From Novosphingobium sp. 28-62-57 (GTDB lineage: Bacteria; Pseudomonadota; Alphaproteobacteria; Sphingomonadales; Sphingomonadaceae): a stretch of 64,000 nucleotides of DNA. Below are positions 1 through 64,000 of the stretch, piece after piece. Below the pieces are notes generated by a model, which made no database searches, was not told the DNA's origin, and was given only the letters and a program-made list of their open reading frames with translations. Within the stretch, counting starts at the first letter, position 1; each line of letters opens with the position of its first letter. The stretch covers positions 16,254 through 80,253 of the forward strand of contig NCGO01000012.1 of assembly GCA_002256985.1 (NCBI GenBank). The letters are read 5' to 3'. The translations under genes were made by a program, and so were the position numbers.

Positions 1-313
1 CGACGACCCGGCGTCCGCCCATTTGCGCAAAGCCGCCGATGATCGCCTGATCGTTGCCAAAGGTGCGGTCTCCACCCAAGGGCATGAAGTGATCGAACAG
101 GCCTTCGACATAGTGCGCAAAGTGCGGGCGCGCCGGGTGCCGCGCCACCTGCGTGCGCTGCCACGGGGTGAGACGGGCGTAGATATCGCCAAGCTGGCGA
201 TGCGCCCGCTCATCCAGCATGGCCGCCTCGGCTTCGCTCCCGCCGGATTCACGCAGGGTGGCCGCGCTGCGGGTCAGCGCCTCTATCGGCTTTTCGAACG
301 AGAGGTATTCCAT
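1..313 (-). CDS. accA: Acetyl-CoA carboxylase carboxyltransferase subunit alpha, N-terminal part
   Basis: The first 104 residues are present and the gene runs off the window edge. AccA pairs with AccD to transfer the carboxyl group from biotin to acetyl-CoA, giving malonyl-CoA. The start MEYLSFEKPI, the stretch LTPWQRTQVARHPARPH and the later GGDRTFGNDQAIIGG match the AccA N-terminus. It lies 13 nt downstream of mcr on the same strand, so it is probably the third gene of a pcs-mcr-accA operon. That makes sense because its product, malonyl-CoA, is the substrate of Mcr. Whether this is the only accA of the genome or a pathway-dedicated copy cannot be seen here. Confidence 0.9.
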   Translation of the reverse strand, partial: MEYLSFEKPIEALTRSAATLRESGGSEAEAAMLDERAHRQLGDIYARLTPWQRTQVARHPARPHFAHYVEGLFDHFMPLGGDRTFGNDQAIIGGFAQMGGRRVV

Positions 314-326
314 CAGGTGCCCATCT

Positions 327-3300
327 CTACACTGTCATCGACATGCCGCGATAGATGCGCGCGCGATAGCGGGAATCTTCGGCATCAGGCAGCGGCGTGC
401 CGACCAGCAGGACCGCGCGGGCAAAGCGCTTCACCTCTTCCAGATGCTCGTCCAGGTCGCGCGGTTCTTCGGACCGGACGCGGCGGGTGAGGTTGATCTG
501 GTTGACCGGGGCACCGTGGACCAGCCGCTCGTTCTCTACCGCCAAGGTGGCGGTGAAGGCGTGGAGCGTGGTCTTGATGAAGTTGGCCAGCGCAAAGGCC
601 GGGCTCTTGTCGCCCATCGGCACATCGGGGGTGACCAGCACCAGCTGGCAATCGTCATAGAGCGAGGCCTTGCGCGATACGCGGAAGTGCGTGGTGAGAT
701 TATCGGCGACCAGTTGGCGGAACTCTTCAGGGCTCAGCAGGGCATCGGTGGCAAAGAGCTTGGTCGGCAGCGCCTGCAGCGGGGTGGAGACGATGGTCGT
801 GGGGTGGCCCCATTGCACCAGCGCGCTGTCCATTGCGGCTTCGACACCGCCATCGAGCAGCGCCATTTCCAGTGGTGCACCTTCAATGTCGGATAGCGCT
901 TCCTTCAGCGCGGCAAACCCGGCCTCGGTGCTGGTCATGAAGACGACGCGCGCCACGTGGCATTCGCTGATGAATTCGCGCGCGGTTTCGGCAAGGTAAT
1001 CGGTCAAGTGTTCGCCGATGATCCACACGGTGCGCCCGCGCATCTGATCGAGCCGCTCCTGCTTGGGGCTGCCGAACAGTTCGCGCTCGGTGGTGGAGCG
1101 TTCAACGCTGAGGCCGCCTGAGGGCATGAAGGTTTCGCCGCTGACCGCGCGGTCGGCAAGGAAGAACACGGTGGCCTGCGCCACGTCGGTCTCGGTCGGC
1201 ATCTTGCCCAGCAACAGTTGCGAGAGCACGCCGGTGCCCACTTTCGCAGCCTCGTTGGCAATCTTTTCGGCGGGGAGGAACGGCGCGTCTTCGGGCGGGG
1301 TCTTGAGCAGCCAGTTGCCGTTGTCTTCGGGCGTATTGGGCCGCGCTGCCCATTCGGGGGAATCGAGGAAATAGCCCGCGTTGCGCAAGCGGCAGACCAG
1401 CTTTGCCGCGATATCGGGCGTCATCAGATAGCGGTCCCAGGTGCACAGGCCATCACCCTCACGCGCGCAGGCCAAGGCCAATTCACGCAATTCGCGCGGG
1501 TTGTTGGTATCGTGCGACATGCGCACGGTATCGTTGCGCGACAGGCGGCTGAGTAGCGCCTCGACCCGTACGCCGCGCCGCAGCGATTTGACGGCGGCGG
1601 CGTGGACCGCGTTGAGGCGCTTGTTGGCCAGGATGAGTTTGCCGCGCCGTTCGAACAGGCCGGGCTTGCCGCCTGTGCCTGCCAGACGGTCGCCATCGAC
1701 GGGGCCGGGAGCGATAGCGTTGAATTGCACTTCGGGGCCCAGATAGCGGGACATCGATTCCACCATCGCGCGCTGGCCGGATTTGGACACGGCATAATCG
1801 GCGCGGTTGGGATAGGCGACGGCGAGGTTCTTTTGCCCGCCGAAATAGGACGAGACGTTGAGCACATAGCCCGATCCTTGGGCCTTCATCAGCGGCACGA
1901 CGTGGTGCATCAGCACGAAGTTGGAGATCAGGTTGGCATCGAGCGTGTAGTTCCACGCATCCACGCTCATGTCGACGACCATCTCTTCAGCGCCCGCCAC
2001 GCCTGCGTTGTTGATCAGGTAGTCGATCCGGCCGAAGGCCTTCATCGTGGCGTCAACGGCAGCCTTGAGGCTGTCGAGGTTGCTCACGTCCATGCCGGAC
2101 ATGGTCTGCACGCGGCGTTCGACCCCGGCAAAGCCGATGTCCTCCAGTTCGCTGACGATGCGCGCGCGCGCCACGGCCAGTTCGCTTTCGCGCCGGGCGA
2201 CCATCATCACTTTGGCCCCGGCAAGGGCCAGCAGCCGCGCGACCTGGCCGCCGATGCCTGCCGAACCGCCGGTGATCAGCGCGACTTTGCCCAGATGCAG
2301 GCCGGTGATGTTCTCGCTGAACCCCGCCATCGCCTTGCGTGCACCGGTCGCCTCGCCAATGTTGCGCGGCACATAGAGGGTGACTTCGCCGATCTTGCTT
2401 TCCTTGATCAGCACACGTGCAGCATGGCCTGCAGCAAAGCGGGTGTTTTCAGCTTCGGCATTGGTGAAGCGGACGATCTGGTTGCCCCATTCCACCTGTC
2501 CGCGCCGCCCGTGCGCCACATCAATCTCGGATTCATCGCGCCACACGCGCACCAGTTGTTCAATCGCGGCGCGCAGCACGTTGGCATAGACGTTGTCCTT
2601 GCCGTCGCTGGCGTTGGACATGAAGATGAAGCGCGGGGCCTGCAGCAGCGCGCCGTGCCGCTTCCAGTAGCGGCTGAGCGTGCGGGCCAATGCCATCGCG
2701 CCGACCAGTTCGACATCCATGAATGCTTCGATGTCTTCGTCGGTGGCATCGACCAGTTTTCCGGTGAATTCGCCCGGACCGTTGACCGGCAAGAAGATCG
2801 CACCGGTGATGGGCGCGTTGCTCTCGGTATAAGTCGCCAGCGCAGCTTCGATGGTGGCAGGTTCGCTGCGGTTGAAACGCACGATAGTGAGCGCATCGCC
2901 GATGGCTTCGGCCTTGGCTCGGGCTTGGGCGATGGCAACATCGGCTTGACGCGGCAGGCCGAGCAGCACCGATGCCCCGCAGGCGATCTGGATCTTGGCG
3001 ATTTCCAGCGCCTCTTCCCAGCCATCGCCCGCCGCGATCAGCACGGCAAGGCCCGCGCCGTCCATCGACCGCATGGTGGGGCGGGCGAGGTAGGTTGCAC
3101 GCTCTTCCTTGCGCACGGTCATGCCGTGGGTCACTTCGAAATCGTGGCCGTTGTAGGCGGCGGATTCATCGCTGCCGAGGAACACGCAGGTCTTGGCGAT
3201 GTCATCGGGTACGGGGAAGGTCTTGGCCTTAGGCGCACCGCTGGTGCTGCGTTCGAGCGACATCATGTCGAAGAAGGTATTGGCGGTGGTGCCCGCTTCA

Positions 3301-4040
3301 TCACCGCGCATCTTGTCCATTGTGGCAAATACGGTGCGGATACGCTCGCTCTCAATCGGGCCGGGGAAGACGAGATTGACGCGGATGCCCTTGGGGCCAA
3401 GTTCGAGCGACAATTCGCGCGACCACGCATTCATCGCCGCCTTGGGCACGACATAGGCTGCGCGGGCGAAATAGGGGGTGCGCGAGAAGATCGTCGAGAC
3501 GTTGATGATCGATCCGCCTTCGCCCATCACGCCAGCCGCGGTGCGGGCAAGGTTCCATGCCACGCCGAAGATGTTGCGCATGGCATCGGCGACGGTTTCG
3601 GTATCGGTCGAGCCCTTTTTCTGCAGCGCGGCGAGTTCATCGGCGCTGAAGGGAAGCTGCTCAATCGGCTGCTTGGGACCGGCAGAGCCAGCGTTGTTGA
3701 CGAGGATATCGATCTTGCCGAAACGCTTTGCCACATCGGCAATACCATCGCGCACCGATTGCGGATCGCCGCCATCGAGCACCACGGTGGCAAGGCGGCT
3801 GGCATCGACGCCGCTGGCTTCGCGCATGGCGGCAGCGGCAGCTTCGAGCCGTTCGGAGGTGCGCCCGGTCATCACCACGGTTGCGCCTTCGGCCAGATAG
3901 TGGCGCACGATATAGCCGCCGAGATTGCCTGCCGCACCGGTTACGAGCGCGATTTTGCCTGCCAGCCTGCCGGTGGCGGTGCTGATGGCCGAATCACCGG
4001 GCTTGGAATCGACAGTTGTGCTGGTCTTTGCCTTGGCCAT
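327..4040 (-). CDS. mcr: Malonyl-CoA reductase, bifunctional two-SDR-domain enzyme
   Basis: The 1237-residue protein resembles Chloroflexus malonyl-CoA reductase (about 1220 aa) over its whole length. That enzyme reduces malonyl-CoA to malonate semialdehyde in its C-terminal half and on to 3-hydroxypropionate in its N-terminal half, using NADPH. The N-terminal Rossmann motif TGAAGNLGG starts near residue 34 and its YxxxK pair is Y196/K200. The second SDR unit begins near residue 580 with TGGSAGIGG and has NVSSYFGG followed by Y749/K753. The C-terminus (RARIYRGMSMTV) also fits the family. The ATG at 4040 was chosen over an in-frame start at 4088 because GGGAGAG lies 5 nt before it. It sits between pcs and accA in the same direction. 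Confidence 0.95.
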   Translation of the reverse strand: MAKAKTSTTVDSKPGDSAISTATGRLAGKIALVTGAAGNLGGYIVRHYLAEGATVVMTGRTSERLEAAAAAMREASGVDASRLATVVLDGGDPQSVRDGIADVAKRFGKIDILVNNAGSAGPKQPIEQLPFSADELAALQKKGSTDTETVADAMRNIFGVAWNLARTAAGVMGEGGSIINVSTIFSRTPYFARAAYVVPKAAMNAWSRELSLELGPKGIRVNLVFPGPIESERIRTVFATMDKMRGDEAGTTANTFFDMMSLERSTSGAPKAKTFPVPDDIAKTCVFLGSDESAAYNGHDFEVTHGMTVRKEERATYLARPTMRSMDGAGLAVLIAAGDGWEEALEIAKIQIACGASVLLGLPRQADVAIAQARAKAEAIGDALTIVRFNRSEPATIEAALATYTESNAPITGAIFLPVNGPGEFTGKLVDATDEDIEAFMDVELVGAMALARTLSRYWKRHGALLQAPRFIFMSNASDGKDNVYANVLRAAIEQLVRVWRDESEIDVAHGRRGQVEWGNQIVRFTNAEAENTRFAAGHAARVLIKESKIGEVTLYVPRNIGEATGARKAMAGFSENITGLHLGKVALITGGSAGIGGQVARLLALAGAKVMMVARRESELAVARARIVSELEDIGFAGVERRVQTMSGMDVSNLDSLKAAVDATMKAFGRIDYLINNAGVAGAEEMVVDMSVDAWNYTLDANLISNFVLMHHVVPLMKAQGSGYVLNVSSYFGGQKNLAVAYPNRADYAVSKSGQRAMVESMSRYLGPEVQFNAIAPGPVDGDRLAGTGGKPGLFERRGKLILANKRLNAVHAAAVKSLRRGVRVEALLSRLSRNDTVRMSHDTNNPRELRELALACAREGDGLCTWDRYLMTPDIAAKLVCRLRNAGYFLDSPEWAARPNTPEDNGNWLLKTPPEDAPFLPAEKIANEAAKVGTGVLSQLLLGKMPTETDVAQATVFFLADRAVSGETFMPSGGLSVERSTTERELFGSPKQERLDQMRGRTVWIIGEHLTDYLAETAREFISECHVARVVFMTSTEAGFAALKEALSDIEGAPLEMALLDGGVEAAMDSALVQWGHPTTIVSTPLQALPTKLFATDALLSPEEFRQLVADNLTTHFRVSRKASLYDDCQLVLVTPDVPMGDKSPAFALANFIKTTLHAFTATLAVENERLVHGAPVNQINLTRRVRSEEPRDLDEHLEEVKRFARAVLLVGTPLPDAEDSRYRARIYRGMSMTV

Positions 4041-4165
4041 GTCACTCTCCCACACATGCGCTGCAAGCGATGTTGCGCGCTTTTTCAATATTATGCCTGG
4101 GGAGGACAGCTTTGTAGCAAAGTGAACAGACGCCCGATGTTTGAGCCGGGTCGATCAATTCTTTG

Positions 4166-4195
4166 ATGTTCGCCGTTTCCGGGCCATTTTGTCAA
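4166..4195 (-). promoter_or_regulatory. Possible internal promoter ahead of mcr
   Basis: A perfect -35 hexamer TTGACA (4195-4190 on the minus strand) lies just after the pcs stop codon. The best -10 at 18 nt spacing is GAACAT, which is weak. The 163-nt gap between pcs and mcr is otherwise without recognisable structure. It could give mcr-accA expression independent of pcs, or be chance. Confidence 0.3.
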
Positions 4196-4203
4196 GCATG
4201 CAC

Positions 4204-7200
4204 TTACGTGTCGGATTCCTGTGTCACCGCCCACGCTTCCAGCAGCGCATCGCGGCTGCGCAGGCCCATGGCGGGCAGGGCGTGGTTGACGACATAGGTC
4301 GAGCCGGAATGGCGGTTGTCCCACATCGCTTGATGCGCCTCTGGCAGGCCTTCCCACGGCACAACCTCAGGCTCGGTCACTTCGAGCAGGCCCGCTGCGA
4401 TCATGTCGTTCATGCGCGAAACTTCATAGGCATTGCACAAGTGCGTGCCTAGGATCGAGGCGGTCGGCATGAGGATCTTGCGCTGGCGGGTCCAGACTTG
4501 CGGCGCATAGAACGTAAAGCGCCCGCCGGTCAGGTCTTCGGAGAAGACGACGCGGCCGGTGAACGGCTTCACCAGCGAGGTCGAGACGCCGAGCGTGTCC
4601 TGCCCCATGCGTTCGAACACGAGATCGGGGCTGCCGCGCGGATTGTCGGGCGAGCGCAGGATTTTGCCGACGGCTGCGCCGAACGGCTTCATCACGCGGT
4701 CTTGATAGTCGCGCACCGCCGCCTTGAAGACTTCGATATCGGCCTTGGCATCGGGAAGGCGCGGCATGGTATCGGGCCAGAGGAAGTTATCGCCCTCGCG
4801 CCGCCGGATCGCTTCAAGGCTGACGATGCCCTCGATGGCGTCTTCGAGGCCCAGCGATTGTAGGAATTCGCGCTGGCCGTCGGTGGTGGTGGCGACCACG
4901 CTGCGCGCGTTGAAGCGGCGGGCGGCTTCGATGATTTCTAGGCCCATGTCGTCGAGCAGGTCGGTGGAGCCGGGGCCGTAGTAGATCAGCACCGCCTCGC
5001 CGCCGCGCAGCGCGGCGCGGCGCAGCATCTTTTCGGGGCTGGCCGCGCCGGACTTGCCCATGAAGCTGAAGTGATAGCCTGATGACGCGCCATAGAACGC
5101 CAAGGTGCCGTTTTCGGCGAGGAGCTGGAAGCTGCGCGGGAAGGCGGTCTCGCCCGCGTGGCTGACGACATAGTCGGCCAGCTTGCCGCCGTTGAGCGTC
5201 TTGTATTCTTCGATCAGCGGAGCGCCGGCGGCTTCCCAAGCGCGGGCCTCGGCGGCGTCTTCGGGAACCGTGGTGTAGAGATCGGCGAAGCGCGGGTCCT
5301 TGCGGTTGATCGCGCCGACGGCGCCTTGCTGGCCGGTGATGAACGCGGCGCGGTCCGGGCTGGAGACGAGGCCGGTGACTTGCAGGCCGGTGCGCACCGA
5401 GGAGCGCAGTGCGTCTAGCCCGGTGCCAGTGGCCGCGCCTTCGACGAACAGCGTGCGGCCCGGGGCAATCTGCAGCGTTGTGAACAGGCAGCGCGAGATC
5501 GTGCCGAGATTGAGCACGTAGCTGCCCGCCTGTTCCAGCGTCAGGTTCGGCGGCACCGCGTGCATCTGCGGGGCCTGCACGGTGAGGAACTGCGCGTGGC
5601 TGCCCGTCTCCGTCTCGTAGCCCTGGATCGAGAAGCCCGCGTACATCGGATCGTTGCCGACTTGCGGGGACAGCAGATCGTTGGTGCCCGAATAGACCGT
5701 GACGAGATCGCCGACCTTTACGCGGCCATTGGCGCGGGTCTCGCTGCCGAGCGCGGCGACGAGCGCGATGCCGCCCGAACCGGTGATCTGGACGTCCTCT
5801 TCATGGGCATCGAACGGCGAGACCGGAATGCCCGTCAGCCCCCAGATATCGTTGAAGTTGACCTCGCTGGTGAGCATGTAGAGCAGCGCTTCGTTGGGCG
5901 CAGGCTCGGGCACTTTGACGATCAACTCGCGTTCGTGCGTGGCGGGCTGGCCAAACCGGGGCGCACCCGTATCGGGATCGCGCGCGATGCCGAAGGCGTA
6001 CTGCCATTCCGGAATCGCGGTGACGCCGGGATAGAACGGCGCGCCGACCGGGAGCAGATCGCCGCTGGCCTCAAGGGCCGCTCCGCGCGTCTCATGCTCG
6101 CTGTCGATCCACAGACCGTCGCGCCGCACCGGAAGCGGCGGGCTGACTTTGTCCAAGAACTGGCGGATGCCGGTCTTGCCGCCTTCGGGATCGATGATCG
6201 CCTCGGCAAACAGCGCTGCCTCGCGCGCGAGGCCTGCAGCCATGCCCTGCGTCAGGCCCGTGCGCACCGCATCGAGCGCGCGTTCACCGGCCTTGCCGCG
6301 ACCGGCCCAATCTAGCTGGCGGAGAATGCGCTGGAGGAAATCGTCCTGCATCACGCTGTCGAGATCGACCGTGGCGGGCTGTTCCCAGCTCTGCGTGGCG
6401 GCCTCGCGCGCGGCGAAGGCTTTGCCCAGTGTACTGGCCTCGCCATGCTTCACCCACTCGCGCACCAGCGCGTGGGCCTCGGCGAGCGCATCGTGGCTGC
6501 CATCGGCAAGCGCATCGACGAGGCCGATATCGGCGGCAGCGGCGGCATCGATGCTGCGTCCGCCAAGGATCAGGTCGAGTGCATCGCGCAAGCCAGTTTC
6601 GCCGTGCCGGTCTGCCAGAAGGCGCGGCAGGCGCTGCGTGCCGCCGTAGCCGGGCAGCAGGCGCAGGCGGATTTCGGGCTGGCCGAAGCGCGCGGTGGGC
6701 TCCGCCACGCGGTAGTGGCAGGCGAGGGCGAATTCCATGCCGCCGCCGAGTGCCACGCCTTGCACCGCCGCGATGCATGGCTTGCCCATCGTTTCGATCT
6801 TGCGGAACGCGAGCTGCGCGTTGTTGGGCAGGACGAGCGCTTCTTCGTGGGAATGGATTTCCTCCAGCATCTGCCGGATATCCGCGCCCGCGACGAAGGA
6901 TGACGTGCCTTGCCCGGTGAACACCACCGCGACGACATCGTCCTTGCGCGCCAGATGCTCGACCACGATCACCAGTTCGTCGATCGCGCGTTCGTTCAGC
7001 GCGTTGACCGGGGCGTTGGTGACGGTGACGGTTGCGACGCGCTTGCCGGGGGCTCCAATGGAATCCAGCGCATTGTATTGAATGAGGAAATAGCGGTAGC
7101 GCTCGAACAGCGATTGCTCTTCGGAGAGGCGCTGCTGGCGCTGCCACGCGTCAATCGCGGTCTTTAGTTCGACAAGGCTTTCGGGGTTGCGCAAGGTAGT

Positions 7201-9702
7201 AACGTCACCCAGCTCGCCGCCCTCAACCAGCGCGCGGACCATGCGGCGCATGTATTTGCCCGAGCGGGTTTCGGGGAACTGGCTGACCTCGATAAAGTCT
7301 GCCGGAACCGCGACTGCGCCCTTTTCGGTGCGGACGAGATTGAACAGCCGCTGGCGGTCCTCCTCGGTGAGCTTGCGGCCAGCGACGGGCACCACGAAGG
7401 CGAGGGGGGTGAGCCCTTTTTCGCGGTGCGGCGCGCCGACGACGAGCACATTGCCGACCGGTGAATCCGGATCGAGCGTCTTGTCGCGCAGCACTGCGCC
7501 TTCGATTTCCTCGGTGCCCATGCGGTGGCCCGAGACGTTGATCACATCATCGCTGCGGCCATGGAACGAGAACGAGCCATCGTCATGCGCAATGGCGAAA
7601 TCGCCCTGCGTATAGGCCCATGCGCCCTGCCAGCGGCCCCAATAGCCGCTTTCCCAGCGCCCGGCATCGCCCGTCCAGCCGCCAACCACGCTGCCGTTTT
7701 CGACGCGGAAATTCTCGACATCGCCCCAGATCGTGCGCGCGAGATAGGGGTAGGGGGCGGCGATGACGACTTCGCCCTTTTCGCCCGGCTCGGCGCGGCG
7801 CCAGGTGACGCCTTCGCTGCCGGTGCGGGCAAACTGCGCGGTGCCGGGGGTGGCATCCTCGTCTTCCACCCAGACCTCGCCGACAATCCACGGCAGCGGG
7901 AAGGCGTGGGCATCGGCCTTCAAGGGGAAATCGGCGTTGCCGTAGAAATGGGTCCAGGCAATGCCGCCGTGCTCGGTCGCCCAGTAGCTGTTGATGTATT
8001 GCGGGGTCACGTGCTCCATGCCGAAGGCCTGCACGCTGGGGCTGGTCGGCTCGGCGCAGAATGTGGCGACGCGCAGGCTGCTCATGTCGTAGCGCTGAAC
8101 ATCCGCGAGGTTCGAGGGATCGGACATGATCGATTTCAGGAAGGTCACGCCTGCCTTGAAGATCGTGATCTTGTGCCGCTCGATCATCGAAGCGAAGCGG
8201 CCCGCGTGGGGGAATACGGGGGAGCCTTCGAACACGACCGTGGTGACGCGCGAGAGCAGTGCTGCGGAGATCTGATAGCTCTGCCCGGTGATCCAGCCCG
8301 GATCGGCCACGACAAAGATCGTGTCGCCCGGCCGCGCATCGAACGCGACCTGCATCGATTGCGCGATGCCTGCGGTATAGCCGCCGTGGACGTGAACAAT
8401 GCCCTTCGGCTTGCCGGTGGAGCCGGAGGTGTAGATGAAGAACAGCGGATAATCGGAATCGACCGGCAGCGGCTTTGATGAAGCCCAGATGGCGCGCACG
8501 AAATCGGCGTCCGGCAGCGCCAGCAGAGCTGCTTCGCTGGCCACATCGGCCTTGGCGAGGATCGTTTCCAGCGCCGCATCGGTGAGCTCGTGGCTCCAGC
8601 GGTCGCGCTCTTCGCGCCACACGATATCGGGCTGCGCGGTGTGGCGCACCACGATTACGGTATCGACGCGCGGCGGAAGGGTGACGAGGCTGGAGGCGAT
8701 GGCAAGGCGCACCCGCGCGGCATCACTGGATGCGATACGGCCCGCTTCGCCCAGTTTGATCAGCGCACGGCCCACGCCGCGCATCACATCGGAGCGTTCG
8801 ACGGTGACTTCACCCGCCAGCGTTTCGGCCACGGTTTCGTTGATTACGGCAGCATCGGCGGGATCAAGCCCCAAGTCGATTCCGGCCAATACGGTTAGCG
8901 CGGTGGAGACCGGCACATAGTTGTCGAGCGCGGGATCGGTGTAGGCGGTCTTGAACGCGGCGACTTGCGCGCTGCGGTAGCTACCATCTGACGTGACGAT
9001 CACGCGCGCGCCAGCGTCGGCAATGCGGTCTGACAGCGTCTTGTCGCTGAAGCCCCCGAACACCGCCGTGTAGACAATGCCAAGGCGCTTGGCCGCTTCG
9101 GACCAGAAAATCTGCGGCACGATGCTTGGCATGTTCAGCGCGATGCGATCACCTGCCTTGAGGCCAAGGCCTTCGAGCGCGACGGCGCACTTGGCGACTT
9201 CGAGCAGCATCCGCTTGCGCGAGACGGAGAAGGTATCGACCGGCGCGCCGCGCCCGCCGTCTGCCGCCATGTCCCAGCGGTCGCCCTCGAAGATCAGCGC
9301 GGCTTCATCGCCGTGGCCGGCCAGCACGTGGCGGTCGATCTCGTTGAATGCGGCATTGGTGCGTCCGCCGGTGAACCAGCGCCAGTGCGGCGGGTTGGAG
9401 GCGTCAAACGCAGTGGTCCACGGTGCGAAGTCTGCCGGGACATCGGCGGTAACGGGCGCGCCGGTTATGGCATCCCAGCCGGACCATGTGCCAGCACTAT
9501 CGCGGGTCAGCCATGCGCCTGCCGTGCCTTGGTCGGCGACGAACCAGTGTATGCGCTCTGCCGCGATGTTCGCGTGGAACGCTCCGGGGTTTTCAAGCAC
9601 GGCGGCCCGCATCGCTGCCCAATCGGCGCGCGTGCGAACGGGGTTTACGCTGGCGACAGGTGTTGCGCCACGTGCTGCTGTGGACAGGCCAGCTGCTGCC
9701 AT
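4204..9702 (-). CDS. pcs: Propionyl-CoA synthase, trifunctional
   Basis: At 1832 residues the protein matches the unusual size and domain order of propionyl-CoA synthase: acyl-CoA synthetase, enoyl-CoA hydratase, enoyl-CoA reductase. It converts 3-hydroxypropionate to 3-hydroxypropionyl-CoA, acrylyl-CoA and then propionyl-CoA, with ATP, CoA and NADPH. The synthetase part (to about residue 860) has YTSGSTGKPKG at Y424 and the adenylation lysine K816 in TRSGKYM. The crotonase part has GADIRQM and the oxyanion-loop region ALGGGMEFALACH near residue 985. The reductase part (about 1280-1832) is a medium-chain dehydrogenase with nucleotide-binding GAATGTG near 1420. AGGGAGGG before the ATG supports the start. 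From memory, a homologue from Erythrobacter sp. NAP1 has been structurally characterised as a closed reaction chamber. Confidence 0.96.
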   Translation of the reverse strand: MAAAGLSTAARGATPVASVNPVRTRADWAAMRAAVLENPGAFHANIAAERIHWFVADQGTAGAWLTRDSAGTWSGWDAITGAPVTADVPADFAPWTTAFDASNPPHWRWFTGGRTNAAFNEIDRHVLAGHGDEAALIFEGDRWDMAADGGRGAPVDTFSVSRKRMLLEVAKCAVALEGLGLKAGDRIALNMPSIVPQIFWSEAAKRLGIVYTAVFGGFSDKTLSDRIADAGARVIVTSDGSYRSAQVAAFKTAYTDPALDNYVPVSTALTVLAGIDLGLDPADAAVINETVAETLAGEVTVERSDVMRGVGRALIKLGEAGRIASSDAARVRLAIASSLVTLPPRVDTVIVVRHTAQPDIVWREERDRWSHELTDAALETILAKADVASEAALLALPDADFVRAIWASSKPLPVDSDYPLFFIYTSGSTGKPKGIVHVHGGYTAGIAQSMQVAFDARPGDTIFVVADPGWITGQSYQISAALLSRVTTVVFEGSPVFPHAGRFASMIERHKITIFKAGVTFLKSIMSDPSNLADVQRYDMSSLRVATFCAEPTSPSVQAFGMEHVTPQYINSYWATEHGGIAWTHFYGNADFPLKADAHAFPLPWIVGEVWVEDEDATPGTAQFARTGSEGVTWRRAEPGEKGEVVIAAPYPYLARTIWGDVENFRVENGSVVGGWTGDAGRWESGYWGRWQGAWAYTQGDFAIAHDDGSFSFHGRSDDVINVSGHRMGTEEIEGAVLRDKTLDPDSPVGNVLVVGAPHREKGLTPLAFVVPVAGRKLTEEDRQRLFNLVRTEKGAVAVPADFIEVSQFPETRSGKYMRRMVRALVEGGELGDVTTLRNPESLVELKTAIDAWQRQQRLSEEQSLFERYRYFLIQYNALDSIGAPGKRVATVTVTNAPVNALNERAIDELVIVVEHLARKDDVVAVVFTGQGTSSFVAGADIRQMLEEIHSHEEALVLPNNAQLAFRKIETMGKPCIAAVQGVALGGGMEFALACHYRVAEPTARFGQPEIRLRLLPGYGGTQRLPRLLADRHGETGLRDALDLILGGRSIDAAAAADIGLVDALADGSHDALAEAHALVREWVKHGEASTLGKAFAAREAATQSWEQPATVDLDSVMQDDFLQRILRQLDWAGRGKAGERALDAVRTGLTQGMAAGLAREAALFAEAIIDPEGGKTGIRQFLDKVSPPLPVRRDGLWIDSEHETRGAALEASGDLLPVGAPFYPGVTAIPEWQYAFGIARDPDTGAPRFGQPATHERELIVKVPEPAPNEALLYMLTSEVNFNDIWGLTGIPVSPFDAHEEDVQITGSGGIALVAALGSETRANGRVKVGDLVTVYSGTNDLLSPQVGNDPMYAGFSIQGYETETGSHAQFLTVQAPQMHAVPPNLTLEQAGSYVLNLGTISRCLFTTLQIAPGRTLFVEGAATGTGLDALRSSVRTGLQVTGLVSSPDRAAFITGQQGAVGAINRKDPRFADLYTTVPEDAAEARAWEAAGAPLIEEYKTLNGGKLADYVVSHAGETAFPRSFQLLAENGTLAFYGASSGYHFSFMGKSGAASPEKMLRRAALRGGEAVLIYYGPGSTDLLDDMGLEIIEAARRFNARSVVATTTDGQREFLQSLGLEDAIEGIVSLEAIRRREGDNFLWPDTMPRLPDAKADIEVFKAAVRDYQDRVMKPFGAAVGKILRSPDNPRGSPDLVFERMGQDTLGVSTSLVKPFTGRVVFSEDLTGGRFTFYAPQVWTRQRKILMPTASILGTHLCNAYEVSRMNDMIAAGLLEVTEPEVVPWEGLPEAHQAMWDNRHSGSTYVVNHALPAMGLRSRDALLEAWAVTQESDT

Positions 9703-9864
9703 CGAATCGCCCTCCCTGTGTTTTTATTTCGGGGAGTGAGCCTGAACAATTCGGTCTTGGCAATACGCCCGTGGGACAAGCTTTCTGGCAATTCATGTTA
9801 GGAAGGCGCGGCTGTTGGGCCGGTTTTCCTTGTTTTCCTTTGTCTGCAACGTCTAGGACAGGCT

Positions 9865-9895
9865 TTGACGGGGACAGCCACGCAAACTCCATAAT
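9865..9895 (+). promoter_or_regulatory. Candidate promoter of the mrp operon
   Basis: TTGACG at 9865-9870 and CATAAT at 9890-9895 resemble a housekeeping promoter, with a long 19-nt spacer, 30 nt before mrpA. The 222-nt gap between pcs and mrpA must also hold the divergent pcs promoter, for which no convincing pair of hexamers was found. Confidence 0.4.
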
Positions 9896-9924
9896 TTAAA
9901 GCGCAGGAGCATCAGGGCCAGACA

Positions 9925-12774
9925 ATGGCACTCCAACTGACCCTTTATCTGCTTGTGTTGCTCCCTTTCTTTGCCGCTTTGCTGATCGCAATGGTCAGTG
10001 CAAAGGGTTTGGCTTGGCATAGCGGTCTGGCTGCTGCGGGCAGTGCAGTCGGGCTTGTTATCGTGCTGGTCTTGGCCGGGCGCGTGCTTGATGGCGAGGT
10101 GTTGGCGGTATCGGCACCTTGGGTGCCTGCGCTAGGGCTTGATTTTGCGCTGATGCTCGATCCGCTGGGGCTGCTGTTTGCCCTGATGATCCTTGGCATC
10201 GGTTTGCTGGTGGTAATCTTCGGGCACTTTTACCTTGCCCCGACCGAGGCGACGGGGCGGTTCTTTGCCAGCCTGATGCTGTTTCAGGGGGCGATGCTGG
10301 GCATTGTCATTTCCGGCAACATCCTGCTTCTGCTGGTGTTCTGGGAACTGACCAGTCTGTCATCGTTCCTGCTGATCGGCTTTTGGAAGCACAAGGCCGA
10401 GGCGCGGCAGGGCGCGCGCATGGCGCTGGCGGTGACGGGCGGCGGCGGGCTGGTGCTGATTGCGGGCATGGTGCTGCTGGGCACGCTGGCCGGATCGTTT
10501 GATCTGATGACCATTTTGCAGCGCGGTGATCTTGTGCAGGCGTCAGCGCTTTATCCGGTGATGCTGATCCTGATTCTGATTGGCTGCTTCACCAAGTCGG
10601 CGCAGTTTCCGTTCCATTTCTGGTTGCCGCACGCGATGGCTGCGCCAACGCCGGTGAGTGCTTATCTGCATTCGGCCACGATGGTGAAGGCGGGCGTGTT
10701 CCTGCTGGCGCGGCTGTGGCCGGTGCTTTCGGGGACCGAGCTATATACCATCATCGTCAGCGGGACTGGGCTTATCACCATGTTGTTCGGCGCTTGGGTG
10801 GCATTGTTCCGGCATGATCTGAAGAGCATTCTGGCCTATTCCACGATCAGCCAGCTGGGCCTGCTGGTGATGCTGCTGGGCTTTTCGATCAAGCTGGCGG
10901 CTGTCGGCGCGGTGCTGCACATCATCAATCACGCCGCGTTCAAGGCGGCGCTGTTCATGTCGGCGGGGATTGTCGATCACGAAACGGGCACGCGCGATAT
11001 CCGCAAGTTGGGCGGGCTTGTCAAAGCCATGCCGATCACGGCGCTGGTTGCCACCTTGGCCGCAGCGTCGATGGCAGGACTTCCGCCCTTTGGGGGCTTC
11101 ATTTCGAAAGAGATGATGCTGGACGAAACGCTGCATATCGCCCTGTTCGGGCTGCCATGGCTGGTGCCGTTGGTAGCAACGGTGGCGGCCACCTTGTCGG
11201 TCGCCTATTCGCTGCGGTTTGCGATTCACCTGTTCTTCGGCGAGCCGCGCGATGTGCAGGTTCATGCCAAAGCGCATGATCCGGGGGCGGGCATGTGGGC
11301 ATCGCCAGCGTTTCTGGTGGTGCTGGCGGTGCTGCTGGGCCTGATCCCGATGGCGCTGGCAGGGCCGCTCGTTTCCGCTGCGGCAGGTGCGGTGCTGGGC
11401 GAGGTGGCACCGCCGCTGGGGCTGGCGTTGTGGCATGGGATCAACCCGGCGCTGGGAATGAGCGTGGCTGCTGTAGTGGCCGGCACACTGCTGCTGTGGC
11501 AACACGCACCGCTGCTGCGCGCTTATCAGAGCGTGCGCCACCTTGATGCCAAGGTCCTGTTCGAACGCGTGATGGCGTTTGCCGACAAGCGTGTGCGCAA
11601 GTTGATCGTGGCGCTGCACAGGCCATCGCTGCAACGCATGTTGCTTGCCGCCTTCGCGGTGGTTGTTGCGCTGTTTATCGAAGGAGCAATGGACGGTGGC
11701 GGAAGCCTGACCGGTCCGCGCGTCGGCCAACCCGCTTCGGTGGTGGCAGTGATCGCTTGGGGGCTGCTGATCGCGGCCACGATTGCGGTGGTGCTGGCCC
11801 AGCGCCAGCGGTTTCTGGTGCTGGTCTATGTCAGCGTGATCGGCTTGGTCATCGCTTTGGCGTTCGTCCACCTTTCGGCCCCCGATCTGGCTTTGACGCA
11901 GATTTCGGTCGAGGTGGTCACGATCCTGCTGCTGTTGCTGGCGCTGAACCTCCTGCCCAAGACGCCGCCGCAATTGTCGAGCAAGGGCAGGCGTTTGCGC
12001 GATGGCATGCTGGCGTTGGCAGGTGGATTGGGCGTGGGCGGCGCGGCCTGGGCGATGCTGACGCGCAATGCCAATGATCCGATATCGGCCTATCACATCG
12101 CCAACAGCTACACCGGCGGAGGCGGGACCAATATCGTCAACGTCACGCTGGTCGATTTCCGCGGCTTTGACACGCTTGGCGAGATTATCGTGCTGGGGAT
12201 TGCGGGCCTTGCCATCTATGCCCTGCTCGATACGGCAACGCGGGGTGCAGCCGGGGCGCGGCTGGGAACGTGGCAGGAGGACATGCCGCATTCGCCCGAA
12301 CGCCACCCGGTGATGTTCGTAATGGCCACGCGCATCCTGCTGCCGCTGGTGCTGGCGGTGGGGATCTACATCTTCCTGCGCGGCCATAACGAGCCTGGCG
12401 GCGGCTTCATCGCGGCACTGGTGATCGCGATTGCGTTCCTGCTGCAATATCTGGCCTCAGGCTTTGACTGGACCGATGCGCGCCGCAAGGTGGGGGAGCA
12501 TTTGCTGATCGGGTCCGGGGTTCTGGTGGCGCTGGCAACGGGGCTGGGATCACTGGTGTTCGGTGCCAATTTCCTGACCAGTGCGTTCGGCTATTTCGAT
12601 ATTCCGCTTGTGGGCGAGGTGGAACTGGCAACTGCCATGCTGTTTGACATCGGCGTGCTGGCGGTGGTGTTTGGTGCGGTCATGATGGCGCTGGCGCAGC
12701 TTAGCCAGATTGCCCAACGGGCTGCGCGCGCCCATGCTGCCAGCCTTGCCGCGCAGCAGGAGGAGGGCCAATGA
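9925..12774 (+). CDS. mrpA: Mrp/Pha cation:proton antiporter, fused subunits A and B
   Basis: The 949-residue membrane protein carries a NuoL-like MrpA portion and, in its last 160 residues or so, an MrpB domain (from [15 protein letters not shown], with GHNEPGGGF). The MrpA part keeps the paired proton-path residues E141 (FWELTS) and K224 ([14 protein letters not shown]). Separate MrpA (about 800 aa) and MrpB (about 140 aa) are usual in Bacillus, while the A-B fusion is known from rhizobial PhaAB. With the five following genes it forms a multisubunit sodium or potassium/proton antiporter for alkali and salt tolerance. It overlaps mrpC by 4 nt (ATGA). AGGAG lies about 15 nt upstream, an unusually long spacing. 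Confidence 0.95.
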
Positions 12775-13151
12775 CCCTCGAATTTCTGGTCGCCAGCGCC
12801 ATTGGCGTTTTGGTGGCGGGCGGCATCTATCTTTCGCTGCGGGCGCGGACGTTTCAGGTTGTACTGGGGCTTACGCTGTTTTCCTATGCGGTGAACCTGT
12901 TCCTCTTTGCGTCCGGGCGCTTGACGATTGATCGTCCGCCAATCCTGCAAAAGGGTGTTACCGACTATGCCGATCCTTTGCCGCAGGCGCTTGTCCTGAC
13001 GGCCATCGTGATCACTTTCGGGATGACGGCGCTGGCAGTGGTGCTCTCTCTGCGCAGCTTTCTGGAAACCGGCAGCGATCAGGTTGATGGCAACGAATGT
13101 GCTGGCGATCAGGATGATTGCTCAGACGTGACCGCAGAGCCGCACGGATGA
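12771..13151 (+). CDS. mrpC: Mrp antiporter subunit C
   Basis: The 126-residue protein has three predicted membrane helices and is NuoK-like. It includes the motif DPLPQALVLTAIVITFG, the hallmark of MrpC. The last 25 residues or so are an acidic hydrophilic tail (CAGDQDDCSDV). Both ends overlap the neighbouring mrp genes by ATGA, indicating translational coupling. Confidence 0.93.
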   Translation: MTLEFLVASAIGVLVAGGIYLSLRARTFQVVLGLTLFSYAVNLFLFASGRLTIDRPPILQKGVTDYADPLPQALVLTAIVITFGMTALAVVLSLRSFLETGSDQVDGNECAGDQDDCSDVTAEPHG

Positions 13152-14665
13152 GTGCTGCATCGCACCTGGCCATCGCGCCCATCGTGATCCCCGCACTAGC
13201 GGCACCGATTGCGCTGCTGGTCATGCGCCGAAGGCGGTGGCTGGGCGTCGGCATCGGTTTTGCGTCCTGTCTGGCAATGCTGGCTGCGGCGTTAATTCTG
13301 CTCGTTGCTGCCGGGGACGGCACGATCCGCACATATGAATTGGGTGAATGGCCTGCGCCGTTCGGCATTGTGCTGGTGGTTGACCGGCTTTCGGCCATCA
13401 TGCTGACTTTGGCGGCCAGTCTGTCGCTGATTGCCCTAACCCACGCAGTTATCACGCGGGCCGACCGCAAGGGCTGGCACTTTCACTCGCTGTTCCAGTT
13501 TCAGATGATGGGCCTGAACGGCGCATTCCTGACCGGCGACTTGTTCAACCTCTTCGTGTTTTTCGAAGTGCTGCTGATCGCCTCTTATGGTCTGATGCTG
13601 CACGGGCAGGGGCCTGCGCGGCTGAAGGCGGGTGTGCAGTATGTGATCGTCAATATCGTCGGCTCTTCGCTGTTCCTGATTGCGCTCGGCCTGCTCTATG
13701 CGTTGACGGGCACGCTCAACATGGCGGACATGGGCCTGCGGGTGGCAGCGATTGCGCCCGATGATCAGAGTCTGTTGCGCGTTGCGGCGCTGCTGCTGTC
13801 CAGTGTCTTTGCGCTGAAAGCGGCGATTGTGCCGCTGCACCTTTGGTTGCCGCGCACGTATGCGGTTTCCTCGCCAGCGGTTGCGGCGCTGTTTGCGATC
13901 ATGACCAAAGTGGGCGTCTATGCTATGATCCGCGTGATCCCGCAAGTCTTTGGCGATGACGCAGGCGCTGCGGCGTGGGTGCCTGCGCCCTATCTGCTGC
14001 CTGCCGCGATAGTGACCGCCATTGTGGGCTTTGCCGGGGTGTTCGTGGCCCGCGAACTGTCGGAACAGGCGGCATATGCCGTGATCGGGTCCACCGGCAC
14101 CCTGATGATCGCCGTGGCCGGATGGCAGCAGGACACGCTGGGCGCTGCAATTTATTACCTCGTCCATTCGACCTTTGCCGGGGCGGCGCTGTTTCTGGTG
14201 GCCGATATCGTGGCCCGCCGCCGCGCGAGCTATGCGGACCGGGCCGTGCCCGGGCCCATGTTCCAGCAAAGGCAATTGCTTGCCCTGCTGTTCATGGGTG
14301 CGGCCATCGCGGCGACGGGCTTGCCGCCGCTGTCGGGCTTTATTGGCAAGCTGTTGATCCTGCGCTCTGTCACCGATGTGGCGGGCTGGGGTTGGGCATG
14401 GGGTGCGATTTTGGGCACGACCCTGATCGGTGTGATCGGCTTTGCCCGCACGGGTAGCGCGATTTTCTGGAAGGAAGCAGAGGCTTCTGCCGGTTACCAG
14501 CCGCCGCCTGTTTCGAGCGCCGATCTGACCGCGCCGATCATGGCGTTGGCGCTGCTTGCTGGCCTGTCTGCCGGAGCGGGGCCGGTTACCGATTATGGCA
14601 CGGCAGCAGCAGAGCAGGTGCTTGATCGTGCCGCCACCGCCCGCGCCGTTCTGGGAGGACGCTGA
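13148..14665 (+). CDS. mrpD: Mrp antiporter subunit D
   Basis: The 505-residue polytopic protein is of the NuoM/NuoN type. It keeps E140 (FFEVLL) and K224 (LKAAIVPLHLWLPRTY), which correspond to the essential Glu/Lys pair of MrpD. The ATG at 13148 overlaps the mrpC stop as ATGA, so it is preferred over an upstream in-frame start at 13118. Confidence 0.94.
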   Translation: MSAASHLAIAPIVIPALAAPIALLVMRRRRWLGVGIGFASCLAMLAAALILLVAAGDGTIRTYELGEWPAPFGIVLVVDRLSAIMLTLAASLSLIALTHAVITRADRKGWHFHSLFQFQMMGLNGAFLTGDLFNLFVFFEVLLIASYGLMLHGQGPARLKAGVQYVIVNIVGSSLFLIALGLLYALTGTLNMADMGLRVAAIAPDDQSLLRVAALLLSSVFALKAAIVPLHLWLPRTYAVSSPAVAALFAIMTKVGVYAMIRVIPQVFGDDAGAAAWVPAPYLLPAAIVTAIVGFAGVFVARELSEQAAYAVIGSTGTLMIAVAGWQQDTLGAAIYYLVHSTFAGAALFLVADIVARRRASYADRAVPGPMFQQRQLLALLFMGAAIAATGLPPLSGFIGKLLILRSVTDVAGWGWAWGAILGTTLIGVIGFARTGSAIFWKEAEASAGYQPPPVSSADLTAPIMALALLAGLSAGAGPVTDYGTAAAEQVLDRAATARAVLGGR

Positions 14666-14666
14666 C

Positions 14667-15152
14667 ATGCGCCGCCTGATCCCGCATCCCGGCCTGTCGG
14701 TCCTGCTGGTCATCGTCTGGCTGCTGATGGCCAATGCGATTACCGCAGGCGGATTGCTGATGGGCATCGTGATCGGCATTCTGCTGCCGCTGTTTACCGC
14801 GCCGTTTTGGCCGGGTCGGCCCTCGGTCAATTATAGCGCTGGGCTTGCCTTCATCGCGCTGGTCCTGTGGGACATTATCGTGGCCAACTTCGAAGTGGCC
14901 GCGATTATCCTGTTCCGCCGCAATCGCGATCTGCGGCCTGCGTGGCTGACCATCCCGCTGGAGCTGGATACGCCCGAGGCCATCACCGTGCTGGCCGGGA
15001 CCATCAGCCTGACGCCGGGCACAGTATCGGCAGACGTCTCATCGTGCGGCAATTTCCTGCTGGTCCACGCCCTTCACGCGCCCGATCCCGCAAGCGAGAT
15101 TGCGCGGATCAAGTCGCGATATGAAGCCCGCCTGAAAGGGGTCTTCAAATGA
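14667..15152 (+). CDS. mrpE: Mrp antiporter subunit E
   Basis: The 161-residue protein has N-terminal hydrophobic helices and the MrpE C-terminal motif LANSISLTPGT (here LAGTISLTPGTVSADV). The start at 14667 has GGGAGG 8 nt upstream and lies one base after the mrpD stop. It ends in an ATGA overlap with mrpF. Confidence 0.93.
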   Translation: MRRLIPHPGLSVLLVIVWLLMANAITAGGLLMGIVIGILLPLFTAPFWPGRPSVNYSAGLAFIALVLWDIIVANFEVAAIILFRRNRDLRPAWLTIPLELDTPEAITVLAGTISLTPGTVSADVSSCGNFLLVHALHAPDPASEIARIKSRYEARLKGVFK

Positions 15153-15418
15153 TCGAATATGCTGTTGGCTATGCCTTCGTCTGTCTGGCGCTGGCCTTGT
15201 GCTGCAACGTGTGGCGATTGCTGAAGGGGCCGACCATTGGCGACCGGATCGTGGCGCTCGACACGATGGTCATCAACGTGATCGCCGTGATCGTCCTGAT
15301 CGGCATCGCCACCGCACGCGGCACTTATTACGAGGCGGCGCTGATCCTGGCCATGGTGGGCTTCATCAGCACGGTCGCTTACTGCAAGTTCCTGCTGCGC
15401 GGGGACATTGTGGAATGA
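15149..15418 (+). CDS. mrpF: Mrp antiporter subunit F
   Basis: The 89-residue protein has three membrane helices and the MrpF motif GPTIGDRIVALDTM near residue 30. It overlaps both neighbours by ATGA. It is the usual length for the family. Confidence 0.93.
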   Translation: MIEYAVGYAFVCLALALCCNVWRLLKGPTIGDRIVALDTMVINVIAVIVLIGIATARGTYYEAALILAMVGFISTVAYCKFLLRGDIVE

Positions 15419-15843
15419 GTGTGCTCAATTCCCTTGCCGATTTGGCCATCAGCGCAATGATCGTGATCGGGGCCACTTTCGCGCTGATCGGCAGTTGGGG
15501 CATGGTCAGATTGCCCACGCTGATGGAGCGCCTGCACGGGCCGACCAAGGCAACGACGCTGGGTCTTGGCGGGATGCTGGTGGGGTCGATCCTGTTCTTT
15601 CATCTGGCCGAAGGCACGTGGGCGCTGCATGAACTGCTGATATCGCTGTTCCTGTTCATCACCGCGCCGATCTCGGCCAACATGATCGCCAAAGTGCATC
15701 TGCACCAGTTGCGGGTGAAGCCGGAGAATGGCGTGCTTGATCCCGTCGGTCCTGCTGGTCAGCCGCCCGTTCCATCGGCGGGCAGCAATTGGGCGACATA
15801 TGAAGCGCCACACGCGGCGTCAGCCGCAGCCACTTCGGAATAG
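15415..15843 (+). CDS. mrpG: Mrp antiporter subunit G
   Basis: The 142-residue protein contains GSWGMVRLPTLMERLHGPTKATTLG, the MrpG signature, and ITAPISANMIAK in the third helix. It closes the complete A/B-C-D-E-F-G set. The ATG at 15415 overlaps the mrpF stop. A hydrophilic proline-rich tail of about 40 residues follows the membrane part. Confidence 0.93.
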   Translation: MSVLNSLADLAISAMIVIGATFALIGSWGMVRLPTLMERLHGPTKATTLGLGGMLVGSILFFHLAEGTWALHELLISLFLFITAPISANMIAKVHLHQLRVKPENGVLDPVGPAGQPPVPSAGSNWATYEAPHAASAAATSE

Positions 15844-15847
15844 CCAA

Positions 15848-15869
15848 CCCCGGGATTGTCACCCCGGGG
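15848..15869. terminator. Hairpin between convergent mrpG and katG
   Basis: CCCCGGG and CCCCGGGG, separated by 7 nt (ATTGTCA), can form a strong GC stem in the 47-nt gap between the two convergent genes. There is no T tract on either side. A two-way terminator is therefore plausible but not certain. Confidence 0.45.
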
Positions 15870-15890
15870 CTGGAGCATTCAGATTACGTC

Positions 15891-18527
<2,637 letters not shown>

Positions 18528-20705
18528 ATGATCAAAATGTCCGCAATGAAAGCCGCGCTGGCAATCGGCGTAGCGATGGGAACGATGCCGATGGCAGCCT
18601 TGGCGCAAAGCGCTGCGGCTGATGGTGATGAAGCGCAGACGGCAGAAGAAATGGTCGTCGTCGGTCAGCGCCAGCAGTATCGCGGCGATGTGCCGCTTTC
18701 GGCGATCCCGCAGAGCGTGTCGGTCATCGATGCCAAGACGCTGCAGAACCTCAACATCACCCGGCTCGATACCGCGCTTGATCTTTCCAGCGGCGTCGCC
18801 CGTCAGAACAATTTCGGCGGTCTGTTTGATGGCTTTGCCATTCGCGGCTTTGCCGGGGACGAAAACTTTGCCGGCGGCGTGCTGGTCAATGGTTTCAATG
18901 CCGGTCGCGGCTATGGCGGCCCGCGCGATGCATCCAACATCGAAAAGATCGAAATCCTCAAAGGCCCGAACGGCGCAGTCTTTGGCCGGGGTGAGCCGGG
19001 CGGCACGATCAGCATCATCACGAAGAAGGCCAAGGTCGGTGAGACTTTCGGCAGCTTTGCGGTGCAGGGCGGCAGCTGGAACACCTTCCGCGTAGAAGCC
19101 GACTATAACCTTTCCCTCAGCGATACCGTGGCGATCCGTGTGAACGGGGCAGCGCAAGATGGCGACAGCTTCCGCGATGTGGTGCGGCAGACGCTGTACA
19201 CCGCCAATCCTTCCATCGTGTTCACGCCGAGCAAGGACACCAGCATCTCCTACGAGCTGGAGTTCATGAACAATCGCGTGCCCTTTGACCGTGGCACGAT
19301 TGCGGTGAACGGCCAACTTGGCGTGGTTGACCGGTCGACTTTCTTTGGCGAGCCGGGTGACGGGCGCATGGAAGTGAATGTGCTGGGCCATCAGGTGCAG
19401 TTCCAGCAAAAGCTGGGCGGAAACTGGTACTTCCTGGCGGGCCTCAGCTATCGCGAGACCGAGTTCAAAGGCTTTTCGAGCGAACCCGAACTTGATCCGA
19501 TCGGCACCAACCGCCGCCAGACGCTGGGCAAGCCGGGTAACTTCCTTGCCCGCCAGCGCCGCTCACGCGATTACAGCACCGACAATCTGGTCGTGCGCGG
19601 CGAAATTTCGGGGAACCTCTATACTGGTGGGATCAAGCACCACGTGCTGGTTGGGGCAGACTGGGACCGGTTCCGGATCGACCTGCTGCAGCTTCGTGGC
19701 CGTCCGGTAAACTACACGACTGGCGCACCGATAACGGCAGCAAACTATGCCGTCGATATCTTCAACCCGGTTTATGGCCAGACCCTCGCTTTGGGCGCTG
19801 CCCCGTTGACCAACACCTTTGAAACGCAAAAGGCTTGGGGCATCTATTTCCAGGATCAGATTGACCTTACCGACCGGCTGAAGCTGCGTGTTGGCGGGCG
19901 CTATGACAACTTCAACCAGACGGTGCTGAACCGCGCCAACAACCGCACCACCATTGTCAAACAGAAGCAGTTCAGCCCAACGGGCGGCGTGCTGTTTGAA
20001 ATCAACGATGATCTTTCGATCTTCGGCGGTTACGGCGAGGGGTATCGCCCCAACAGCGGCGTGGATGCTGCCAGCAATCCCTTCCCGGCTGAATTGAGCA
20101 AGTCCTACGAAGTGGGCCTGCGTCTGGGTGAGCCGGGCGGCCCGATCAGCGGGTCTATCGCAGCCTTCACGATGACCAAGAACAACATTCTGACCGCCGA
20201 TCCCAATCCGGCCAACGCCGGGTTCTCGATTGCCGGTGGGGCTGCGCGGTCTCGCGGGATTGAACTGGATTTCAACGCCAATCTGCCCGGCGACATCATG
20301 GTCATCGCCACTTACGCCTATCTTGATGCCAACTGGACCACGCAGGCAGGCGACAAGGATTTCGGTCTGACGATCAATCCCGGTGACCGACTGATCAACA
20401 TTCCGGCGCACGCGGCGAACCTCATTGCCAGCAAAGGCTTCATGATCGGCGAGCGGCGTTTCACGCTGGGCGGCGGGATCAACTATGTGGGCAAGCGGCT
20501 GGGTGAGACCGGTTCGACCTTTGAACTGCCGGGCTATGTCGTGGCCCGTCTGATGGCCAGCTTTGAACCGTCCGATGGGGTCAAGTTGACGGCGGACGTC
20601 ACCAACCTGTTCGACAAGCAGTTCTACACCGCCTCCTATGCGCGTCTGTGGGTTGCGCCGGGGGCACCGCGTGCCTTCAACGTGCGGGCGACTTTCTCGT
20701 TCTGA
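18528..20705 (+). CDS. TonB-dependent siderophore-type receptor
   Basis: This is an outer-membrane gated beta-barrel of about 725 residues. The signal peptide is MIKMSAMKAALAIGVAM ending AMAALAQ. A plug domain follows with VPLSAIPQSVSVID and EILKGPNGAVFGRGEPGGTISIITKKA, typical of ferric-siderophore receptors, and then the barrel, closing with the aromatic C-terminus VRATFSF. Earlier in-frame starts exist at 18477 and 18495. The ATG at 18528 gives the most normal signal peptide and leaves room for the -10 candidate at 18466. The ligand is unknown, and no siderophore synthesis genes are nearby. Confidence 0.88.
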   Translation: MIKMSAMKAALAIGVAMGTMPMAALAQSAAADGDEAQTAEEMVVVGQRQQYRGDVPLSAIPQSVSVIDAKTLQNLNITRLDTALDLSSGVARQNNFGGLFDGFAIRGFAGDENFAGGVLVNGFNAGRGYGGPRDASNIEKIEILKGPNGAVFGRGEPGGTISIITKKAKVGETFGSFAVQGGSWNTFRVEADYNLSLSDTVAIRVNGAAQDGDSFRDVVRQTLYTANPSIVFTPSKDTSISYELEFMNNRVPFDRGTIAVNGQLGVVDRSTFFGEPGDGRMEVNVLGHQVQFQQKLGGNWYFLAGLSYRETEFKGFSSEPELDPIGTNRRQTLGKPGNFLARQRRSRDYSTDNLVVRGEISGNLYTGGIKHHVLVGADWDRFRIDLLQLRGRPVNYTTGAPITAANYAVDIFNPVYGQTLALGAAPLTNTFETQKAWGIYFQDQIDLTDRLKLRVGGRYDNFNQTVLNRANNRTTIVKQKQFSPTGGVLFEINDDLSIFGGYGEGYRPNSGVDAASNPFPAELSKSYEVGLRLGEPGGPISGSIAAFTMTKNNILTADPNPANAGFSIAGGAARSRGIELDFNANLPGDIMVIATYAYLDANWTTQAGDKDFGLTINPGDRLINIPAHAANLIASKGFMIGERRFTLGGGINYVGKRLGETGSTFELPGYVVARLMASFEPSDGVKLTADVTNLFDKQFYTASYARLWVAPGAPRAFNVRATFSF

Positions 20706-20721
20706 TCAATTGACCTGATGC

Positions 20722-20756
20722 GGGGCAGGCAGGGGAACCTGTCTGCCCCTTTGTTT
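20722..20756 (+). terminator. Rho-independent terminator after the TonB receptor
   Basis: A 12-bp stem (GGGGCAGGCAGG with CCTGTCTGCCCC, one G-U pair) with a GGAA loop is followed by TTTGTTT. It separates the receptor from the catabolic genes downstream. Confidence 0.85.
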
Positions 20757-20799
20757 GAGCGCGATTGACAGGTTCGGGCAGGATAGGGACGCTGGGCAG

Positions 20800-21729
20800 A
20801 TGACATTTCTTTACCACGGGATGGAAGCGCGCGGGGCGGTCTGGGCCGAAATCTTTGCAACGCGTGTGCCGCAACTGCCGTTTCGGCGCTGGGGCATCGA
20901 TGCGGTTGACCCGGCCACGGTGAAATACCTTGCCGCATGGATTGCACCTGCCGATTTCATCGCGCAGTTCCCCAATCTTGAGGTGCTGTTCAGCGTCGGC
21001 GCCGGGATTGATCAGTTGCCGCTGGCCGCCCTGCCACCGCAAGTGCGGGTCGTGCGCATGGTGGAACAAGGCATCATTACCGGCATGGCCGAATATGTCG
21101 CCATGGCCTGCCTTGCGCTGCACCGCGATCTGCCGTTTTTCATCACCGAACAGCGTGCAGGACGCTGGTCCTACCGCCACACCCGGCTGGCTGCGGAAAC
21201 GCGCATCGGCATCATGGGGCTTGGTGAACTGGGCAAGGCGGCGCTGGAAATGCTAAAGCCGCTGGGCTTTGCGCTATCGGGCTGGAGCCGCAGTGCGCAC
21301 GAGATCCCCGGCGTCGAATGCTTTGCCGGGGCGGCTGGCTTTGACGCCTTTCTGGCACAGGCAAACATCTTCGTATGCCTTTTGCCGTTGACCGAGCAGA
21401 CACGCGGCATTCTATGCCGTGATACCTTTGCCAAGATGCCATCGGGCAGTGCCGTGATCAATGCCGGGCGCGGCGGGCATCTGGTGGCCGACGATCTGAT
21501 CGCCATGCTCGATTCCGGCCATTTGCGCGCGGCCATGCTTGATGTGACAGAGCCTGAACCGCTGCCGGATGGGCATCCATTCTACTGCCATCCCGCCATA
21601 TTTCTGACCCCGCACGTTGCTGCGGAAACCCGCCACACCACGGCGGGCGGAGTGCTGGCAGACAATGTCTTGCGGCTGCTCGCAGGTGATCCGTTGCTGG
21701 GCGAGGTGGACCGGACTCGCGGCTATTGA
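20800..21729 (+). CDS. GhrA-like glyoxylate/hydroxypyruvate reductase (D-2-hydroxyacid dehydrogenase)
   Basis: The 309-residue protein reduces 2-keto acids such as glyoxylate or hydroxypyruvate with NAD(P)H, judged by family. The nucleotide-binding motif is GIMGLGELGKAA (about 145-156). The catalytic Arg lies in NAGRGGHLV, and the histidine in FLTPHVAAET replaces the longer loop of PdxB/SerA types, as in GhrA. The ATG at 20800 follows the terminator by 43 nt. An earlier in-frame TTG/GTG-type start lies within the hairpin tail and was rejected. The true substrate is not shown by the sequence. Confidence 0.8.
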   Translation: MTFLYHGMEARGAVWAEIFATRVPQLPFRRWGIDAVDPATVKYLAAWIAPADFIAQFPNLEVLFSVGAGIDQLPLAALPPQVRVVRMVEQGIITGMAEYVAMACLALHRDLPFFITEQRAGRWSYRHTRLAAETRIGIMGLGELGKAALEMLKPLGFALSGWSRSAHEIPGVECFAGAAGFDAFLAQANIFVCLLPLTEQTRGILCRDTFAKMPSGSAVINAGRGGHLVADDLIAMLDSGHLRAAMLDVTEPEPLPDGHPFYCHPAIFLTPHVAAETRHTTAGGVLADNVLRLLAGDPLLGEVDRTRGY

Positions 21730-21890
21730 ACTGCGGCACTTTGTGCTGTGACATGCGCGAAAAGAAGTGGATGGAGGCTCTGCAAGAACGTGAACGGATG
21801 CAATTTCTGCTTCGCAAGTGGTGATCTTCAAGCGTTGCCAATTGCTGTCCGGCCAGGTCGGAAGCTTCAGATAGGGATGGATTGAACGCC

Positions 21891-22565
21891 ATGAGCACCG
21901 CTGTTTTCACCCCCAAGTTCATCAGTTTCGATTGCTATGGCACGCTAACGCGCTTCCGCATGACCGAGATGGCAACCGCGTTCTACGCTGATCGTCTTCC
22001 TGCCGAAGCATTGCCAGAATTCTGCAAGGACTGGAGTGCCTACCGCCTTGATGAAGTGCTCGGCGCGTGGAAGCCTTATCGCGATGTCATCGCCAATTCG
22101 CTTGAGCGTTGTTCAAAGAAGTGGGGTGTGGAGTTCCGCGAGGCGGAGGCTGATGCAGTATATGAAGCCGTTCCCACTTGGGGTCCGCATGAGGATGTAC
22201 CCGGCGGCCTTTCCAAAATCTGCGACAAGATCCCGCTGGTGATCCTGTCCAATGCGATGAACAGCCAGATCATGGACAACGTGGGCATGCTCGGCGCGAC
22301 TTTCCACCGGGTCTATACCGCGCAAAGCGCGCAGGCTTACAAGCCGCGTATGCAGGCCTTTGAATATATGTTCGATCAGCTGGGCATGGGGCCTGAAGTC
22401 GGCATGCATGTCTCGTCCAGCTTCCGCTATGATCAGAACACGGCGACCGATCTGGGCTTTGGCTGCCGGGTATTCATCGGGCGCGGGCATGAGCCTTCGA
22501 ACGCGAACTATCGCGATGTCGAAATCCCGCACATCGGCGCGCTGCCAGCCGTGGTGGGCCTCTGA
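21891..22565 (+). CDS. HAD hydrolase annotated-style 'haloacid dehalogenase type II', active site altered
   Basis: The 224-residue protein has the L-2-haloacid dehalogenase layout: nucleophile D14 in FDCYGTLT, S120-N121 in LSNAM, K151 in YKPR and D181. The canonical SSNxWD loop is replaced by SSSFRYD (175-181), so the Asn that helps position the water is missing. True dehalogenase activity is therefore doubtful, and a phosphatase-like or other role is possible. AGGGATGG is spaced 10 nt from the ATG at 21891, favouring it over TTG at 21882. The stop overlaps the next start (TGATG), tying it to the ABC importer operon. Confidence 0.75.
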   Translation: MSTAVFTPKFISFDCYGTLTRFRMTEMATAFYADRLPAEALPEFCKDWSAYRLDEVLGAWKPYRDVIANSLERCSKKWGVEFREAEADAVYEAVPTWGPHEDVPGGLSKICDKIPLVILSNAMNSQIMDNVGMLGATFHRVYTAQSAQAYKPRMQAFEYMFDQLGMGPEVGMHVSSSFRYDQNTATDLGFGCRVFIGRGHEPSNANYRDVEIPHIGALPAVVGL

Positions 22566-24082
22566 TGCTGTCACGCCGCGGCCTGCTTGGCGGATTGGCA
22601 GCAGGAGCCGTATTGGCTCCGGCTGACCAGCTGATTGGCAAGCCGCGGGTTGGCGGACGCATTCGCGTTGCGGGGATCGTGGCGTCCACCGCGGATACGA
22701 TTGATCCGGCCAAGGGCGGCAACTCCAGCGACTACATGCGGCTGTTCCTGCTGTACAGCGGGCTGACGCAATACGACGGTGCCCTGCGCGCGCAGCCCGG
22801 GCTGGCCGAAGCGATCGAGACGGATGACAACATTGTCTGGACCATCCGTCTGCGGCGCGGCGTGCAGTTCCACAATGGCAAGACGCTTAGCGCTGATGAT
22901 GTTGTCTATTCGCTTTTGCGACATAAAGATCCGGCAGTAGGCTCAAAGGTCAAGGCGGTTGCCGAGCAATTTGCGAGCGCGCGCCGGGTTGGGCCGCTGG
23001 AGGTCGAACTGCGCCTTACCGGGCCCAATCCCGACATTCCAATCATCCTGGCGCAAGCGCAGTTTGTCATCGTCGAAAATGGGCGTCGCGATTTCAGTGT
23101 GGCTAACGGCACCGGCCCATTCGTTCTCAAATCCTTTGCGCCGGGCATCCGCACGGTGGTGCGGCGCAATCCCAATTACTGGAAGCCGGGCAAACCCTAT
23201 CTGGATGAGATCGAGCTGATCGCTATTCCTGATGAGCTTTCCCGGGTGAATGCGCTGCTATCGGGCGATGTGCAGATGGTGATCTCGGTCAGTCCGGGAT
23301 CGGTCAAGCGCGTGAAGGCCTCGTCCTCGCACCTGATCATGGAAACCAAGTCCGGCCTCTACACCGATCTGGTGATGCGACAGGATCACCCGCTCACCGG
23401 CAATCCTGATTTCGTGCTGGGGATGAAGCATCTGCTTGATCGTGATCTGATCAAGCGCGCGCTGTTCCGTGGCTATGCGACGATTGCCAACGACCAACCG
23501 ATTTCGCCGCTGGACCCCTATTACAATCCCGGAATTCCGCAGCGGGCCTTTGATCCTGAAAAGGCCAAGTTCTATCTGAAGCGCTCAGGATTGCTGGGCA
23601 CGCGGCTGCCGGTCTATGTCTCGCCTGCGGCAACCCAGTCGGTGGACATGGGCTCGATCCTGCAAGAGCATGCCGCGCAGATCGGGTTGAAGTTGGCAGT
23701 GAACCGCGTGCCCAGTGATGGGTACTGGTCCACGCATTGGATGCGCCATCCGCTGACGTTTGGAAACATCAACCAGCGGCCGACGACCGACCTGATGTTC
23801 AGCCTGTTCTTCCAGTCCAAAGCGACCGAGAACGAAGCCGCGTGGAAGAACAGCAAGTTTGACCGGATGCTGATCGAAGCCCGCCAGACGCGCGATGAAA
23901 GCGTGCGCAAGGCCATTTATGGCGAGATGCAGTGGATGATCCACCGGACCGGCGGCATCGGCATCCCGGTCTTCATAAGCCTGCTTGATGGCTATGATCG
24001 CCGCGTTCGCGGGCTTCAGCCGGTCCCGCTGGGTGGCTTGATGGGCTATACTTTTGGCGAACACGTGTGGTTAGACGCATGA
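22565..24082 (+). CDS. ABC importer substrate-binding protein, family 5 (peptide/opine/nickel type)
   Basis: The 505-residue periplasmic protein begins MLSRRGLLGGLAAG, a twin-arginine (Tat) signal, so it is probably exported folded. Family-5 features follow: IDPAKGG, YSGLTQYDG, the WTIRLRRGVQFHNGKTLSADDVVYS block and NGTGPFVLKSF. It delivers its ligand to the two permeases encoded next, with which it overlaps (ATGA). Ligands of this family include peptides, opines, glutathione and nickel. The neighbouring amino-acid enzymes suggest an amino-compound. Confidence 0.9.
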   Translation: MLSRRGLLGGLAAGAVLAPADQLIGKPRVGGRIRVAGIVASTADTIDPAKGGNSSDYMRLFLLYSGLTQYDGALRAQPGLAEAIETDDNIVWTIRLRRGVQFHNGKTLSADDVVYSLLRHKDPAVGSKVKAVAEQFASARRVGPLEVELRLTGPNPDIPIILAQAQFVIVENGRRDFSVANGTGPFVLKSFAPGIRTVVRRNPNYWKPGKPYLDEIELIAIPDELSRVNALLSGDVQMVISVSPGSVKRVKASSSHLIMETKSGLYTDLVMRQDHPLTGNPDFVLGMKHLLDRDLIKRALFRGYATIANDQPISPLDPYYNPGIPQRAFDPEKAKFYLKRSGLLGTRLPVYVSPAATQSVDMGSILQEHAAQIGLKLAVNRVPSDGYWSTHWMRHPLTFGNINQRPTTDLMFSLFFQSKATENEAAWKNSKFDRMLIEARQTRDESVRKAIYGEMQWMIHRTGGIGIPVFISLLDGYDRRVRGLQPVPLGGLMGYTFGEHVWLDA

Positions 24083-25059
24083 GCGGCGCAGCTTCCGCCT
24101 CGGCGTGGCGCGGACCGGCCAAGCTTGTGCTCAAGCGCACCGGGTTGGCGCTCGTCACGCTTGTGCTCGTTTCGGCTGTCATCTTCACGATCAGCGGCCT
24201 GCTGCCCGGCGATGCTGCGCAGGAATTGCTGGGGCAGGGGGCAACGCCTGAACAGATTGCAGCGCTGCGTCAGGAAATGGGCCTCGATCGGCCAGCAGTC
24301 GTCCGCTATTTCGAATGGTTGCGCGGCATTGCGCTGGGCGATCCGGGACAGTCACTGGTGGCAAACAAGCCAGTGGCCGAGATCATATCGGAACGGCTGC
24401 CCAATACGTTGACGCTGGCCGGGCTGACCACGCTGTTTTCGGTGCCTATCGCCTTTCTCATCGGCATTGCATCTGCAGTGTCCAGAGGGAAAGGCACAGA
24501 CCGGGCGCTCAACATCGCGACACTGGCCATGGTTGCCCTGCCCGAATTTCTGGTGGCGACGATCGCGGTGCTGGTGTTTTCGGTAAAGCTGCTGTGGCTG
24601 CCATCGATCACGATCGTTCCGCAAGACCCGACGCTGTGGGAATTCCTGCGCGCTTATGCCATGCCGGTGATGGTGCTGGGCGTGGGCGTGATCGCGCAAC
24701 TGGGCCGGATGATCCGGGCCGCAATCATTGCCGAGCTTGACCGTCCCTATGTGGAAATGGCGCGGCTCAAGGGCGTGTCGCAACGCCGCCTGATCTTCCG
24801 CCACGTATTGCCAAATGCGGTCGGCCCCATCGTCAATGCCATGGCGCTCAGCCTGTCCTACTTGTTTGGAGGCGCAATCATCGTGGAGACTATTTTCAGC
24901 TATCCCGGCCTTGCCAGCCTGATGGTGAATGCTGTCACCTCGCGCGATATGCCGTTGTTGCAGGCCTGTGCCATGCTGTTTTGCGCAACCTATCTGCTGC
25001 TGGTGCTGATTGCCGATACGGTGGCAATCCTCGCCAATCCAAGGCTGCGACAGGGATGA
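24079..25059 (+). CDS. ABC importer permease, DppB type
   Basis: The 326-residue inner-membrane permease has an N-terminal helix, a periplasmic part with GQGATPEQIAALRQEMGLDRP (typical of DppB/OppB), and the EAA loop EMARLKGVSQRRLIFRHVLPNA. The ATG at 24079 overlaps the substrate-binding protein stop and is preferred to GTG at 24067. It ends in an ATGA overlap with the second permease. Confidence 0.93.
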   Translation: MSGAASASAWRGPAKLVLKRTGLALVTLVLVSAVIFTISGLLPGDAAQELLGQGATPEQIAALRQEMGLDRPAVVRYFEWLRGIALGDPGQSLVANKPVAEIISERLPNTLTLAGLTTLFSVPIAFLIGIASAVSRGKGTDRALNIATLAMVALPEFLVATIAVLVFSVKLLWLPSITIVPQDPTLWEFLRAYAMPVMVLGVGVIAQLGRMIRAAIIAELDRPYVEMARLKGVSQRRLIFRHVLPNAVGPIVNAMALSLSYLFGGAIIVETIFSYPGLASLMVNAVTSRDMPLLQACAMLFCATYLLLVLIADTVAILANPRLRQG

Positions 25060-25883
25060 CGGTTTCTGGCATCCTTCGTGCGACACGGGCTTTGCCGCTG
25101 TCTGGAAAGATCGGCCTGGCGCTGGTGCTGTTCTGGATCGTGATTGCGATTGTCGGGCCTTTCATTGCGCCCTATCCGCCCGGCTCCTTCGCCAATGAGG
25201 AAGTCTTTGCCGGGGCGAGCAGTCAGTTCTGGCTGGGCAGCGATTTTCTGGGGCGCGATGTGCTCAGCCGCCTGCTTTCGGGCGCACGCTTTACCGTGGG
25301 CCTGTCTGCCCTTGCCGTCGCGATTGCAGCCAGCATCGGGACGGGAATTGCACTGACCGCAGCAGTAGGTCCGCGCTGGGTGGACGAATTGCTCTCGCGT
25401 TCGATGGACACGCTGATTTCCATTCCCAGCAAGATCTTTGCGCTGGTGCTGGTCGCAGCGTTCGGCTCTTCGCTGGTGCTGCTGACGCTGATTATCGCCA
25501 TCACCTATGTGCCCGGCAATTTCCGCATCGCGCGTTCGCTGGCGGTCGGCCTGGCCCAACTTGATTTCGTGGAAGTGGCGCGTGCCCGGGGCGAGGGGCG
25601 GCTCTATCTGGCCTTGAGCGAAGTCCTGCCCAACATGATCCGCCCGCTCTTTGCCGATATCGGTTTGCGCTTCGTGTTCATTGTGCTGCTGCTGTCGGGC
25701 CTCAGCTTTCTGGGGCTGGGCCTGCAGCCACCTGACGCCGATCTCGGCTCATTGGTCCGGGAAAACACCTCGGGCCTTGCCGAAGGCGCGCTGGCGATCA
25801 TGGCTCCGGCCGCAGCGATTGCGAGCCTTACGGTCGGCGTCAACCTGCTGATCGATGCTGCCACCCAAGGCAAAGTGCAGTGA
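25056..25883 (+). CDS. ABC importer permease, DppC type
   Basis: The 275-residue inner-membrane permease has the DppC signature FWLGSDFLGRDVLSRLLSGAR and the EAA loop EVARARGEGRLYLALSEVLPN. The start at 25056 overlaps the DppB-type stop. The stop overlaps the ATPase start as TGATG. Confidence 0.93.
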   Translation: MTVSGILRATRALPLSGKIGLALVLFWIVIAIVGPFIAPYPPGSFANEEVFAGASSQFWLGSDFLGRDVLSRLLSGARFTVGLSALAVAIAASIGTGIALTAAVGPRWVDELLSRSMDTLISIPSKIFALVLVAAFGSSLVLLTLIIAITYVPGNFRIARSLAVGLAQLDFVEVARARGEGRLYLALSEVLPNMIRPLFADIGLRFVFIVLLLSGLSFLGLGLQPPDADLGSLVRENTSGLAEGALAIMAPAAAIASLTVGVNLLIDAATQGKVQ

Positions 25884-27685
25884 TGCCGGCCCCGCACGTC
25901 GTCGTCCGCAATCTGGCTGTCACGGTCCGCAGTTCCGATGGCGCACCCTTGCGCATTGTCGATGATGTCTCGTTCAATATTCAGCGCGGTGATGTGCTTG
26001 CGCTGATCGGGGAATCCGGTTCGGGCAAGACGACGATTGCTCTGGCGCTGATGGGCTATGCCCGCAGCGGCGCGCAGATCAGCGGGCAGATTGAGGTCGG
26101 CAGTGCTGCGTTTGATGGCAAAGCGGGTGCAGACCTTGCGGCGCAACGCGGGCATCGCATTACCTATGTTGCGCAAAGCGCCGCTGCAGCATTCAACCCA
26201 TCGCGCCGGTTGATCGAACAGGTGATTGAACCGGCCCTGATCCACGGCACAGCGACCAGCGCCGAGGCGCGCGCGCATGCTGTGGAACTGTTCGCAGCGC
26301 TTGCCCTTCCCAATCCGGAAACCATCGGCAACCGCTATCCGCACGAGCTTTCCGGCGGACAGTTGCAGCGCCTGATGGCGGCGATGGCGCTGATTACCCG
26401 GCCCGAACTGGTGATCTTTGATGAGCCGACCACGGCGCTCGACGTGACCACGCAAGTCGAAGTGCTGCAAGCCTTTCGCAAGGTGGTGCGCGAACAAGGT
26501 GCAACCGGGGTCTATGTCTCGCACGATCTTGCCGTGGTGGCGCAGATGGCGGACCAGATCCTCGTGCTCAACCGCGGCAAAGTGCGCGAACAGAACGCTG
26601 TGCGGGTGGTGCTCGAAACGCCGGAAGACGATTACACCAAAACCCTGCTCGCAGCCGCGCGACCTGTGGTCAAAGCCGCCCTGCCTGTTGCCGCAGTGAG
26701 CAAGCCGCTGCTGTCCATCGATGGCATCTGTGCTGGCTATGGGCCGGTGGATCGGCAGGGCCGCGCCGCGCATCCTGTGCTGACAGATGTTACCTTACAA
26801 ATCGGGCGCGGGGCTGCAGTCGGTGTGATCGGGGAGTCCGGTTCGGGCAAATCCACCGTGGCGCGGGTTGTCGCTGGCCTGCTGGCTCCCACGGCGGGGA
26901 CGGTGTCGCTGGATGGTCAGCCCCTTGGGGCATCAGTAAAGGACCGTTCGCGTGAGGAACTGCGGCGGATCCAGATCGTGTTCCAGAATGCGGACATTGC
27001 GCTCAATCCTGCGCACAGTGTGGGTGATATCCTTGGGAGGGTGCTCCGCTTTTATCACGGCATGCAAGGCCATCAGGCACAGGCGCGTGTGGCGGAATTG
27101 CTCGACCTGATCCGTTTGCCCGCAGGCATTGCCGATCGCCGCTGCAGCGAGCTGTCAGGCGGCCAGAAACAGCGCGTAAACCTTGCGCGCGCACTTGCGG
27201 CTGAGCCCGATCTGATCCTGTGCGATGAGGTGACCTCGGCGCTCGATACTGTGGTGCGCGAGGCTATTCTGGAGCTGCTAGCCGAACTGCGGCGCGATCT
27301 TGGCGTGGCCTATCTGTTCATCAGCCACGATATCGCCACTGTTCAGGCACTCTGCGATGAGATCGTGGTGCTGTATAAAGGCACCCGCGTGGAAAGCGGC
27401 GCGCGCGATGCCTATGCCGCGCCGCCATTCCACCCCTACACCGATCTGCTGATTTCGTCGGTGCCGGAACTGCGGACCGATTGGCTTTCAGAAGTGGCTG
27501 CAAAGCACGGCGCACCCTTTGCGCATCGTCCGGAAAGTGCCGACTTGTGCCGCTTTCTGCCGCGTTGCCCGGTCGCAGTGGCAGGACAATGTGACGTTAC
27601 GCTGCCGCCGCTGCGCATGATGGCAGCGGGCAATGCGGTGCTCTGCCACCGCACCGAAGCGGAACTTGCAAGGGATCACATGTGA
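25883..27685 (+). CDS. ABC importer ATPase, fused DppD-DppF type
   Basis: The 600-residue protein contains two complete nucleotide-binding domains. The first has GESGSGKTT near residue 36, LSGGQLQRL and LVIFDEPTTALD. The second has GESGSGKST near residue 316, LSGGQKQRV and LILCDEVTSALD. The C-terminal oligopeptide-transporter tail has the CRFLPRCPVAVAGQCD cysteine motif. It energises the importer formed with the three preceding genes. ATG at 25883 was chosen over GTG at 25880. It overlaps the next gene by GTGA. Confidence 0.93.
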   Translation: MPAPHVVVRNLAVTVRSSDGAPLRIVDDVSFNIQRGDVLALIGESGSGKTTIALALMGYARSGAQISGQIEVGSAAFDGKAGADLAAQRGHRITYVAQSAAAAFNPSRRLIEQVIEPALIHGTATSAEARAHAVELFAALALPNPETIGNRYPHELSGGQLQRLMAAMALITRPELVIFDEPTTALDVTTQVEVLQAFRKVVREQGATGVYVSHDLAVVAQMADQILVLNRGKVREQNAVRVVLETPEDDYTKTLLAAARPVVKAALPVAAVSKPLLSIDGICAGYGPVDRQGRAAHPVLTDVTLQIGRGAAVGVIGESGSGKSTVARVVAGLLAPTAGTVSLDGQPLGASVKDRSREELRRIQIVFQNADIALNPAHSVGDILGRVLRFYHGMQGHQAQARVAELLDLIRLPAGIADRRCSELSGGQKQRVNLARALAAEPDLILCDEVTSALDTVVREAILELLAELRRDLGVAYLFISHDIATVQALCDEIVVLYKGTRVESGARDAYAAPPFHPYTDLLISSVPELRTDWLSEVAAKHGAPFAHRPESADLCRFLPRCPVAVAGQCDVTLPPLRMMAAGNAVLCHRTEAELARDHM

Positions 27686-28611
27686 AGTTCATTTCCGAAG
27701 AAGAATCCGCAGCGCTCATCTCGCATGAAATGGCGTTCGAGGCGGCTCGCGAAGCGCTTGTCGCCGTGGTGCAGGATGCTGTGCTGTTTCCCGCTGTGCT
27801 GGCTCACGGCTCTTCGCCAGCGAACCGGTTTTCGATCAAGTCTGCTTCCACCGGCACCTTTGCCGGGCTGAAGGTCGGGTCATTCTGGCCGGGCAATCCC
27901 GATCTTGGCCTGCCACGACACAATTCGGTGATCCTGCTGTTTGATCAAAGCATTGGCCGGGTTGAGTGGGTAATTGAGGCGGGCAAGGTCAATGCCTATC
28001 GTACGGCTGCTGCCGATGCCGTGGCGACAGATGCTCTGGCGCGCCAGGATGCCTCCATGCTGGCCATTTTCGGCGCGGGCAATCAGGCGTTGTTTGAATG
28101 CATCGCCATCGCTCGCACGCGGCCGATCACACAGGTGCTCGTTGTTGCGCGCGAAAAGGCCAAGGGCGATGCCTTTGTCGCCGCGCTGCGCAACGAAGGT
28201 CTGAACGCCCAGCAATCCGCCGCGCAAGAAGCATGTGAGCAGGCAGACATCGTAGTGACCGCCACCCCGGCGCGTGCACCGTTGTTTTCCGCCGACTGGA
28301 TACGTCCCGGCACGCACGTGGCCAGCATGGGTTCCGATGCCGCCGGAAAGCAGGAATTGCCACCCGAACTGTTCGATAGTGCCGCCCTGTTCTGCGATTA
28401 TCCGGCACAGGCCGTGGTCATGGGCGACCTTCAGCACTTCACCGGCGACCGTACGCGGATCGTGGCGCTTGGCGATGTGCTGCTGGGCCGGGCCGAAGGG
28501 CGCGTATCGTCTGACCAGATTACCGTGTTCGACAGCTCCGGCATTGCGCTGCAGGACCTGACGATTGCACGCAAACTGATTTCAGCCTTTGAAGGGACGA
28601 CCAAGCCATGA
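27682..28611 (+). CDS. Ornithine cyclodeaminase / mu-crystallin family protein
   Basis: The 309-residue protein belongs to a family including ornithine cyclodeaminase, alanine dehydrogenase, pyrroline-2-carboxylate reductase, iminosuccinate reductase and some opine-cleaving enzymes. Features seen are FSIKSAS, the dinucleotide fold AIFGAGNQALFE (about 129-140), RTAAADAVATDALA, and VASMGSDAAGKQELP. It starts with GTG overlapping the ATPase stop, with AGGGA upstream, so it is co-translated with the importer and probably acts on the imported compound. Which reaction it catalyses cannot be told. Confidence 0.85.
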   Translation: MKFISEEESAALISHEMAFEAAREALVAVVQDAVLFPAVLAHGSSPANRFSIKSASTGTFAGLKVGSFWPGNPDLGLPRHNSVILLFDQSIGRVEWVIEAGKVNAYRTAAADAVATDALARQDASMLAIFGAGNQALFECIAIARTRPITQVLVVAREKAKGDAFVAALRNEGLNAQQSAAQEACEQADIVVTATPARAPLFSADWIRPGTHVASMGSDAAGKQELPPELFDSAALFCDYPAQAVVMGDLQHFTGDRTRIVALGDVLLGRAEGRVSSDQITVFDSSGIALQDLTIARKLISAFEGTTKP

Positions 28612-29318
28612 CCACACTACGCGAACACACGGTTGCCGCTGTGGTTGATATTCGGGCCTATGCGGCAGGGACGGCACCAGCCACAGACTGGTTTGCAGGC
28701 CGCGCGGCACCGGCATTTGCGGATGACAAGGCGGTCATCTGCGCCTTCGCGCTGCGCGGGGAAGGGCAGGTTGCAGCCTTGCCGACCGATGAGTTCGTGC
28801 TGGTTCTTGCAGGAACGCTTGAGATTGAAAGCGCTGGCACAACCATCGTGCTGGGCCCTGATGAATCGGCGGCCATTCCTTTCGGCGCGGATTTCGTCTG
28901 GCGCGCGTCAGATGACATGCTTGCCGTGGTCTACGCTGCGCCCACCGATCAGCCGGGCAACACTGCGGCCCCCATCAAGATTGACACCATGGCCCCGCTC
29001 AATCCGTCAAATCCTCCAGCGTTGGAAAATCTGCTGGGCGAAGTGCCCACCTGCCGCGGCTTTTCTGATTACGTGTCTGCCAATGCGGAATTCTGTGCCG
29101 GGACGTGGGATTCCACGCCCTATCATCGGCGGCAGATTCCCTACCGTCAGGTCGAATTGATGCTGTTGCTGGCAGGCAAGGTGACTTTCACTGACGCGCA
29201 CGCCAGCGTGACCTTTGCGGCGGGGGACGTCTGCATGTTCGTGCGCGGCGATGGCTGCGCCTGGCTCAGCGAGGAATATGTGAAGAAGGTCTTCGCCACC
29301 CAGCGCCCGTTGGCGTGA
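28608..29318 (+). CDS. Two-domain cupin protein
   Basis: The 236-residue protein has two cupin-like halves. In the N-terminal half, TDEFVLVLAGTLEIESAGT is followed by LGPDESAAIPFGADFVWRA. The C-terminal half has QVELMLLLAGKVTFTDA and FAAGDVCMFVRGDG. The second half resembles DUF861 cupins. The usual HxH metal motif is not evident in either half, so metal binding is uncertain. It overlaps the preceding gene (ATGA) and is part of the importer operon. Bicupins of this type often accompany amino-acid or ureide catabolism. Confidence 0.75.
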   Translation: MTTLREHTVAAVVDIRAYAAGTAPATDWFAGRAAPAFADDKAVICAFALRGEGQVAALPTDEFVLVLAGTLEIESAGTTIVLGPDESAAIPFGADFVWRASDDMLAVVYAAPTDQPGNTAAPIKIDTMAPLNPSNPPALENLLGEVPTCRGFSDYVSANAEFCAGTWDSTPYHRRQIPYRQVELMLLLAGKVTFTDAHASVTFAAGDVCMFVRGDGCAWLSEEYVKKVFATQRPLA

Positions 29319-29524
29319 AGATCGAAGCTTTTACAGCAGATGATGCCGCACGCCCGCCCATCGGAACATGCAGCCCGGCAGAATATAGCGCCGCAATTCA
29401 TCAGTGCCGCATGACCGATACGCCGCCTTTGCACTTTCGGAAGAACTTGCCACCCGAAAACCGCGTATTCTTTTACGTGCACATCGTTGGCCCGCAGCCA
29501 CTTGATCCAGGGAGTCTTTGCTGA
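29315..29524 (+). CDS. Possible small protein of 69 residues
   Basis: This open frame starts with GTG overlapping the cupin stop (GTGA) and ends exactly one base before the next ATG. The spacing is what a translationally coupled gene would show. However, G+C at third positions is about 56%, clearly lower than the neighbours. The product (MKIEAFTADDAARPP... ending LDPGSLC, four Cys) has no membrane segment or known motif. It may be a real small protein, a decayed gene, or a spacer that happens to be open. Confidence 0.35.
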   Translation: MKIEAFTADDAARPPIGTCSPAEYSAAIHQCRMTDTPPLHFRKNLPPENRVFFYVHIVGPQPLDPGSLC

Positions 29525-30382
29525 ATGTTGGGGTCCACTGCCAAAGATGCCGGTGATGACGTGATTGCGCTCAGGCCGGATCATCTCGAACAGGCGCATG
29601 GGCTTTCGCAGGCATTGGTCTGGCCCTATCGTCTCGAAGATTGGGCCTTCGCACTCAATCTGGGACATGGGTTTGCGGTTGAAGCGGCTGGGCGACTGGT
29701 CGGCACGGCCTTGTGGTGGCCCTATGGCGATAGTTTTGCGACCATCGGGATGATCATCGTCTCGCCCGATGCGCAGCGGCAAGGGATCGGCAGACGGTTG
29801 ATGGCAGCCCTGCTGGCCGATGCAGCGGGGCGGCGGATGACGCTGATCTCTACGAAAGACGGCGAACCACTTTACACGCAACTCGGCTTCAAGCCCTTCG
29901 GCATTGTGACCCAGCATCAGGCCATTCTGGCCAAAGTGCCGCCGATTAACTCTGCTGTGCCAGTGCGGGCAGCGCGGCCTGAGGATCACGCCGCGATTGC
30001 CGCAGTCGATGAACGCGCCAGCGGCATGGACCGGACAAGGCTGCTCAATGCGCTGTTCGCCATTGCTGATGTGGTCGTGGTTGAGCGCGAGGGCGAGGTC
30101 CTTGGCTATGGTTGTGTGCGCCGCTGGGGACGCGGTGTGGTGATCGGACCGGTCATTGCCCGCGACCAGACCGACGCCCGTGCCATCATCGCCACGCTTG
30201 CCTCCGGGCATGAAGGCGGGTTCGTGCGGATCGATGTTACCGAGGCCTGTGGCCTTGCCCCCTGGCTCGTAGAGATCGGCCTGCCGCAGGTTGACCGGGT
30301 GTCGGCAATGGCACTGGGGGAGCCTCCGCAGGCCCAGCCGGGCGCTGTCCTCTTCGCTTTGTCAAACCAGTCACTCGGTTGA
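29525..30382 (+). CDS. GNAT acetyltransferase with second acetyltransferase-like domain (YitH type)
   Basis: The 285-residue protein has a GNAT domain with the acetyl-CoA motif SPDAQRQGIGRRLMAALL (about residues 80-97) and LYTQLGF. The C-terminal half (about 140-285) is a second GNAT-like domain as in YitH/HolE. A close paralogue lies at 35894-36751. The acetyl acceptor is unknown. The position between importer/cyclodeaminase and amino-acid oxidases suggests a small amine or amino acid. Confidence 0.85.
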   Translation: MLGSTAKDAGDDVIALRPDHLEQAHGLSQALVWPYRLEDWAFALNLGHGFAVEAAGRLVGTALWWPYGDSFATIGMIIVSPDAQRQGIGRRLMAALLADAAGRRMTLISTKDGEPLYTQLGFKPFGIVTQHQAILAKVPPINSAVPVRAARPEDHAAIAAVDERASGMDRTRLLNALFAIADVVVVEREGEVLGYGCVRRWGRGVVIGPVIARDQTDARAIIATLASGHEGGFVRIDVTEACGLAPWLVEIGLPQVDRVSAMALGEPPQAQPGAVLFALSNQSLG

Positions 30383-30413
30383 ATTCCAAGATGATTTTTC
30401 CAGCAGGTAGACC

Positions 30414-31601
30414 ATGATGCAATCCGCCGCACTTGCCGCCGAAACCCTTTCTGCAGCCTCACTGGAGACTGTGGAGACACCGGCGCTCGCTCTTGATCTG
30501 GCAAAAGTCGATCGGAACATCACGCGTTTGCGCAGCCGTCTGGCCCAGCTTGGCGTGGCCTTTCGTCCGCATGTGAAGACGTCCAAATCACTCGACGTTG
30601 CGCGGCGTCTGTTCCCGGAAGGCACAGGTCCGATCACGGTGTCGACCTTGGCCGAGGCGGAATACTTCGCCGATGGTGGTTTCTCCGACATCACTTACGC
30701 TGTGGGGTTGAGCCTCGACAAAATTGACCGCGCGCGTCAACTCGCCGCGCAGGGCCTGCGCTTGTCCGTGCTGATCGATACGGTTGAACAGGCCCACGCG
30801 CTGGCCGAAGCGGCGCGTGATGGTGGGGCCATGCCTGCGGTGCTGATCGAGATCGATTGCGATGGGCACCGTGGCGGCGTGCTGCCTGATGATCCGGCGC
30901 TGTTGGTCATCGCCGATATGCTGGCGCAGGGTGGGGTGAACCTTGAAGGCGTGCTCACGCATGCCGGGGAATCCTACAATGCGCGCGGCGGTGATGGCCT
31001 GCCCGAAGCGGCAGAAGGAGAGCGCGCGGCTGCAGTTGCGGCTGCGCAAATGCTCCGCGCCGCAGGCCATGCCGCGCCGGTTGTCAGCGTGGGATCAACG
31101 CCGACGGCCCATTTCGCGCGCGACCTTACCGGCGTTACCGAAGTGCGCGCAGGCGTTTTCACGTTTTTCGATCTGGTCATGCACGGCATCGGCGTGTGTG
31201 AGGTAGACGACATCGCCGTGTCGGTTGTGGCCACGGTGATCGGCCACCGCCCGGAAAAGGGCTGGATCCTCACTGATGGCGGATGGATGGCCATGTCACG
31301 CGACCGGGGCACGCAGCGGCATCCGGTCGATCAGGGATATGGCCTTGTCTGCGACATTGACGGCAATCCCTTTGGCGATGTGATCGTTGAAGATGCAAGC
31401 CAGGAACATGGGATCATCAAGGTCCGGCCCGGCAGTGATGGCACCTTGCCCGAGCTGCCGATTGGCGCGCGCGTGCGCATCCTGCCCAATCATGCCTGTG
31501 CCACATGTGCGCAGCACGAGGTTTACAATGTCGTGGACGGGAGCGCCACCGGGCAGGGCCGCGTCATCACGGCGCAATGGCCACGCATGCGCGGGTGGTG
31601 A
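30414..31601 (+). CDS. DSD1-family PLP enzyme (D-threonine aldolase / D-serine dehydratase-like)
   Basis: The 395-residue fold-type III PLP enzyme has the Schiff-base lysine K55 in FRPHVKTSKS and the C-terminal metal site H360/C362 in LPNHACATC. These are the marks of the D-serine dehydratase / D-threonine aldolase / D-3-hydroxyaspartate dehydratase group. The reaction would be dehydration or aldol cleavage of a 3-hydroxy-D-amino acid. AGGT before the ATG supports the start at 30414. It lies 46 nt upstream of an FAD oxidase. Confidence 0.87.
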   Translation: MMQSAALAAETLSAASLETVETPALALDLAKVDRNITRLRSRLAQLGVAFRPHVKTSKSLDVARRLFPEGTGPITVSTLAEAEYFADGGFSDITYAVGLSLDKIDRARQLAAQGLRLSVLIDTVEQAHALAEAARDGGAMPAVLIEIDCDGHRGGVLPDDPALLVIADMLAQGGVNLEGVLTHAGESYNARGGDGLPEAAEGERAAAVAAAQMLRAAGHAAPVVSVGSTPTAHFARDLTGVTEVRAGVFTFFDLVMHGIGVCEVDDIAVSVVATVIGHRPEKGWILTDGGWMAMSRDRGTQRHPVDQGYGLVCDIDGNPFGDVIVEDASQEHGIIKVRPGSDGTLPELPIGARVRILPNHACATCAQHEVYNVVDGSATGQGRVITAQWPRMRGW

Positions 31602-31647
31602 GCAGGCTCGACAATTCACGGCCCCCGGCGCGGGCGGAGAAACCGAC

Positions 31648-32925
31648 ATGAAGATGATGTCCTACTGGCTTGATACCGCACCGCCGTTTGCCTCTGCGTC
31701 GCCCGACGGCCCGGAAGGTGCGGTCGATGTTGCCGTGGTCGGCGCAGGCTTCACCGGCCTTTGCGCAGCGCTCGCCTTGGCCAAGAAGGGGGCCAAAGTC
31801 GTCGTGCTTGAAGCAGACCGTGTGGCTGGCGCGGCTTCGGGCCGCAACGGCGGCATGTGCAACAATGGCTTTGCGCAGGACTATGGCGGCATGGTCGAAC
31901 GGTTCGGGATGGAACGCGCGAACTTGTTCTACAAGGCGTTCGATGCAGGGGTAGACAAGGTTGAAGCGATTGTTGCCGAAGAGGGCATCGATTGCCACTT
32001 CGCGCGCGTGGGCAAACTGAAAGTAGCGGCAAAGCCCGAGCACTTTGACAAGATCATGCGCTCGCAGGATTTGCTGGCCCGCAACATCGATCCCGAAACG
32101 CGGCTGGTGCAGCCCGCTGACCTGCCGTCTGAAATCGGGTCTGACCGGTTTTATGGCGGGATGATCTATGGAAAAAGCGCCAACATGCACATGGGCATGT
32201 ATGGCCATGGTCTGGCCGAGGCGGTGGTGCGCCATGGCGGCAAAGTCTATCAGAACAATCCGGTCACGGCCATGCGCCGGGTCGCTGGCGGGCATGAATT
32301 GCAAACTCCGCATGGCACAGTGAAGGCCAATCAGGTGCTGCTGGCCACCGGCACGTCGGCCTATGGTCCGCTGGGCTGGTTCCGCCGCCGGATCGTGCCG
32401 GTAGGCGCTTATCTGATTGCCACCGAACCGCTTCCACTCGAAGTGCTGGACCGGTTGACCCCGCGCCGCCGCAACACGGTCGATACCCGAAACTTCGTCA
32501 GCTATTTCCGCACCACGCCGGATAACCGCATCCTTTTTGGCGGACGCGCGCGCTTTTCCAGCCGCAGCGATCCGGCCGCCGATGCCAAGAGCGGGGCCAT
32601 CCTGCAAAAGTCGATGGCCTATTTCTTCCCCGAACTGGCCGATGTGCGGATCGATTATTGCTGGGGCGGTATGGTGGACATGACTAGCGATCGTCTGCCG
32701 CGCGCTGGCGAAAAGGACGGTGTGTTCTACTCGATGGGCTACAGCGGCCACGGAACGCACATGGCTACATACATGGGCGGGGTCATGGCCGAAGTGCTTG
32801 ACGGCAGGGCCGATCTCAATCCGTGGCGGGATTTCGATTGGCCTGCAATCCCGGGCTATTTCGGCAAGCCATGGTTCCTGCCGTTCGTCGGCGCATACTA
32901 CAAGTACAAGGACATGGTGGGATGA
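31648..32925 (+). CDS. FAD-dependent amine/amino-acid oxidase, PuuB-like
   Basis: The 425-residue protein has the FAD-binding motif VDVAVVGAGFTGLCAALALA (about 28-47) and ASGRNGGMCNNG, where gamma-glutamylputrescine oxidase and related DAO enzymes have SGRNGG. Near the end is the FAD motif YSMGYSGHGTHMATYMG. It would oxidise a primary or secondary amine to an aldehyde or imine. The next gene, overlapping by ATGA, is an aldehyde dehydrogenase, which supports an amine to aldehyde to acid sequence. The ATG at 31648 has GGAGA upstream; the longer in-frame start at 31387 overlaps the DSD1 gene. Confidence 0.87.
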   Translation: MKMMSYWLDTAPPFASASPDGPEGAVDVAVVGAGFTGLCAALALAKKGAKVVVLEADRVAGAASGRNGGMCNNGFAQDYGGMVERFGMERANLFYKAFDAGVDKVEAIVAEEGIDCHFARVGKLKVAAKPEHFDKIMRSQDLLARNIDPETRLVQPADLPSEIGSDRFYGGMIYGKSANMHMGMYGHGLAEAVVRHGGKVYQNNPVTAMRRVAGGHELQTPHGTVKANQVLLATGTSAYGPLGWFRRRIVPVGAYLIATEPLPLEVLDRLTPRRRNTVDTRNFVSYFRTTPDNRILFGGRARFSSRSDPAADAKSGAILQKSMAYFFPELADVRIDYCWGGMVDMTSDRLPRAGEKDGVFYSMGYSGHGTHMATYMGGVMAEVLDGRADLNPWRDFDWPAIPGYFGKPWFLPFVGAYYKYKDMVG

Positions 32926-34382
32926 CAGGCGCTCTCGCCCAAGGCTTGCCGCAGGCAGTCGGCCATGCCGGGGATGCCTATGTCGGCGGGCAGTGGGTGC
33001 CCGTATCCGGTTCGGAACGACTGTCGGTTATCAATCCCGCCAATGGCGCATTGGTGGCCGAACTCACCGGGGGCACGGCGGCGGACCTTGATCGTGCGGT
33101 CGCAGCTGCGCGCGCGGCTTTCCCGGCTTTTGCGGCATCGCCAGTGGCCGAACGGCTTGCCCTGCTGGAGCGGATCCATGCCCTGATCCTTGAACGGGCA
33201 GAGCCGTTGGCACAGGTGCTGGTGCGGGAAATGGGCGCGGCCATCACCCACGCCCGCACCGCGCACGTGCCCTTCGCCGCAGCGCATGTGCAGGCCGCGA
33301 TTGACGTCTTGCGCGATTACCAATTTCTGACGATGCGCGGCACCACCGCCATCGTGCGCGAACCGATTGGTGTGGCGGGCCTGATCACGCCCTGGAACTG
33401 GCCGCTTTACCAGATCACCGCCAAAGTCGCCCCGGCACTGGCGGCAGGCTGCACTGTGGTGCTCAAACCCAGCGAGCTTTCGCCGCTCAGCGCGCTGATG
33501 TTCGCGCAAATCGTTCACGATGCAGGCGCGCCCGCTGGCGTGTTCAACCTTGTCAACGGCACCGGCAGTGAAGTGGGTGCAGGCATGGCGGCGCACCCCG
33601 ATATCGACATGATCTCGATCACCGGGTCCAACCGCGCAGGCGTGCTGGTGGCGCAGGGCGCTGCGCCCACGGTCAAGCGGGTAACGCAGGAACTGGGCGG
33701 AAAATCGCCGAATCTGATGCTGCCCGATGCCGATTTTGACCGGGTCGTGCCGCTGGGCTTGATGGCCGCATTCCGCAATGTGGGCCAATCGTGCAGTGCG
33801 CCGACAAGGATGATCGTGCCGCGCGCGCGTCTGGCGCAAGTGGAGGCACTGGCCCGGCAAACGGTGGAGTCCATCATCGTGGGCAACCCGGCTAATGAAG
33901 CGACGACACTTGGCCCCATCGCCAACCGCGCGCAGTTTCGGCGTGTGCAAGCGATGATTTTGGTAGGCCTTGAGGAAGGCGCAAGGCTGGTTTGCGGCGG
34001 CTTGGGAAGCCCTGAAGGCCTTTCAGACGGCCTCTACGTGCACCCGACCGTGTTCTCCGACGTGTCGAGCGCCATGCGCATCGCGCAGGAGGAAATTTTC
34101 GGGCCGGTGCTGGCGATCATTCCTTATGACACTGTCGATGAAGCGGTGGCCATTGCCAATGACACCGTGTTCGGCCTTGGCGGACATGTGCAGGGCCGCG
34201 ATCTTGCGCAGGCCCGCGAAGTGGCGTTGCGCATTCGCACCGGGCAAGTGCACATCAATTACCCGGCGTGGGACGCCCATGCCCCTTTCGGCGGCTACAA
34301 ACGGTCCGGTAATGGCCGCGAATACGGCGCTTTCGGCTTTGAGGAATACCTTGAAGTCAAAGCGATCCTTGGTTTTGCCTAA
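32922..34382 (+). CDS. NAD(P)-dependent aldehyde dehydrogenase
   Basis: The 486-residue protein has the full ALDH layout: TPWNWPLYQITAKVAPALAAG, the general base Glu in QELGGKSPN (about residue 256) and the catalytic Cys in VGQSCSAPTR (about 291). It starts within the stop of the preceding FAD oxidase (ATGA), so its likely substrate is the aldehyde made by that enzyme. The exact substrate is not determined. Confidence 0.92.
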   Translation: MTGALAQGLPQAVGHAGDAYVGGQWVPVSGSERLSVINPANGALVAELTGGTAADLDRAVAAARAAFPAFAASPVAERLALLERIHALILERAEPLAQVLVREMGAAITHARTAHVPFAAAHVQAAIDVLRDYQFLTMRGTTAIVREPIGVAGLITPWNWPLYQITAKVAPALAAGCTVVLKPSELSPLSALMFAQIVHDAGAPAGVFNLVNGTGSEVGAGMAAHPDIDMISITGSNRAGVLVAQGAAPTVKRVTQELGGKSPNLMLPDADFDRVVPLGLMAAFRNVGQSCSAPTRMIVPRARLAQVEALARQTVESIIVGNPANEATTLGPIANRAQFRRVQAMILVGLEEGARLVCGGLGSPEGLSDGLYVHPTVFSDVSSAMRIAQEEIFGPVLAIIPYDTVDEAVAIANDTVFGLGGHVQGRDLAQAREVALRIRTGQVHINYPAWDAHAPFGGYKRSGNGREYGAFGFEEYLEVKAILGFA

Positions 34383-34409
34383 GTATCGAATTCACTGGAG
34401 AAGTTTCCA

Positions 34410-35735
34410 ATGCCTGCGCCTCTTGCCTATGTGAATTCAACGCCAGTTCTGCCCGAGCAAGCCGATGTCGTGGTGATCGGCGGCGGCGTGATTGGCAGCT
34501 TCACCGCCTACTATCTCGCTCAGCGGGGCCTGAAAGTCGCGCTTGTCGAAAAGGGCGTGGTTGGCGGCGAACAATCGAGCCGCAACTGGGGCTGGTGCCG
34601 CCAGCAGAACCGCGATGAGCGCGAATTGCCACTGGCCACCAAGGCGCTCGATTTGTGGGAACAGTTCGGCATTGAGAGCGGGCAGGAAACCGGCTTTCGC
34701 CGCTGCGGCCTGTTCTATGTCAGCAATGATGAATCCGAGCTCGCCACTTGGGCGAAGTGGGGTGAATATGCCCGCTCCATCGGTGTGAAAACGCGGATGC
34801 TGAACAGCCAGGAAGCGACCGAGAAGGGCAGTTTTACCCGGCAGGTGTGGAAGGGCGGCGTGCATTCGCAGATGGACGGTATCGCTGATCCGGCGATTGC
34901 TGTCCCCGCCGTAGCGCGAGCGCTACAGGCGCTGGGCGGCACTGTCCATCAGGCCTGCGCCGCGCGCGGGATTGAGACCACCGGCGGCGCGGTCAGCGGC
35001 GTGGTGACCGAGCGCGGCACGATCCGCACCAAGCTGGTCATCCACGCGGGCGGGGCCTGGGCATCTTCGTTCATGAACCAGTTGGGCGTGCGGTTTCCGC
35101 AAGCCACCGTGCGCCAGTCGATCCTGGCCGTGGGCACCGGGCACATGAGCCTGCCCGATGCCTTCTATGGCGATTCCATGTCGATCACGCGCCGTGGTGA
35201 TGGCTCCCACGCGCTGGCCTATAGCGGGCGGGCCAAGGTCGATCCCACGATGCAGTTCCTGCGGTTTCAGAAGCAGTTCCTGCCAATGTTCAAGCAGCGC
35301 TGGAGCAAGGTTTCGCCGGGTGGCTTGCAAGGCTTGCGCTCGGGCCACGAAACGCTCTCGCGCTGGCGGCTGGACCAACCGACCCCGATGGAGGCGCAGC
35401 GCATCTTGGACCCGGTGCCTGATGCAAAGACTCTTCGCCTGACGGTGGAGCGCGTGTCAAAACTGATCCCGGCTGTGGCAACCGCACCGATCGTGGGCAA
35501 GTGGGCTGGATTTGTGGACAGCACGCCTGATGGCGTTCCCGTGATTGGCGAAATTCCAGCCCTCCCGGGATTCATCCTGGCAGCAGGCTTCAGCGGTCAT
35601 GGCTTTGGTATCGGGCCGGGGGCGGGCCATCTGGTGGCCGATATCGCCACCGGACAGGAGCCCATCGTTGATCCGCGCCCCTACCGCTTGTCCCGCTTTG
35701 ATCGGGGTGCAGAAATTGACGTTTCGGAGTTTTAG
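34410..35735 (+). CDS. FAD-dependent D-amino-acid-dehydrogenase-like oxidoreductase
   Basis: The 441-residue DAO-family protein has ADVVVIGGGVIGSFTAYYLA (about 19-38), SSRNWGWCRQQNRD and the C-terminal FAD motif AAGFSGHGFGIGPGAGHLVADI. It is only distantly similar to the oxidase at 31648, so the operon has two different FAD enzymes around one aldehyde dehydrogenase. GGAG upstream supports the ATG. Electron acceptor and substrate are unknown. Confidence 0.87.
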   Translation: MPAPLAYVNSTPVLPEQADVVVIGGGVIGSFTAYYLAQRGLKVALVEKGVVGGEQSSRNWGWCRQQNRDERELPLATKALDLWEQFGIESGQETGFRRCGLFYVSNDESELATWAKWGEYARSIGVKTRMLNSQEATEKGSFTRQVWKGGVHSQMDGIADPAIAVPAVARALQALGGTVHQACAARGIETTGGAVSGVVTERGTIRTKLVIHAGGAWASSFMNQLGVRFPQATVRQSILAVGTGHMSLPDAFYGDSMSITRRGDGSHALAYSGRAKVDPTMQFLRFQKQFLPMFKQRWSKVSPGGLQGLRSGHETLSRWRLDQPTPMEAQRILDPVPDAKTLRLTVERVSKLIPAVATAPIVGKWAGFVDSTPDGVPVIGEIPALPGFILAAGFSGHGFGIGPGAGHLVADIATGQEPIVDPRPYRLSRFDRGAEIDVSEF

Positions 35736-35776
35736 AGCAGCACATTGGACGGCAGCTTTGCGCGTAAAGGATTCGC

Positions 35777-35794
35777 GATATTGTTCCAAATATC
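35777..35794. promoter_or_regulatory. Palindrome upstream of second GNAT gene
   Basis: GATATT and AATATC, perfect 6-bp inverted repeats around a 6-nt centre (GTTCCA), lie about 100 nt before the GNAT start in a 158-nt gap. It is AT-rich within a GC-rich region and looks like an operator. The Lrp-type regulator at 42224 would be one candidate binder. Confidence 0.35.
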
Positions 35795-35893
35795 ACGGAT
35801 AACCGGCACCTTCTTTTGAAAGCTGGCGCATAGCACAAGATAGGGCAGACCCGGCAAGTTGGTCTGGAAACGTCTCAATGGCGGGAGCATCGG

Positions 35894-36751
35894 ATGGCAG
35901 TTCAGGACGTGGTGCAAATCGTGATGCGGGACATGACCGGTGCTGATATTGCCGCGGTTGCAGATCTGTGTTTCGAACAGCAATGGCCTCACCGCGAGGA
36001 GGACCTGCAGACGCTCCTGTCTATCGGAAGCGGGCTTGTCGCAGAAATTGACGGCCGAATTGTCGGCACGATCATGGCTTGGCGTTTCGGAGAGACTTTT
36101 GCGACATTGGGTGTCGTCATCGTGGCGGTGGCGCATCAGGGACGGGGCCTTGGCCGCCAATTGGCCAGCGCAATGATCGAGCGTTTGGGCGACCGGACCG
36201 TGCTGCTGAATGCGACTGAGGAAGGTCGCCCGCTATACAGCAGGTTGGGCTTTGCCGAAATTGATACGATCTGTCAGCATCAGGCGCTGGCACCGGGTCA
36301 AACGCTGGTGCCCTTGCGCGCCGGAGAGCGGGTCCGACCAATGGGTGCGGCAGATGCCGAAGCGCTTGCAGCGCTTTACAATTCGGCCACGGGCATGGAT
36401 CGCCGGATCCTGCTGGAAACCGTGTTGGCCGAAGGCAGTACAGTTGTTCTATGCCACGAGCATGAGCAAAAAGGCTTTGCCGTGTTGCGCCGGTTCGGGC
36501 GTGGCTGGGTTATCGGTCCAGTGGTCGCGCCCGATGTCACCGGTGCCAAGGCGCTCATTGCGCACTGGCTTGGCATGCAGTCAGGCAGTTTTTGCCGCAT
36601 TGATGTGCCAGAGGCGAGCAGGCTGGGAACGTGGCTTGAGGATATTGGTATGCCACAAGTTGATCGTGTGACCCGCATGGCACGCGGGACAGCGCCTGTT
36701 CCCGGCGATGCCGCCAAAGTTTTCGCTCTTGCCGCCCAAGCGTTAGGTTGA
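35894..36751 (+). CDS. GNAT acetyltransferase, paralogue of 29525-30382
   Basis: The 285-residue protein has the same length and domain plan as the other GNAT. The acetyl-CoA motif is VAHQGRGLGRQLASAMI, followed by LYSRLGF, and the second domain has FAVLRRFGRGWVIGPVVAPD (compare the other copy's GCVRRWGRGVVIGPVIARD). GGGAG precedes the ATG. It is followed 3 nt later by a succinate-semialdehyde-type dehydrogenase, so it leads a second catabolic sub-operon. Confidence 0.85.
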   Translation: MAVQDVVQIVMRDMTGADIAAVADLCFEQQWPHREEDLQTLLSIGSGLVAEIDGRIVGTIMAWRFGETFATLGVVIVAVAHQGRGLGRQLASAMIERLGDRTVLLNATEEGRPLYSRLGFAEIDTICQHQALAPGQTLVPLRAGERVRPMGAADAEALAALYNSATGMDRRILLETVLAEGSTVVLCHEHEQKGFAVLRRFGRGWVIGPVVAPDVTGAKALIAHWLGMQSGSFCRIDVPEASRLGTWLEDIGMPQVDRVTRMARGTAPVPGDAAKVFALAAQALG

Positions 36752-36754
36752 ACC

Positions 36755-38209
36755 ATGCTCACTCTCAATGATCCCACCCTGCTGCTGCAGGCCGCGCTGA
36801 TCGATGGCGAATGGATCGCCTCGGGCCTTCCCAGCCTTGCGGTGACCAACCCTGCCACCGGCGAAGTTGTTGGTACGGTGCCCGAATGTGGCACTGGGGA
36901 AACCGAAGCTGCCATTGCCGCAGCGCAGGCTTCGTGGCCCGATTGGCGCCGCCGAACCGCCGGTGAACGGGCCGCTCTGCTGGAAGCTTGGCACGCGCTG
37001 GTCCTTGCCAACCTCGATGATCTGGCCCGTATCATGACTGCCGAACAGGGCAAGCCACTGGCCGAGGCGCAGGGGGAAATCCGCTATGCTGCCACGTTCA
37101 TCAAATGGTTTGCCGAAGAAGGCCGCCGCGTCGGCGGGCGCAACGTCCCATCGCCTGAGCGCGACCGGCGTATCATCGTGATGACCGAGCCGGTTGGCGT
37201 TTCGGCGGCAATCACGCCGTGGAATTTTCCGGCGGCGATGATCACCCGCAAATGCGCGCCAGCCCTTGCCGCAGGGTGCCCCGTGGTGATCAAGCCGTCC
37301 GATCTCACTCCGTTTACCGCGCTGGCGCTGATTGAGCTGGCTATGCGTGCAGGCTTTCCCAAAGGCACGATCAACCTGTTGACCGGAATGCCGCAAGACA
37401 TTGGCGCAGCGATCACGGCTAGCCCGATTGTGCGCAAGCTGTCATTCACCGGCTCCACTCGCATTGGCGCGCTGCTGATGCGGCAAAGCGCGGACACGAT
37501 CAAACGGCTGTCGCTGGAATTGGGCGGCAATGCGCCGCTGATCGTGTTTGACGATGCCGATCTGGATCTGGCGGTAAAGGCCACGATGGCCAGCAAGTTC
37601 CGCAACGCCGGCCAAACCTGCGTCTGCGCCAATCGCATTCTTGTGCATGCGCCGATCTATGATGATTTTGCGTCGCGTCTGGGTGCTGCGGTTGAGGCGC
37701 TGAATGTCGGCGACGGCATGGACCCTGCGGCAACCACCGGCCCGCTGATCAATCGCGCGGCGGTGGACAAGGTTTCGGCCCATGTCGAAGATGCGCTGAG
37801 CAAGGGGGGCAAGGTCTTGTCGCGCGGGCAGGGGCGCGAGGGCGATAACTTCCTGCGCCCGCTGATTATTGGTGATGCCAGCCCCGACATGCGGCTGGCC
37901 TCTGAAGAAACTTTCGGCCCGCTTGCCCCGCTGTTCCGTTTCGAAACTGAGGATGAGGCAATCGCACTGGCCAACGATACGCCCTATGGCCTGGCCAGCT
38001 ATTTCTACACCTCCGGGCTGGACCGCGCTTTCCGCGTGGCCGAGGCTCTGGAAGCGGGCATGGTGGCGCTCAACACCGGCTCCATCGCCATGGAAATGGC
38101 CCCGTTCGGCGGGATCAAGCAATCGGGCCTCGGGCGCGAGGGCGGATCGCTCGGCATCGAGGAATATCTGGAAACCAAGGCCTTTCACATCGGTGGCCTG
38201 AAGATTTGA
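36755..38209 (+). CDS. gabD: Succinate-semialdehyde dehydrogenase family ALDH
   Basis: The 484-residue protein resembles GabD. It has TPWNFPAAMITRKCAPALAAG, base Glu in LELGGNAP (about 255), catalytic Cys in GQTCVCANR (about 289; GabD typically has this CxC pattern), and MEMAPFGGIKQSGLGREGG near the end. It would oxidise succinate semialdehyde, or glutarate semialdehyde, to the acid. The start lies 3 nt after the GNAT stop. Confidence 0.85.
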   Translation: MLTLNDPTLLLQAALIDGEWIASGLPSLAVTNPATGEVVGTVPECGTGETEAAIAAAQASWPDWRRRTAGERAALLEAWHALVLANLDDLARIMTAEQGKPLAEAQGEIRYAATFIKWFAEEGRRVGGRNVPSPERDRRIIVMTEPVGVSAAITPWNFPAAMITRKCAPALAAGCPVVIKPSDLTPFTALALIELAMRAGFPKGTINLLTGMPQDIGAAITASPIVRKLSFTGSTRIGALLMRQSADTIKRLSLELGGNAPLIVFDDADLDLAVKATMASKFRNAGQTCVCANRILVHAPIYDDFASRLGAAVEALNVGDGMDPAATTGPLINRAAVDKVSAHVEDALSKGGKVLSRGQGREGDNFLRPLIIGDASPDMRLASEETFGPLAPLFRFETEDEAIALANDTPYGLASYFYTSGLDRAFRVAEALEAGMVALNTGSIAMEMAPFGGIKQSGLGREGGSLGIEEYLETKAFHIGGLKI

Positions 38210-38220
38210 AAGCGGCCAGC

Positions 38221-39300
38221 ATGACCAGCAACACCCGCAAGCATACCATCGCGGTCATCCCCGGCGATGGCATTGGCAAGGAAGTCATGCCCGAAGGCAT
38301 GCGCGTGCTGGAAAAAGCAGCGGCGCTTTTTGGCTTTGAGATTGAGCAGAAGTGGCACGATTTCGCCTGCTGCGATTACTATGCCCGCCACGGCAAGATG
38401 ATGCCCGACAACTGGAAGGAAGAGATCGGCCGCCCTGATGCGATCTTCTTCGGTGCGGTCGGCTGGCCCGATGTGGTGCCCGATCATATATCGCTGTGGG
38501 GTTCGCTGCTGCAATTCCGCCGCGAATACGATCAGTACGTGAACTTGCGCCCCGTTCGGTTGATGCCCGGCGTGCCTTGCCCGCTGTCCGGGCGCGAGCC
38601 GGGCGATATCGATTTCTGGGTTGTGCGGGAGAACACCGAGGGCGAATATTCGTCAGTCGGCGGTATCATGTTCCCCGGCACAGAGCGTGAGATCGTTATT
38701 CAGGAAACGGTGATGACGCGCATCGGGGTTGATCGCGTGCTGCGCTATGCCTTCGATCTGGCCCAATCCCGCCCGCGCAAGCACCTGACCAGCGCCACAA
38801 AGTCCAACGGTATTGCCATCACCATGCCTTATTGGGACCAGCGCGTCGAAGCCATGGGTGCCGAATATCCCGAAGTACGGCACGACAAATACCACATCGA
38901 TATCCTGACCGCGCAGTTTGTGTTGAACCCGGATCGGTTCGATGTGGTCGTCGGTTCTAACCTGTTCGGCGATATTTTGTCAGACCTCGGACCTGCCTGC
39001 ACTGGCACGATCGGCGTTGCGCCATCGGGCAATATCAACCCGGAAGGCACGCATCCCTCGCTGTTCGAACCGGTCCACGGTTCCGCGCCCGACATTGCCG
39101 GGCAGAATATCGCCAACCCGGTCGGCCAGATCTGGTCGGCCGCGATGATGCTGGAACATCTTGGCGAGGCAGAAGCTGCTGCAGCTATCATGCGCGCAGT
39201 CGAAGCCGTGCTGGCAACGCCCTCGGCACGTACGCGCGATCTGAAAGGGGCTGCCAGCACCATCGATTGTGGCAAAGCAATTGCTGAAGCGCTGGGTTGA
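38221..39300 (+). CDS. Tartrate dehydrogenase / D-malate dehydrogenase-like, isopropylmalate DH family
   Basis: The 359-residue NAD- and metal-dependent beta-decarboxylating dehydrogenase has IAVIPGDGIGKEVMPEGM, VVRENTEGEYSSVGG (tartrate DH group), TKSNGI, the metal site region VVGSNLFGDILSDLGPA, and EPVHGSAPDIAG. It oxidises tartrate, D-malate or a 3-alkylmalate. ATG at 38221 is preferred over a TTG at 38206 that overlaps the preceding gene, although neither has a strong ribosome-binding site. Confidence 0.85.
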   Translation: MTSNTRKHTIAVIPGDGIGKEVMPEGMRVLEKAAALFGFEIEQKWHDFACCDYYARHGKMMPDNWKEEIGRPDAIFFGAVGWPDVVPDHISLWGSLLQFRREYDQYVNLRPVRLMPGVPCPLSGREPGDIDFWVVRENTEGEYSSVGGIMFPGTEREIVIQETVMTRIGVDRVLRYAFDLAQSRPRKHLTSATKSNGIAITMPYWDQRVEAMGAEYPEVRHDKYHIDILTAQFVLNPDRFDVVVGSNLFGDILSDLGPACTGTIGVAPSGNINPEGTHPSLFEPVHGSAPDIAGQNIANPVGQIWSAAMMLEHLGEAEAAAAIMRAVEAVLATPSARTRDLKGAASTIDCGKAIAEALG

Positions 39301-39466
39301 AGTAGCGGATCGGTTCAGGTGGGATGACGCAAGCAACGGCACAATCGTTCGACTTAGCGGCAAAGTTTGGTCGAATGTGTCACTTCCGCCATGATCTAGT
39401 TGTTCGATAATCCGGATTGTGGGGCAGGATCATAAAGTCCGACGAAAAACAGGAGCAGGTGGGAAT

Positions 39467-40672
39467 ATGGCAAGCAGCGTAACAGCGCCTCTTGGATCGG
39501 TGGGAGTTCCTGCGGCACCCACTCCTGTCACAGAGGTCCATGCCCGACTTGCCAATATCGATGCCCTGCGCGGCTTCGTGATGGTGCTGATGCTGCTCGA
39601 TCACTTGCGTGAAACGTGGTTCGTCAACTATCCGGTCACCGATCCGATCAACGCAGCCACGATCATTCCCGCCATCGGCTTTGCCCGGTTCGCAGTCAGT
39701 TTCTGCGCGCCCATCTTCGTCGCGCTAACGGGCCTTGGCGTCTATTTGTTCAGCACCAACCACACGGTTGAAGAGACCACCGAATACCTGCTGAAGCGCG
39801 GCTTGCTGCTGATCGCGATTGAACTGGTTTATCTGTCGCCGCTCTATTGGGGGATCGTGCCGCAGCCAACATTCTGGCTGCAAGTGATCTGGTGCATCGG
39901 CATCTGCATGATCGCGCTGTCCCTGCTGATGCGTCTGCCGCGGGCGGCGCTGATCGCGCTCGGGCTGGGGCTGGTTTGCTTCCACAACCTGCTCGATCCG
40001 ATTGTTCTGACAAAGGACGATTCCCTCCATGCCGTATGGGCTTTGCTGCACCAGCGCGACGCCATCGAACTGCCGCTGGGCTTCCTTGCGCGGACGACCT
40101 ATCCGGTTCTGCCCTGGCTGGGCGTGATCTCGCTCGGCTTTGGCATTGGCCCATGGTTTACCAGTGCCATTGAGCCACAGGTGCGGGAGCGGCGTTTGTT
40201 GCTGCTCGGCTTCGGCATGATCGCAGCGTTCGTGCTGCTGCGCCTGCTGAACGTCTATGGCGATAAGCCCTGGTTCGTGGTTGAGGGTGATCCGGTGCGC
40301 ACCGTCATCAGCTTCATCTCGATGACCAAATACCCGCCTTCGCTGCTGTTCCTGTTGCCCACATTGGGGGGAGGGGCACTTTTGCTGGTCCTGTTCGAAC
40401 GGATCAATTCATCGCGGCTGATTGCGGCACTGGCCATCTTTGGCGGTGCGCCGATGTTTTTCTATCTGCTGCATCTGACGGTGCTGCGCATCCTCTACCA
40501 CAGCGCGCTGGCCATCTTCGGGCCAAACAACGGCACGACTTACATGTTCGATAGCTACAATTGGGTGCTGGTGTGGTTTGTCGGCATGATCATTCCGCTG
40601 TACTATCCGACCGTATGGTACGCGCGTCTGAAGCGCCGCCGCCGTGACATCACCTGGCTCAAGTACTTCTGA
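39467..40672 (+). CDS. DUF1624 / heparan-glucosaminide-acetyltransferase-like membrane protein
   Basis: The 401-residue protein has about ten membrane helices and begins its core with RLANIDALRGFVMVLMLLDH, the DALRG motif of membrane acyltransferases of the DUF1624 group. Such proteins are thought to move acyl groups across the membrane; the acceptor here is unknown. AGGAG and AGGTGGG precede the ATG at 39467. Gaps of 166 nt before and 136 nt after suggest its own transcript. Confidence 0.75.
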   Translation: MASSVTAPLGSVGVPAAPTPVTEVHARLANIDALRGFVMVLMLLDHLRETWFVNYPVTDPINAATIIPAIGFARFAVSFCAPIFVALTGLGVYLFSTNHTVEETTEYLLKRGLLLIAIELVYLSPLYWGIVPQPTFWLQVIWCIGICMIALSLLMRLPRAALIALGLGLVCFHNLLDPIVLTKDDSLHAVWALLHQRDAIELPLGFLARTTYPVLPWLGVISLGFGIGPWFTSAIEPQVRERRLLLLGFGMIAAFVLLRLLNVYGDKPWFVVEGDPVRTVISFISMTKYPPSLLFLLPTLGGGALLLVLFERINSSRLIAALAIFGGAPMFFYLLHLTVLRILYHSALAIFGPNNGTTYMFDSYNWVLVWFVGMIIPLYYPTVWYARLKRRRRDITWLKYF

Positions 40673-40808
40673 GGGTTTGCCGCGGCATAAAATGCTGCGC
40701 CTGCCTGCCTGAAAGACCCCGGCTGGGCCATTCATTCTCAAATTCGGCCAAACCCGCTCTTGTGGCGGGCTTAGGCTCACGGCATTGTTCCCCAATGGAC
40801 GAAACGCA

Positions 40809-42209
40809 ATGAACGCCCCTGCTGCTGCTCTGACCAACCGTTCGCTGGTGGATATTGACCGGGATCACCTGATCCATTCGGTCACCTCGTTTAGGGGGCA
40901 TGAACAGCACGGCGCGGTCGTGCTGGAATCAGGGCAGGGCATGTGGCTGACCGATGCCGATGGCAACCGCCTGCTCGATGCCTTTGCGGGCCTGTGGTGC
41001 GTCAATGTGGGCTATGGTCAGGAATCGATTGTCGAAGCCGCGGCGGCCCAGATGCGCAAGCTTCCCTATGCCACCGGCTATTTCCACTTCGCCAGCGAAC
41101 CGGTGATCCGTTTGGCCGGAGAGCTTACCGCCGCCGCGCCCGATGGGCTTGATCATGTGTTCTTCACGCAAGGCGGCTCGGACGCAGTGGATAGCGCGAT
41201 CCGGTATATAACGCATTACTGGAACGCGGCTGGAAAGCCTGAAAAGAAGCACTTCATCGCGCTGGAATGGGGCTACCATGGCTCCAGCAGCCTTGGTGCG
41301 GGGCTGACTGCGCTGGGCAATTTCCATCGCAACTTCGATCTGCCGCGCCCGTGGCAGCACCACATCGCCTCGCCCTATCCCTATCGCCATCCGCAGGGAC
41401 ACGATGATGCCGCCGTGATCGCCTCTACCGTGGCCGCGCTTGAGGCGAAAGTGGCTGAGGTGGGGGCTGATAATGTCGCGGCTTTCTGTTGCGAGCCAAT
41501 CCAGGGCTCGGGCGGGGTGATCGTCCCGCCGCGCGGCTGGCTCAAGGCGCTGCGCGAAGCCTGCACGCGGCTGGGCATCCTGATGCTGGTTGATGAAGTG
41601 ATCACCGGTTTCGGCCGCACCGGCCCGCTGTTCGCCTGCCTTGATGAAGGTGTCTCGCCCGATTTCATGACCACGGCAAAGGGCTTGACCGCAGGCTATG
41701 TGCCGATGGGCGCGATGTTTATGGCCGATCATGTCTATCAGACCATTGCCGATGCTGCGCCCGCATCTCTGCCCATCGGGCATGGCCAGACCTATTCGGG
41801 ACACCCCGTTGCCGCAGCCGTGGCGCTTGAAGTCCTGCGGCTCTATCGCGAACGTGGCCTGATCGAAAACGGCCGCAAGTCGGGTGAACGGTTGGCCGAA
41901 CGCATGGAAGCGCTGCGTGCGCATCCGCTGGTCGGCGATGTGCGCTATCGCGGCATGCTGGGCGCCATCGAACTCACGCCGAACAAGGCGACCAAGGCGA
42001 TTTTCGATCCCGCGCTCGATATTGGCGGTCGGCTGTCAAAGCTGACTTATGGCAACGGCGTGATCGTGCGCTGCTTTGCCAATGCCGTGCTTGGCTTTGC
42101 ACCGGCGCTGTGCTGCACGCTGGAAGAAATGGACATGATCTTCGACCGTGTCGAGCGCGCGCTTGACCAGTTGCTCGAACAACCCGACATTCGCGCCGCC
42201 ATTGCCTGA
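40809..42209 (+). CDS. Class III (omega-amino acid:pyruvate type) aminotransferase
   Basis: The 466-residue PLP aminotransferase has GLWCVNVGYGQESI, FFTQGGSDAVDSAIR, the Asp in LMLVDEVITGFGRTG, and the PLP lysine in TTAKGLTAGYVPMGA (about residue 290). It resembles beta-alanine, putrescine and taurine:pyruvate aminotransferases, which deaminate a terminal amine to a semialdehyde. The nearby GabD-type enzyme could take the product. ATG at 40809 was chosen over one at 40785. An Lrp regulator follows 14 nt later. Confidence 0.88.
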   Translation: MNAPAAALTNRSLVDIDRDHLIHSVTSFRGHEQHGAVVLESGQGMWLTDADGNRLLDAFAGLWCVNVGYGQESIVEAAAAQMRKLPYATGYFHFASEPVIRLAGELTAAAPDGLDHVFFTQGGSDAVDSAIRYITHYWNAAGKPEKKHFIALEWGYHGSSSLGAGLTALGNFHRNFDLPRPWQHHIASPYPYRHPQGHDDAAVIASTVAALEAKVAEVGADNVAAFCCEPIQGSGGVIVPPRGWLKALREACTRLGILMLVDEVITGFGRTGPLFACLDEGVSPDFMTTAKGLTAGYVPMGAMFMADHVYQTIADAAPASLPIGHGQTYSGHPVAAAVALEVLRLYRERGLIENGRKSGERLAERMEALRAHPLVGDVRYRGMLGAIELTPNKATKAIFDPALDIGGRLSKLTYGNGVIVRCFANAVLGFAPALCCTLEEMDMIFDRVERALDQLLEQPDIRAAIA

Positions 42210-42223
42210 GGGGAGGCCTGACC

Positions 42224-42721
42224 ATGCTGCCTGGACCCAAGCTTGACCGGATCGATCTGCGGATTCTTGCCAGGCTTCAGCAGGAAGGGCGCATCACCAA
42301 TGTCGAACTGGCCGATGCTGTGGGCCTTTCACCCAGCCCGTGCCTGACGCGGGTCAAACGGCTGGAAAAGGCGGGCTACATCACCGGATATGGCGCGCAT
42401 GTGAACCTTGGCAAGCTTGGCGAGTTCCTGACGGTTTTCACCGAAGTCACGCTGAGCGAACACCGCCGGGGCGATTTCAGCCGGTTTGAAAGCCGGATCG
42501 TGCGGATTGATGAAATCGTCGAATGCCATCTGGTGTCGGGCGGCTATGACTATCTGCTCAAATTCGTGGCGCGCGGCGTTTCGCACTATCAGTCGATCAT
42601 CGAAGGCATGCTGGAAAGCGATTACGGCATCGAAAAGTACTTTAGCTACATCGTGATCAAATCCCCGTTCATCAAGCATCACTTGCCGATCCAGAACCTT
42701 TTCGGCCAGACGCACGATTGA
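42224..42721 (+). CDS. Lrp/AsnC family transcriptional regulator
   Basis: The 165-residue protein has an N-terminal helix-turn-helix (about 8-60; LDRIDLRILARLQQEGRI, VELADAVGLSPSPCLTRVKRL) and a C-terminal RAM ligand domain. GAGGGGAGG lies close upstream. Its place between aminotransferase and amidohydrolase suggests it senses the amino compound and controls these genes. Its stop overlaps a TTG at 42718, but the amidohydrolase start is taken as 42736. Confidence 0.92.
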   Translation: MLPGPKLDRIDLRILARLQQEGRITNVELADAVGLSPSPCLTRVKRLEKAGYITGYGAHVNLGKLGEFLTVFTEVTLSEHRRGDFSRFESRIVRIDEIVECHLVSGGYDYLLKFVARGVSHYQSIIEGMLESDYGIEKYFSYIVIKSPFIKHHLPIQNLFGQTHD

Positions 42722-42735
42722 GGCTGACGGCAGAT

Positions 42736-43884
42736 ATGACCAACCTTGCCGACCTCGTGCCCGATCTTGTCGCACTGCGCCGCGACATTCATCAGCATCC
42801 CGAACTGGGCTTTTGCGAACATCGCACCGCCGCGCGGATTGCCAAGGAACTTCGCGCGCTGGGCATTGAAGTGCATGAGGGCATCGGCAAAACTGGCCTT
42901 GTCGGCGTGCTCAAGGGCAGGCGTGAAGGCACCCGCACTCTGGGCTTGCGCGCTGACATGGACGCGCTGCCCATCCATGAGGCCACCAATTTGCCCTGGG
43001 CCAGCCAGACCCCGGGCACGTTCCACGGCTGCGGCCATGATGGCCACGTTGCCATGCTGCTCGGCGCGGCGCGTGTGCTGGCGGCTGATCCCGATTTTGC
43101 AGGTACGCTGAATTTCATTTTCCAGCCCGCCGAAGAGGGGCAGGGCGGCGCGCATGTGATGATCGAGGAAGGCCTGTTCAACCGCTTTCCCTGTGACCGC
43201 GTCTATGCGCTGCACAACTGGCCGGGCTTGCCCGCAGGCACCATCAGCACCCGCCCCGGCGCGATAATGGGCGCAGCCGACAAGTTTCGCATCACGCTGA
43301 CGGGTAAGGGCGGCCACGCGGCTATCCCGCAAGACAGTCCCGATGCAATCCTCGCCGCCGCGAGCCTTGTCCAGCAGCTCAACACGATCGTATCGCGCGC
43401 CGTGCCTCCGCATGCGGCTGCGGTCCTCTCGATCACGCAGATCCACGGCGGCCATTCCCACAATGTCATCCCGGCCGAAGTCATGGTGGCAGGCACGGTC
43501 CGCACTTTTGATCCCGCCGTGCAGGACCGTATCGAGGCCCGGATGCGCGCGATGCTCCAGGGCATCGAAGCCGCGTTCGAAGTCTCCGCCACGCTCGATT
43601 ACGACCGCTATTATCCCGCCACGATCAACGATCCTCAGGCCGCTGCCGATGCACTTGCGGTGGCTGCCACAGTGGCCCACGCCGAACTTGCGCCGGAACC
43701 TGCGGCCACGTCGGAAGACTTTTCGTTCATGCTCCAGCAGCGCCCCGGCGCCTATATCTGGCTGGGGCAGGGTACGGCGGAGCACGCCGCGCCGCTCCAT
43801 AATCCGCAATACGATTTCAACGATACCGTTCTGGAAACCGGCGTGCGCCTTCACGTTGCTCTGGCAAGGCACTGGCTGAGGTAG
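42736..43884 (+). CDS. M20 family amidohydrolase (hippurate / N-acyl amino acid type)
   Basis: The 382-residue metalloprotein has RRDIHQHPELGF, D76 in LRADMDALPI, the GCGHDGH metal motif (C99, H101, H104), EEGQGGAHVMIEEG, and TSEDFSFML. It is of the HipO/IAA-amino-acid hydrolase group and would release an amino acid from an N-acyl compound. It ends only 13 nt from the convergent esterase gene. Confidence 0.9.
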   Translation: MTNLADLVPDLVALRRDIHQHPELGFCEHRTAARIAKELRALGIEVHEGIGKTGLVGVLKGRREGTRTLGLRADMDALPIHEATNLPWASQTPGTFHGCGHDGHVAMLLGAARVLAADPDFAGTLNFIFQPAEEGQGGAHVMIEEGLFNRFPCDRVYALHNWPGLPAGTISTRPGAIMGAADKFRITLTGKGGHAAIPQDSPDAILAAASLVQQLNTIVSRAVPPHAAAVLSITQIHGGHSHNVIPAEVMVAGTVRTFDPAVQDRIEARMRAMLQGIEAAFEVSATLDYDRYYPATINDPQAAADALAVAATVAHAELAPEPAATSEDFSFMLQQRPGAYIWLGQGTAEHAAPLHNPQYDFNDTVLETGVRLHVALARHWLR

Positions 43885-43897
43885 ACACGCTTTCCGG

Positions 43898-44977
43898 TTA
43901 GGCCTTTGTGCCAAAGGCTGCATGTAGGCCGGATTTCCATGCCTTGGTGAATTCGCGAGAGACCCGCGCTGCGGGCGCAACGAAATCGAAGGCGTGATAG
44001 GCTCCGGGCGTTACGTGGAGATCGGTGGGAACACCGGCTGCGTCAAGGCGGCGGGCGAACTCCACGTCTTCGTCTACGAACAGATCGAGAGTGCCCACAC
44101 CGATAAACGTGGGCGGCAGGCCCGCGAGATTGCCGACCCGTGCAGGCACGCTGCCATCGGGCACAATGGACGAGCCTGCGGGTGTGCCAAGAAACGATGT
44201 CCAGCCAAACCGGTTTGCCTCGGCCGACCAGCCGATCGTGCCGATATGCGGCGGTGCTGAGCGGGTTGATCCGGTGCGATCATCAAGCATCGGGTAGAGC
44301 ATCACGAGGCGGCACGGCTTGATCTGCCCTTTGTCCCGCGCCATCAGCGCGACCATGGCCGCAAGACCACCGCCAGCGCTTTCGCCCATGATCGCAATAC
44401 GCGTGGGATCGATGCCAAGCTGGCTTGCGTTTTTGACCATCCATTCCAGCGCGGCATAGTTATCAAGCACTGGGCCAGGGAAGGGCGTTTCCGGTGACAG
44501 CCGGTAGTCGACATTGACCACCACCGCGTCGAACTCTGCTGCCAGCGTCTGGCTGAATGCGGTAGAATTCCGCGCCCGGCCTGAAACCATGCCGCCGCCG
44601 TGGATGTGCAGGATGGCGGGGCGGGGGCGGCTCGAACGTTTGGCGCCAATCACTTCGATCGGCACGGGTGGAACGCCAGAAGAGGCTGGCACGATCTGCA
44701 TCAGCACGCCGGGGGCTGGCGCCATCAGCACCGGCGGCGGTACCCAGCCCGTGCGCATGGCGGGCAAAGTCGCAATGCTGGGGGCAGGCATGGGTTGCTT
44801 GAGCATCTCGCGCGCCGCTATGCGCAGTTCAGGATCGACCAGCTTTAGCGGATCTGCGGTTTCCCTTGCGCTCGCGGTGCTTGCGGGTTCACCTAGCGCG
44901 AAGCCGACGCCCGCAGCCATGGCGGTTGCCCCCATGCCGATGATGCCGAAACCCATCATTCTGCGACTGATCTGCAC
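43898..44977 (-). CDS. Exported alpha/beta-hydrolase, HSL-type esterase
   Basis: The 359-residue protein has HGGG at 126-129 (HIHGGGMVSG) and nucleophile S200 in GESAGGG, the signature of hormone-sensitive-lipase-type esterases; H in GAYHAFDF is the likely catalytic His. The N-terminus (MQISRRMMGFG, then a hydrophobic stretch) looks like a twin-arginine signal, so it may act in the periplasm. It starts with GTG, with GGAGA 5 nt upstream. It lies 29 nt after the HAD phosphatase gene and is probably the last gene of the carboxylase operon. A simple role would be to release a substrate from an ester. Confidence 0.87.
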   Translation of the reverse strand: MQISRRMMGFGIIGMGATAMAAGVGFALGEPASTASARETADPLKLVDPELRIAAREMLKQPMPAPSIATLPAMRTGWVPPPVLMAPAPGVLMQIVPASSGVPPVPIEVIGAKRSSRPRPAILHIHGGGMVSGRARNSTAFSQTLAAEFDAVVVNVDYRLSPETPFPGPVLDNYAALEWMVKNASQLGIDPTRIAIMGESAGGGLAAMVALMARDKGQIKPCRLVMLYPMLDDRTGSTRSAPPHIGTIGWSAEANRFGWTSFLGTPAGSSIVPDGSVPARVGNLAGLPPTFIGVGTLDLFVDEDVEFARRLDAAGVPTDLHVTPGAYHAFDFVAPAARVSREFTKAWKSGLHAAFGTKA

Positions 44978-45006
44978 GGTTTTCTCCGCTAGGAAGAGGC
45001 TCCTTC

Positions 45007-45852
45007 TCAGCCCACCACTTCAAGCAGCTTTTGCAGATCGTCAAGCAGCACTGTTGGGGTATCGCGCGGGGGCAAATCGGTTCCTCTTCCCATGACGCCT
45101 GTGGCAAGGCCGATGGACTGCGCCCCCGCATCGTAGGCCATCCGCATTTCGAGTGCGGGATCATCGCCCACTACGACCACTTGCGAAGATGCCGACTTGG
45201 GCAGGCCCATGATGGTCAGCGCGGTTTCAAAAGCTTCTTTTGACGGTTTGCCCAGAATGCGTGGGCGCTTGCGGGTCATCGCCGTCAGCATCGCGTTGAT
45301 CGGAAAGCTGGCACCGATGGCCAGCCCGTTTTCGGTGGCAAAGAACGGCACGTTGCTGGCCGTGACCAGCCGAGCCCCCTTCCACAGAGAATCACATCCC
45401 GCTTCCAAGGCGTTGAAATCAAACTCGCGGAACCACCCGGTATAGACCGCTTCCACGCCTTCGGCAGCTTCTGACGGGCCGATCACGTCGAGCCCGGCAT
45501 CGATCAGCGGCGCGGCACAGCCCGCATTGCCCAGCACGCGCACTTTGCTGATACCCTGTTTTGACAGCCAGACCGCAGCGGACGATGAAGGGGTGAGCAT
45601 CTGCCGGTCTTCCACCGGGAAACCTGCATTGCGCAGCGACGCCGCATAGGCTGCAGGCGGCTTGGCCGTGCCATTGGTGAAAACCACGAATGGCGTGCCC
45701 GCGGCCTTCAGCGCTTCAAGCGTCGCCACTGCATGCGGCAGAGCGCGGTGCCCGCCGCTTTTGGAATCACCCAAGGCAATCGTGCCGTCCATGTCGAAGA
45801 TGAAGCCAGCGGCATCCTTCAGTCTTGCGGCGAATTCCGGGGAAATGGTCAA
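45007..45852 (-). CDS. HAD-IIA family phosphatase
   Basis: The 281-residue protein has nucleophile D20 and D22 in FIFDMDGT, VVFTNGTAKPP, and VVVGDDPALEM with a class IIA cap between, as in NagD, 4-nitrophenylphosphatase and pyridoxal phosphatase. It starts with TTG overlapping the carboxyltransferase stop (TTGA), so it is translated with the carboxylase. A phosphatase directly coupled to a biotin carboxylase is unusual outside aryl-ketone pathways that use phosphorylated intermediates. Confidence 0.85.
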   Translation of the reverse strand: MTISPEFAARLKDAAGFIFDMDGTIALGDSKSGGHRALPHAVATLEALKAAGTPFVVFTNGTAKPPAAYAASLRNAGFPVEDRQMLTPSSSAAVWLSKQGISKVRVLGNAGCAAPLIDAGLDVIGPSEAAEGVEAVYTGWFREFDFNALEAGCDSLWKGARLVTASNVPFFATENGLAIGASFPINAMLTAMTRKRPRILGKPSKEAFETALTIMGLPKSASSQVVVVGDDPALEMRMAYDAGAQSIGLATGVMGRGTDLPPRDTPTVLLDDLQKLLEVVG

Positions 45853-47321
45853 AGCGATGCTCCGGCATGAAGGGCAAGACGAAAGCCATTGCGCTCGATC
45901 ACCAGATCGCGCGCATCGGGTTTGGCCGCGAGTTTGCGCAGCAGTGAAAGGATCGGCGCGGCCTGCGGCGAATATGTCGCGCGCGAACGCCCGGCGGCCA
46001 GCATCGCATCGACCTGCTCGCCCGGCATGACCGCGCGCAGCAGGAATTCCTCGTCTGGCAGATGGGTGCCAAACTGGCGGCGCAGATCGGCCAGCGCCGG
46101 GAACATCGGCTCGTTTTCCAGCTCGCGCGAACGCGGGCGGTCCATGATCGTGGCGAGCACTTGCGGATCGACCGGTGAGGTCGGCTTGCCGAATTTGCCC
46201 ATGCAATAGCGGATCACCTGATCCGAAACTTGTGCATAGCGGCGGTCCCCTATCACGTTGAACAGCGCCTGCGTCATGACCATCTGCGGGAAAGGCGTGA
46301 CCATGATCGGGAAGCCCAGATCGGCGCGGACCTGCCCGGTTTCGGCGATCACGGCGTCCATCCGGTCGGCCAGCCCCAGCTCTTCCAACTGGCGCGCGAT
46401 GGTGGTCATCACCCCGCCCGCAATCTGATGCCGCAGGAAGCTGGCGTCGAAGTTTTGCGGCATACCCGGAGGTAGCCCCTCTGCCAGCGCGACCTGCTGC
46501 CAGTAGGTGGTGAGCCGTTTCAGCGCGGCCTTGTCCACGCCGACCTCAAAGCCCGCTTCCTCAAGGTTGGCGACCATGCGGTTAGCCTCGGGCAGCGAGG
46601 ACCCATCGCCACCGGGACCAACGCCGACGTGGATGGCAGATATGCCAAGCTTTGCCGCCTCAAGGCTGGCCATCATGCCAAGGCCGACGGTGGTGTGGGC
46701 GTGGATCTCCAGCGGGCGGTCGCCGATCACGGCCTTGACCGCCGGAACCAGCGTGCGCGCGCGGTCTACCGAAAGCAGGCCCGCCGGGTCCTTGATATAG
46801 AACAGGTCGATATGTGGGCTTTGCCCCACGGCGCGGGCGAAATCGGCGTAGAACTGGTCCGTGTGGATTTCCGACAGGGTGAAAGTGAGCGCCGCCATAA
46901 CCTCGGCATTGCCCTCTTGCTTCACCAGTTTGGCCGCTTCGATCACCGCGGGCACTTCATGCATCGGATCGAGCAGGACGAACCTGCCCACGCCGTTCAC
47001 CTGCAGCGCGCGATATACGAGGCGCATGAATTCAGGATCGGCCTGTTGCCACGCGATGAAGCGCAGGCCGGTGGTGATGAACTGCAGCGGCGTGGTCGGC
47101 ATCGCCGAAGCCATCCTGCGCAACCGCTCCCACGGGTTGTTGCGGAAATAGCGGACGGCAACGGCCATGTGGCTGGATGAGGTGAAGTCTATGGCGCGAA
47201 AGCCGCAGGCTTCGGTCAGCGCAGCGGCCTGCAGCATGTGGGCGGTATTGAGGCCGGTGGCACCCCACAGGCTCTGATTCCCATCGCGCATGGTAACATC
47301 GACGAGGCGGATCTGCGTCAT
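45849..47321 (-). CDS. Biotin-dependent carboxyltransferase, PycB/OadA-like, non-standard motifs
   Basis: The 490-residue TIM-barrel carboxyltransferase lacks its own biotinyl domain. Metal ligands H207 and H209 (EIHAHTTVG) and the lysine K177 expected to be carbamylated (YIKDPAGLL) are present. The usual pyruvate/oxaloacetate motifs are changed: RDAHQS is RDGNQS (12-17), and HTHDTAG is HAHTTVG. This argues for a substrate other than pyruvate or oxaloacetate. It overlaps the biotin carboxylase (ATGA) before it and the HAD gene after it. Confidence 0.85.
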   Translation of the reverse strand: MTQIRLVDVTMRDGNQSLWGATGLNTAHMLQAAALTEACGFRAIDFTSSSHMAVAVRYFRNNPWERLRRMASAMPTTPLQFITTGLRFIAWQQADPEFMRLVYRALQVNGVGRFVLLDPMHEVPAVIEAAKLVKQEGNAEVMAALTFTLSEIHTDQFYADFARAVGQSPHIDLFYIKDPAGLLSVDRARTLVPAVKAVIGDRPLEIHAHTTVGLGMMASLEAAKLGISAIHVGVGPGGDGSSLPEANRMVANLEEAGFEVGVDKAALKRLTTYWQQVALAEGLPPGMPQNFDASFLRHQIAGGVMTTIARQLEELGLADRMDAVIAETGQVRADLGFPIMVTPFPQMVMTQALFNVIGDRRYAQVSDQVIRYCMGKFGKPTSPVDPQVLATIMDRPRSRELENEPMFPALADLRRQFGTHLPDEEFLLRAVMPGEQVDAMLAAGRSRATYSPQAAPILSLLRKLAAKPDARDLVIERNGFRLALHAGASL

Positions 47322-48652
47322 TGGGCAAGTCCTGCAAGGAAGCCGGTGTCAACACCGCCCGCAATGAAGCGCGGGTCGGCCACGATGCGGCGATGAAGCG
47401 GGGCGGTGGTGGGCAGGCCTTCGATGTGCAGCGATTCCAGCGCCTTGCTGAGCCGGTCCACGGCCTCTTCGCGCGTGGGGGCATGAACGATCAGCTTGCC
47501 CATCAGCGAATCGTAAAAAGGCGGAACCTCGCCGTTCTGGCCGATGTGGGTGTCCACGCGCACGCCTTCGCCAGCCGGCCAAGCCGCGCGCGTGGCACGG
47601 CCCGGTGTGGGGCGGAAATCGGCGCTGGCGTCCTCGGCATTGATGCGCACTTCGATGGCGTGGCCGGTCGGGCGGATCATCGCCTGCGTCAGGCTCAGTG
47701 GCTTGCCCATCGCGACGAGCAATTGCTGCTCAACCAGATCGACCCCGGTGATCGCCTCGGTCACCGGATGCTCCACCTGGATGCGCGCGTTCAATTCGAG
47801 GAAATAGAACGAGAAATCGGTGGCATCGACGAGGAATTCCGCCGTGCCTGCGCCGCGATAGCCCAGATGCTGGGCAAGGCGGACAGCGGCCTGCTCAATT
47901 CCTTCGCGCGCGGCGAGCGGCATCGCTGGGGCAGGGGCTTCCTCGACCAGCTTCTGAAACCGGCGCTGGATCGAACAATCGCGCGTGCCAAGATGGATCG
48001 CGCTGGTGCCATCGCCCAGCAACTGCACTTCGACATGGCGGCCCATCGCCACGAAGCGTTCGACATAGACGGCGGCATTGCCGAACGCGGCCTGCGCCTC
48101 GGCCTGCGCCATGTCGAGCGCGGTATCGAGGTCTTCGGCGCGGTCCACCCGGCGCATGCCCTTGCCACCGCCGCCCGACACGGCCTTGAGCAGCAGCGGA
48201 TAGCCGGTCTGCGCCGCGCGGGTGTGGACATCGGCGCGGGTGGCAGCCTCTCCGCCGGGGAGGACGGGCAAGCCAGCCTCCACCGCCAATGCACGCGCGG
48301 CAAGCTTGTCGCCCATGCCTTCGAGCGTGGCGATATCCGGCCCAACGAAGCGGATGCCAGCGGCTTCAACTGCGCGGGCGAACGTGGCGTTTTCCGAAAG
48401 GAAGCCATAGCCGGGATGAACCGCATCACAACCCGCACGGATAGCGGCGGCGACCACGTTTTCGACCGAGAGATAGCTTTGCGATGAAGGGCCGGGGCCA
48501 ACGATCTCCACCTGATCGGCAAGCTGTGCGGGCAGGGATGCAGCGTCGGCAGCCGATGCGCCCAGCACGGTCTCAATCCCCATCGCGCGCGCGGTGCGGA
48601 TCACGCGGAGGGCAATTTCTCCGCGATTGGCGATGAACAGTTTGCGGATCAT
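47318..48652 (-). CDS. Biotin carboxylase subunit (AccC-like)
   Basis: The 444-residue ATP-grasp enzyme carboxylates biotin with ATP and bicarbonate. The sequence has KLFIANRGEIALRVIRTARAMG, HPGYGFLSENATFARA, the glycine-rich KAVSGGGGKGMR loop, and RIQVEHPVTEAITGVDLV. Its length matches AccC (about 449). It starts one base after the carrier gene and overlaps the carboxyltransferase. Because it is packed with a PycB-like subunit and not with accB, it is probably a dedicated copy. Confidence 0.92.
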   Translation of the reverse strand: MIRKLFIANRGEIALRVIRTARAMGIETVLGASAADAASLPAQLADQVEIVGPGPSSQSYLSVENVVAAAIRAGCDAVHPGYGFLSENATFARAVEAAGIRFVGPDIATLEGMGDKLAARALAVEAGLPVLPGGEAATRADVHTRAAQTGYPLLLKAVSGGGGKGMRRVDRAEDLDTALDMAQAEAQAAFGNAAVYVERFVAMGRHVEVQLLGDGTSAIHLGTRDCSIQRRFQKLVEEAPAPAMPLAAREGIEQAAVRLAQHLGYRGAGTAEFLVDATDFSFYFLELNARIQVEHPVTEAITGVDLVEQQLLVAMGKPLSLTQAMIRPTGHAIEVRINAEDASADFRPTPGRATRAAWPAGEGVRVDTHIGQNGEVPPFYDSLMGKLIVHAPTREEAVDRLSKALESLHIEGLPTTAPLHRRIVADPRFIAGGVDTGFLAGLAQ

Positions 48653-48653
48653 G

Positions 48654-49100
48654 TCAGCTCAGCCGCAACAGCGCTTCGCCCTTGGCCACAAGCGTGCCAT
48701 CGGGGACCAGAACGTGTGCAATCGTGCCGCTGCGCCCGGCGTGGACGGGGTTCATCAGCTTCATCGTCTCGACAATGCCGATCACGGTTTCGGGGCCGAC
48801 CTCGTCCCCCACTTGCACGAACGGCGGCGCGCCGGGTTGGGGGGCGTGGTAGAAGGTGCCGGGCAGTGGGGAACAGATCGCCTGCGGATCGGCAGCAGCA
48901 GCAGTCACTTCGGCAGCAACCTCAGCCCCGGCGCCTGCCCACTGCCACTCCTGCGTCAGCCCGCCCTCTGCGCCATCGCCTTTGGCCAGACGCAGGCGGA
49001 AGCGGCGGGTGGACAGATCGAGTTCGCGATAGCCGGAGCTATCAAGGATCGCTGCAATCTCGGCAATGTCTTCGTGAGTGAGGGGCAGGTCATCGGTCAT
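48654..49100 (-). CDS. Biotin carboxyl carrier protein (AccB-like)
   Basis: The 148-residue protein has an AccB-type N-terminus, an Ala-rich linker (about 42-75) and a C-terminal biotinyl domain. The biotinylation site is K114 in ETMKLMNPV. It is separate from both other carboxylase subunits, giving a three-piece enzyme. ATG at 49100 is chosen over an in-frame start at 49133 because it begins 7 nt after the preceding gene's stop. Confidence 0.9.
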   Translation of the reverse strand: MTDDLPLTHEDIAEIAAILDSSGYRELDLSTRRFRLRLAKGDGAEGGLTQEWQWAGAGAEVAAEVTAAAADPQAICSPLPGTFYHAPQPGAPPFVQVGDEVGPETVIGIVETMKLMNPVHAGRSGTIAHVLVPDGTLVAKGEALLRLS

Positions 49101-49107
49101 CTGGGGG

Positions 49108-50325
49108 TCAGTTCTTTGCGGCCAGCATTTCACGCGCGGCGGCGGTTACCGCGTCGGAAAAGGCCTCGTCGTTGAAATGGGCGTCTATGGCGGTGACGGG
49201 CACGTTTGCAGGCATGACCGATGCCAGATATTCGGCAAAGGGGCCGGGCACGGACAGGTCCTGCAGGTGCCCCTGCGCGCTGTCGTGGCTGGAAAAGCCG
49301 CCGAGCGGGGTGAACACGCGCACCGGGCCTTTGGCCTCGCGCACATTCGCGGCAAGGTGATCAGCCAGCCGCTTCAGATCATCCACCCCGGTACGAACGG
49401 CGGTGAGCTGCGGATTGTGCATGTGATAGCGACGGCCGGGGAATTGGACTTCAGACACGTCCAGCGGGCCACCGATGATGAAATCGGCATTGCCCGGCGC
49501 TATGATCGTGGGGATGCCCTTGGCCAGCCCCGCGCGGCCGCGATCCGGGCCAGAATCGGCCAATCCGCCAAACAGGTGATCGAGGATTTCGGTCTGTGAC
49601 AGGTCCAGCACCAGCGCCACATCCTTGTCCCGCGCCAGCGCATCGAGCGTTGGCCCGCCCGCACCGGAGGAATGGAACACCATGACCTCGCAGCCATCGG
49701 ATTCGAGCGCCTGGCGGATGCGCTTCACGCTGACTTCCGTGGTGCCAAGCGTGGTGATCAGCACCAGCGGCTTGTCCGGCCCCTTGTCGCGGTCATAGCC
49801 TTTGGCCATGCCTGCCACGGCATTGGCAGCATTGCGGAAAACATCGCGGCTGATGGTGTTAATGCCCGAGATATCGGTCACCGCGTTCATCATCGCGATG
49901 TCCTTCACGCCCATATATGGCTTGGTAAAGCCCGAGGCCATGGTCGAGACGATCAGCTTGGGCAGGCCATAAGGAAAGCTCTGCATCAGCGCGCCCGCCA
50001 GCGCCGATCCCATCGATCCGCCCACGGCAAGAATGCCCGAAACCGGGGACTTTGCATCCCACGCATGCGCAGCAGCGATAGCGCCCCGGATCATGGCATC
50101 CTGGCATTTGCCTTCATGGCCCAGCGCGCGGACGTCCTCGATGGTCATGCCCCCTGCCTGCGCGACCGTTTCGGGAGAAATCTCGGCCCCGCCCACAGTG
50201 CGGCGGACACTGGGGTCAAGATGCACCACGTCCACCCCCGCTGCTTCCAGTGCGGCGCGGGTAAAGTGGGCTTCCTCCTCCTTGGTATCCTGCGTGCAAA
50301 TGAACAGGACGCTTGGTCTGGTCAT
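49108..50325 (-). CDS. Tm-1-like ATP-binding domain protein (UPF0261)
   Basis: The 405-residue protein begins SVLFICTQDTKEEEAHF and contains GILAVGGSMGSALAGALMQSFPYGLPKLIVSTMASG and PGNADFIIGGP, typical of the UPF0261/Tm-1-like family. The plant member binds a viral replicase; bacterial members are of unknown enzymatic function and often lie beside a PEP-hydrolase-like TIM-barrel gene, which is missing here. It is the first gene of the carboxylase operon, so it may handle ATP-dependent activation of the substrate. AGAGG precedes the ATG at 50325; longer in-frame starts run into the regulator gene. Confidence 0.85.
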   Translation of the reverse strand: MTRPSVLFICTQDTKEEEAHFTRAALEAAGVDVVHLDPSVRRTVGGAEISPETVAQAGGMTIEDVRALGHEGKCQDAMIRGAIAAAHAWDAKSPVSGILAVGGSMGSALAGALMQSFPYGLPKLIVSTMASGFTKPYMGVKDIAMMNAVTDISGINTISRDVFRNAANAVAGMAKGYDRDKGPDKPLVLITTLGTTEVSVKRIRQALESDGCEVMVFHSSGAGGPTLDALARDKDVALVLDLSQTEILDHLFGGLADSGPDRGRAGLAKGIPTIIAPGNADFIIGGPLDVSEVQFPGRRYHMHNPQLTAVRTGVDDLKRLADHLAANVREAKGPVRVFTPLGGFSSHDSAQGHLQDLSVPGPFAEYLASVMPANVPVTAIDAHFNDEAFSDAVTAAAREMLAAKN

Positions 50326-50400
50326 ATTATCTGATCCTCTCCGTCCGCCCTGTGGTGCGACAGAGTGGTTGACTTTGCACGGGGGTTTCGGGAATTTGCG

Positions 50401-50415
50401 TTGCACAAGGTGAAA
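50401..50415. promoter_or_regulatory. Candidate IclR operator, divergent gap
   Basis: TTGCACAAGGTGAAA is a 6-3-6 inverted repeat with one mismatch, 29 nt before iclR and 76 nt before the divergent Tm-1-like gene. A near-copy occurs at 51246-51260. A -35 candidate TTGACT at 50369-50374 lies just upstream of it, with a weak -10. Confidence 0.5.
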
Positions 50416-50443
50416 CACAGATTTTGCCCGGGGGATAACAAGG

Positions 50444-51244
50444 ATGCTGGAACGACGGGTCAAGACCGTCCGCGCGCTTGAGCGTGGGCTGGACGTGCTC
50501 ATAGAAGTACAAACGCGCAAGGCGGCAAGCCTGCACGAATTGCATCAGGCAACAGGCCTGCCCAAGGCCACTTTGCTGCGGATGCTGGTCACTTTGGGGC
50601 AAAAGGGGCTGGTGTGGCAGAGGCTGGCCGATGGGGCCTATCTGCCGCATGTCGACCGGATCGAACGGGCCTCGGTTACCTCGCCCGCGCACATTGCCGA
50701 GATCGCCTCGCCCCACATGAAAGCGCTGTCGACTCGGGTGGCCTGGCCATCGGTGCTCGCCGCGCCGCGGCTGGATCACATGGAGATTCTTGAGACTAAC
50801 AGCCCGTTATTCCGATTGGATTCGGCAATTTTGGGTCCAGTCGGTGTCAAGCTGTCTTATATACATACGGCCACCGGACGCGCCTATCTGGCGGCTTGTG
50901 GCGATGCCGAACGCGATTCCATCATCGATCGTCTGCGCCCGGCCAACCCGCCCGAGGGCAGCGAGGCAGAGCTTCGGCAAATGCTGCAGCAGGTTCGCCA
51001 GCGTGGCTATGCGACCCGCGATCCGCTGCTGCCGTGGCCGGACCGGTCCAAACAGATGATCCTGCGCGATGGACGCCGGTCGATGGCCGTGCCGATCATG
51101 GTGAACGGCTCACCCACGGCAACGATCAATGTCACCTGGCCCGGCAGGCGCGGCGCAGATGAGGCGGTGGTGCAGCGCCATCTCGAAGCCTTGAAAGCCA
51201 CCGCACGCGCGATTGGCGCAGCGCTTGAAGAGAAGCCCAATTAA
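50444..51244 (+). CDS. IclR family transcriptional regulator
   Basis: The 266-residue protein has an N-terminal winged helix (about 8-65; VRALERGLDVLIEVQ, LHEQATGLPKATLLRML-like) and the IclR effector-binding domain (about 80-260, with HTATGRAYLAAC). It lies between two operons it probably controls: the divergent carboxylase operon and the MDR-led operon downstream. Effectors of this family are often aromatic acids. Confidence 0.93.
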   Translation: MLERRVKTVRALERGLDVLIEVQTRKAASLHELHQATGLPKATLLRMLVTLGQKGLVWQRLADGAYLPHVDRIERASVTSPAHIAEIASPHMKALSTRVAWPSVLAAPRLDHMEILETNSPLFRLDSAILGPVGVKLSYIHTATGRAYLAACGDAERDSIIDRLRPANPPEGSEAELRQMLQQVRQRGYATRDPLLPWPDRSKQMILRDGRRSMAVPIMVNGSPTATINVTWPGRRGADEAVVQRHLEALKATARAIGAALEEKPN

Positions 51245-51245
51245 G

Positions 51246-51260
51246 TTTCACGCAGTGAAA
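51246..51260. promoter_or_regulatory. Candidate IclR operator before the MDR operon
   Basis: TTTCACGCAGTGAAA is a perfect 6-3-6 palindrome directly after the iclR stop and 70 nt before the MDR gene. It shares TT-CAC-N3-GTGAAA with the site at 50401. Confidence 0.55.
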
Positions 51261-51329
51261 TCCGTTTGCTCAGCTAATTATTTCCGAGCGCTGAATGGGT
51301 GATGCTCCCAAACAGGGGAGAGAACACCA

Positions 51330-52343
51330 ATGCGCCAATGGCTGATTTCTGCAGGAGCGACGTCGCTCGATCATCTCAAGCTTGTTGATACGGCACAGCC
51401 CACGCCCGGTCCGGGCGAAGTGGCAGTGCAGGTTCGCGCCTGTTCGCTCAATTTCCGCGACCAGATCATCCCATTGGGCTTCTACATGGGCGGCGTGGTG
51501 CAGCAGGACACAGTCCCCCTGTCCGATGGCGCGGGTGAAGTGATCGCGGTGGGGGAGGGCGTGTCCTCGCTCGCCGTTGGAGACCGTGTCGCGGGCATCT
51601 TCTTTCAGGACTGGATGGATGGCCCGCCCAATCCCGGCATGGGTGTGGCGCTGGGGGCGCCGCCAGCGCCGGGCATGCTGCAGGACGTGGTCGTGCTGCC
51701 CGAACATGGCGTGGTGAAGCTGGCTGAGACGCTTGACTATACCGAGGCCGCCTGCCTGCCTTGCGCTGGGGTGACAGCCTGGAACGCCCTGATGGAGGGG
51801 CCACGTCCGGTAAAGCCCGGTGACACTGTGCTTGTGCTGGGCACTGGCGGCGTGTCGCTGCTGGCCTTGCAGATTGCCAAGGCTGCAGGCGCAACCGTGA
51901 TTGCTACATCGTCATCCGATGAAAAGCTTGAGCGCGTGAAGGCCATGGGTGCCGACCACGTAATCAATTATCGCACCACGCCCGAATGGGGCGCAGAAGC
52001 TGCGCGGCTTGCCGGTGGCGGGGTGGACAAGGTCGTCGAAGTTGGCGGGGCCGGCACGCTCAAGCAGTCCATCGCCGCTGTCGGCTTTGCTGGTGAGATC
52101 GCGCTGATCGGTGTGCTGACGCGCGAGGGTGACACCAACCCGCACGGGCTGATGTTCAAGGGTGCGTCAATCCGCGGCATTTTCGTCGGGTCAAAGGGCA
52201 TGGCACAGCGGCTCAACGCCTTTGTCGATGCGCATCGGATCAAGCCGGTGGTCGACCGCAGCTTTGCGATGGACGCGCTGAAGGATGCCTTTGCCTACCA
52301 GTCATCGGCTGGGTTGTTCGGCAAAGTGGCGATTACGCTTTAG
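51330..52343 (+). CDS. Zinc-free MDR oxidoreductase, quinone-oxidoreductase-like
   Basis: The 337-residue medium-chain dehydrogenase has a GroES-like half and a Rossmann half with VLVLGTGGVSLLALQIAKAAGA (about 170-191). It lacks the catalytic and structural zinc cysteines, as in quinone oxidoreductases and enoyl reductases. It would reduce an activated double bond or ketone with NAD(P)H. GGGGAGAG precedes the ATG. Confidence 0.85.
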   Translation: MRQWLISAGATSLDHLKLVDTAQPTPGPGEVAVQVRACSLNFRDQIIPLGFYMGGVVQQDTVPLSDGAGEVIAVGEGVSSLAVGDRVAGIFFQDWMDGPPNPGMGVALGAPPAPGMLQDVVVLPEHGVVKLAETLDYTEAACLPCAGVTAWNALMEGPRPVKPGDTVLVLGTGGVSLLALQIAKAAGATVIATSSSDEKLERVKAMGADHVINYRTTPEWGAEAARLAGGGVDKVVEVGGAGTLKQSIAAVGFAGEIALIGVLTREGDTNPHGLMFKGASIRGIFVGSKGMAQRLNAFVDAHRIKPVVDRSFAMDALKDAFAYQSSAGLFGKVAITL

Positions 52344-52397
52344 CCGGGATTTTTGACGCTGACGCACGACAGATGCGGGGCGCGGGAGAGGAAGAGA

Positions 52398-52943
52398 ATG
52401 GCGCAAATGCTGGGCTTCGGCCAGCCCTTTGGGGGTGTGATGCAAACCGCTTTCGTGGTGGAAAACGTGCGGGAATCCATCGCACACTTCCAGCGTGATT
52501 GCGGGGCAGGGCCGTTCTTCCTGCTCGATCATTTTCTCGGCCCGGACCAGTCCTATCGCGGAGCGCCGTCTACGGCCGATGTCACCATCGCGATGGGCTT
52601 TGCCGGGCACATGCAGATCGAACTGATCCAGCCGCTCGACGGCAACCCGTCGGTCTATCGCGAAACCATCGAACAGCGCGGTTTTGGCTTCCACCATTTC
52701 GGCATCGCCTGCGCTGATGTGGAAGCATCGCTGACAGACTATCTGGCGTGCGGATACCAGCTTGCCTTCAAGGCTGCCGTGCCGACCGGCGGCAGCGTGG
52801 CCTATCTTGAAGGCGGGAATGCCGCCGCGCCCGGATTTCTGGAACTGATCCCCGCCACGCCGGGGATGGACGGACACTTCACTGCCATGTGGCAGGCCTC
52901 GCTCGATTGGGACGGGGCGGACCCGGTCCGGCCTTTCCTGTGA
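52398..52943 (+). CDS. VOC (glyoxalase/epimerase) family protein
   Basis: The 181-residue protein has two beta-alpha-beta-beta-beta modules. Potential metal ligands are E in MQIELIQP, H in FHHFGIAC and E in GFLELIP, resembling methylmalonyl-CoA epimerase and related VOC proteins. GGAGAGGAAGAGA before ATG 52398 fixes the start. VOC proteins of this kind recur in sphingomonad catabolic clusters, but the reaction is unknown. Confidence 0.8.
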   Translation: MAQMLGFGQPFGGVMQTAFVVENVRESIAHFQRDCGAGPFFLLDHFLGPDQSYRGAPSTADVTIAMGFAGHMQIELIQPLDGNPSVYRETIEQRGFGFHHFGIACADVEASLTDYLACGYQLAFKAAVPTGGSVAYLEGGNAAAPGFLELIPATPGMDGHFTAMWQASLDWDGADPVRPFL

Positions 52944-52977
52944 AAATAGCATGACAAACATGGTGGGGAAAACGGAC

Positions 52978-54210
52978 ATGGCGCAGGCTGGACCACGCAG
53001 CGGTGGCTATCAGGTATGGGTCACCGCACTGCTCAGCCTCAATTTCGGCATCCTGTTTTTTGATCGCAACGCGCTCAACTTCCTGATGCCATTCGTGCAG
53101 CCGGACTTGCAGCTTTCAAACACGCAAGTCGGCCTGTTCAGCTCGGCCTTGTCGCTCACCTGGGCGCTTTCAGGCCTTGCGGTCGGGCGCATTTCCGACA
53201 AGCTGGGGTCACGCAAGCCGGTGATTGTGGTGGCGACAGTGGCATTCTGCCTCTGCTCGCTGATTTCCGGCCTTGCATCATCTTTCCTGATGCTGCTGGG
53301 CGCGCGGCTGCTGATGGGCGCGGCTGAGGGCGGCGTCATGCCGGTCAGCCATTCGATGATCGTGGCTGAAGTCTCGCCCGAACGGCGCGGCCTTGCCATG
53401 GGTGTGGCGCAAAATCTCGGTTCGAACTTGCTGGGTTCTGGCCTTGCGCCCTTGCTGTTGGTGCCCGTAGCCGTGGCGGTAGGCTGGCGGACGGGGTTCT
53501 ATCTTGCCGCATTGCCCGGTTTGTTCACCGCGGCGCTGATCTGGTTCACGCTGCGCGAGCCGCCTGCAGAGGTGCACGATGCAGCCGCTCCCACGGTGAC
53601 GCTGCGCGAGGCCTTCCGCCATCGCAACGTGATCCTATGCGCGCTGATCTCAATATTGCTGGTGTCCTATCTGGTCGTTTGCTGGGCCTTCATGCCCTTG
53701 TTCCTGACCAAATATCGCGGCTTCGATCCTGAAACGATGGGCTGGCTGATGGCAACGCTGGGGATTTCCGCAGGGCTCGGCAGCTTTGTGGTGCCTGCGA
53801 TTTCCGATGCCATCGGACGGCGACCGGTGATGATTTTCTTTTCGTTCCTCGGCGTAATTCTGCCGTTGGCGGGGCTGTATTATCAGGGATCAACGCTGAT
53901 GCTCGCGGCGATCTTCTTCTTCGGGTGGGGGCTGAATGGCCTGTTCCCGATGTTCATGGCCACGATCCCGGCCGAGTCCGTTGATCCCCGCCTTACCGCA
54001 ACGCTGACCGGCGTGGTGATGGGGGCAGGCGAAGTGCTGGGCGGCGTGCTCGCGCCCCTTTTCGCAGGAGCCTTGGCCGACGTTTACGGGCTGGCCGCGC
54101 CGCTGTGGCTGATGCTGGTCTGCGCCGTGCTGGCGGGCGTTTGCACTTTGGGACTGATCGAATCTGCCCCGCGCGTGGTCGCGCGGCGCACCGCTCCGGC
54201 GTTTGCCTGA
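52978..54210 (+). CDS. MFS transporter, anion:cation symporter type
   Basis: The 410-residue protein has 12 predicted helices. The MFS motif after helix 2 is GRISDKLGSRKPV, and FFDRNALNFLMPF in helix 1 is typical of the ACS/AAHS groups that import organic acids such as 4-hydroxyphenylacetate, phthalate or hexuronates. ATG at 52978 has GGGG upstream; ATGs at 52951 and 52960 are in frame and possible. It probably imports the pathway substrate across the inner membrane. Confidence 0.87.
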   Translation: MAQAGPRSGGYQVWVTALLSLNFGILFFDRNALNFLMPFVQPDLQLSNTQVGLFSSALSLTWALSGLAVGRISDKLGSRKPVIVVATVAFCLCSLISGLASSFLMLLGARLLMGAAEGGVMPVSHSMIVAEVSPERRGLAMGVAQNLGSNLLGSGLAPLLLVPVAVAVGWRTGFYLAALPGLFTAALIWFTLREPPAEVHDAAAPTVTLREAFRHRNVILCALISILLVSYLVVCWAFMPLFLTKYRGFDPETMGWLMATLGISAGLGSFVVPAISDAIGRRPVMIFFSFLGVILPLAGLYYQGSTLMLAAIFFFGWGLNGLFPMFMATIPAESVDPRLTATLTGVVMGAGEVLGGVLAPLFAGALADVYGLAAPLWLMLVCAVLAGVCTLGLIESAPRVVARRTAPAFA

Positions 54211-54236
54211 GCCTTCACGCTAACGGGAGAAGAACG

Positions 54237-55193
54237 ATGGCTGCGCTTCTCAAGTTCAATACCGGCGATGTCGCTCCGTCCGAACGCGCGCGTTACTGGA
54301 ACGAGATTGCTGACCGCGCCTTTACCGGAACCTACGTGAATGTTCCGGGTGAGGATTTTGCCGGGCGCATGCTGGCCTGGCGGGTTGGCCAGCTCGACAT
54401 GATCCGCACCGATTCCACCCATTCGGCCGTAGGGCGCACGCCATTGCCGCAAAATGAAGAGCGGCTGATCCTGCATCTGCAATGCCGCGGCGTGAGCGAG
54501 CACAGGCAAAAGCGGGCGGAATGCGCGCTGCAGCCGGGCGATTTCGTTCTGGCCAGCCCGCATGAGCCCTATTCGATCAAGTTGAGCGGGCATGAAATGC
54601 TGGTGGTGGAATTTCCCCGCGCACCGTTGGTTGAGCGCTTTGCAGGTGTCGACGATGCATTGATGCAGCGGATGTGCGGATCAACACCGGGCGGGCGAGT
54701 GTTCCACGATTTTCTGCTCTCGCTCTGGCAGCATAGCGAGCGCGCGGGCGAGGACCCGGAGTGGGAGCAGGGCGTCAATGCGGTGTTCTATGACCTTGCC
54801 GCCATGGCGATGCGCGGGGCGCAACGGCCACTTGCACCCATCGCGGAAGATGATCTTCAGGCGCGGGTGAAGGCTATGGTGACGGCACACATCGAGGATT
54901 CGTCACTGCGCACCGCGTCGATTGCGCAGGCCTGCCGCATTTCGGTGCGCACCGTGCAAAACGTATTCGCCGCCATGGGCACCACGCCCACTGCCTATAT
55001 CCTTGAACAGCGTCTGCGCCGCGCGGCTGACCGTCTGGTTGCGCGGCCAGATGCCAGCATCACCGAAATCGCGTTCGAACTGGGCTTCAACGACAGCGCC
55101 TATTTCACGCGCTGCTTCCGCCAGCAGTTCGGTGCAGCGCCGCGCGATTGGAGGCTGGGCCGTCCGACCATCGAGCGCAGAACAATTTCATAA
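54237..55193 (+). CDS. AraC family transcriptional regulator
   Basis: The 318-residue protein has an AraC_binding_2-like N-terminal domain (about 20-190) and a C-terminal double helix-turn-helix (about 215-312: TASIAQACRISVRTVQNVF, ITEIAFELGFNDSAYFTRCFRQQFGAAP). It lies directly before the TonB receptor. It may control the receptor-cupin-Rieske genes while IclR controls the earlier block. Confidence 0.92.
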   Translation: MAALLKFNTGDVAPSERARYWNEIADRAFTGTYVNVPGEDFAGRMLAWRVGQLDMIRTDSTHSAVGRTPLPQNEERLILHLQCRGVSEHRQKRAECALQPGDFVLASPHEPYSIKLSGHEMLVVEFPRAPLVERFAGVDDALMQRMCGSTPGGRVFHDFLLSLWQHSERAGEDPEWEQGVNAVFYDLAAMAMRGAQRPLAPIAEDDLQARVKAMVTAHIEDSSLRTASIAQACRISVRTVQNVFAAMGTTPTAYILEQRLRRAADRLVARPDASITEIAFELGFNDSAYFTRCFRQQFGAAPRDWRLGRPTIERRTIS

Positions 55194-55351
55194 AATCAGC
55201 AGCCTGCTGCGCAGCATTTGCGCGTCAGTCCTGATCGGCTTGCGCGCCAGTGCAAGCATACGTTTCCGCCAGCCCCTATCACGCTGGCGAGATCTTGAGA
55301 GCGGCCCGCAAGGGTCGGTCCACCATCAAGGCCAAACAGGGAGAGAAAGAT

Positions 55352-57868
55352 ATGAGAATAGCATCGGTATCCATTGCTGCAATCGCAGCGGCCATCGCGG
55401 CACCGGCACTCGCTCAGGATGCCGCGCAGGCGCAGACGCAGGCCGAAGACAGCGCCGGCGGCATTGCCCAGATCGTGGTGACCGCACAAAAGCGCGCGCA
55501 GAACGTGCAGGACGTGCCGATCGCAATTTCGGCGTTCAGTGCCGAAGCGCTGCAGGAACGCGCCGTTGGCAGCGTCGCATCGCTCTCCAACATCTCGCCC
55601 AACGTAACGCTCGATGCCGGGACCCCGTTCTCGGGCTCGTCCGCCGTGCTTTCGGCCTTCATTCGTGGCATCGGTGCAAATGACTTTGCGTTCAACATCG
55701 ATCCGGGTGTGGGCGTGTACCTCGATGGCGTCTATCTCGCCCGCTCGGTCGGCGCGAACCAGGACCTGCCCGACGTTGAGCGCATCGAAGTCCTCAAAGG
55801 CCCACAGGGCACACTGTTTGGCCGCAATACCATCGGCGGTGCCATCTCGATCGTCACGCACGATCCGGGCGATGAATTCCGCTTCAAGGGCGATGTGACC
55901 ACCGGCCGCTTCGGCCTGCTGCAAACGCGCGGCACCGTCGATGTGCCATTGACCGAAGGCCTTGCCGCATCGGTCAGCTTCTCGACCAAGAACCGCGATG
56001 GCTATGTCAAGCGTATCGCATTCCCCGGCGCCAGCAACTTCGCGTCCACGCCGATCACCAACTACAAGGCGGCGGGCTATCGCAACATCGGCCTTGGCAC
56101 CGAAGGCGGGGACAACAGCTGGAACCTGCGCGGCAAGCTGCGGTACGACAACAAGACCAACCTGCGCATCATCGTGTCGGGCGATTACAGCAACATCGAC
56201 CAGTCGCAGCTCGCCAACACGCTGATCCAGACGACTCCTGCGGTGTTTGCAGGCACGTATAACTGCGCCATTCAGGGCACTGTAGCTGACAGCTGCGGGG
56301 GCGGTCCCCCTGCTTTTGCCTACCTCGGCGGCATCGGCGGCCTGAACAGCATCTTTGACAATCCGTCACCGTTTGGCGTCAATGTCGATGGCGATCCGCG
56401 CAACAACCGCCTGCCCTATGACAACCGCTTCTTGTCGGGCGACGTCGATGTCTCCTACGCCAACGGCAACAACTATTCGAAGCTGCAGTCCTATGGCGGC
56501 TCGGGCACGATCGAGTTCGATCTGTCCGACACGATCATGCTCAAGTCCATCACCGCCTACCGCGAGCTGCACTGGAATGCCGGCATGGACCTCGATGGTT
56601 CGCCGCTGAATTTCCTGCACACCAGCTTTACGATGAACCAGTACCAGTTCAGCCAGGAGCTGCAGCTGAACGGTTCGGCGATGGACAAGAAGCTGAACTA
56701 CGTGTTGGGCGCATACTTCTTCAAGGAAGCAGGCGATCTGCATGACTATGTGACCTTTGCCGAGGGTCTGCTGCAGGTTGACGGGCCAAACGATCTTTCG
56801 ACCAAGAACTATGCGTTCTTCGGCCAGATCGATTACCGCCCGACAGAACAGTTCGGCATCACCATCGGTGGCCGCTACACCAAGGAAGACAAGGAATTCG
56901 AAGGCTTCCAGTCGGATGCCAACGGCCTGACGTACAAGATCCTGAACCAGATCGGCGTGCCACCTTGCGCGTCTATCAACCCGATTTCGGATGACTGCCG
57001 CATTGCTGCTGGCTTCCCCAATCAGGGTCAGCCGCTGCGCTATTACATCGCCGGAACGCAGCGCAAATCGTTCAGCGACTTTTCGCCCAAGATCGGCCTG
57101 CAATATCACCCGACCGACGATGCGATGCTCTATGCCAGCTGGTCAAAGGGTTACAAGACCGGTGGCTGGACCACCCGCCTGTCCAACCCGCTGCCTACCG
57201 CGCCTGACTTCAACGAAGAAAAGGCAACGACATGGGAAATCGGCGTAAAGTCGGTCTTCCTCGACAATCGCCTGCAGGTGAATGCGGCAGCGTTCCAGAC
57301 CGACTACAAGGGCATCCAGCTGAACTTCCAGCAGGGCGTATCGCCAACCATTCAAAACGCAGGCGATGCGCGGATCAAGGGCTTCGAAGTTGAAGTCGTT
57401 GCTGCGCCCACCGATGGTTTCCTGATCAACGCATCGGTGGGTTACACCGATGCCAAGTACACCGCTGTGCTGGCAGGCGCTCAGGTTGCTGCCAATCCGT
57501 TCCAGGCGGGCGTGTTCCCGGGCGCTGATCTGCCCAAGACGCCAAAGTGGAAGTTCAACGTCAGCCCACGCTATGAGCTGGCGGTGGGTGCCGATGCCAA
57601 GATCGTGATTTTGGGTGACTGGACCCACACCACGTCGCTTTGGAACGATACCGAGCGGGCCTTCCTGCTGCAGCGCGGATCGACCGATATCGTCAACGGC
57701 AACATCACCTACAAGTCGGGCAACCACTGGGACCTGACCGTGGGTGTCACCAACATCACCGACGAGCGCTATCTGGTGACCGGTCAGGCGCAGATTGCCG
57801 GGGGCCAGTTCTACGGCACCTACAGCCGTCCACGCGAATGGTTCGCACGTCTCGGCGTTGAGTTTTGA
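55352..57868 (+). CDS. TonB-dependent receptor (organic substrate type)
   Basis: The 838-residue outer-membrane receptor has signal peptide MRIASVSIAAIAAAIAAPALA, a TonB box-like QIVVTAQKR, a plug with VPIAISAFSAEALQERAV and IEVLKGPQGTLFGRNTIGGAISIVT, and a barrel ending WFARLGVEF. This subtype is amplified in sphingomonads for uptake of plant- or lignin-derived and other hydrophobic compounds. GGGAGAG precedes the ATG. The protein is likely to import the substrate of the cupin/Rieske genes downstream. Confidence 0.92.
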   Translation: MRIASVSIAAIAAAIAAPALAQDAAQAQTQAEDSAGGIAQIVVTAQKRAQNVQDVPIAISAFSAEALQERAVGSVASLSNISPNVTLDAGTPFSGSSAVLSAFIRGIGANDFAFNIDPGVGVYLDGVYLARSVGANQDLPDVERIEVLKGPQGTLFGRNTIGGAISIVTHDPGDEFRFKGDVTTGRFGLLQTRGTVDVPLTEGLAASVSFSTKNRDGYVKRIAFPGASNFASTPITNYKAAGYRNIGLGTEGGDNSWNLRGKLRYDNKTNLRIIVSGDYSNIDQSQLANTLIQTTPAVFAGTYNCAIQGTVADSCGGGPPAFAYLGGIGGLNSIFDNPSPFGVNVDGDPRNNRLPYDNRFLSGDVDVSYANGNNYSKLQSYGGSGTIEFDLSDTIMLKSITAYRELHWNAGMDLDGSPLNFLHTSFTMNQYQFSQELQLNGSAMDKKLNYVLGAYFFKEAGDLHDYVTFAEGLLQVDGPNDLSTKNYAFFGQIDYRPTEQFGITIGGRYTKEDKEFEGFQSDANGLTYKILNQIGVPPCASINPISDDCRIAAGFPNQGQPLRYYIAGTQRKSFSDFSPKIGLQYHPTDDAMLYASWSKGYKTGGWTTRLSNPLPTAPDFNEEKATTWEIGVKSVFLDNRLQVNAAAFQTDYKGIQLNFQQGVSPTIQNAGDARIKGFEVEVVAAPTDGFLINASVGYTDAKYTAVLAGAQVAANPFQAGVFPGADLPKTPKWKFNVSPRYELAVGADAKIVILGDWTHTTSLWNDTERAFLLQRGSTDIVNGNITYKSGNHWDLTVGVTNITDERYLVTGQAQIAGGQFYGTYSRPREWFARLGVEF

Positions 57869-57891
57869 GGACTGGGAGTTCTGATTGATCT

Positions 57892-57933
57892 GAACGTGGG
57901 CGAGGCTGCTTCCCCTAAGCCTCGCTCACGTTC
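57892..57933 (+). terminator. Hairpin between TonB receptor and cupin genes
   Basis: A 15-bp stem (GAACGTGGGCGAGGC with GCCTCGCTCACGTTC, one mismatch) and a 12-nt loop lie in the 85-nt gap. There is no run of T after it (TTCTCC). It may attenuate transcription or stabilise the upstream mRNA so that receptor and enzymes are made in different amounts. Confidence 0.6.
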
Positions 57934-57953
57934 TCCACATTATGGAGTTTAAT

Positions 57954-58487
57954 ATGGCCGAAGCAGCCCACGCCGAATTCTGGAAGGACATCAAGCCGGT
58001 AGACAAGGTGTTCCGCGAAGGCGGGCTGCCCGAAGTCTATCTGCCCAAGATCGCCGAAGGTGACGAACGCTATTGGGTTCCGATTTCCGAAACAGTTTTT
58101 TCAAAGCCTGTCTGGATCAGCCCATCGAAAAACATGTGGGCCGACGTGCTGATGAGCAAGTCGGCAGGTCTGGTGAACCGCCATTACCATCCGCACCCGA
58201 TCTGGGCCTATACCATCAGCGGCAAATGGGCCTATCTCGAGCATGAATGGACCGCCACGGCAGGCGATTTCGTTTACGAAACCCCGGGCGAGAGCCACAC
58301 GCTGGTCTGCTATGAACATGAAGACCCGATGAAAGTGTTCTTCGTCGTCTCCGGCCCGCTGATGTGGCTGGACGAGGAAGGCAACACCGTCGGCCACTAT
58401 GACGTGTTCGATTACATGAAGGCCGCGCGCGAGCATTACGACAAGGTCGGCATTGGCGCGGACTATGTCGACACGTTGATCCGCTAA
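57954..58487 (+). CDS. Cupin, 2,4'-dihydroxyacetophenone dioxygenase family (copy 1)
   Basis: The 177-residue single-cupin protein has predicted metal ligands H77 and H79 (RHYHPH), E96 and H115 (GESHTL). The HxH-16-E-18-H spacing is shared with the next two genes. The family type enzyme splits 2,4'-dihydroxyacetophenone to 4-hydroxybenzoate and formate with O2 and iron. GGAG 6 nt upstream fixes ATG 57954. This copy is the most divergent of the three. Confidence 0.8.
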   Translation: MAEAAHAEFWKDIKPVDKVFREGGLPEVYLPKIAEGDERYWVPISETVFSKPVWISPSKNMWADVLMSKSAGLVNRHYHPHPIWAYTISGKWAYLEHEWTATAGDFVYETPGESHTLVCYEHEDPMKVFFVVSGPLMWLDEEGNTVGHYDVFDYMKAAREHYDKVGIGADYVDTLIR

Positions 58488-58501
58488 CAAGGACACCTGC
58501 C

Positions 58502-59038
58502 ATGAACGTGATGACCGCGCCGCCTTCGAACAAGGCCGAAATCGTTGACGTGCCCTTTGCGCACAAGGATCTGGTGGCGCGGCTCAGCCCCGGTGGGCGC
58601 TATATCGATGCGCAGACCGATGTGGACAGCCCGTGGGTGCCGTTCGGCGAAAATGCCGCGATCAAGCATCTGGCGTTCGATGTGCGGCAAAACCTCTATT
58701 CGAACATTCTGTGGGTCAAAAGCCCCGGCGTGATCGGCACGCACTTCCATCGCGGCACGATCACGATGGTCTGCCTCGAAGGCAGCGTGCGCTATCTTGA
58801 GTACGATTGGGTGGCGACACCGGGCGGGTTGATCCTTGAAACACCGGGCGAGAGCCACACGCTCGTCACTGACCACCCGCAGGGTTGCAAGCTGTTCGGG
58901 TGGATGCAGGGTCCCATCGAGTTCTACGACGAAAACGCCGTGCTGGTCGATACCGCCGACGTGTGGTGGTTCATCCATCACTACGAAACCTACTGCCGCG
59001 AAAACGGCATCGCCATCAACCCCAAGCTCTATCTCTGA
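58502..59038 (+). CDS. Cupin, 2,4'-dihydroxyacetophenone dioxygenase family (copy 2)
   Basis: The 178-residue protein has H81 and H83 (GTHFHRG), E100 and H119 (GESHTL), a complete metal site by pattern. It is clearly closer to copy 3 (shared SPWVPFGENAAI, HLAFDVR, PGVIGTH) than to copy 1. It begins 14 nt after copy 1. Confidence 0.8.
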   Translation: MNVMTAPPSNKAEIVDVPFAHKDLVARLSPGGRYIDAQTDVDSPWVPFGENAAIKHLAFDVRQNLYSNILWVKSPGVIGTHFHRGTITMVCLEGSVRYLEYDWVATPGGLILETPGESHTLVTDHPQGCKLFGWMQGPIEFYDENAVLVDTADVWWFIHHYETYCRENGIAINPKLYL

Positions 59039-59045
59039 GGCTCCC

Positions 59046-59579
59046 ATGGCCACGATGACCGCACCGCCTTCGGGCGCTTACAAGATTGTCGATGTTCCCG
59101 AACTCTACGGTGATCTGATCCGCACCAAGGGCGTCGAAGGCAGTTATGTCGGCTCGTCCGAAGCGGAAAGCCCCTGGGTCCCGTTTGGCGAGAATGCCGC
59201 GATCCGGCATCTGGCCTTTGACGTACGCGAGAACGTCTACGTCAATATCCTGTGGATCAAAGGGCCGGGCGTGATCGGCACGCACAAGCATCGCGGAAAG
59301 GTGTGGGCCGTGGGGCTGGAAGGCACCTTCCGCTATCTGGAATACGATTGGGTCTGTGGTCCGGGTGATTTCATCACCGAAACGCCGGGCACCGCGCATA
59401 CGCTCGTCACCGACAATCCGAACGGCATGAAAGCGCTGTTCCACATGCAGGGTGCCAACGAGTTCTTTGACGACAACGGCAACCACGTCGAAACGCTTGA
59501 TGTGTGGTGGTTCATGAATCACTACGAAAGCTACTGCAAGGAACACGGCATCGCGATCAACCCCGCGCTTTATCGCTAA
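59046..59579 (+). CDS. Cupin, 2,4'-dihydroxyacetophenone dioxygenase family (copy 3)
   Basis: The 177-residue protein has H80 and H82 (GTHKHRG), E99 and H118 (GTAHTL). It starts 7 nt after copy 2 with GAGG upstream. Copies 2 and 3 look like a recent tandem duplication that has kept all metal ligands, so both are probably active or form a mixed oligomer. Confidence 0.8.
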   Translation: MATMTAPPSGAYKIVDVPELYGDLIRTKGVEGSYVGSSEAESPWVPFGENAAIRHLAFDVRENVYVNILWIKGPGVIGTHKHRGKVWAVGLEGTFRYLEYDWVCGPGDFITETPGTAHTLVTDNPNGMKALFHMQGANEFFDDNGNHVETLDVWWFMNHYESYCKEHGIAINPALYR

Positions 59580-59589
59580 CGGTCTTACG

Positions 59590-60663
59590 ATGAGCGGAGA
59601 GCATGCGCCGGTTCCAAAGCTCGGGAGTAACCCGCGCGGCACCTATCTGCGCAACACGTGGTATGTTGCGGGTTGGGCCGATGGACTGGGCGAGAAGCCA
59701 CAGCAGCGCACGTTCCTTGAAGAACCGGTCGCGCTGTTCCGCGATGGGCAAGGCGTGGCGCAAGCGGTCAGCGGACGTTGTCCGCACCGCTTCGCGCCGC
59801 TGGGCCATGGGCAGGTGGTCGAAGGCGCCTTGATGTGCCCTTACCATGGCCTGCGCTTCAATGGGGCAGGGCGCTGCGTCCACAATCCGCATCCCGGTGG
59901 CCAGCTGCCCGATGCGCAGTTGCAGGTCTATCCGCTGGTCGAACGCCACGCCCTGCTGTGGATCTGGATGGGCGATACGGCCAAGGCTGATCCCGCACTG
60001 ATCCCCGATTTCGCGTGGCTATCTGACTCCAAGTGGGAAGCAGTGCGCGGCGCGACTGTGGCTGAGGGGCACTACGAGCTTTACAGCGACAACATTCTCG
60101 ACCTCAGCCACGCCAACTTCGTCCATCCGGCGCTGGTCGCCAGCGCCTTTACCGAAGGCGAGCGCAAGTTCTGGCAGGATGGCGAACACGTCTTTGCCGA
60201 ATATGTGCGGCTTAACGATTTGCTGTCGGTCGGGATTTCCGCCGTGATGGGCACCGAAGGCAGGCCCCAGGATTTCTATGGCATGGTGCAATGGCATGCA
60301 CCCGCCGTGCTCTATTTCGATTTCCGCGCAGGCGATCCCGGCACGCCGCGTGAGGACTGCACCCTACTGCCATCGCTTCATGCCTTCACGCCCGAAACGC
60401 CTGATACCACGCACTATTTCTGGGCCACCGCGCGTGATTACAAGCTGGGCGATGCGGAGTTTACCGCCGCCATGCGTGGTGCGCTCGAATTCGCGTTCGA
60501 ACAGGAAGACATGCCGCTGATCCGCGATAGCCACCGCCTGATGCGCGGGGCCGACTTCTGGGACTTGCGCCCGCTGATCCTTGGCGGCGACGGCGGCGGC
60601 GTGCGCGCGCGGCGCATGTTGCAGCGCCTGATCGAGCGGGAGAAGCAGCAAACCGCTGCCTGA
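59590..60663 (+). CDS. Rieske non-haem iron oxygenase, alpha subunit (VanA-like)
   Basis: The 357-residue protein has a Rieske [2Fe-2S] site C64-H66 and C83-H86 (CPHR, CPYHG) and the mononuclear iron triad region D171, H174 and H179 (LDLSHANFVH). It matches the short, one-subunit oxygenases such as vanillate O-demethylase, which hydroxylate or demethylate aromatic compounds. No reductase partner gene is found in the window, so it must use one encoded elsewhere. It begins 10 nt after cupin copy 3. Confidence 0.92.
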   Translation: MSGEHAPVPKLGSNPRGTYLRNTWYVAGWADGLGEKPQQRTFLEEPVALFRDGQGVAQAVSGRCPHRFAPLGHGQVVEGALMCPYHGLRFNGAGRCVHNPHPGGQLPDAQLQVYPLVERHALLWIWMGDTAKADPALIPDFAWLSDSKWEAVRGATVAEGHYELYSDNILDLSHANFVHPALVASAFTEGERKFWQDGEHVFAEYVRLNDLLSVGISAVMGTEGRPQDFYGMVQWHAPAVLYFDFRAGDPGTPREDCTLLPSLHAFTPETPDTTHYFWATARDYKLGDAEFTAAMRGALEFAFEQEDMPLIRDSHRLMRGADFWDLRPLILGGDGGGVRARRMLQRLIEREKQQTAA

Positions 60664-60694
60664 AGAACGAAAATAGCAAAAACAGAGGATGCCA

Positions 60695-61534
60695 ATGGGA
60701 ACGCTCGACAGGTTCGATATCAAGGGACGCTCTGCGCTGGTCACCGGCGCAGCATCGGGCATCGGCCTCGCCTATGCCGAGGCGATGGCCGAAGCGGGTG
60801 CGCTCGTCACGCTGACCGATCTTGATGGCGAAGGGGCGATACGCGAAGCCGCACGCCTGCAGGGTGAGGGCTATACTGTCCGCGCAGACCGGCTCGACGT
60901 GTCCGATTGGGACAACGTCGTCGCCGCCTTCGATGCCCATGCGACGGCCTTTGGCGGGCTCGACATCTGCTTTGCCAATGCCGGGATCGATACCGGCGCA
61001 GGCTTCTGGAACCCGGCGGGCCACCGCAATGCCGATGGGCAGGTGGACACTTATGACCACAAGCGCTGGGACCGCTCGATCCAGGTCAACCTCAACGGCG
61101 TGTTCTACACCGTCAGCAATGCCGTGCGGATCATGAAGCAGGAAGGCCGCGCCAATGGCCGCACCGGCGGGTCGATCATTACCACCGCATCCAACGCAGG
61201 CCTTGTGACCGAACCCATCGTCGGCCTGCCCTACATGCCCGCCAAGGCCGGCGTGCTGCATATGGTCCGCGCGTTGGGCCTCGAATTGGCCGAGTTCAGG
61301 ATCCGCATCAACGCCATAGCGCCCGGACCGTTCGTCACCAACATCGGCGGAGGCTGGCTGAAAAAGGACCCGGTCGCCCGCGCCGCGTGGGATGCCATCG
61401 TCCCGCTCGGCTCCGTGGCGGAAACCGAACAGTTGAAGCCGCTGGCGCTGCTGCTAGCCTCAGATGCCTCGGATTACATGACCGGCAGCCACGTGGTCAT
61501 CGATGGCGGCATGATGCTGGGCAAGTACAAGTAG
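60695..61534 (+). CDS. Short-chain dehydrogenase/reductase
   Basis: The 279-residue classical SDR has TGAASGIG near residue 18, FANAGID and the active-site YMPAK, with Ser in ITTASNAG. It has an insertion after NAGID (about residues 94-115) that may shape the substrate pocket. AGAGG is 6 nt before ATG 60695; ATG 60689 would be too close. It would oxidise an alcohol to a ketone or the reverse. Confidence 0.88.
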   Translation: MGTLDRFDIKGRSALVTGAASGIGLAYAEAMAEAGALVTLTDLDGEGAIREAARLQGEGYTVRADRLDVSDWDNVVAAFDAHATAFGGLDICFANAGIDTGAGFWNPAGHRNADGQVDTYDHKRWDRSIQVNLNGVFYTVSNAVRIMKQEGRANGRTGGSIITTASNAGLVTEPIVGLPYMPAKAGVLHMVRALGLELAEFRIRINAIAPGPFVTNIGGGWLKKDPVARAAWDAIVPLGSVAETEQLKPLALLLASDASDYMTGSHVVIDGGMMLGKYK

Positions 61535-61545
61535 GAGCCACCACC

Positions 61546-62553
61546 ATGCGCGCCGCCGTGATGCAGGGCCTGCACAAACCGCTCGCCGTCGAAACCGTGG
61601 ACGATCCAACGCCGGGTGAGGGCGATGTCGTGGTCAAGGTCGGCCGCTGCGGCATCTGCGGGTCGGACCTGCACATGACCGAAGACCCCGCCTATGGACA
61701 AGGCGCTGGCTCGATCCTCGGCCATGAATTTGCAGGCGAAGTGGTGGCGCTGGGCAAAGGCGTCGCGGGCCTGCGCACTGGTGATCTGGTCTCGGTCATC
61801 CCGCTCAAAAGCTGCGGCCAGTGCCATTCGTGCCGCACCGGCGCGGTGCAGTGGTGCGAGACGTTTGGCCTGCAGGGCGGCGGCTATGCCGAATACGCGC
61901 TGACCCGCCCCAACCAGTGCGTGCGCCTGCCCGCCAGCGCCAGCCTTGCCGATGGCGCGATTGTGGAACCGCTGGCCGTGGCGCTGCATGGCCTTGCGCT
62001 CAGCGGCATGACGATCGGCGACAAGGTGCTGGTGCTGGGTGCTGGCCCCATCGGCCTTGCCATAGCCTTCTGGGCCCGGCGCTTTGGCGCAGGGCGCGTT
62101 GTGGTGCAGGACCTGGCTGAATGGCAAAGGGATCGCGCAACGCAGATGGGTGCGCATGATTTCGTCGTCGACCCCGCCGATCCTGTCGGCAGTGCCGAAC
62201 GCGCGCTTGGCGGGAAGGCCGATCTGGTGTTCGAATGCGTCGGCGTGCCCGGACTGATTGCGCAAGCGGTTGATCAAGCGCGCAACAATGGCACGATCGT
62301 GCTGCTCGGCCTGTGCACCCGGCCCGATACGTTCAACAGCTTTGCCATGCTGTCAAAGCAGGTGCGGCTGATCACGTCCGCCTTCTTCACCCGGCAGGAA
62401 TACGAAGCCGCGCTCGATGCGCTGGATCGTGGCGCCGTGGAGCCGCGCCTTCTCGTCACCGATACCATCGCGCTGAACGCAACACCGGACGTGTTCGAAA
62501 GCCTCCGCCAGCGCACGCACCAGTGCAAGGTCCTGATCGATCCGTTCGGCTGA
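61546..62553 (+). CDS. Zinc-dependent alcohol dehydrogenase (butanediol/sorbitol DH type)
   Basis: The 335-residue MDR has the catalytic zinc Cys in GRCGICGSDLHM, HE in LGHEFAG, and four structural zinc cysteines in CGQCHSCRTGAVQWC. The Rossmann motif is VLVLGAGPIGLAIAFWA. TAGGAG lies just before the ATG and uses the SDR stop codon. It is the last gene of the cupin-Rieske operon and is followed by a strong palindrome. Confidence 0.92.
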   Translation: MRAAVMQGLHKPLAVETVDDPTPGEGDVVVKVGRCGICGSDLHMTEDPAYGQGAGSILGHEFAGEVVALGKGVAGLRTGDLVSVIPLKSCGQCHSCRTGAVQWCETFGLQGGGYAEYALTRPNQCVRLPASASLADGAIVEPLAVALHGLALSGMTIGDKVLVLGAGPIGLAIAFWARRFGAGRVVVQDLAEWQRDRATQMGAHDFVVDPADPVGSAERALGGKADLVFECVGVPGLIAQAVDQARNNGTIVLLGLCTRPDTFNSFAMLSKQVRLITSAFFTRQEYEAALDALDRGAVEPRLLVTDTIALNATPDVFESLRQRTHQCKVLIDPFG

Positions 62554-62583
62554 AGTAGAGTTACGTTCAGGAAAGCAAGTTCT

Positions 62584-62647
62584 CCGTTCGTGTCGAGCGA
62601 AGTCGAGACACATCTCGCAGTGTCTCGACTCCGCTCGACACGAACGG
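62584..62647. repeat. 28-bp palindromic repeat element, probable bidirectional terminator
   Basis: Two 28-nt arms (from CCGTTCGTGTCGAGC to GCTCGACACGAACGG) differ at one position and enclose an 8-nt loop, ATCTCGCA. The element sits between two convergent genes. The core GTTCGTGTCGAGCGAAGTCG is one I recall as a dispersed repeat in sphingomonad genomes, so it is probably REP-like and may also terminate transcription from both sides. Confidence 0.75.
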
Positions 62648-62673
62648 GAATTGATAGAAATCTTGCTTTGAAA

Positions 62674-63387
62674 TCATCGCTTAGGCGCGAGCAAAAACAC
62701 CACGTAACCGCGAAACTGAGGCTGCGTTTTCAACATCGCCGGAGCTTGCCACTCCCCCCCTTCAACCAATGCCACGCGGAAAGGGATGGGGAAATCCGCC
62801 ATCTTCGCAAAGTAGGCGTCATATCCGGGAATGGTCGTGCGCCCCTGATAGGTCTGCACCACCACTTCATCGACCGTCTGCGCCAACCCCGCCAAGGCGC
62901 GCGGATCGCCATTGGCGCTCCAGTCCATCAACCCGGTGATCGAAAGCTTTGTGCCCTCCGGCAATCGCGCGCGCAGGCGCTTCAGAAATGCCGCATAGCC
63001 TTCAATCCCGCGCGTGGCTGCGTCGAAATCGATCTGCACTCCGGCCACGGCATTTCCGGCCTCCCGCCATCGCTGCAAATCGGTCAGGATCGCCGCATAA
63101 GTTGCCGCGGTCCAGTCAAGCCGCTCGGCCCGCACCACCAGCCACACCGTCCGCCCCGGCAAGCGCGGCACACCCAGCCGCAGCCGTTCGAGCCGGACAG
63201 CGCCTTCGCGCCGAACCTCGCCATCGAGCAGGTAAACCGTCTTTGCCGCTATATCTGGCGCGGGCTTCACTCCGGGCCAGACGTAGATTGCGTCATAGGC
63301 CTTGGCATCGACCCTCGGCGGCGCATGCACTTCCTCGCACCCGCCAACCAGCGCTGCGGCCAGTACCAAAGTCGCGAACCGCCTCAC
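62674..63387 (-). CDS. DUF3142-like lipoprotein
   Basis: The 237-residue protein begins with a lipoprotein signal (MRRFATLVLAAALVGGC, lipobox Cys 17). The rest looks like a TIM-barrel-like DUF3142 domain, with AGVQIDFDAATRG, where the DFD motif recalls glycosidase-like folds, and VVVQTYQGR. The function is unknown. The start is a GTG overlapping the upstream stop (GTGA), so it forms an operon with the truncated gene before it. Confidence 0.7.
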   Translation of the reverse strand: MRRFATLVLAAALVGGCEEVHAPPRVDAKAYDAIYVWPGVKPAPDIAAKTVYLLDGEVRREGAVRLERLRLGVPRLPGRTVWLVVRAERLDWTAATYAAILTDLQRWREAGNAVAGVQIDFDAATRGIEGYAAFLKRLRARLPEGTKLSITGLMDWSANGDPRALAGLAQTVDEVVVQTYQGRTTIPGYDAYFAKMADFPIPFRVALVEGGEWQAPAMLKTQPQFRGYVVFLLAPKR

Positions 63388-63902
63388 CAGTAGAAACGCA
63401 GGCTCTTGGCCCATTGGCTGTTCGGATAACGCGTTTTCAGCTCGGTAAACCACGCCTTGCGCGTTGACAGCGGCACTTGCGCGGCTTCGAGTTCCTCCAT
63501 CGTGCGCGATGGTCCGCTGCACCCGTTGTAACCCGAAGGCGCATAGCAGCGGATCGCCCGATAGAGCGCATAGGCCCGCACATCAGCCGCCGCCCGCTTG
63601 TCGGCAATAATGCTTGCATAGATCGCATCGCGCCCCAAGGTGCGGCCGGGAAATCCGTCCGGCCCCGCGCCAAGCACCATTTCGCCGCCATCTGCGCGAT
63701 AGAGCGCAAAATCATCGAACCCGTTGAGCCGGTAGAAATCACCAAGACACAGCCGCGCCCTTGCATCAGCCGGAGTGCGCGCCAGTGTGGTGGCAGTTTC
63801 GGCAAGGGCAGGGCAGGGGAACCCGTCCGACCAGCGTCCCTTGCGGAACACCCCTGCCGGAACCGCATCCTGCCGCGCAAAATCCCACAGCCCGCCATCC
63901 GT
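63384..63902 (-). pseudogene. Hypothetical protein, 5' end lost to IS21-type insertion
   Basis: About 172 residues remain (TDGGLWDFARQDAVP to WAKSLRFYW), without a signal or start codon of its own. The only upstream start, TTG at 63908, lies inside the element terminus. The remaining part has a TPR-like or secreted look (FPCPALAETATTL, CLGDFYRLNG, CYAPSGYNGCSG), and I do not recognise the family. The original N-terminus is presumably beyond the insertion. Confidence 0.6.
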
Positions 63903-64000
63903 TGTCAATCGGCGTCCAAACGGGACCCCTTATCGGCGCGCAAAAGGGACCCCCTGTAAGGATCGCGCACGGTTGATGTGATGCGCTCCCTTGCGCTGCG
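63903..64000 (+). mobile_element. Terminus of an IS21-family insertion sequence (partial)
   Basis: The end begins TGTCAATCGGCG and contains two 20-nt direct repeats with period 24: CGGCG-N2-CAAA-N-GGGACCCC at 63910-63929 and 63934-63953. Such repeated transposase-binding sites are typical of IS21-type ends before istA. An ATG at 63981 (MRSLALR) could be the start of istA, but only six codons are visible. Confidence 0.65.

Follow-up and report, generated by a model that had tools for sequence, protein, structure and literature searches.

A Novosphingobium operon in which a UPF0261 protein probably serves as the kinase of a 4-hydroxyphenyl ketone carboxylation pathway

Introduction

According to PMC9618137, the Hpe pathway of Rhodococcus rhodochrous GD02 is encoded in one operon that holds a two-component dikinase (HpeHI), a three-part biotin carboxylase, a NagD-type phosphatase, and a CoA ligase and hydrolase; HpeCBA carboxylates the phospho-ketone and HpeD removes the phosphate. 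As outlined in PMC13101465, Sphingobium lignivorans SYK-6 has an Acv pathway that likewise comprises a kinase (the two-component AcvAB), a three-part carboxylase and a phosphatase, with the last two steps encoded elsewhere. That paper also cites MarK (Hall 2025), a single-component kinase that starts the otherwise very similar hydroxyphenyl-ketone pathway of Novosphingobium aromaticivorans DSM12444, to which acetovanillone is linked. It gives kinase and carboxylase genes as clustered in just 52 of 836 cases, apparently from the Hall 2025 data, a low share that speaks against the reading proposed below.

Relatives of single proteins are known from other settings. Tomato Tm-1 (PDB 3wrw, 3wrx, 3wry, 3wrv) shares the UPF0261 sequence family with the protein described below (E 9e-46), but it protects the plant against viruses and carries, at its C-terminus, a TIM-barrel domain that the bacterial protein lacks. 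Two-subunit pyruvate carboxylase (5ks8) and the oxaloacetate decarboxylase alpha subunit (2nx9) have the carboxyltransferase family and metal-site residues in common with the transferase described here.

Results

Layout and conservation of the operon

The window analysed was a stretch of 64,000 nucleotides from Novosphingobium sp. 28-62-57, of the same genus as the MarK organism. Five minus-strand genes follow one another in it: a UPF0261 or Tm-1-like protein, the candidate kinase (49108..50325, 405 aa; PF06792 with PF23189, and NF002674 above cut-off); a biotin carboxyl carrier protein (48654..49100, 148 aa; PF00364, with ETMKLM at the expected biotin site); a biotin carboxylase subunit (47318..48652, 444 aa; PF00289, PF02786, PF02785); a carboxyltransferase, putatively of the phospho-aryl-ketone type by tree and residue table (45849..47321, 490 aa; PF02436, PF00682); and a HAD-IIA-type phosphatase for which the HpeD/AcvF role is proposed (45007..45852, 281 aa; PF13344 and PF13242 above cut-off). 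These coordinates, all on one strand, bear out the five-gene operon proposed in an earlier note on this DNA. The note had also described carrier, carboxylase and transferase as separate and overlapping. They are separate, and carboxylase and transferase do overlap, but the carrier and carboxylase genes lie 1 base apart. The UPF0261 and carrier genes are spaced by 7 bases, and 4-base overlaps occur only between carboxylase and transferase and between transferase and HAD gene, the latter counted from a TTG start that was assigned by eye and overlaps the transferase stop.

All five genes were matched in 55 of the 68 loci in which the transferase was found, with identical order in 55 of 55. Because the set and its order recur in this way, the linkage is beyond chance. 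Promoter-like sites numbered 2 against 1.1 expected and terminator-like sites 2 against 4.2 expected; neither a tRNA nor an Rfam match at the gathering score was found in the window. In relatives of the operon, the annotations read acetyl-CoA carboxylase parts, biotin carriers or "Tm-1-like ATP-binding protein".

Conserved genes on the plus strand adjoin the operon. The divergent IclR-type gene (50444..51244; PF09339, PF01614; matched in 43/68 loci) is probably its regulator. It is followed by a zinc-type dehydrogenase/reductase (51330..52343; PF00107, PF08240; 43/68), a glyoxalase-fold protein (52353..52943; PF13669; 39/68), an MFS transporter with a possible role in substrate uptake (52951..54210; PF07690; 37/68), an AraC-type regulator with a provisional start (54186..55193; PF12833, PF14525; frame 54105-55193 matched in 36/68) and a TonB-dependent receptor (55250..57868; PF00593, PF07715; 40/68). 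Near the operon there is also a Rieske oxygenase that carries a VanA_C domain.

The UPF0261 protein in the kinase position

The UPF0261 protein scored 188 bits against PF06792 and 212 bits against PF23189, each with a curated cut-off of 27, and was 91% identical to PDB entry 9mpy, listed as a "UPF0261 domain-containing protein". We infer that 9mpy is MarK and that MarK is a UPF0261 protein; on that reading, the present system differs from the MarK pathway in having a protein that is 91%, not 100%, identical to the solved one. The terms "9MPY" and "UPF0261 kinase" had no occurrences in the literature among the matches listed, and, judged by titles and the openings of abstracts, none of the papers found on UPF0261 or Tm-1-like proteins dealt with a carboxylation kinase.

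The transferase was matched in 82 loci. UPF0261 accompanied it in 60 of these and HpeH- plus HpeI-like kinases firmly in 10; no locus had both. In otherwise matching operons, UPF0261 occupies the place of HpeH and HpeI. Each of the ten HpeH/HpeI-type proteins inspected, which came from six loci, showed a PEP-utilizers or PPDK_N domain, as expected. In a UPF0261 tree, the 25 operon proteins grouped on a single branch (100) that excluded the 28 other class members. The source genome encodes a single UPF0261 protein, and a whole-genome search found no HpeI-like protein; both PPDK_N matches fell within one open frame of 931 aa, and no hidden HpeHI pair came to light. The remark that the usual kinase genes are not here agrees with this, the two-component HpeHI/AcvAB dikinase having been found in neither the window nor the genome. 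Since that dikinase was not found and UPF0261 stands in its place, the operon was classed as the single-component version rather than as two-component Hpe/Acv. The exchange of kinases on one carboxylase branch suggests that UPF0261 most likely does the job of the two-protein dikinase. The replacement of HpeHI, the likeness to 9mpy and the MarK citation lend support to the idea of the Tm-1-like protein as an ATP-using activating enzyme.

Carboxyltransferase tree and residues

The transferase carries RDGNQS at residues 12-17 and HAHTTVG at 207-213, so its motifs are indeed noncanonical, as had been noted. In a tree of 73 distinct rows, made by a quick method and with long branches among distant rows, UPF0261-linked and HpeHI-linked transferases shared a branch (97), apart from OadA/Pyc (100), which were represented by three OadA and two Pyc rows; the HpeHI-linked transferases served as proxies for HpeB, AcvD and XccC. 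Two kinase switches are required by this tree. Clustering with pyruvate carboxylases had been set beforehand as part of what would refute the earlier reading; the transferase grouped neither with the Pyc rows compared nor with the OadA rows, and this part of the test did not refute it. The Arg of the Pyc/OadA LLRGxN motif is missing.

At the positions that align with the metal site, the transferase retains D, K, H and H. Threonine at position 84 was found in 69 of 69 kinase-linked rows (identical rows included), versus Arg in 5/5 OadA/Pyc rows, which also have His at the site of an Asn in the window transferase. K177, H207 and H209 were present in all 69 kinase-linked rows, and the T306-aligned site was incompletely kept (T in 62, S in 4, G in 3). 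By comparison with the HpeHI-linked proxies, the three separate biotin-carboxylase parts would be of the phospho-ketone type.

Phosphatase and downstream steps

The HAD protein scored 79.7 bits against TIGR01460 (HAD-IIA), below the cut-off of 100, and matched NagD (2c4n) with E 4e-8. HAD matches adjoin the transferase in UPF0261-type and HpeHI-type loci alike, and the HAD-IIA (NagD-like) phosphatase beside the carboxylase that marks Hpe and Acv is recognised here by PF13344. The operon has no CoA ligase or hydrolase of its own, unlike Hpe. For the amidohydrolase clustered with the related operon of Pseudomonas putida YC-AE1, the genome encodes a 61% homologue, and an AMP-ligase, an aldehyde dehydrogenase and GSTs are encoded close by. 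For the clustered acetoacetate--CoA ligase, the longest genome matches were just 27-28% identical. A BKACE enzyme was considered for the last step, and the search of this genome found none.

Discussion

We consider the operon, with a probability of about 0.9, to be a phosphorylate-carboxylate-dephosphorylate module for 4-hydroxyphenyl methyl ketones with UPF0261 as the kinase. Candidate substrates are acetovanillone, 4-hydroxyacetophenone and possibly acetosyringone. UPF0261 would phosphorylate the phenol with ATP, as judged from its standing in for HpeHI, from its match to 9mpy and from the MarK work cited; biotin carboxylase would load CO2 onto the carrier; the transferase would pass it to the methyl carbon of the phospho-ketone, giving 4-phospho-benzoylacetate; and the HAD protein would take the phosphate off. 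For carboxylation and dephosphorylation, this scheme draws on the types of gene, on the tree and on the operon context. Candidate genes in the genome suggest that an Amidohydro_2 hydrolase and a CoA ligase, both encoded elsewhere, might then convert the beta-keto acid to the aromatic acid and acetyl-CoA.

The kinship to aryl-ketone carboxylation of the Hpe/Acv type that the earlier note had raised is supported, but two of its other suggestions are not. It had suggested that this may be an undescribed carboxylation system, and one of unknown substrate. The Hpe pathway is published (PMC9618137), the MarK version is cited in PMC13101465, and the structure of a 91% identical UPF0261 protein has been solved. 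The operon is probably not an undescribed system. For the most part it adds a member to a known pathway, and a sister system from a related species is already in print. A likely mechanism can thereby be assigned to a conserved sphingomonad operon.

The genes might instead encode, in three parts, an anaplerotic pyruvate carboxylase or an oxaloacetate decarboxylase, the genes around them being unrelated. The transferase is the sole PYC_OADA protein found in the genome; the families it scores best against are pyruvate carboxylase subunit B and oadA, though no score reaches the cut-off; and among solved structures it is closest to pyruvate carboxylase beta and OadA. Against this stand the separate branch, the Thr at the site where all five OadA/Pyc rows compared have Arg, the presence of PEP carboxylase in the genome and the repeated occurrence beside a phosphatase and a kinase-type gene; on tree, residues and context the pyruvate carboxylase was rejected, and the reading as a whole is extremely improbable.

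It is also very unlikely that the pathway is as proposed but UPF0261 an accessory factor (chaperone, reactivase or regulator) to an unlinked kinase. UPF0261 does have other contexts: of the 28 non-operon proteins in its tree, 11 follow an ABC transporter ATPase domain within one fused protein, as was confirmed for 11/11. Its occupation of the HpeHI place, the lack of HpeI-like proteins in the genome search and the single-component kinase reported for the genus in PMC13101465 argue for the kinase role. That the main substrate is a different phenol whose methyl or methylene group is activated, for example a side-chain ketone derived from lignin dimers, seems unlikely to a lesser degree: the conserved TonB-receptor, MFS and dehydrogenase neighbours and the VanA_C Rieske oxygenase would fit a wider aromatic cluster, and the title of the MarK paper (Hall 2025) names multiple aromatic monomers, but related operons occur in 4-hydroxyacetophenone-using bacteria and acetovanillone is the substrate cited for N. 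aromaticivorans in PMC13101465.

Related operons were found on plasmids of bisphenol-A degraders, which suggests that these plasmids encode a 4-hydroxyacetophenone branch, although the published evidence from one of these strains favours a different route. The route proposed for P. putida YC-AE1 is an ester/hydroquinone route, which differs from the carboxylation branch. A literature search on bisphenol A and biotin carboxylase returned papers in which the term "biotin carboxylase" occurred 0 times, and the sole match for the Hpe pathway with bisphenol A was the Hpe paper, with 0 mentions of bisphenol A. A broader proposal, to which we give a little under even odds, is that UPF0261 is a widespread family of small-molecule kinases, that its carboxylase-linked branch swaps with HpeHI, and that some bisphenol-A degraders carry this branch on mobile plasmids as their 4-hydroxyacetophenone route. 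If so, that compound would be processed by phosphorylation, carboxylation and beta-keto acid cleavage, and not solely by the ester/hydroquinone route. For studies of the conversion of lignin ketones, and of what becomes of 4-hydroxyacetophenone in bisphenol-A degraders, the operon provides a set of genes that can be tested. Three of the bisphenol plasmids carry a gene annotated as a 3-keto-5-aminohexanoate cleavage protein.

Organization and conservation of the operon

The operon comprises five consecutive genes on the minus strand, from 50325 to 45007, encoding in order a UPF0261 protein (405 aa), a biotin carrier (148 aa), a biotin carboxylase (444 aa), a carboxyltransferase (490 aa) and a HAD-IIA-type phosphatase (281 aa, TTG start). 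Spacers of 7 bases and 1 base separate the UPF0261 protein from the carrier and the carrier from the carboxylase, whereas the genes overlap by 4 bases at the third and fourth junctions. An IclR regulator lies upstream in divergent orientation.

A pattern-based scan of genome contigs with the window transferase, which is 93-96% identical to its best named Novosphingobium records, gave 68 loci. UPF0261 matches were found in 58 and matches to all five genes in 55, always in the same order (55/55); some loci without the full set were cut by contig ends. The opposite-strand neighbors, counted as presence within a locus and not by position, were also matched: IclR and the zinc-type dehydrogenase in 43 each, the TonB receptor in 40, the glyoxalase-fold protein in 39, MFS in 37 and AraC in 36. 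The UPF0261 protein was matched in 21 of 79 Novosphingobium genomes searched (E ≤ 0.001, the window's own genome counted), one match being weak (E 9e-5).

An esterase-like alpha/beta hydrolase (43898-44977) is encoded on the same strand as the phosphatase and starts 29 bases past its stop; none of the 68 loci matched more than half of this protein at E 1e-20. The region 57942-62553, downstream of the TonB receptor gene, may belong to a larger cluster for aromatic compounds: it encodes a pair of cupin-like proteins, a Rieske oxygenase carrying a VanA_C domain, an SDR and a zinc-type dehydrogenase.

The UPF0261 protein as candidate kinase

In Rhodococcus GD02 (PMC9618137), the phenol is phosphorylated by HpeHI, the phospho-ketone (the free ketone not detectably) is carboxylated by HpeCBA, and HpeD takes the phosphate off the carboxylated product; a ligase and a hydrolase were proposed to release the aromatic acid and acetyl-CoA. 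The window operon is compatible with this scheme, with UPF0261 as the proposed kinase. The reaction order proposed for SYK-6, as described in PMC13101465, differs from the GD02 scheme. The operon is real and well explained, and is probably orthologous to a system already in print; what makes it notable is the exchange of kinases and the possible connection to bisphenol A.

The window UPF0261 protein shares 91% identity over 403 residues with PDB entry 9mpy, which is named only 'UPF0261 domain-containing protein'. We infer that this entry is MarK, the N. aromaticivorans kinase described by Hall et al. 2025 and cited in PMC13101465 as a single-component kinase. In the UPF0261 tree, the 25 carboxylase-linked proteins formed one branch (support 100) versus 28 others of the class. 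UPF0261 follows an ABC transporter ATPase domain within the same polypeptide in 11 of these 28 (L090, L091, L093, L094, L096-L101 and L107, each from a different genome; Pfam-confirmed in 11/11), suggesting a possible action of UPF0261 on imported solutes.

Exchange of the kinase

The genome scan (68 loci) and the plasmids (14 loci) together gave 82 transferase-matching loci, many of them closely related, so that the counts are not independent events: UPF0261 was present in 60, the HpeHI label in 12, neither in 10 and both in none. Ten of the 12 HpeHI labels are firm, each with HpeH- and HpeI-like matches, and L077 and L078 are weak partial matches; the expected PEP-utilizers or PPDK_N domain was found in 10/10 HpeH/HpeI-type proteins checked (six loci). 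Among the loci with neither, L023 and L057 have little or no upstream sequence and the other eight are distant relatives (<37% identity).

The exchange is directly illustrated by two plasmid operons. That of P. putida YC-AE1 encodes acetoacetate--CoA ligase, Tm-1-like protein, carrier, carboxylase, transferase, HAD and amidohydrolase, whereas that of R. leguminosarum BT01 encodes PEP-utilizing and PEP/pyruvate-binding proteins, carrier, carboxylase, transferase, HAD, acetoacetate--CoA ligase and amidohydrolase. The transferase tree requires at least two changes between kinase kinds; an HpeHI-linked group (L037, L038, L043 and L064, support 100) is nested in a branch (100) that is otherwise UPF0261-linked, except for one cut-off locus.

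The window's 4.1 Mb genome has one UPF0261 gene, PPDK_N confined to a single 931-aa frame, and a PEP carboxylase; the only PYC_OADA protein found is the operon transferase, and BKACE was not found in this genome. It also encodes a homologue, at 61% identity, of the amidohydrolase from the YC-AE1 cluster, in the vicinity of an AMP-ligase, a PQQ dehydrogenase-like protein, an aldehyde dehydrogenase, a pair of GSTs and a GCV_T protein. This region is plausibly a cluster for lignin monomers and could provide the final reactions of the pathway. For the clustered acetoacetate--CoA ligase, the longest matches were weak (27-28% identity).

Transferase phylogeny and active-site residues

In a quick tree of 73 distinct rows, for which the program warned of long branches among distant rows, the kinase-linked transferases grouped together (support 97) and were separate from the three OadA and two Pyc rows (100). 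The metal ligands of pyruvate carboxylase are an Asp, two His and a carbamylated Lys, and the Arg of its LLRGxN motif grips the carboxylate of pyruvate. K177, H207 and H209 were kept in 69/69 kinase-linked rows and D13 in 66/69, the remaining three being identical copies with a broken start. The LLRGxN Arg site is Thr in 69/69 versus Arg in 5/5 OadA/Pyc rows; five distant relatives (<37%) have Arg in four cases and Ala in one. N15 replaces His in 66/69, and the T306 site varies (T 62, S 4, G 3). This pattern fits, without proving, a substrate other than a 2-oxo acid.

Three second operon copies with the transferase frame broken near its start (L052-L054, about 9961-10060) occur in A. xanthus, S. 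bisphenolivorans and a Sphingomonas MAG. They are identical over the compared stretch, and the same strains or MAG carry an unbroken copy (L046, L047, L048).

Possible link to bisphenol A degradation

Plasmid pBAR1 of Sphingomonas bisphenolicum AO1 (L073, 5572-16357) carries the same five genes, preceded by genes annotated as carotenoid oxygenase, aldehyde dehydrogenase, thioesterase and 3-keto-5-aminohexanoate cleavage protein; pobA is close by. The five genes also occur in S. yanoikuyae A3 (L120, 6686-17357) and YC-JY1 (L119, 3552-19791); the YC-JY1 plasmid additionally encodes a cytochrome P450 and a 2Fe-2S protein ~8 kb from them. Thioesterase and cleavage genes are upstream in L073, L119 and L120, and a carotenoid-oxygenase-family gene in L073 and L120. 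A carotenoid oxygenase-type enzyme could cleave the stilbene that arises as an intermediate from bisphenol A. From UPF0261 to HAD, the DNA shows no difference between S. bisphenolivorans YL23, Croceicoccus bisphenolivorans H4, A. xanthus and pBAR1. Identity to the window transferase is 68% for these operons and 53% for P. putida YC-AE1.

Growth of YC-JY1 on 4-hydroxyacetophenone as sole carbon source and its removal by YC-AE1 are both reported as data not shown. The route drawn for YC-AE1 passes via 4-hydroxyphenyl acetate and hydroquinone, with a '4-hydroxyacetophenone hydrolase' gene induced, and the main text of that paper mentions no carboxylase or Tm-1 protein; in Rhodococcus equi R-001 a 4-hydroxyacetophenone monooxygenase is induced instead. 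This route, this silence and the R-001 monooxygenase count against the bisphenol link, and no literature connection between the operon and bisphenol A was found in the one open-access library searched. Because of the YC-AE1 data, we place at slightly under even odds (about 0.45) the reading that UPF0261 is a widespread small-molecule kinase family whose carboxylase-linked plasmid branch serves the 4-hydroxyacetophenone route of some bisphenol A degraders.

Other carboxylase sets

L084 (6929-13613) holds a three-part biotin carboxylase with an Arg-type transferase, beside a 3-oxoacid CoA-transferase, a thiolase and a 2,4'-dihydroxyacetophenone dioxygenase-family gene; no kinase was seen within the stretch, and the set may represent a different type of biotin-dependent ketone carboxylase. 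Its relative in L076 (1068-14959), also three-part, lies near an acetoacetate decarboxylase, a carbonic anhydrase and a biotin-synthesis gene. The Rhodococcus plasmid operon L077 (1150-10771), encoding an AMP-binding protein, an annotated pyruvate, phosphate dikinase, three carboxylase parts, a thiolase and a tyrosine-type phosphatase, is another kinase-carboxylase-phosphatase set with different partners.
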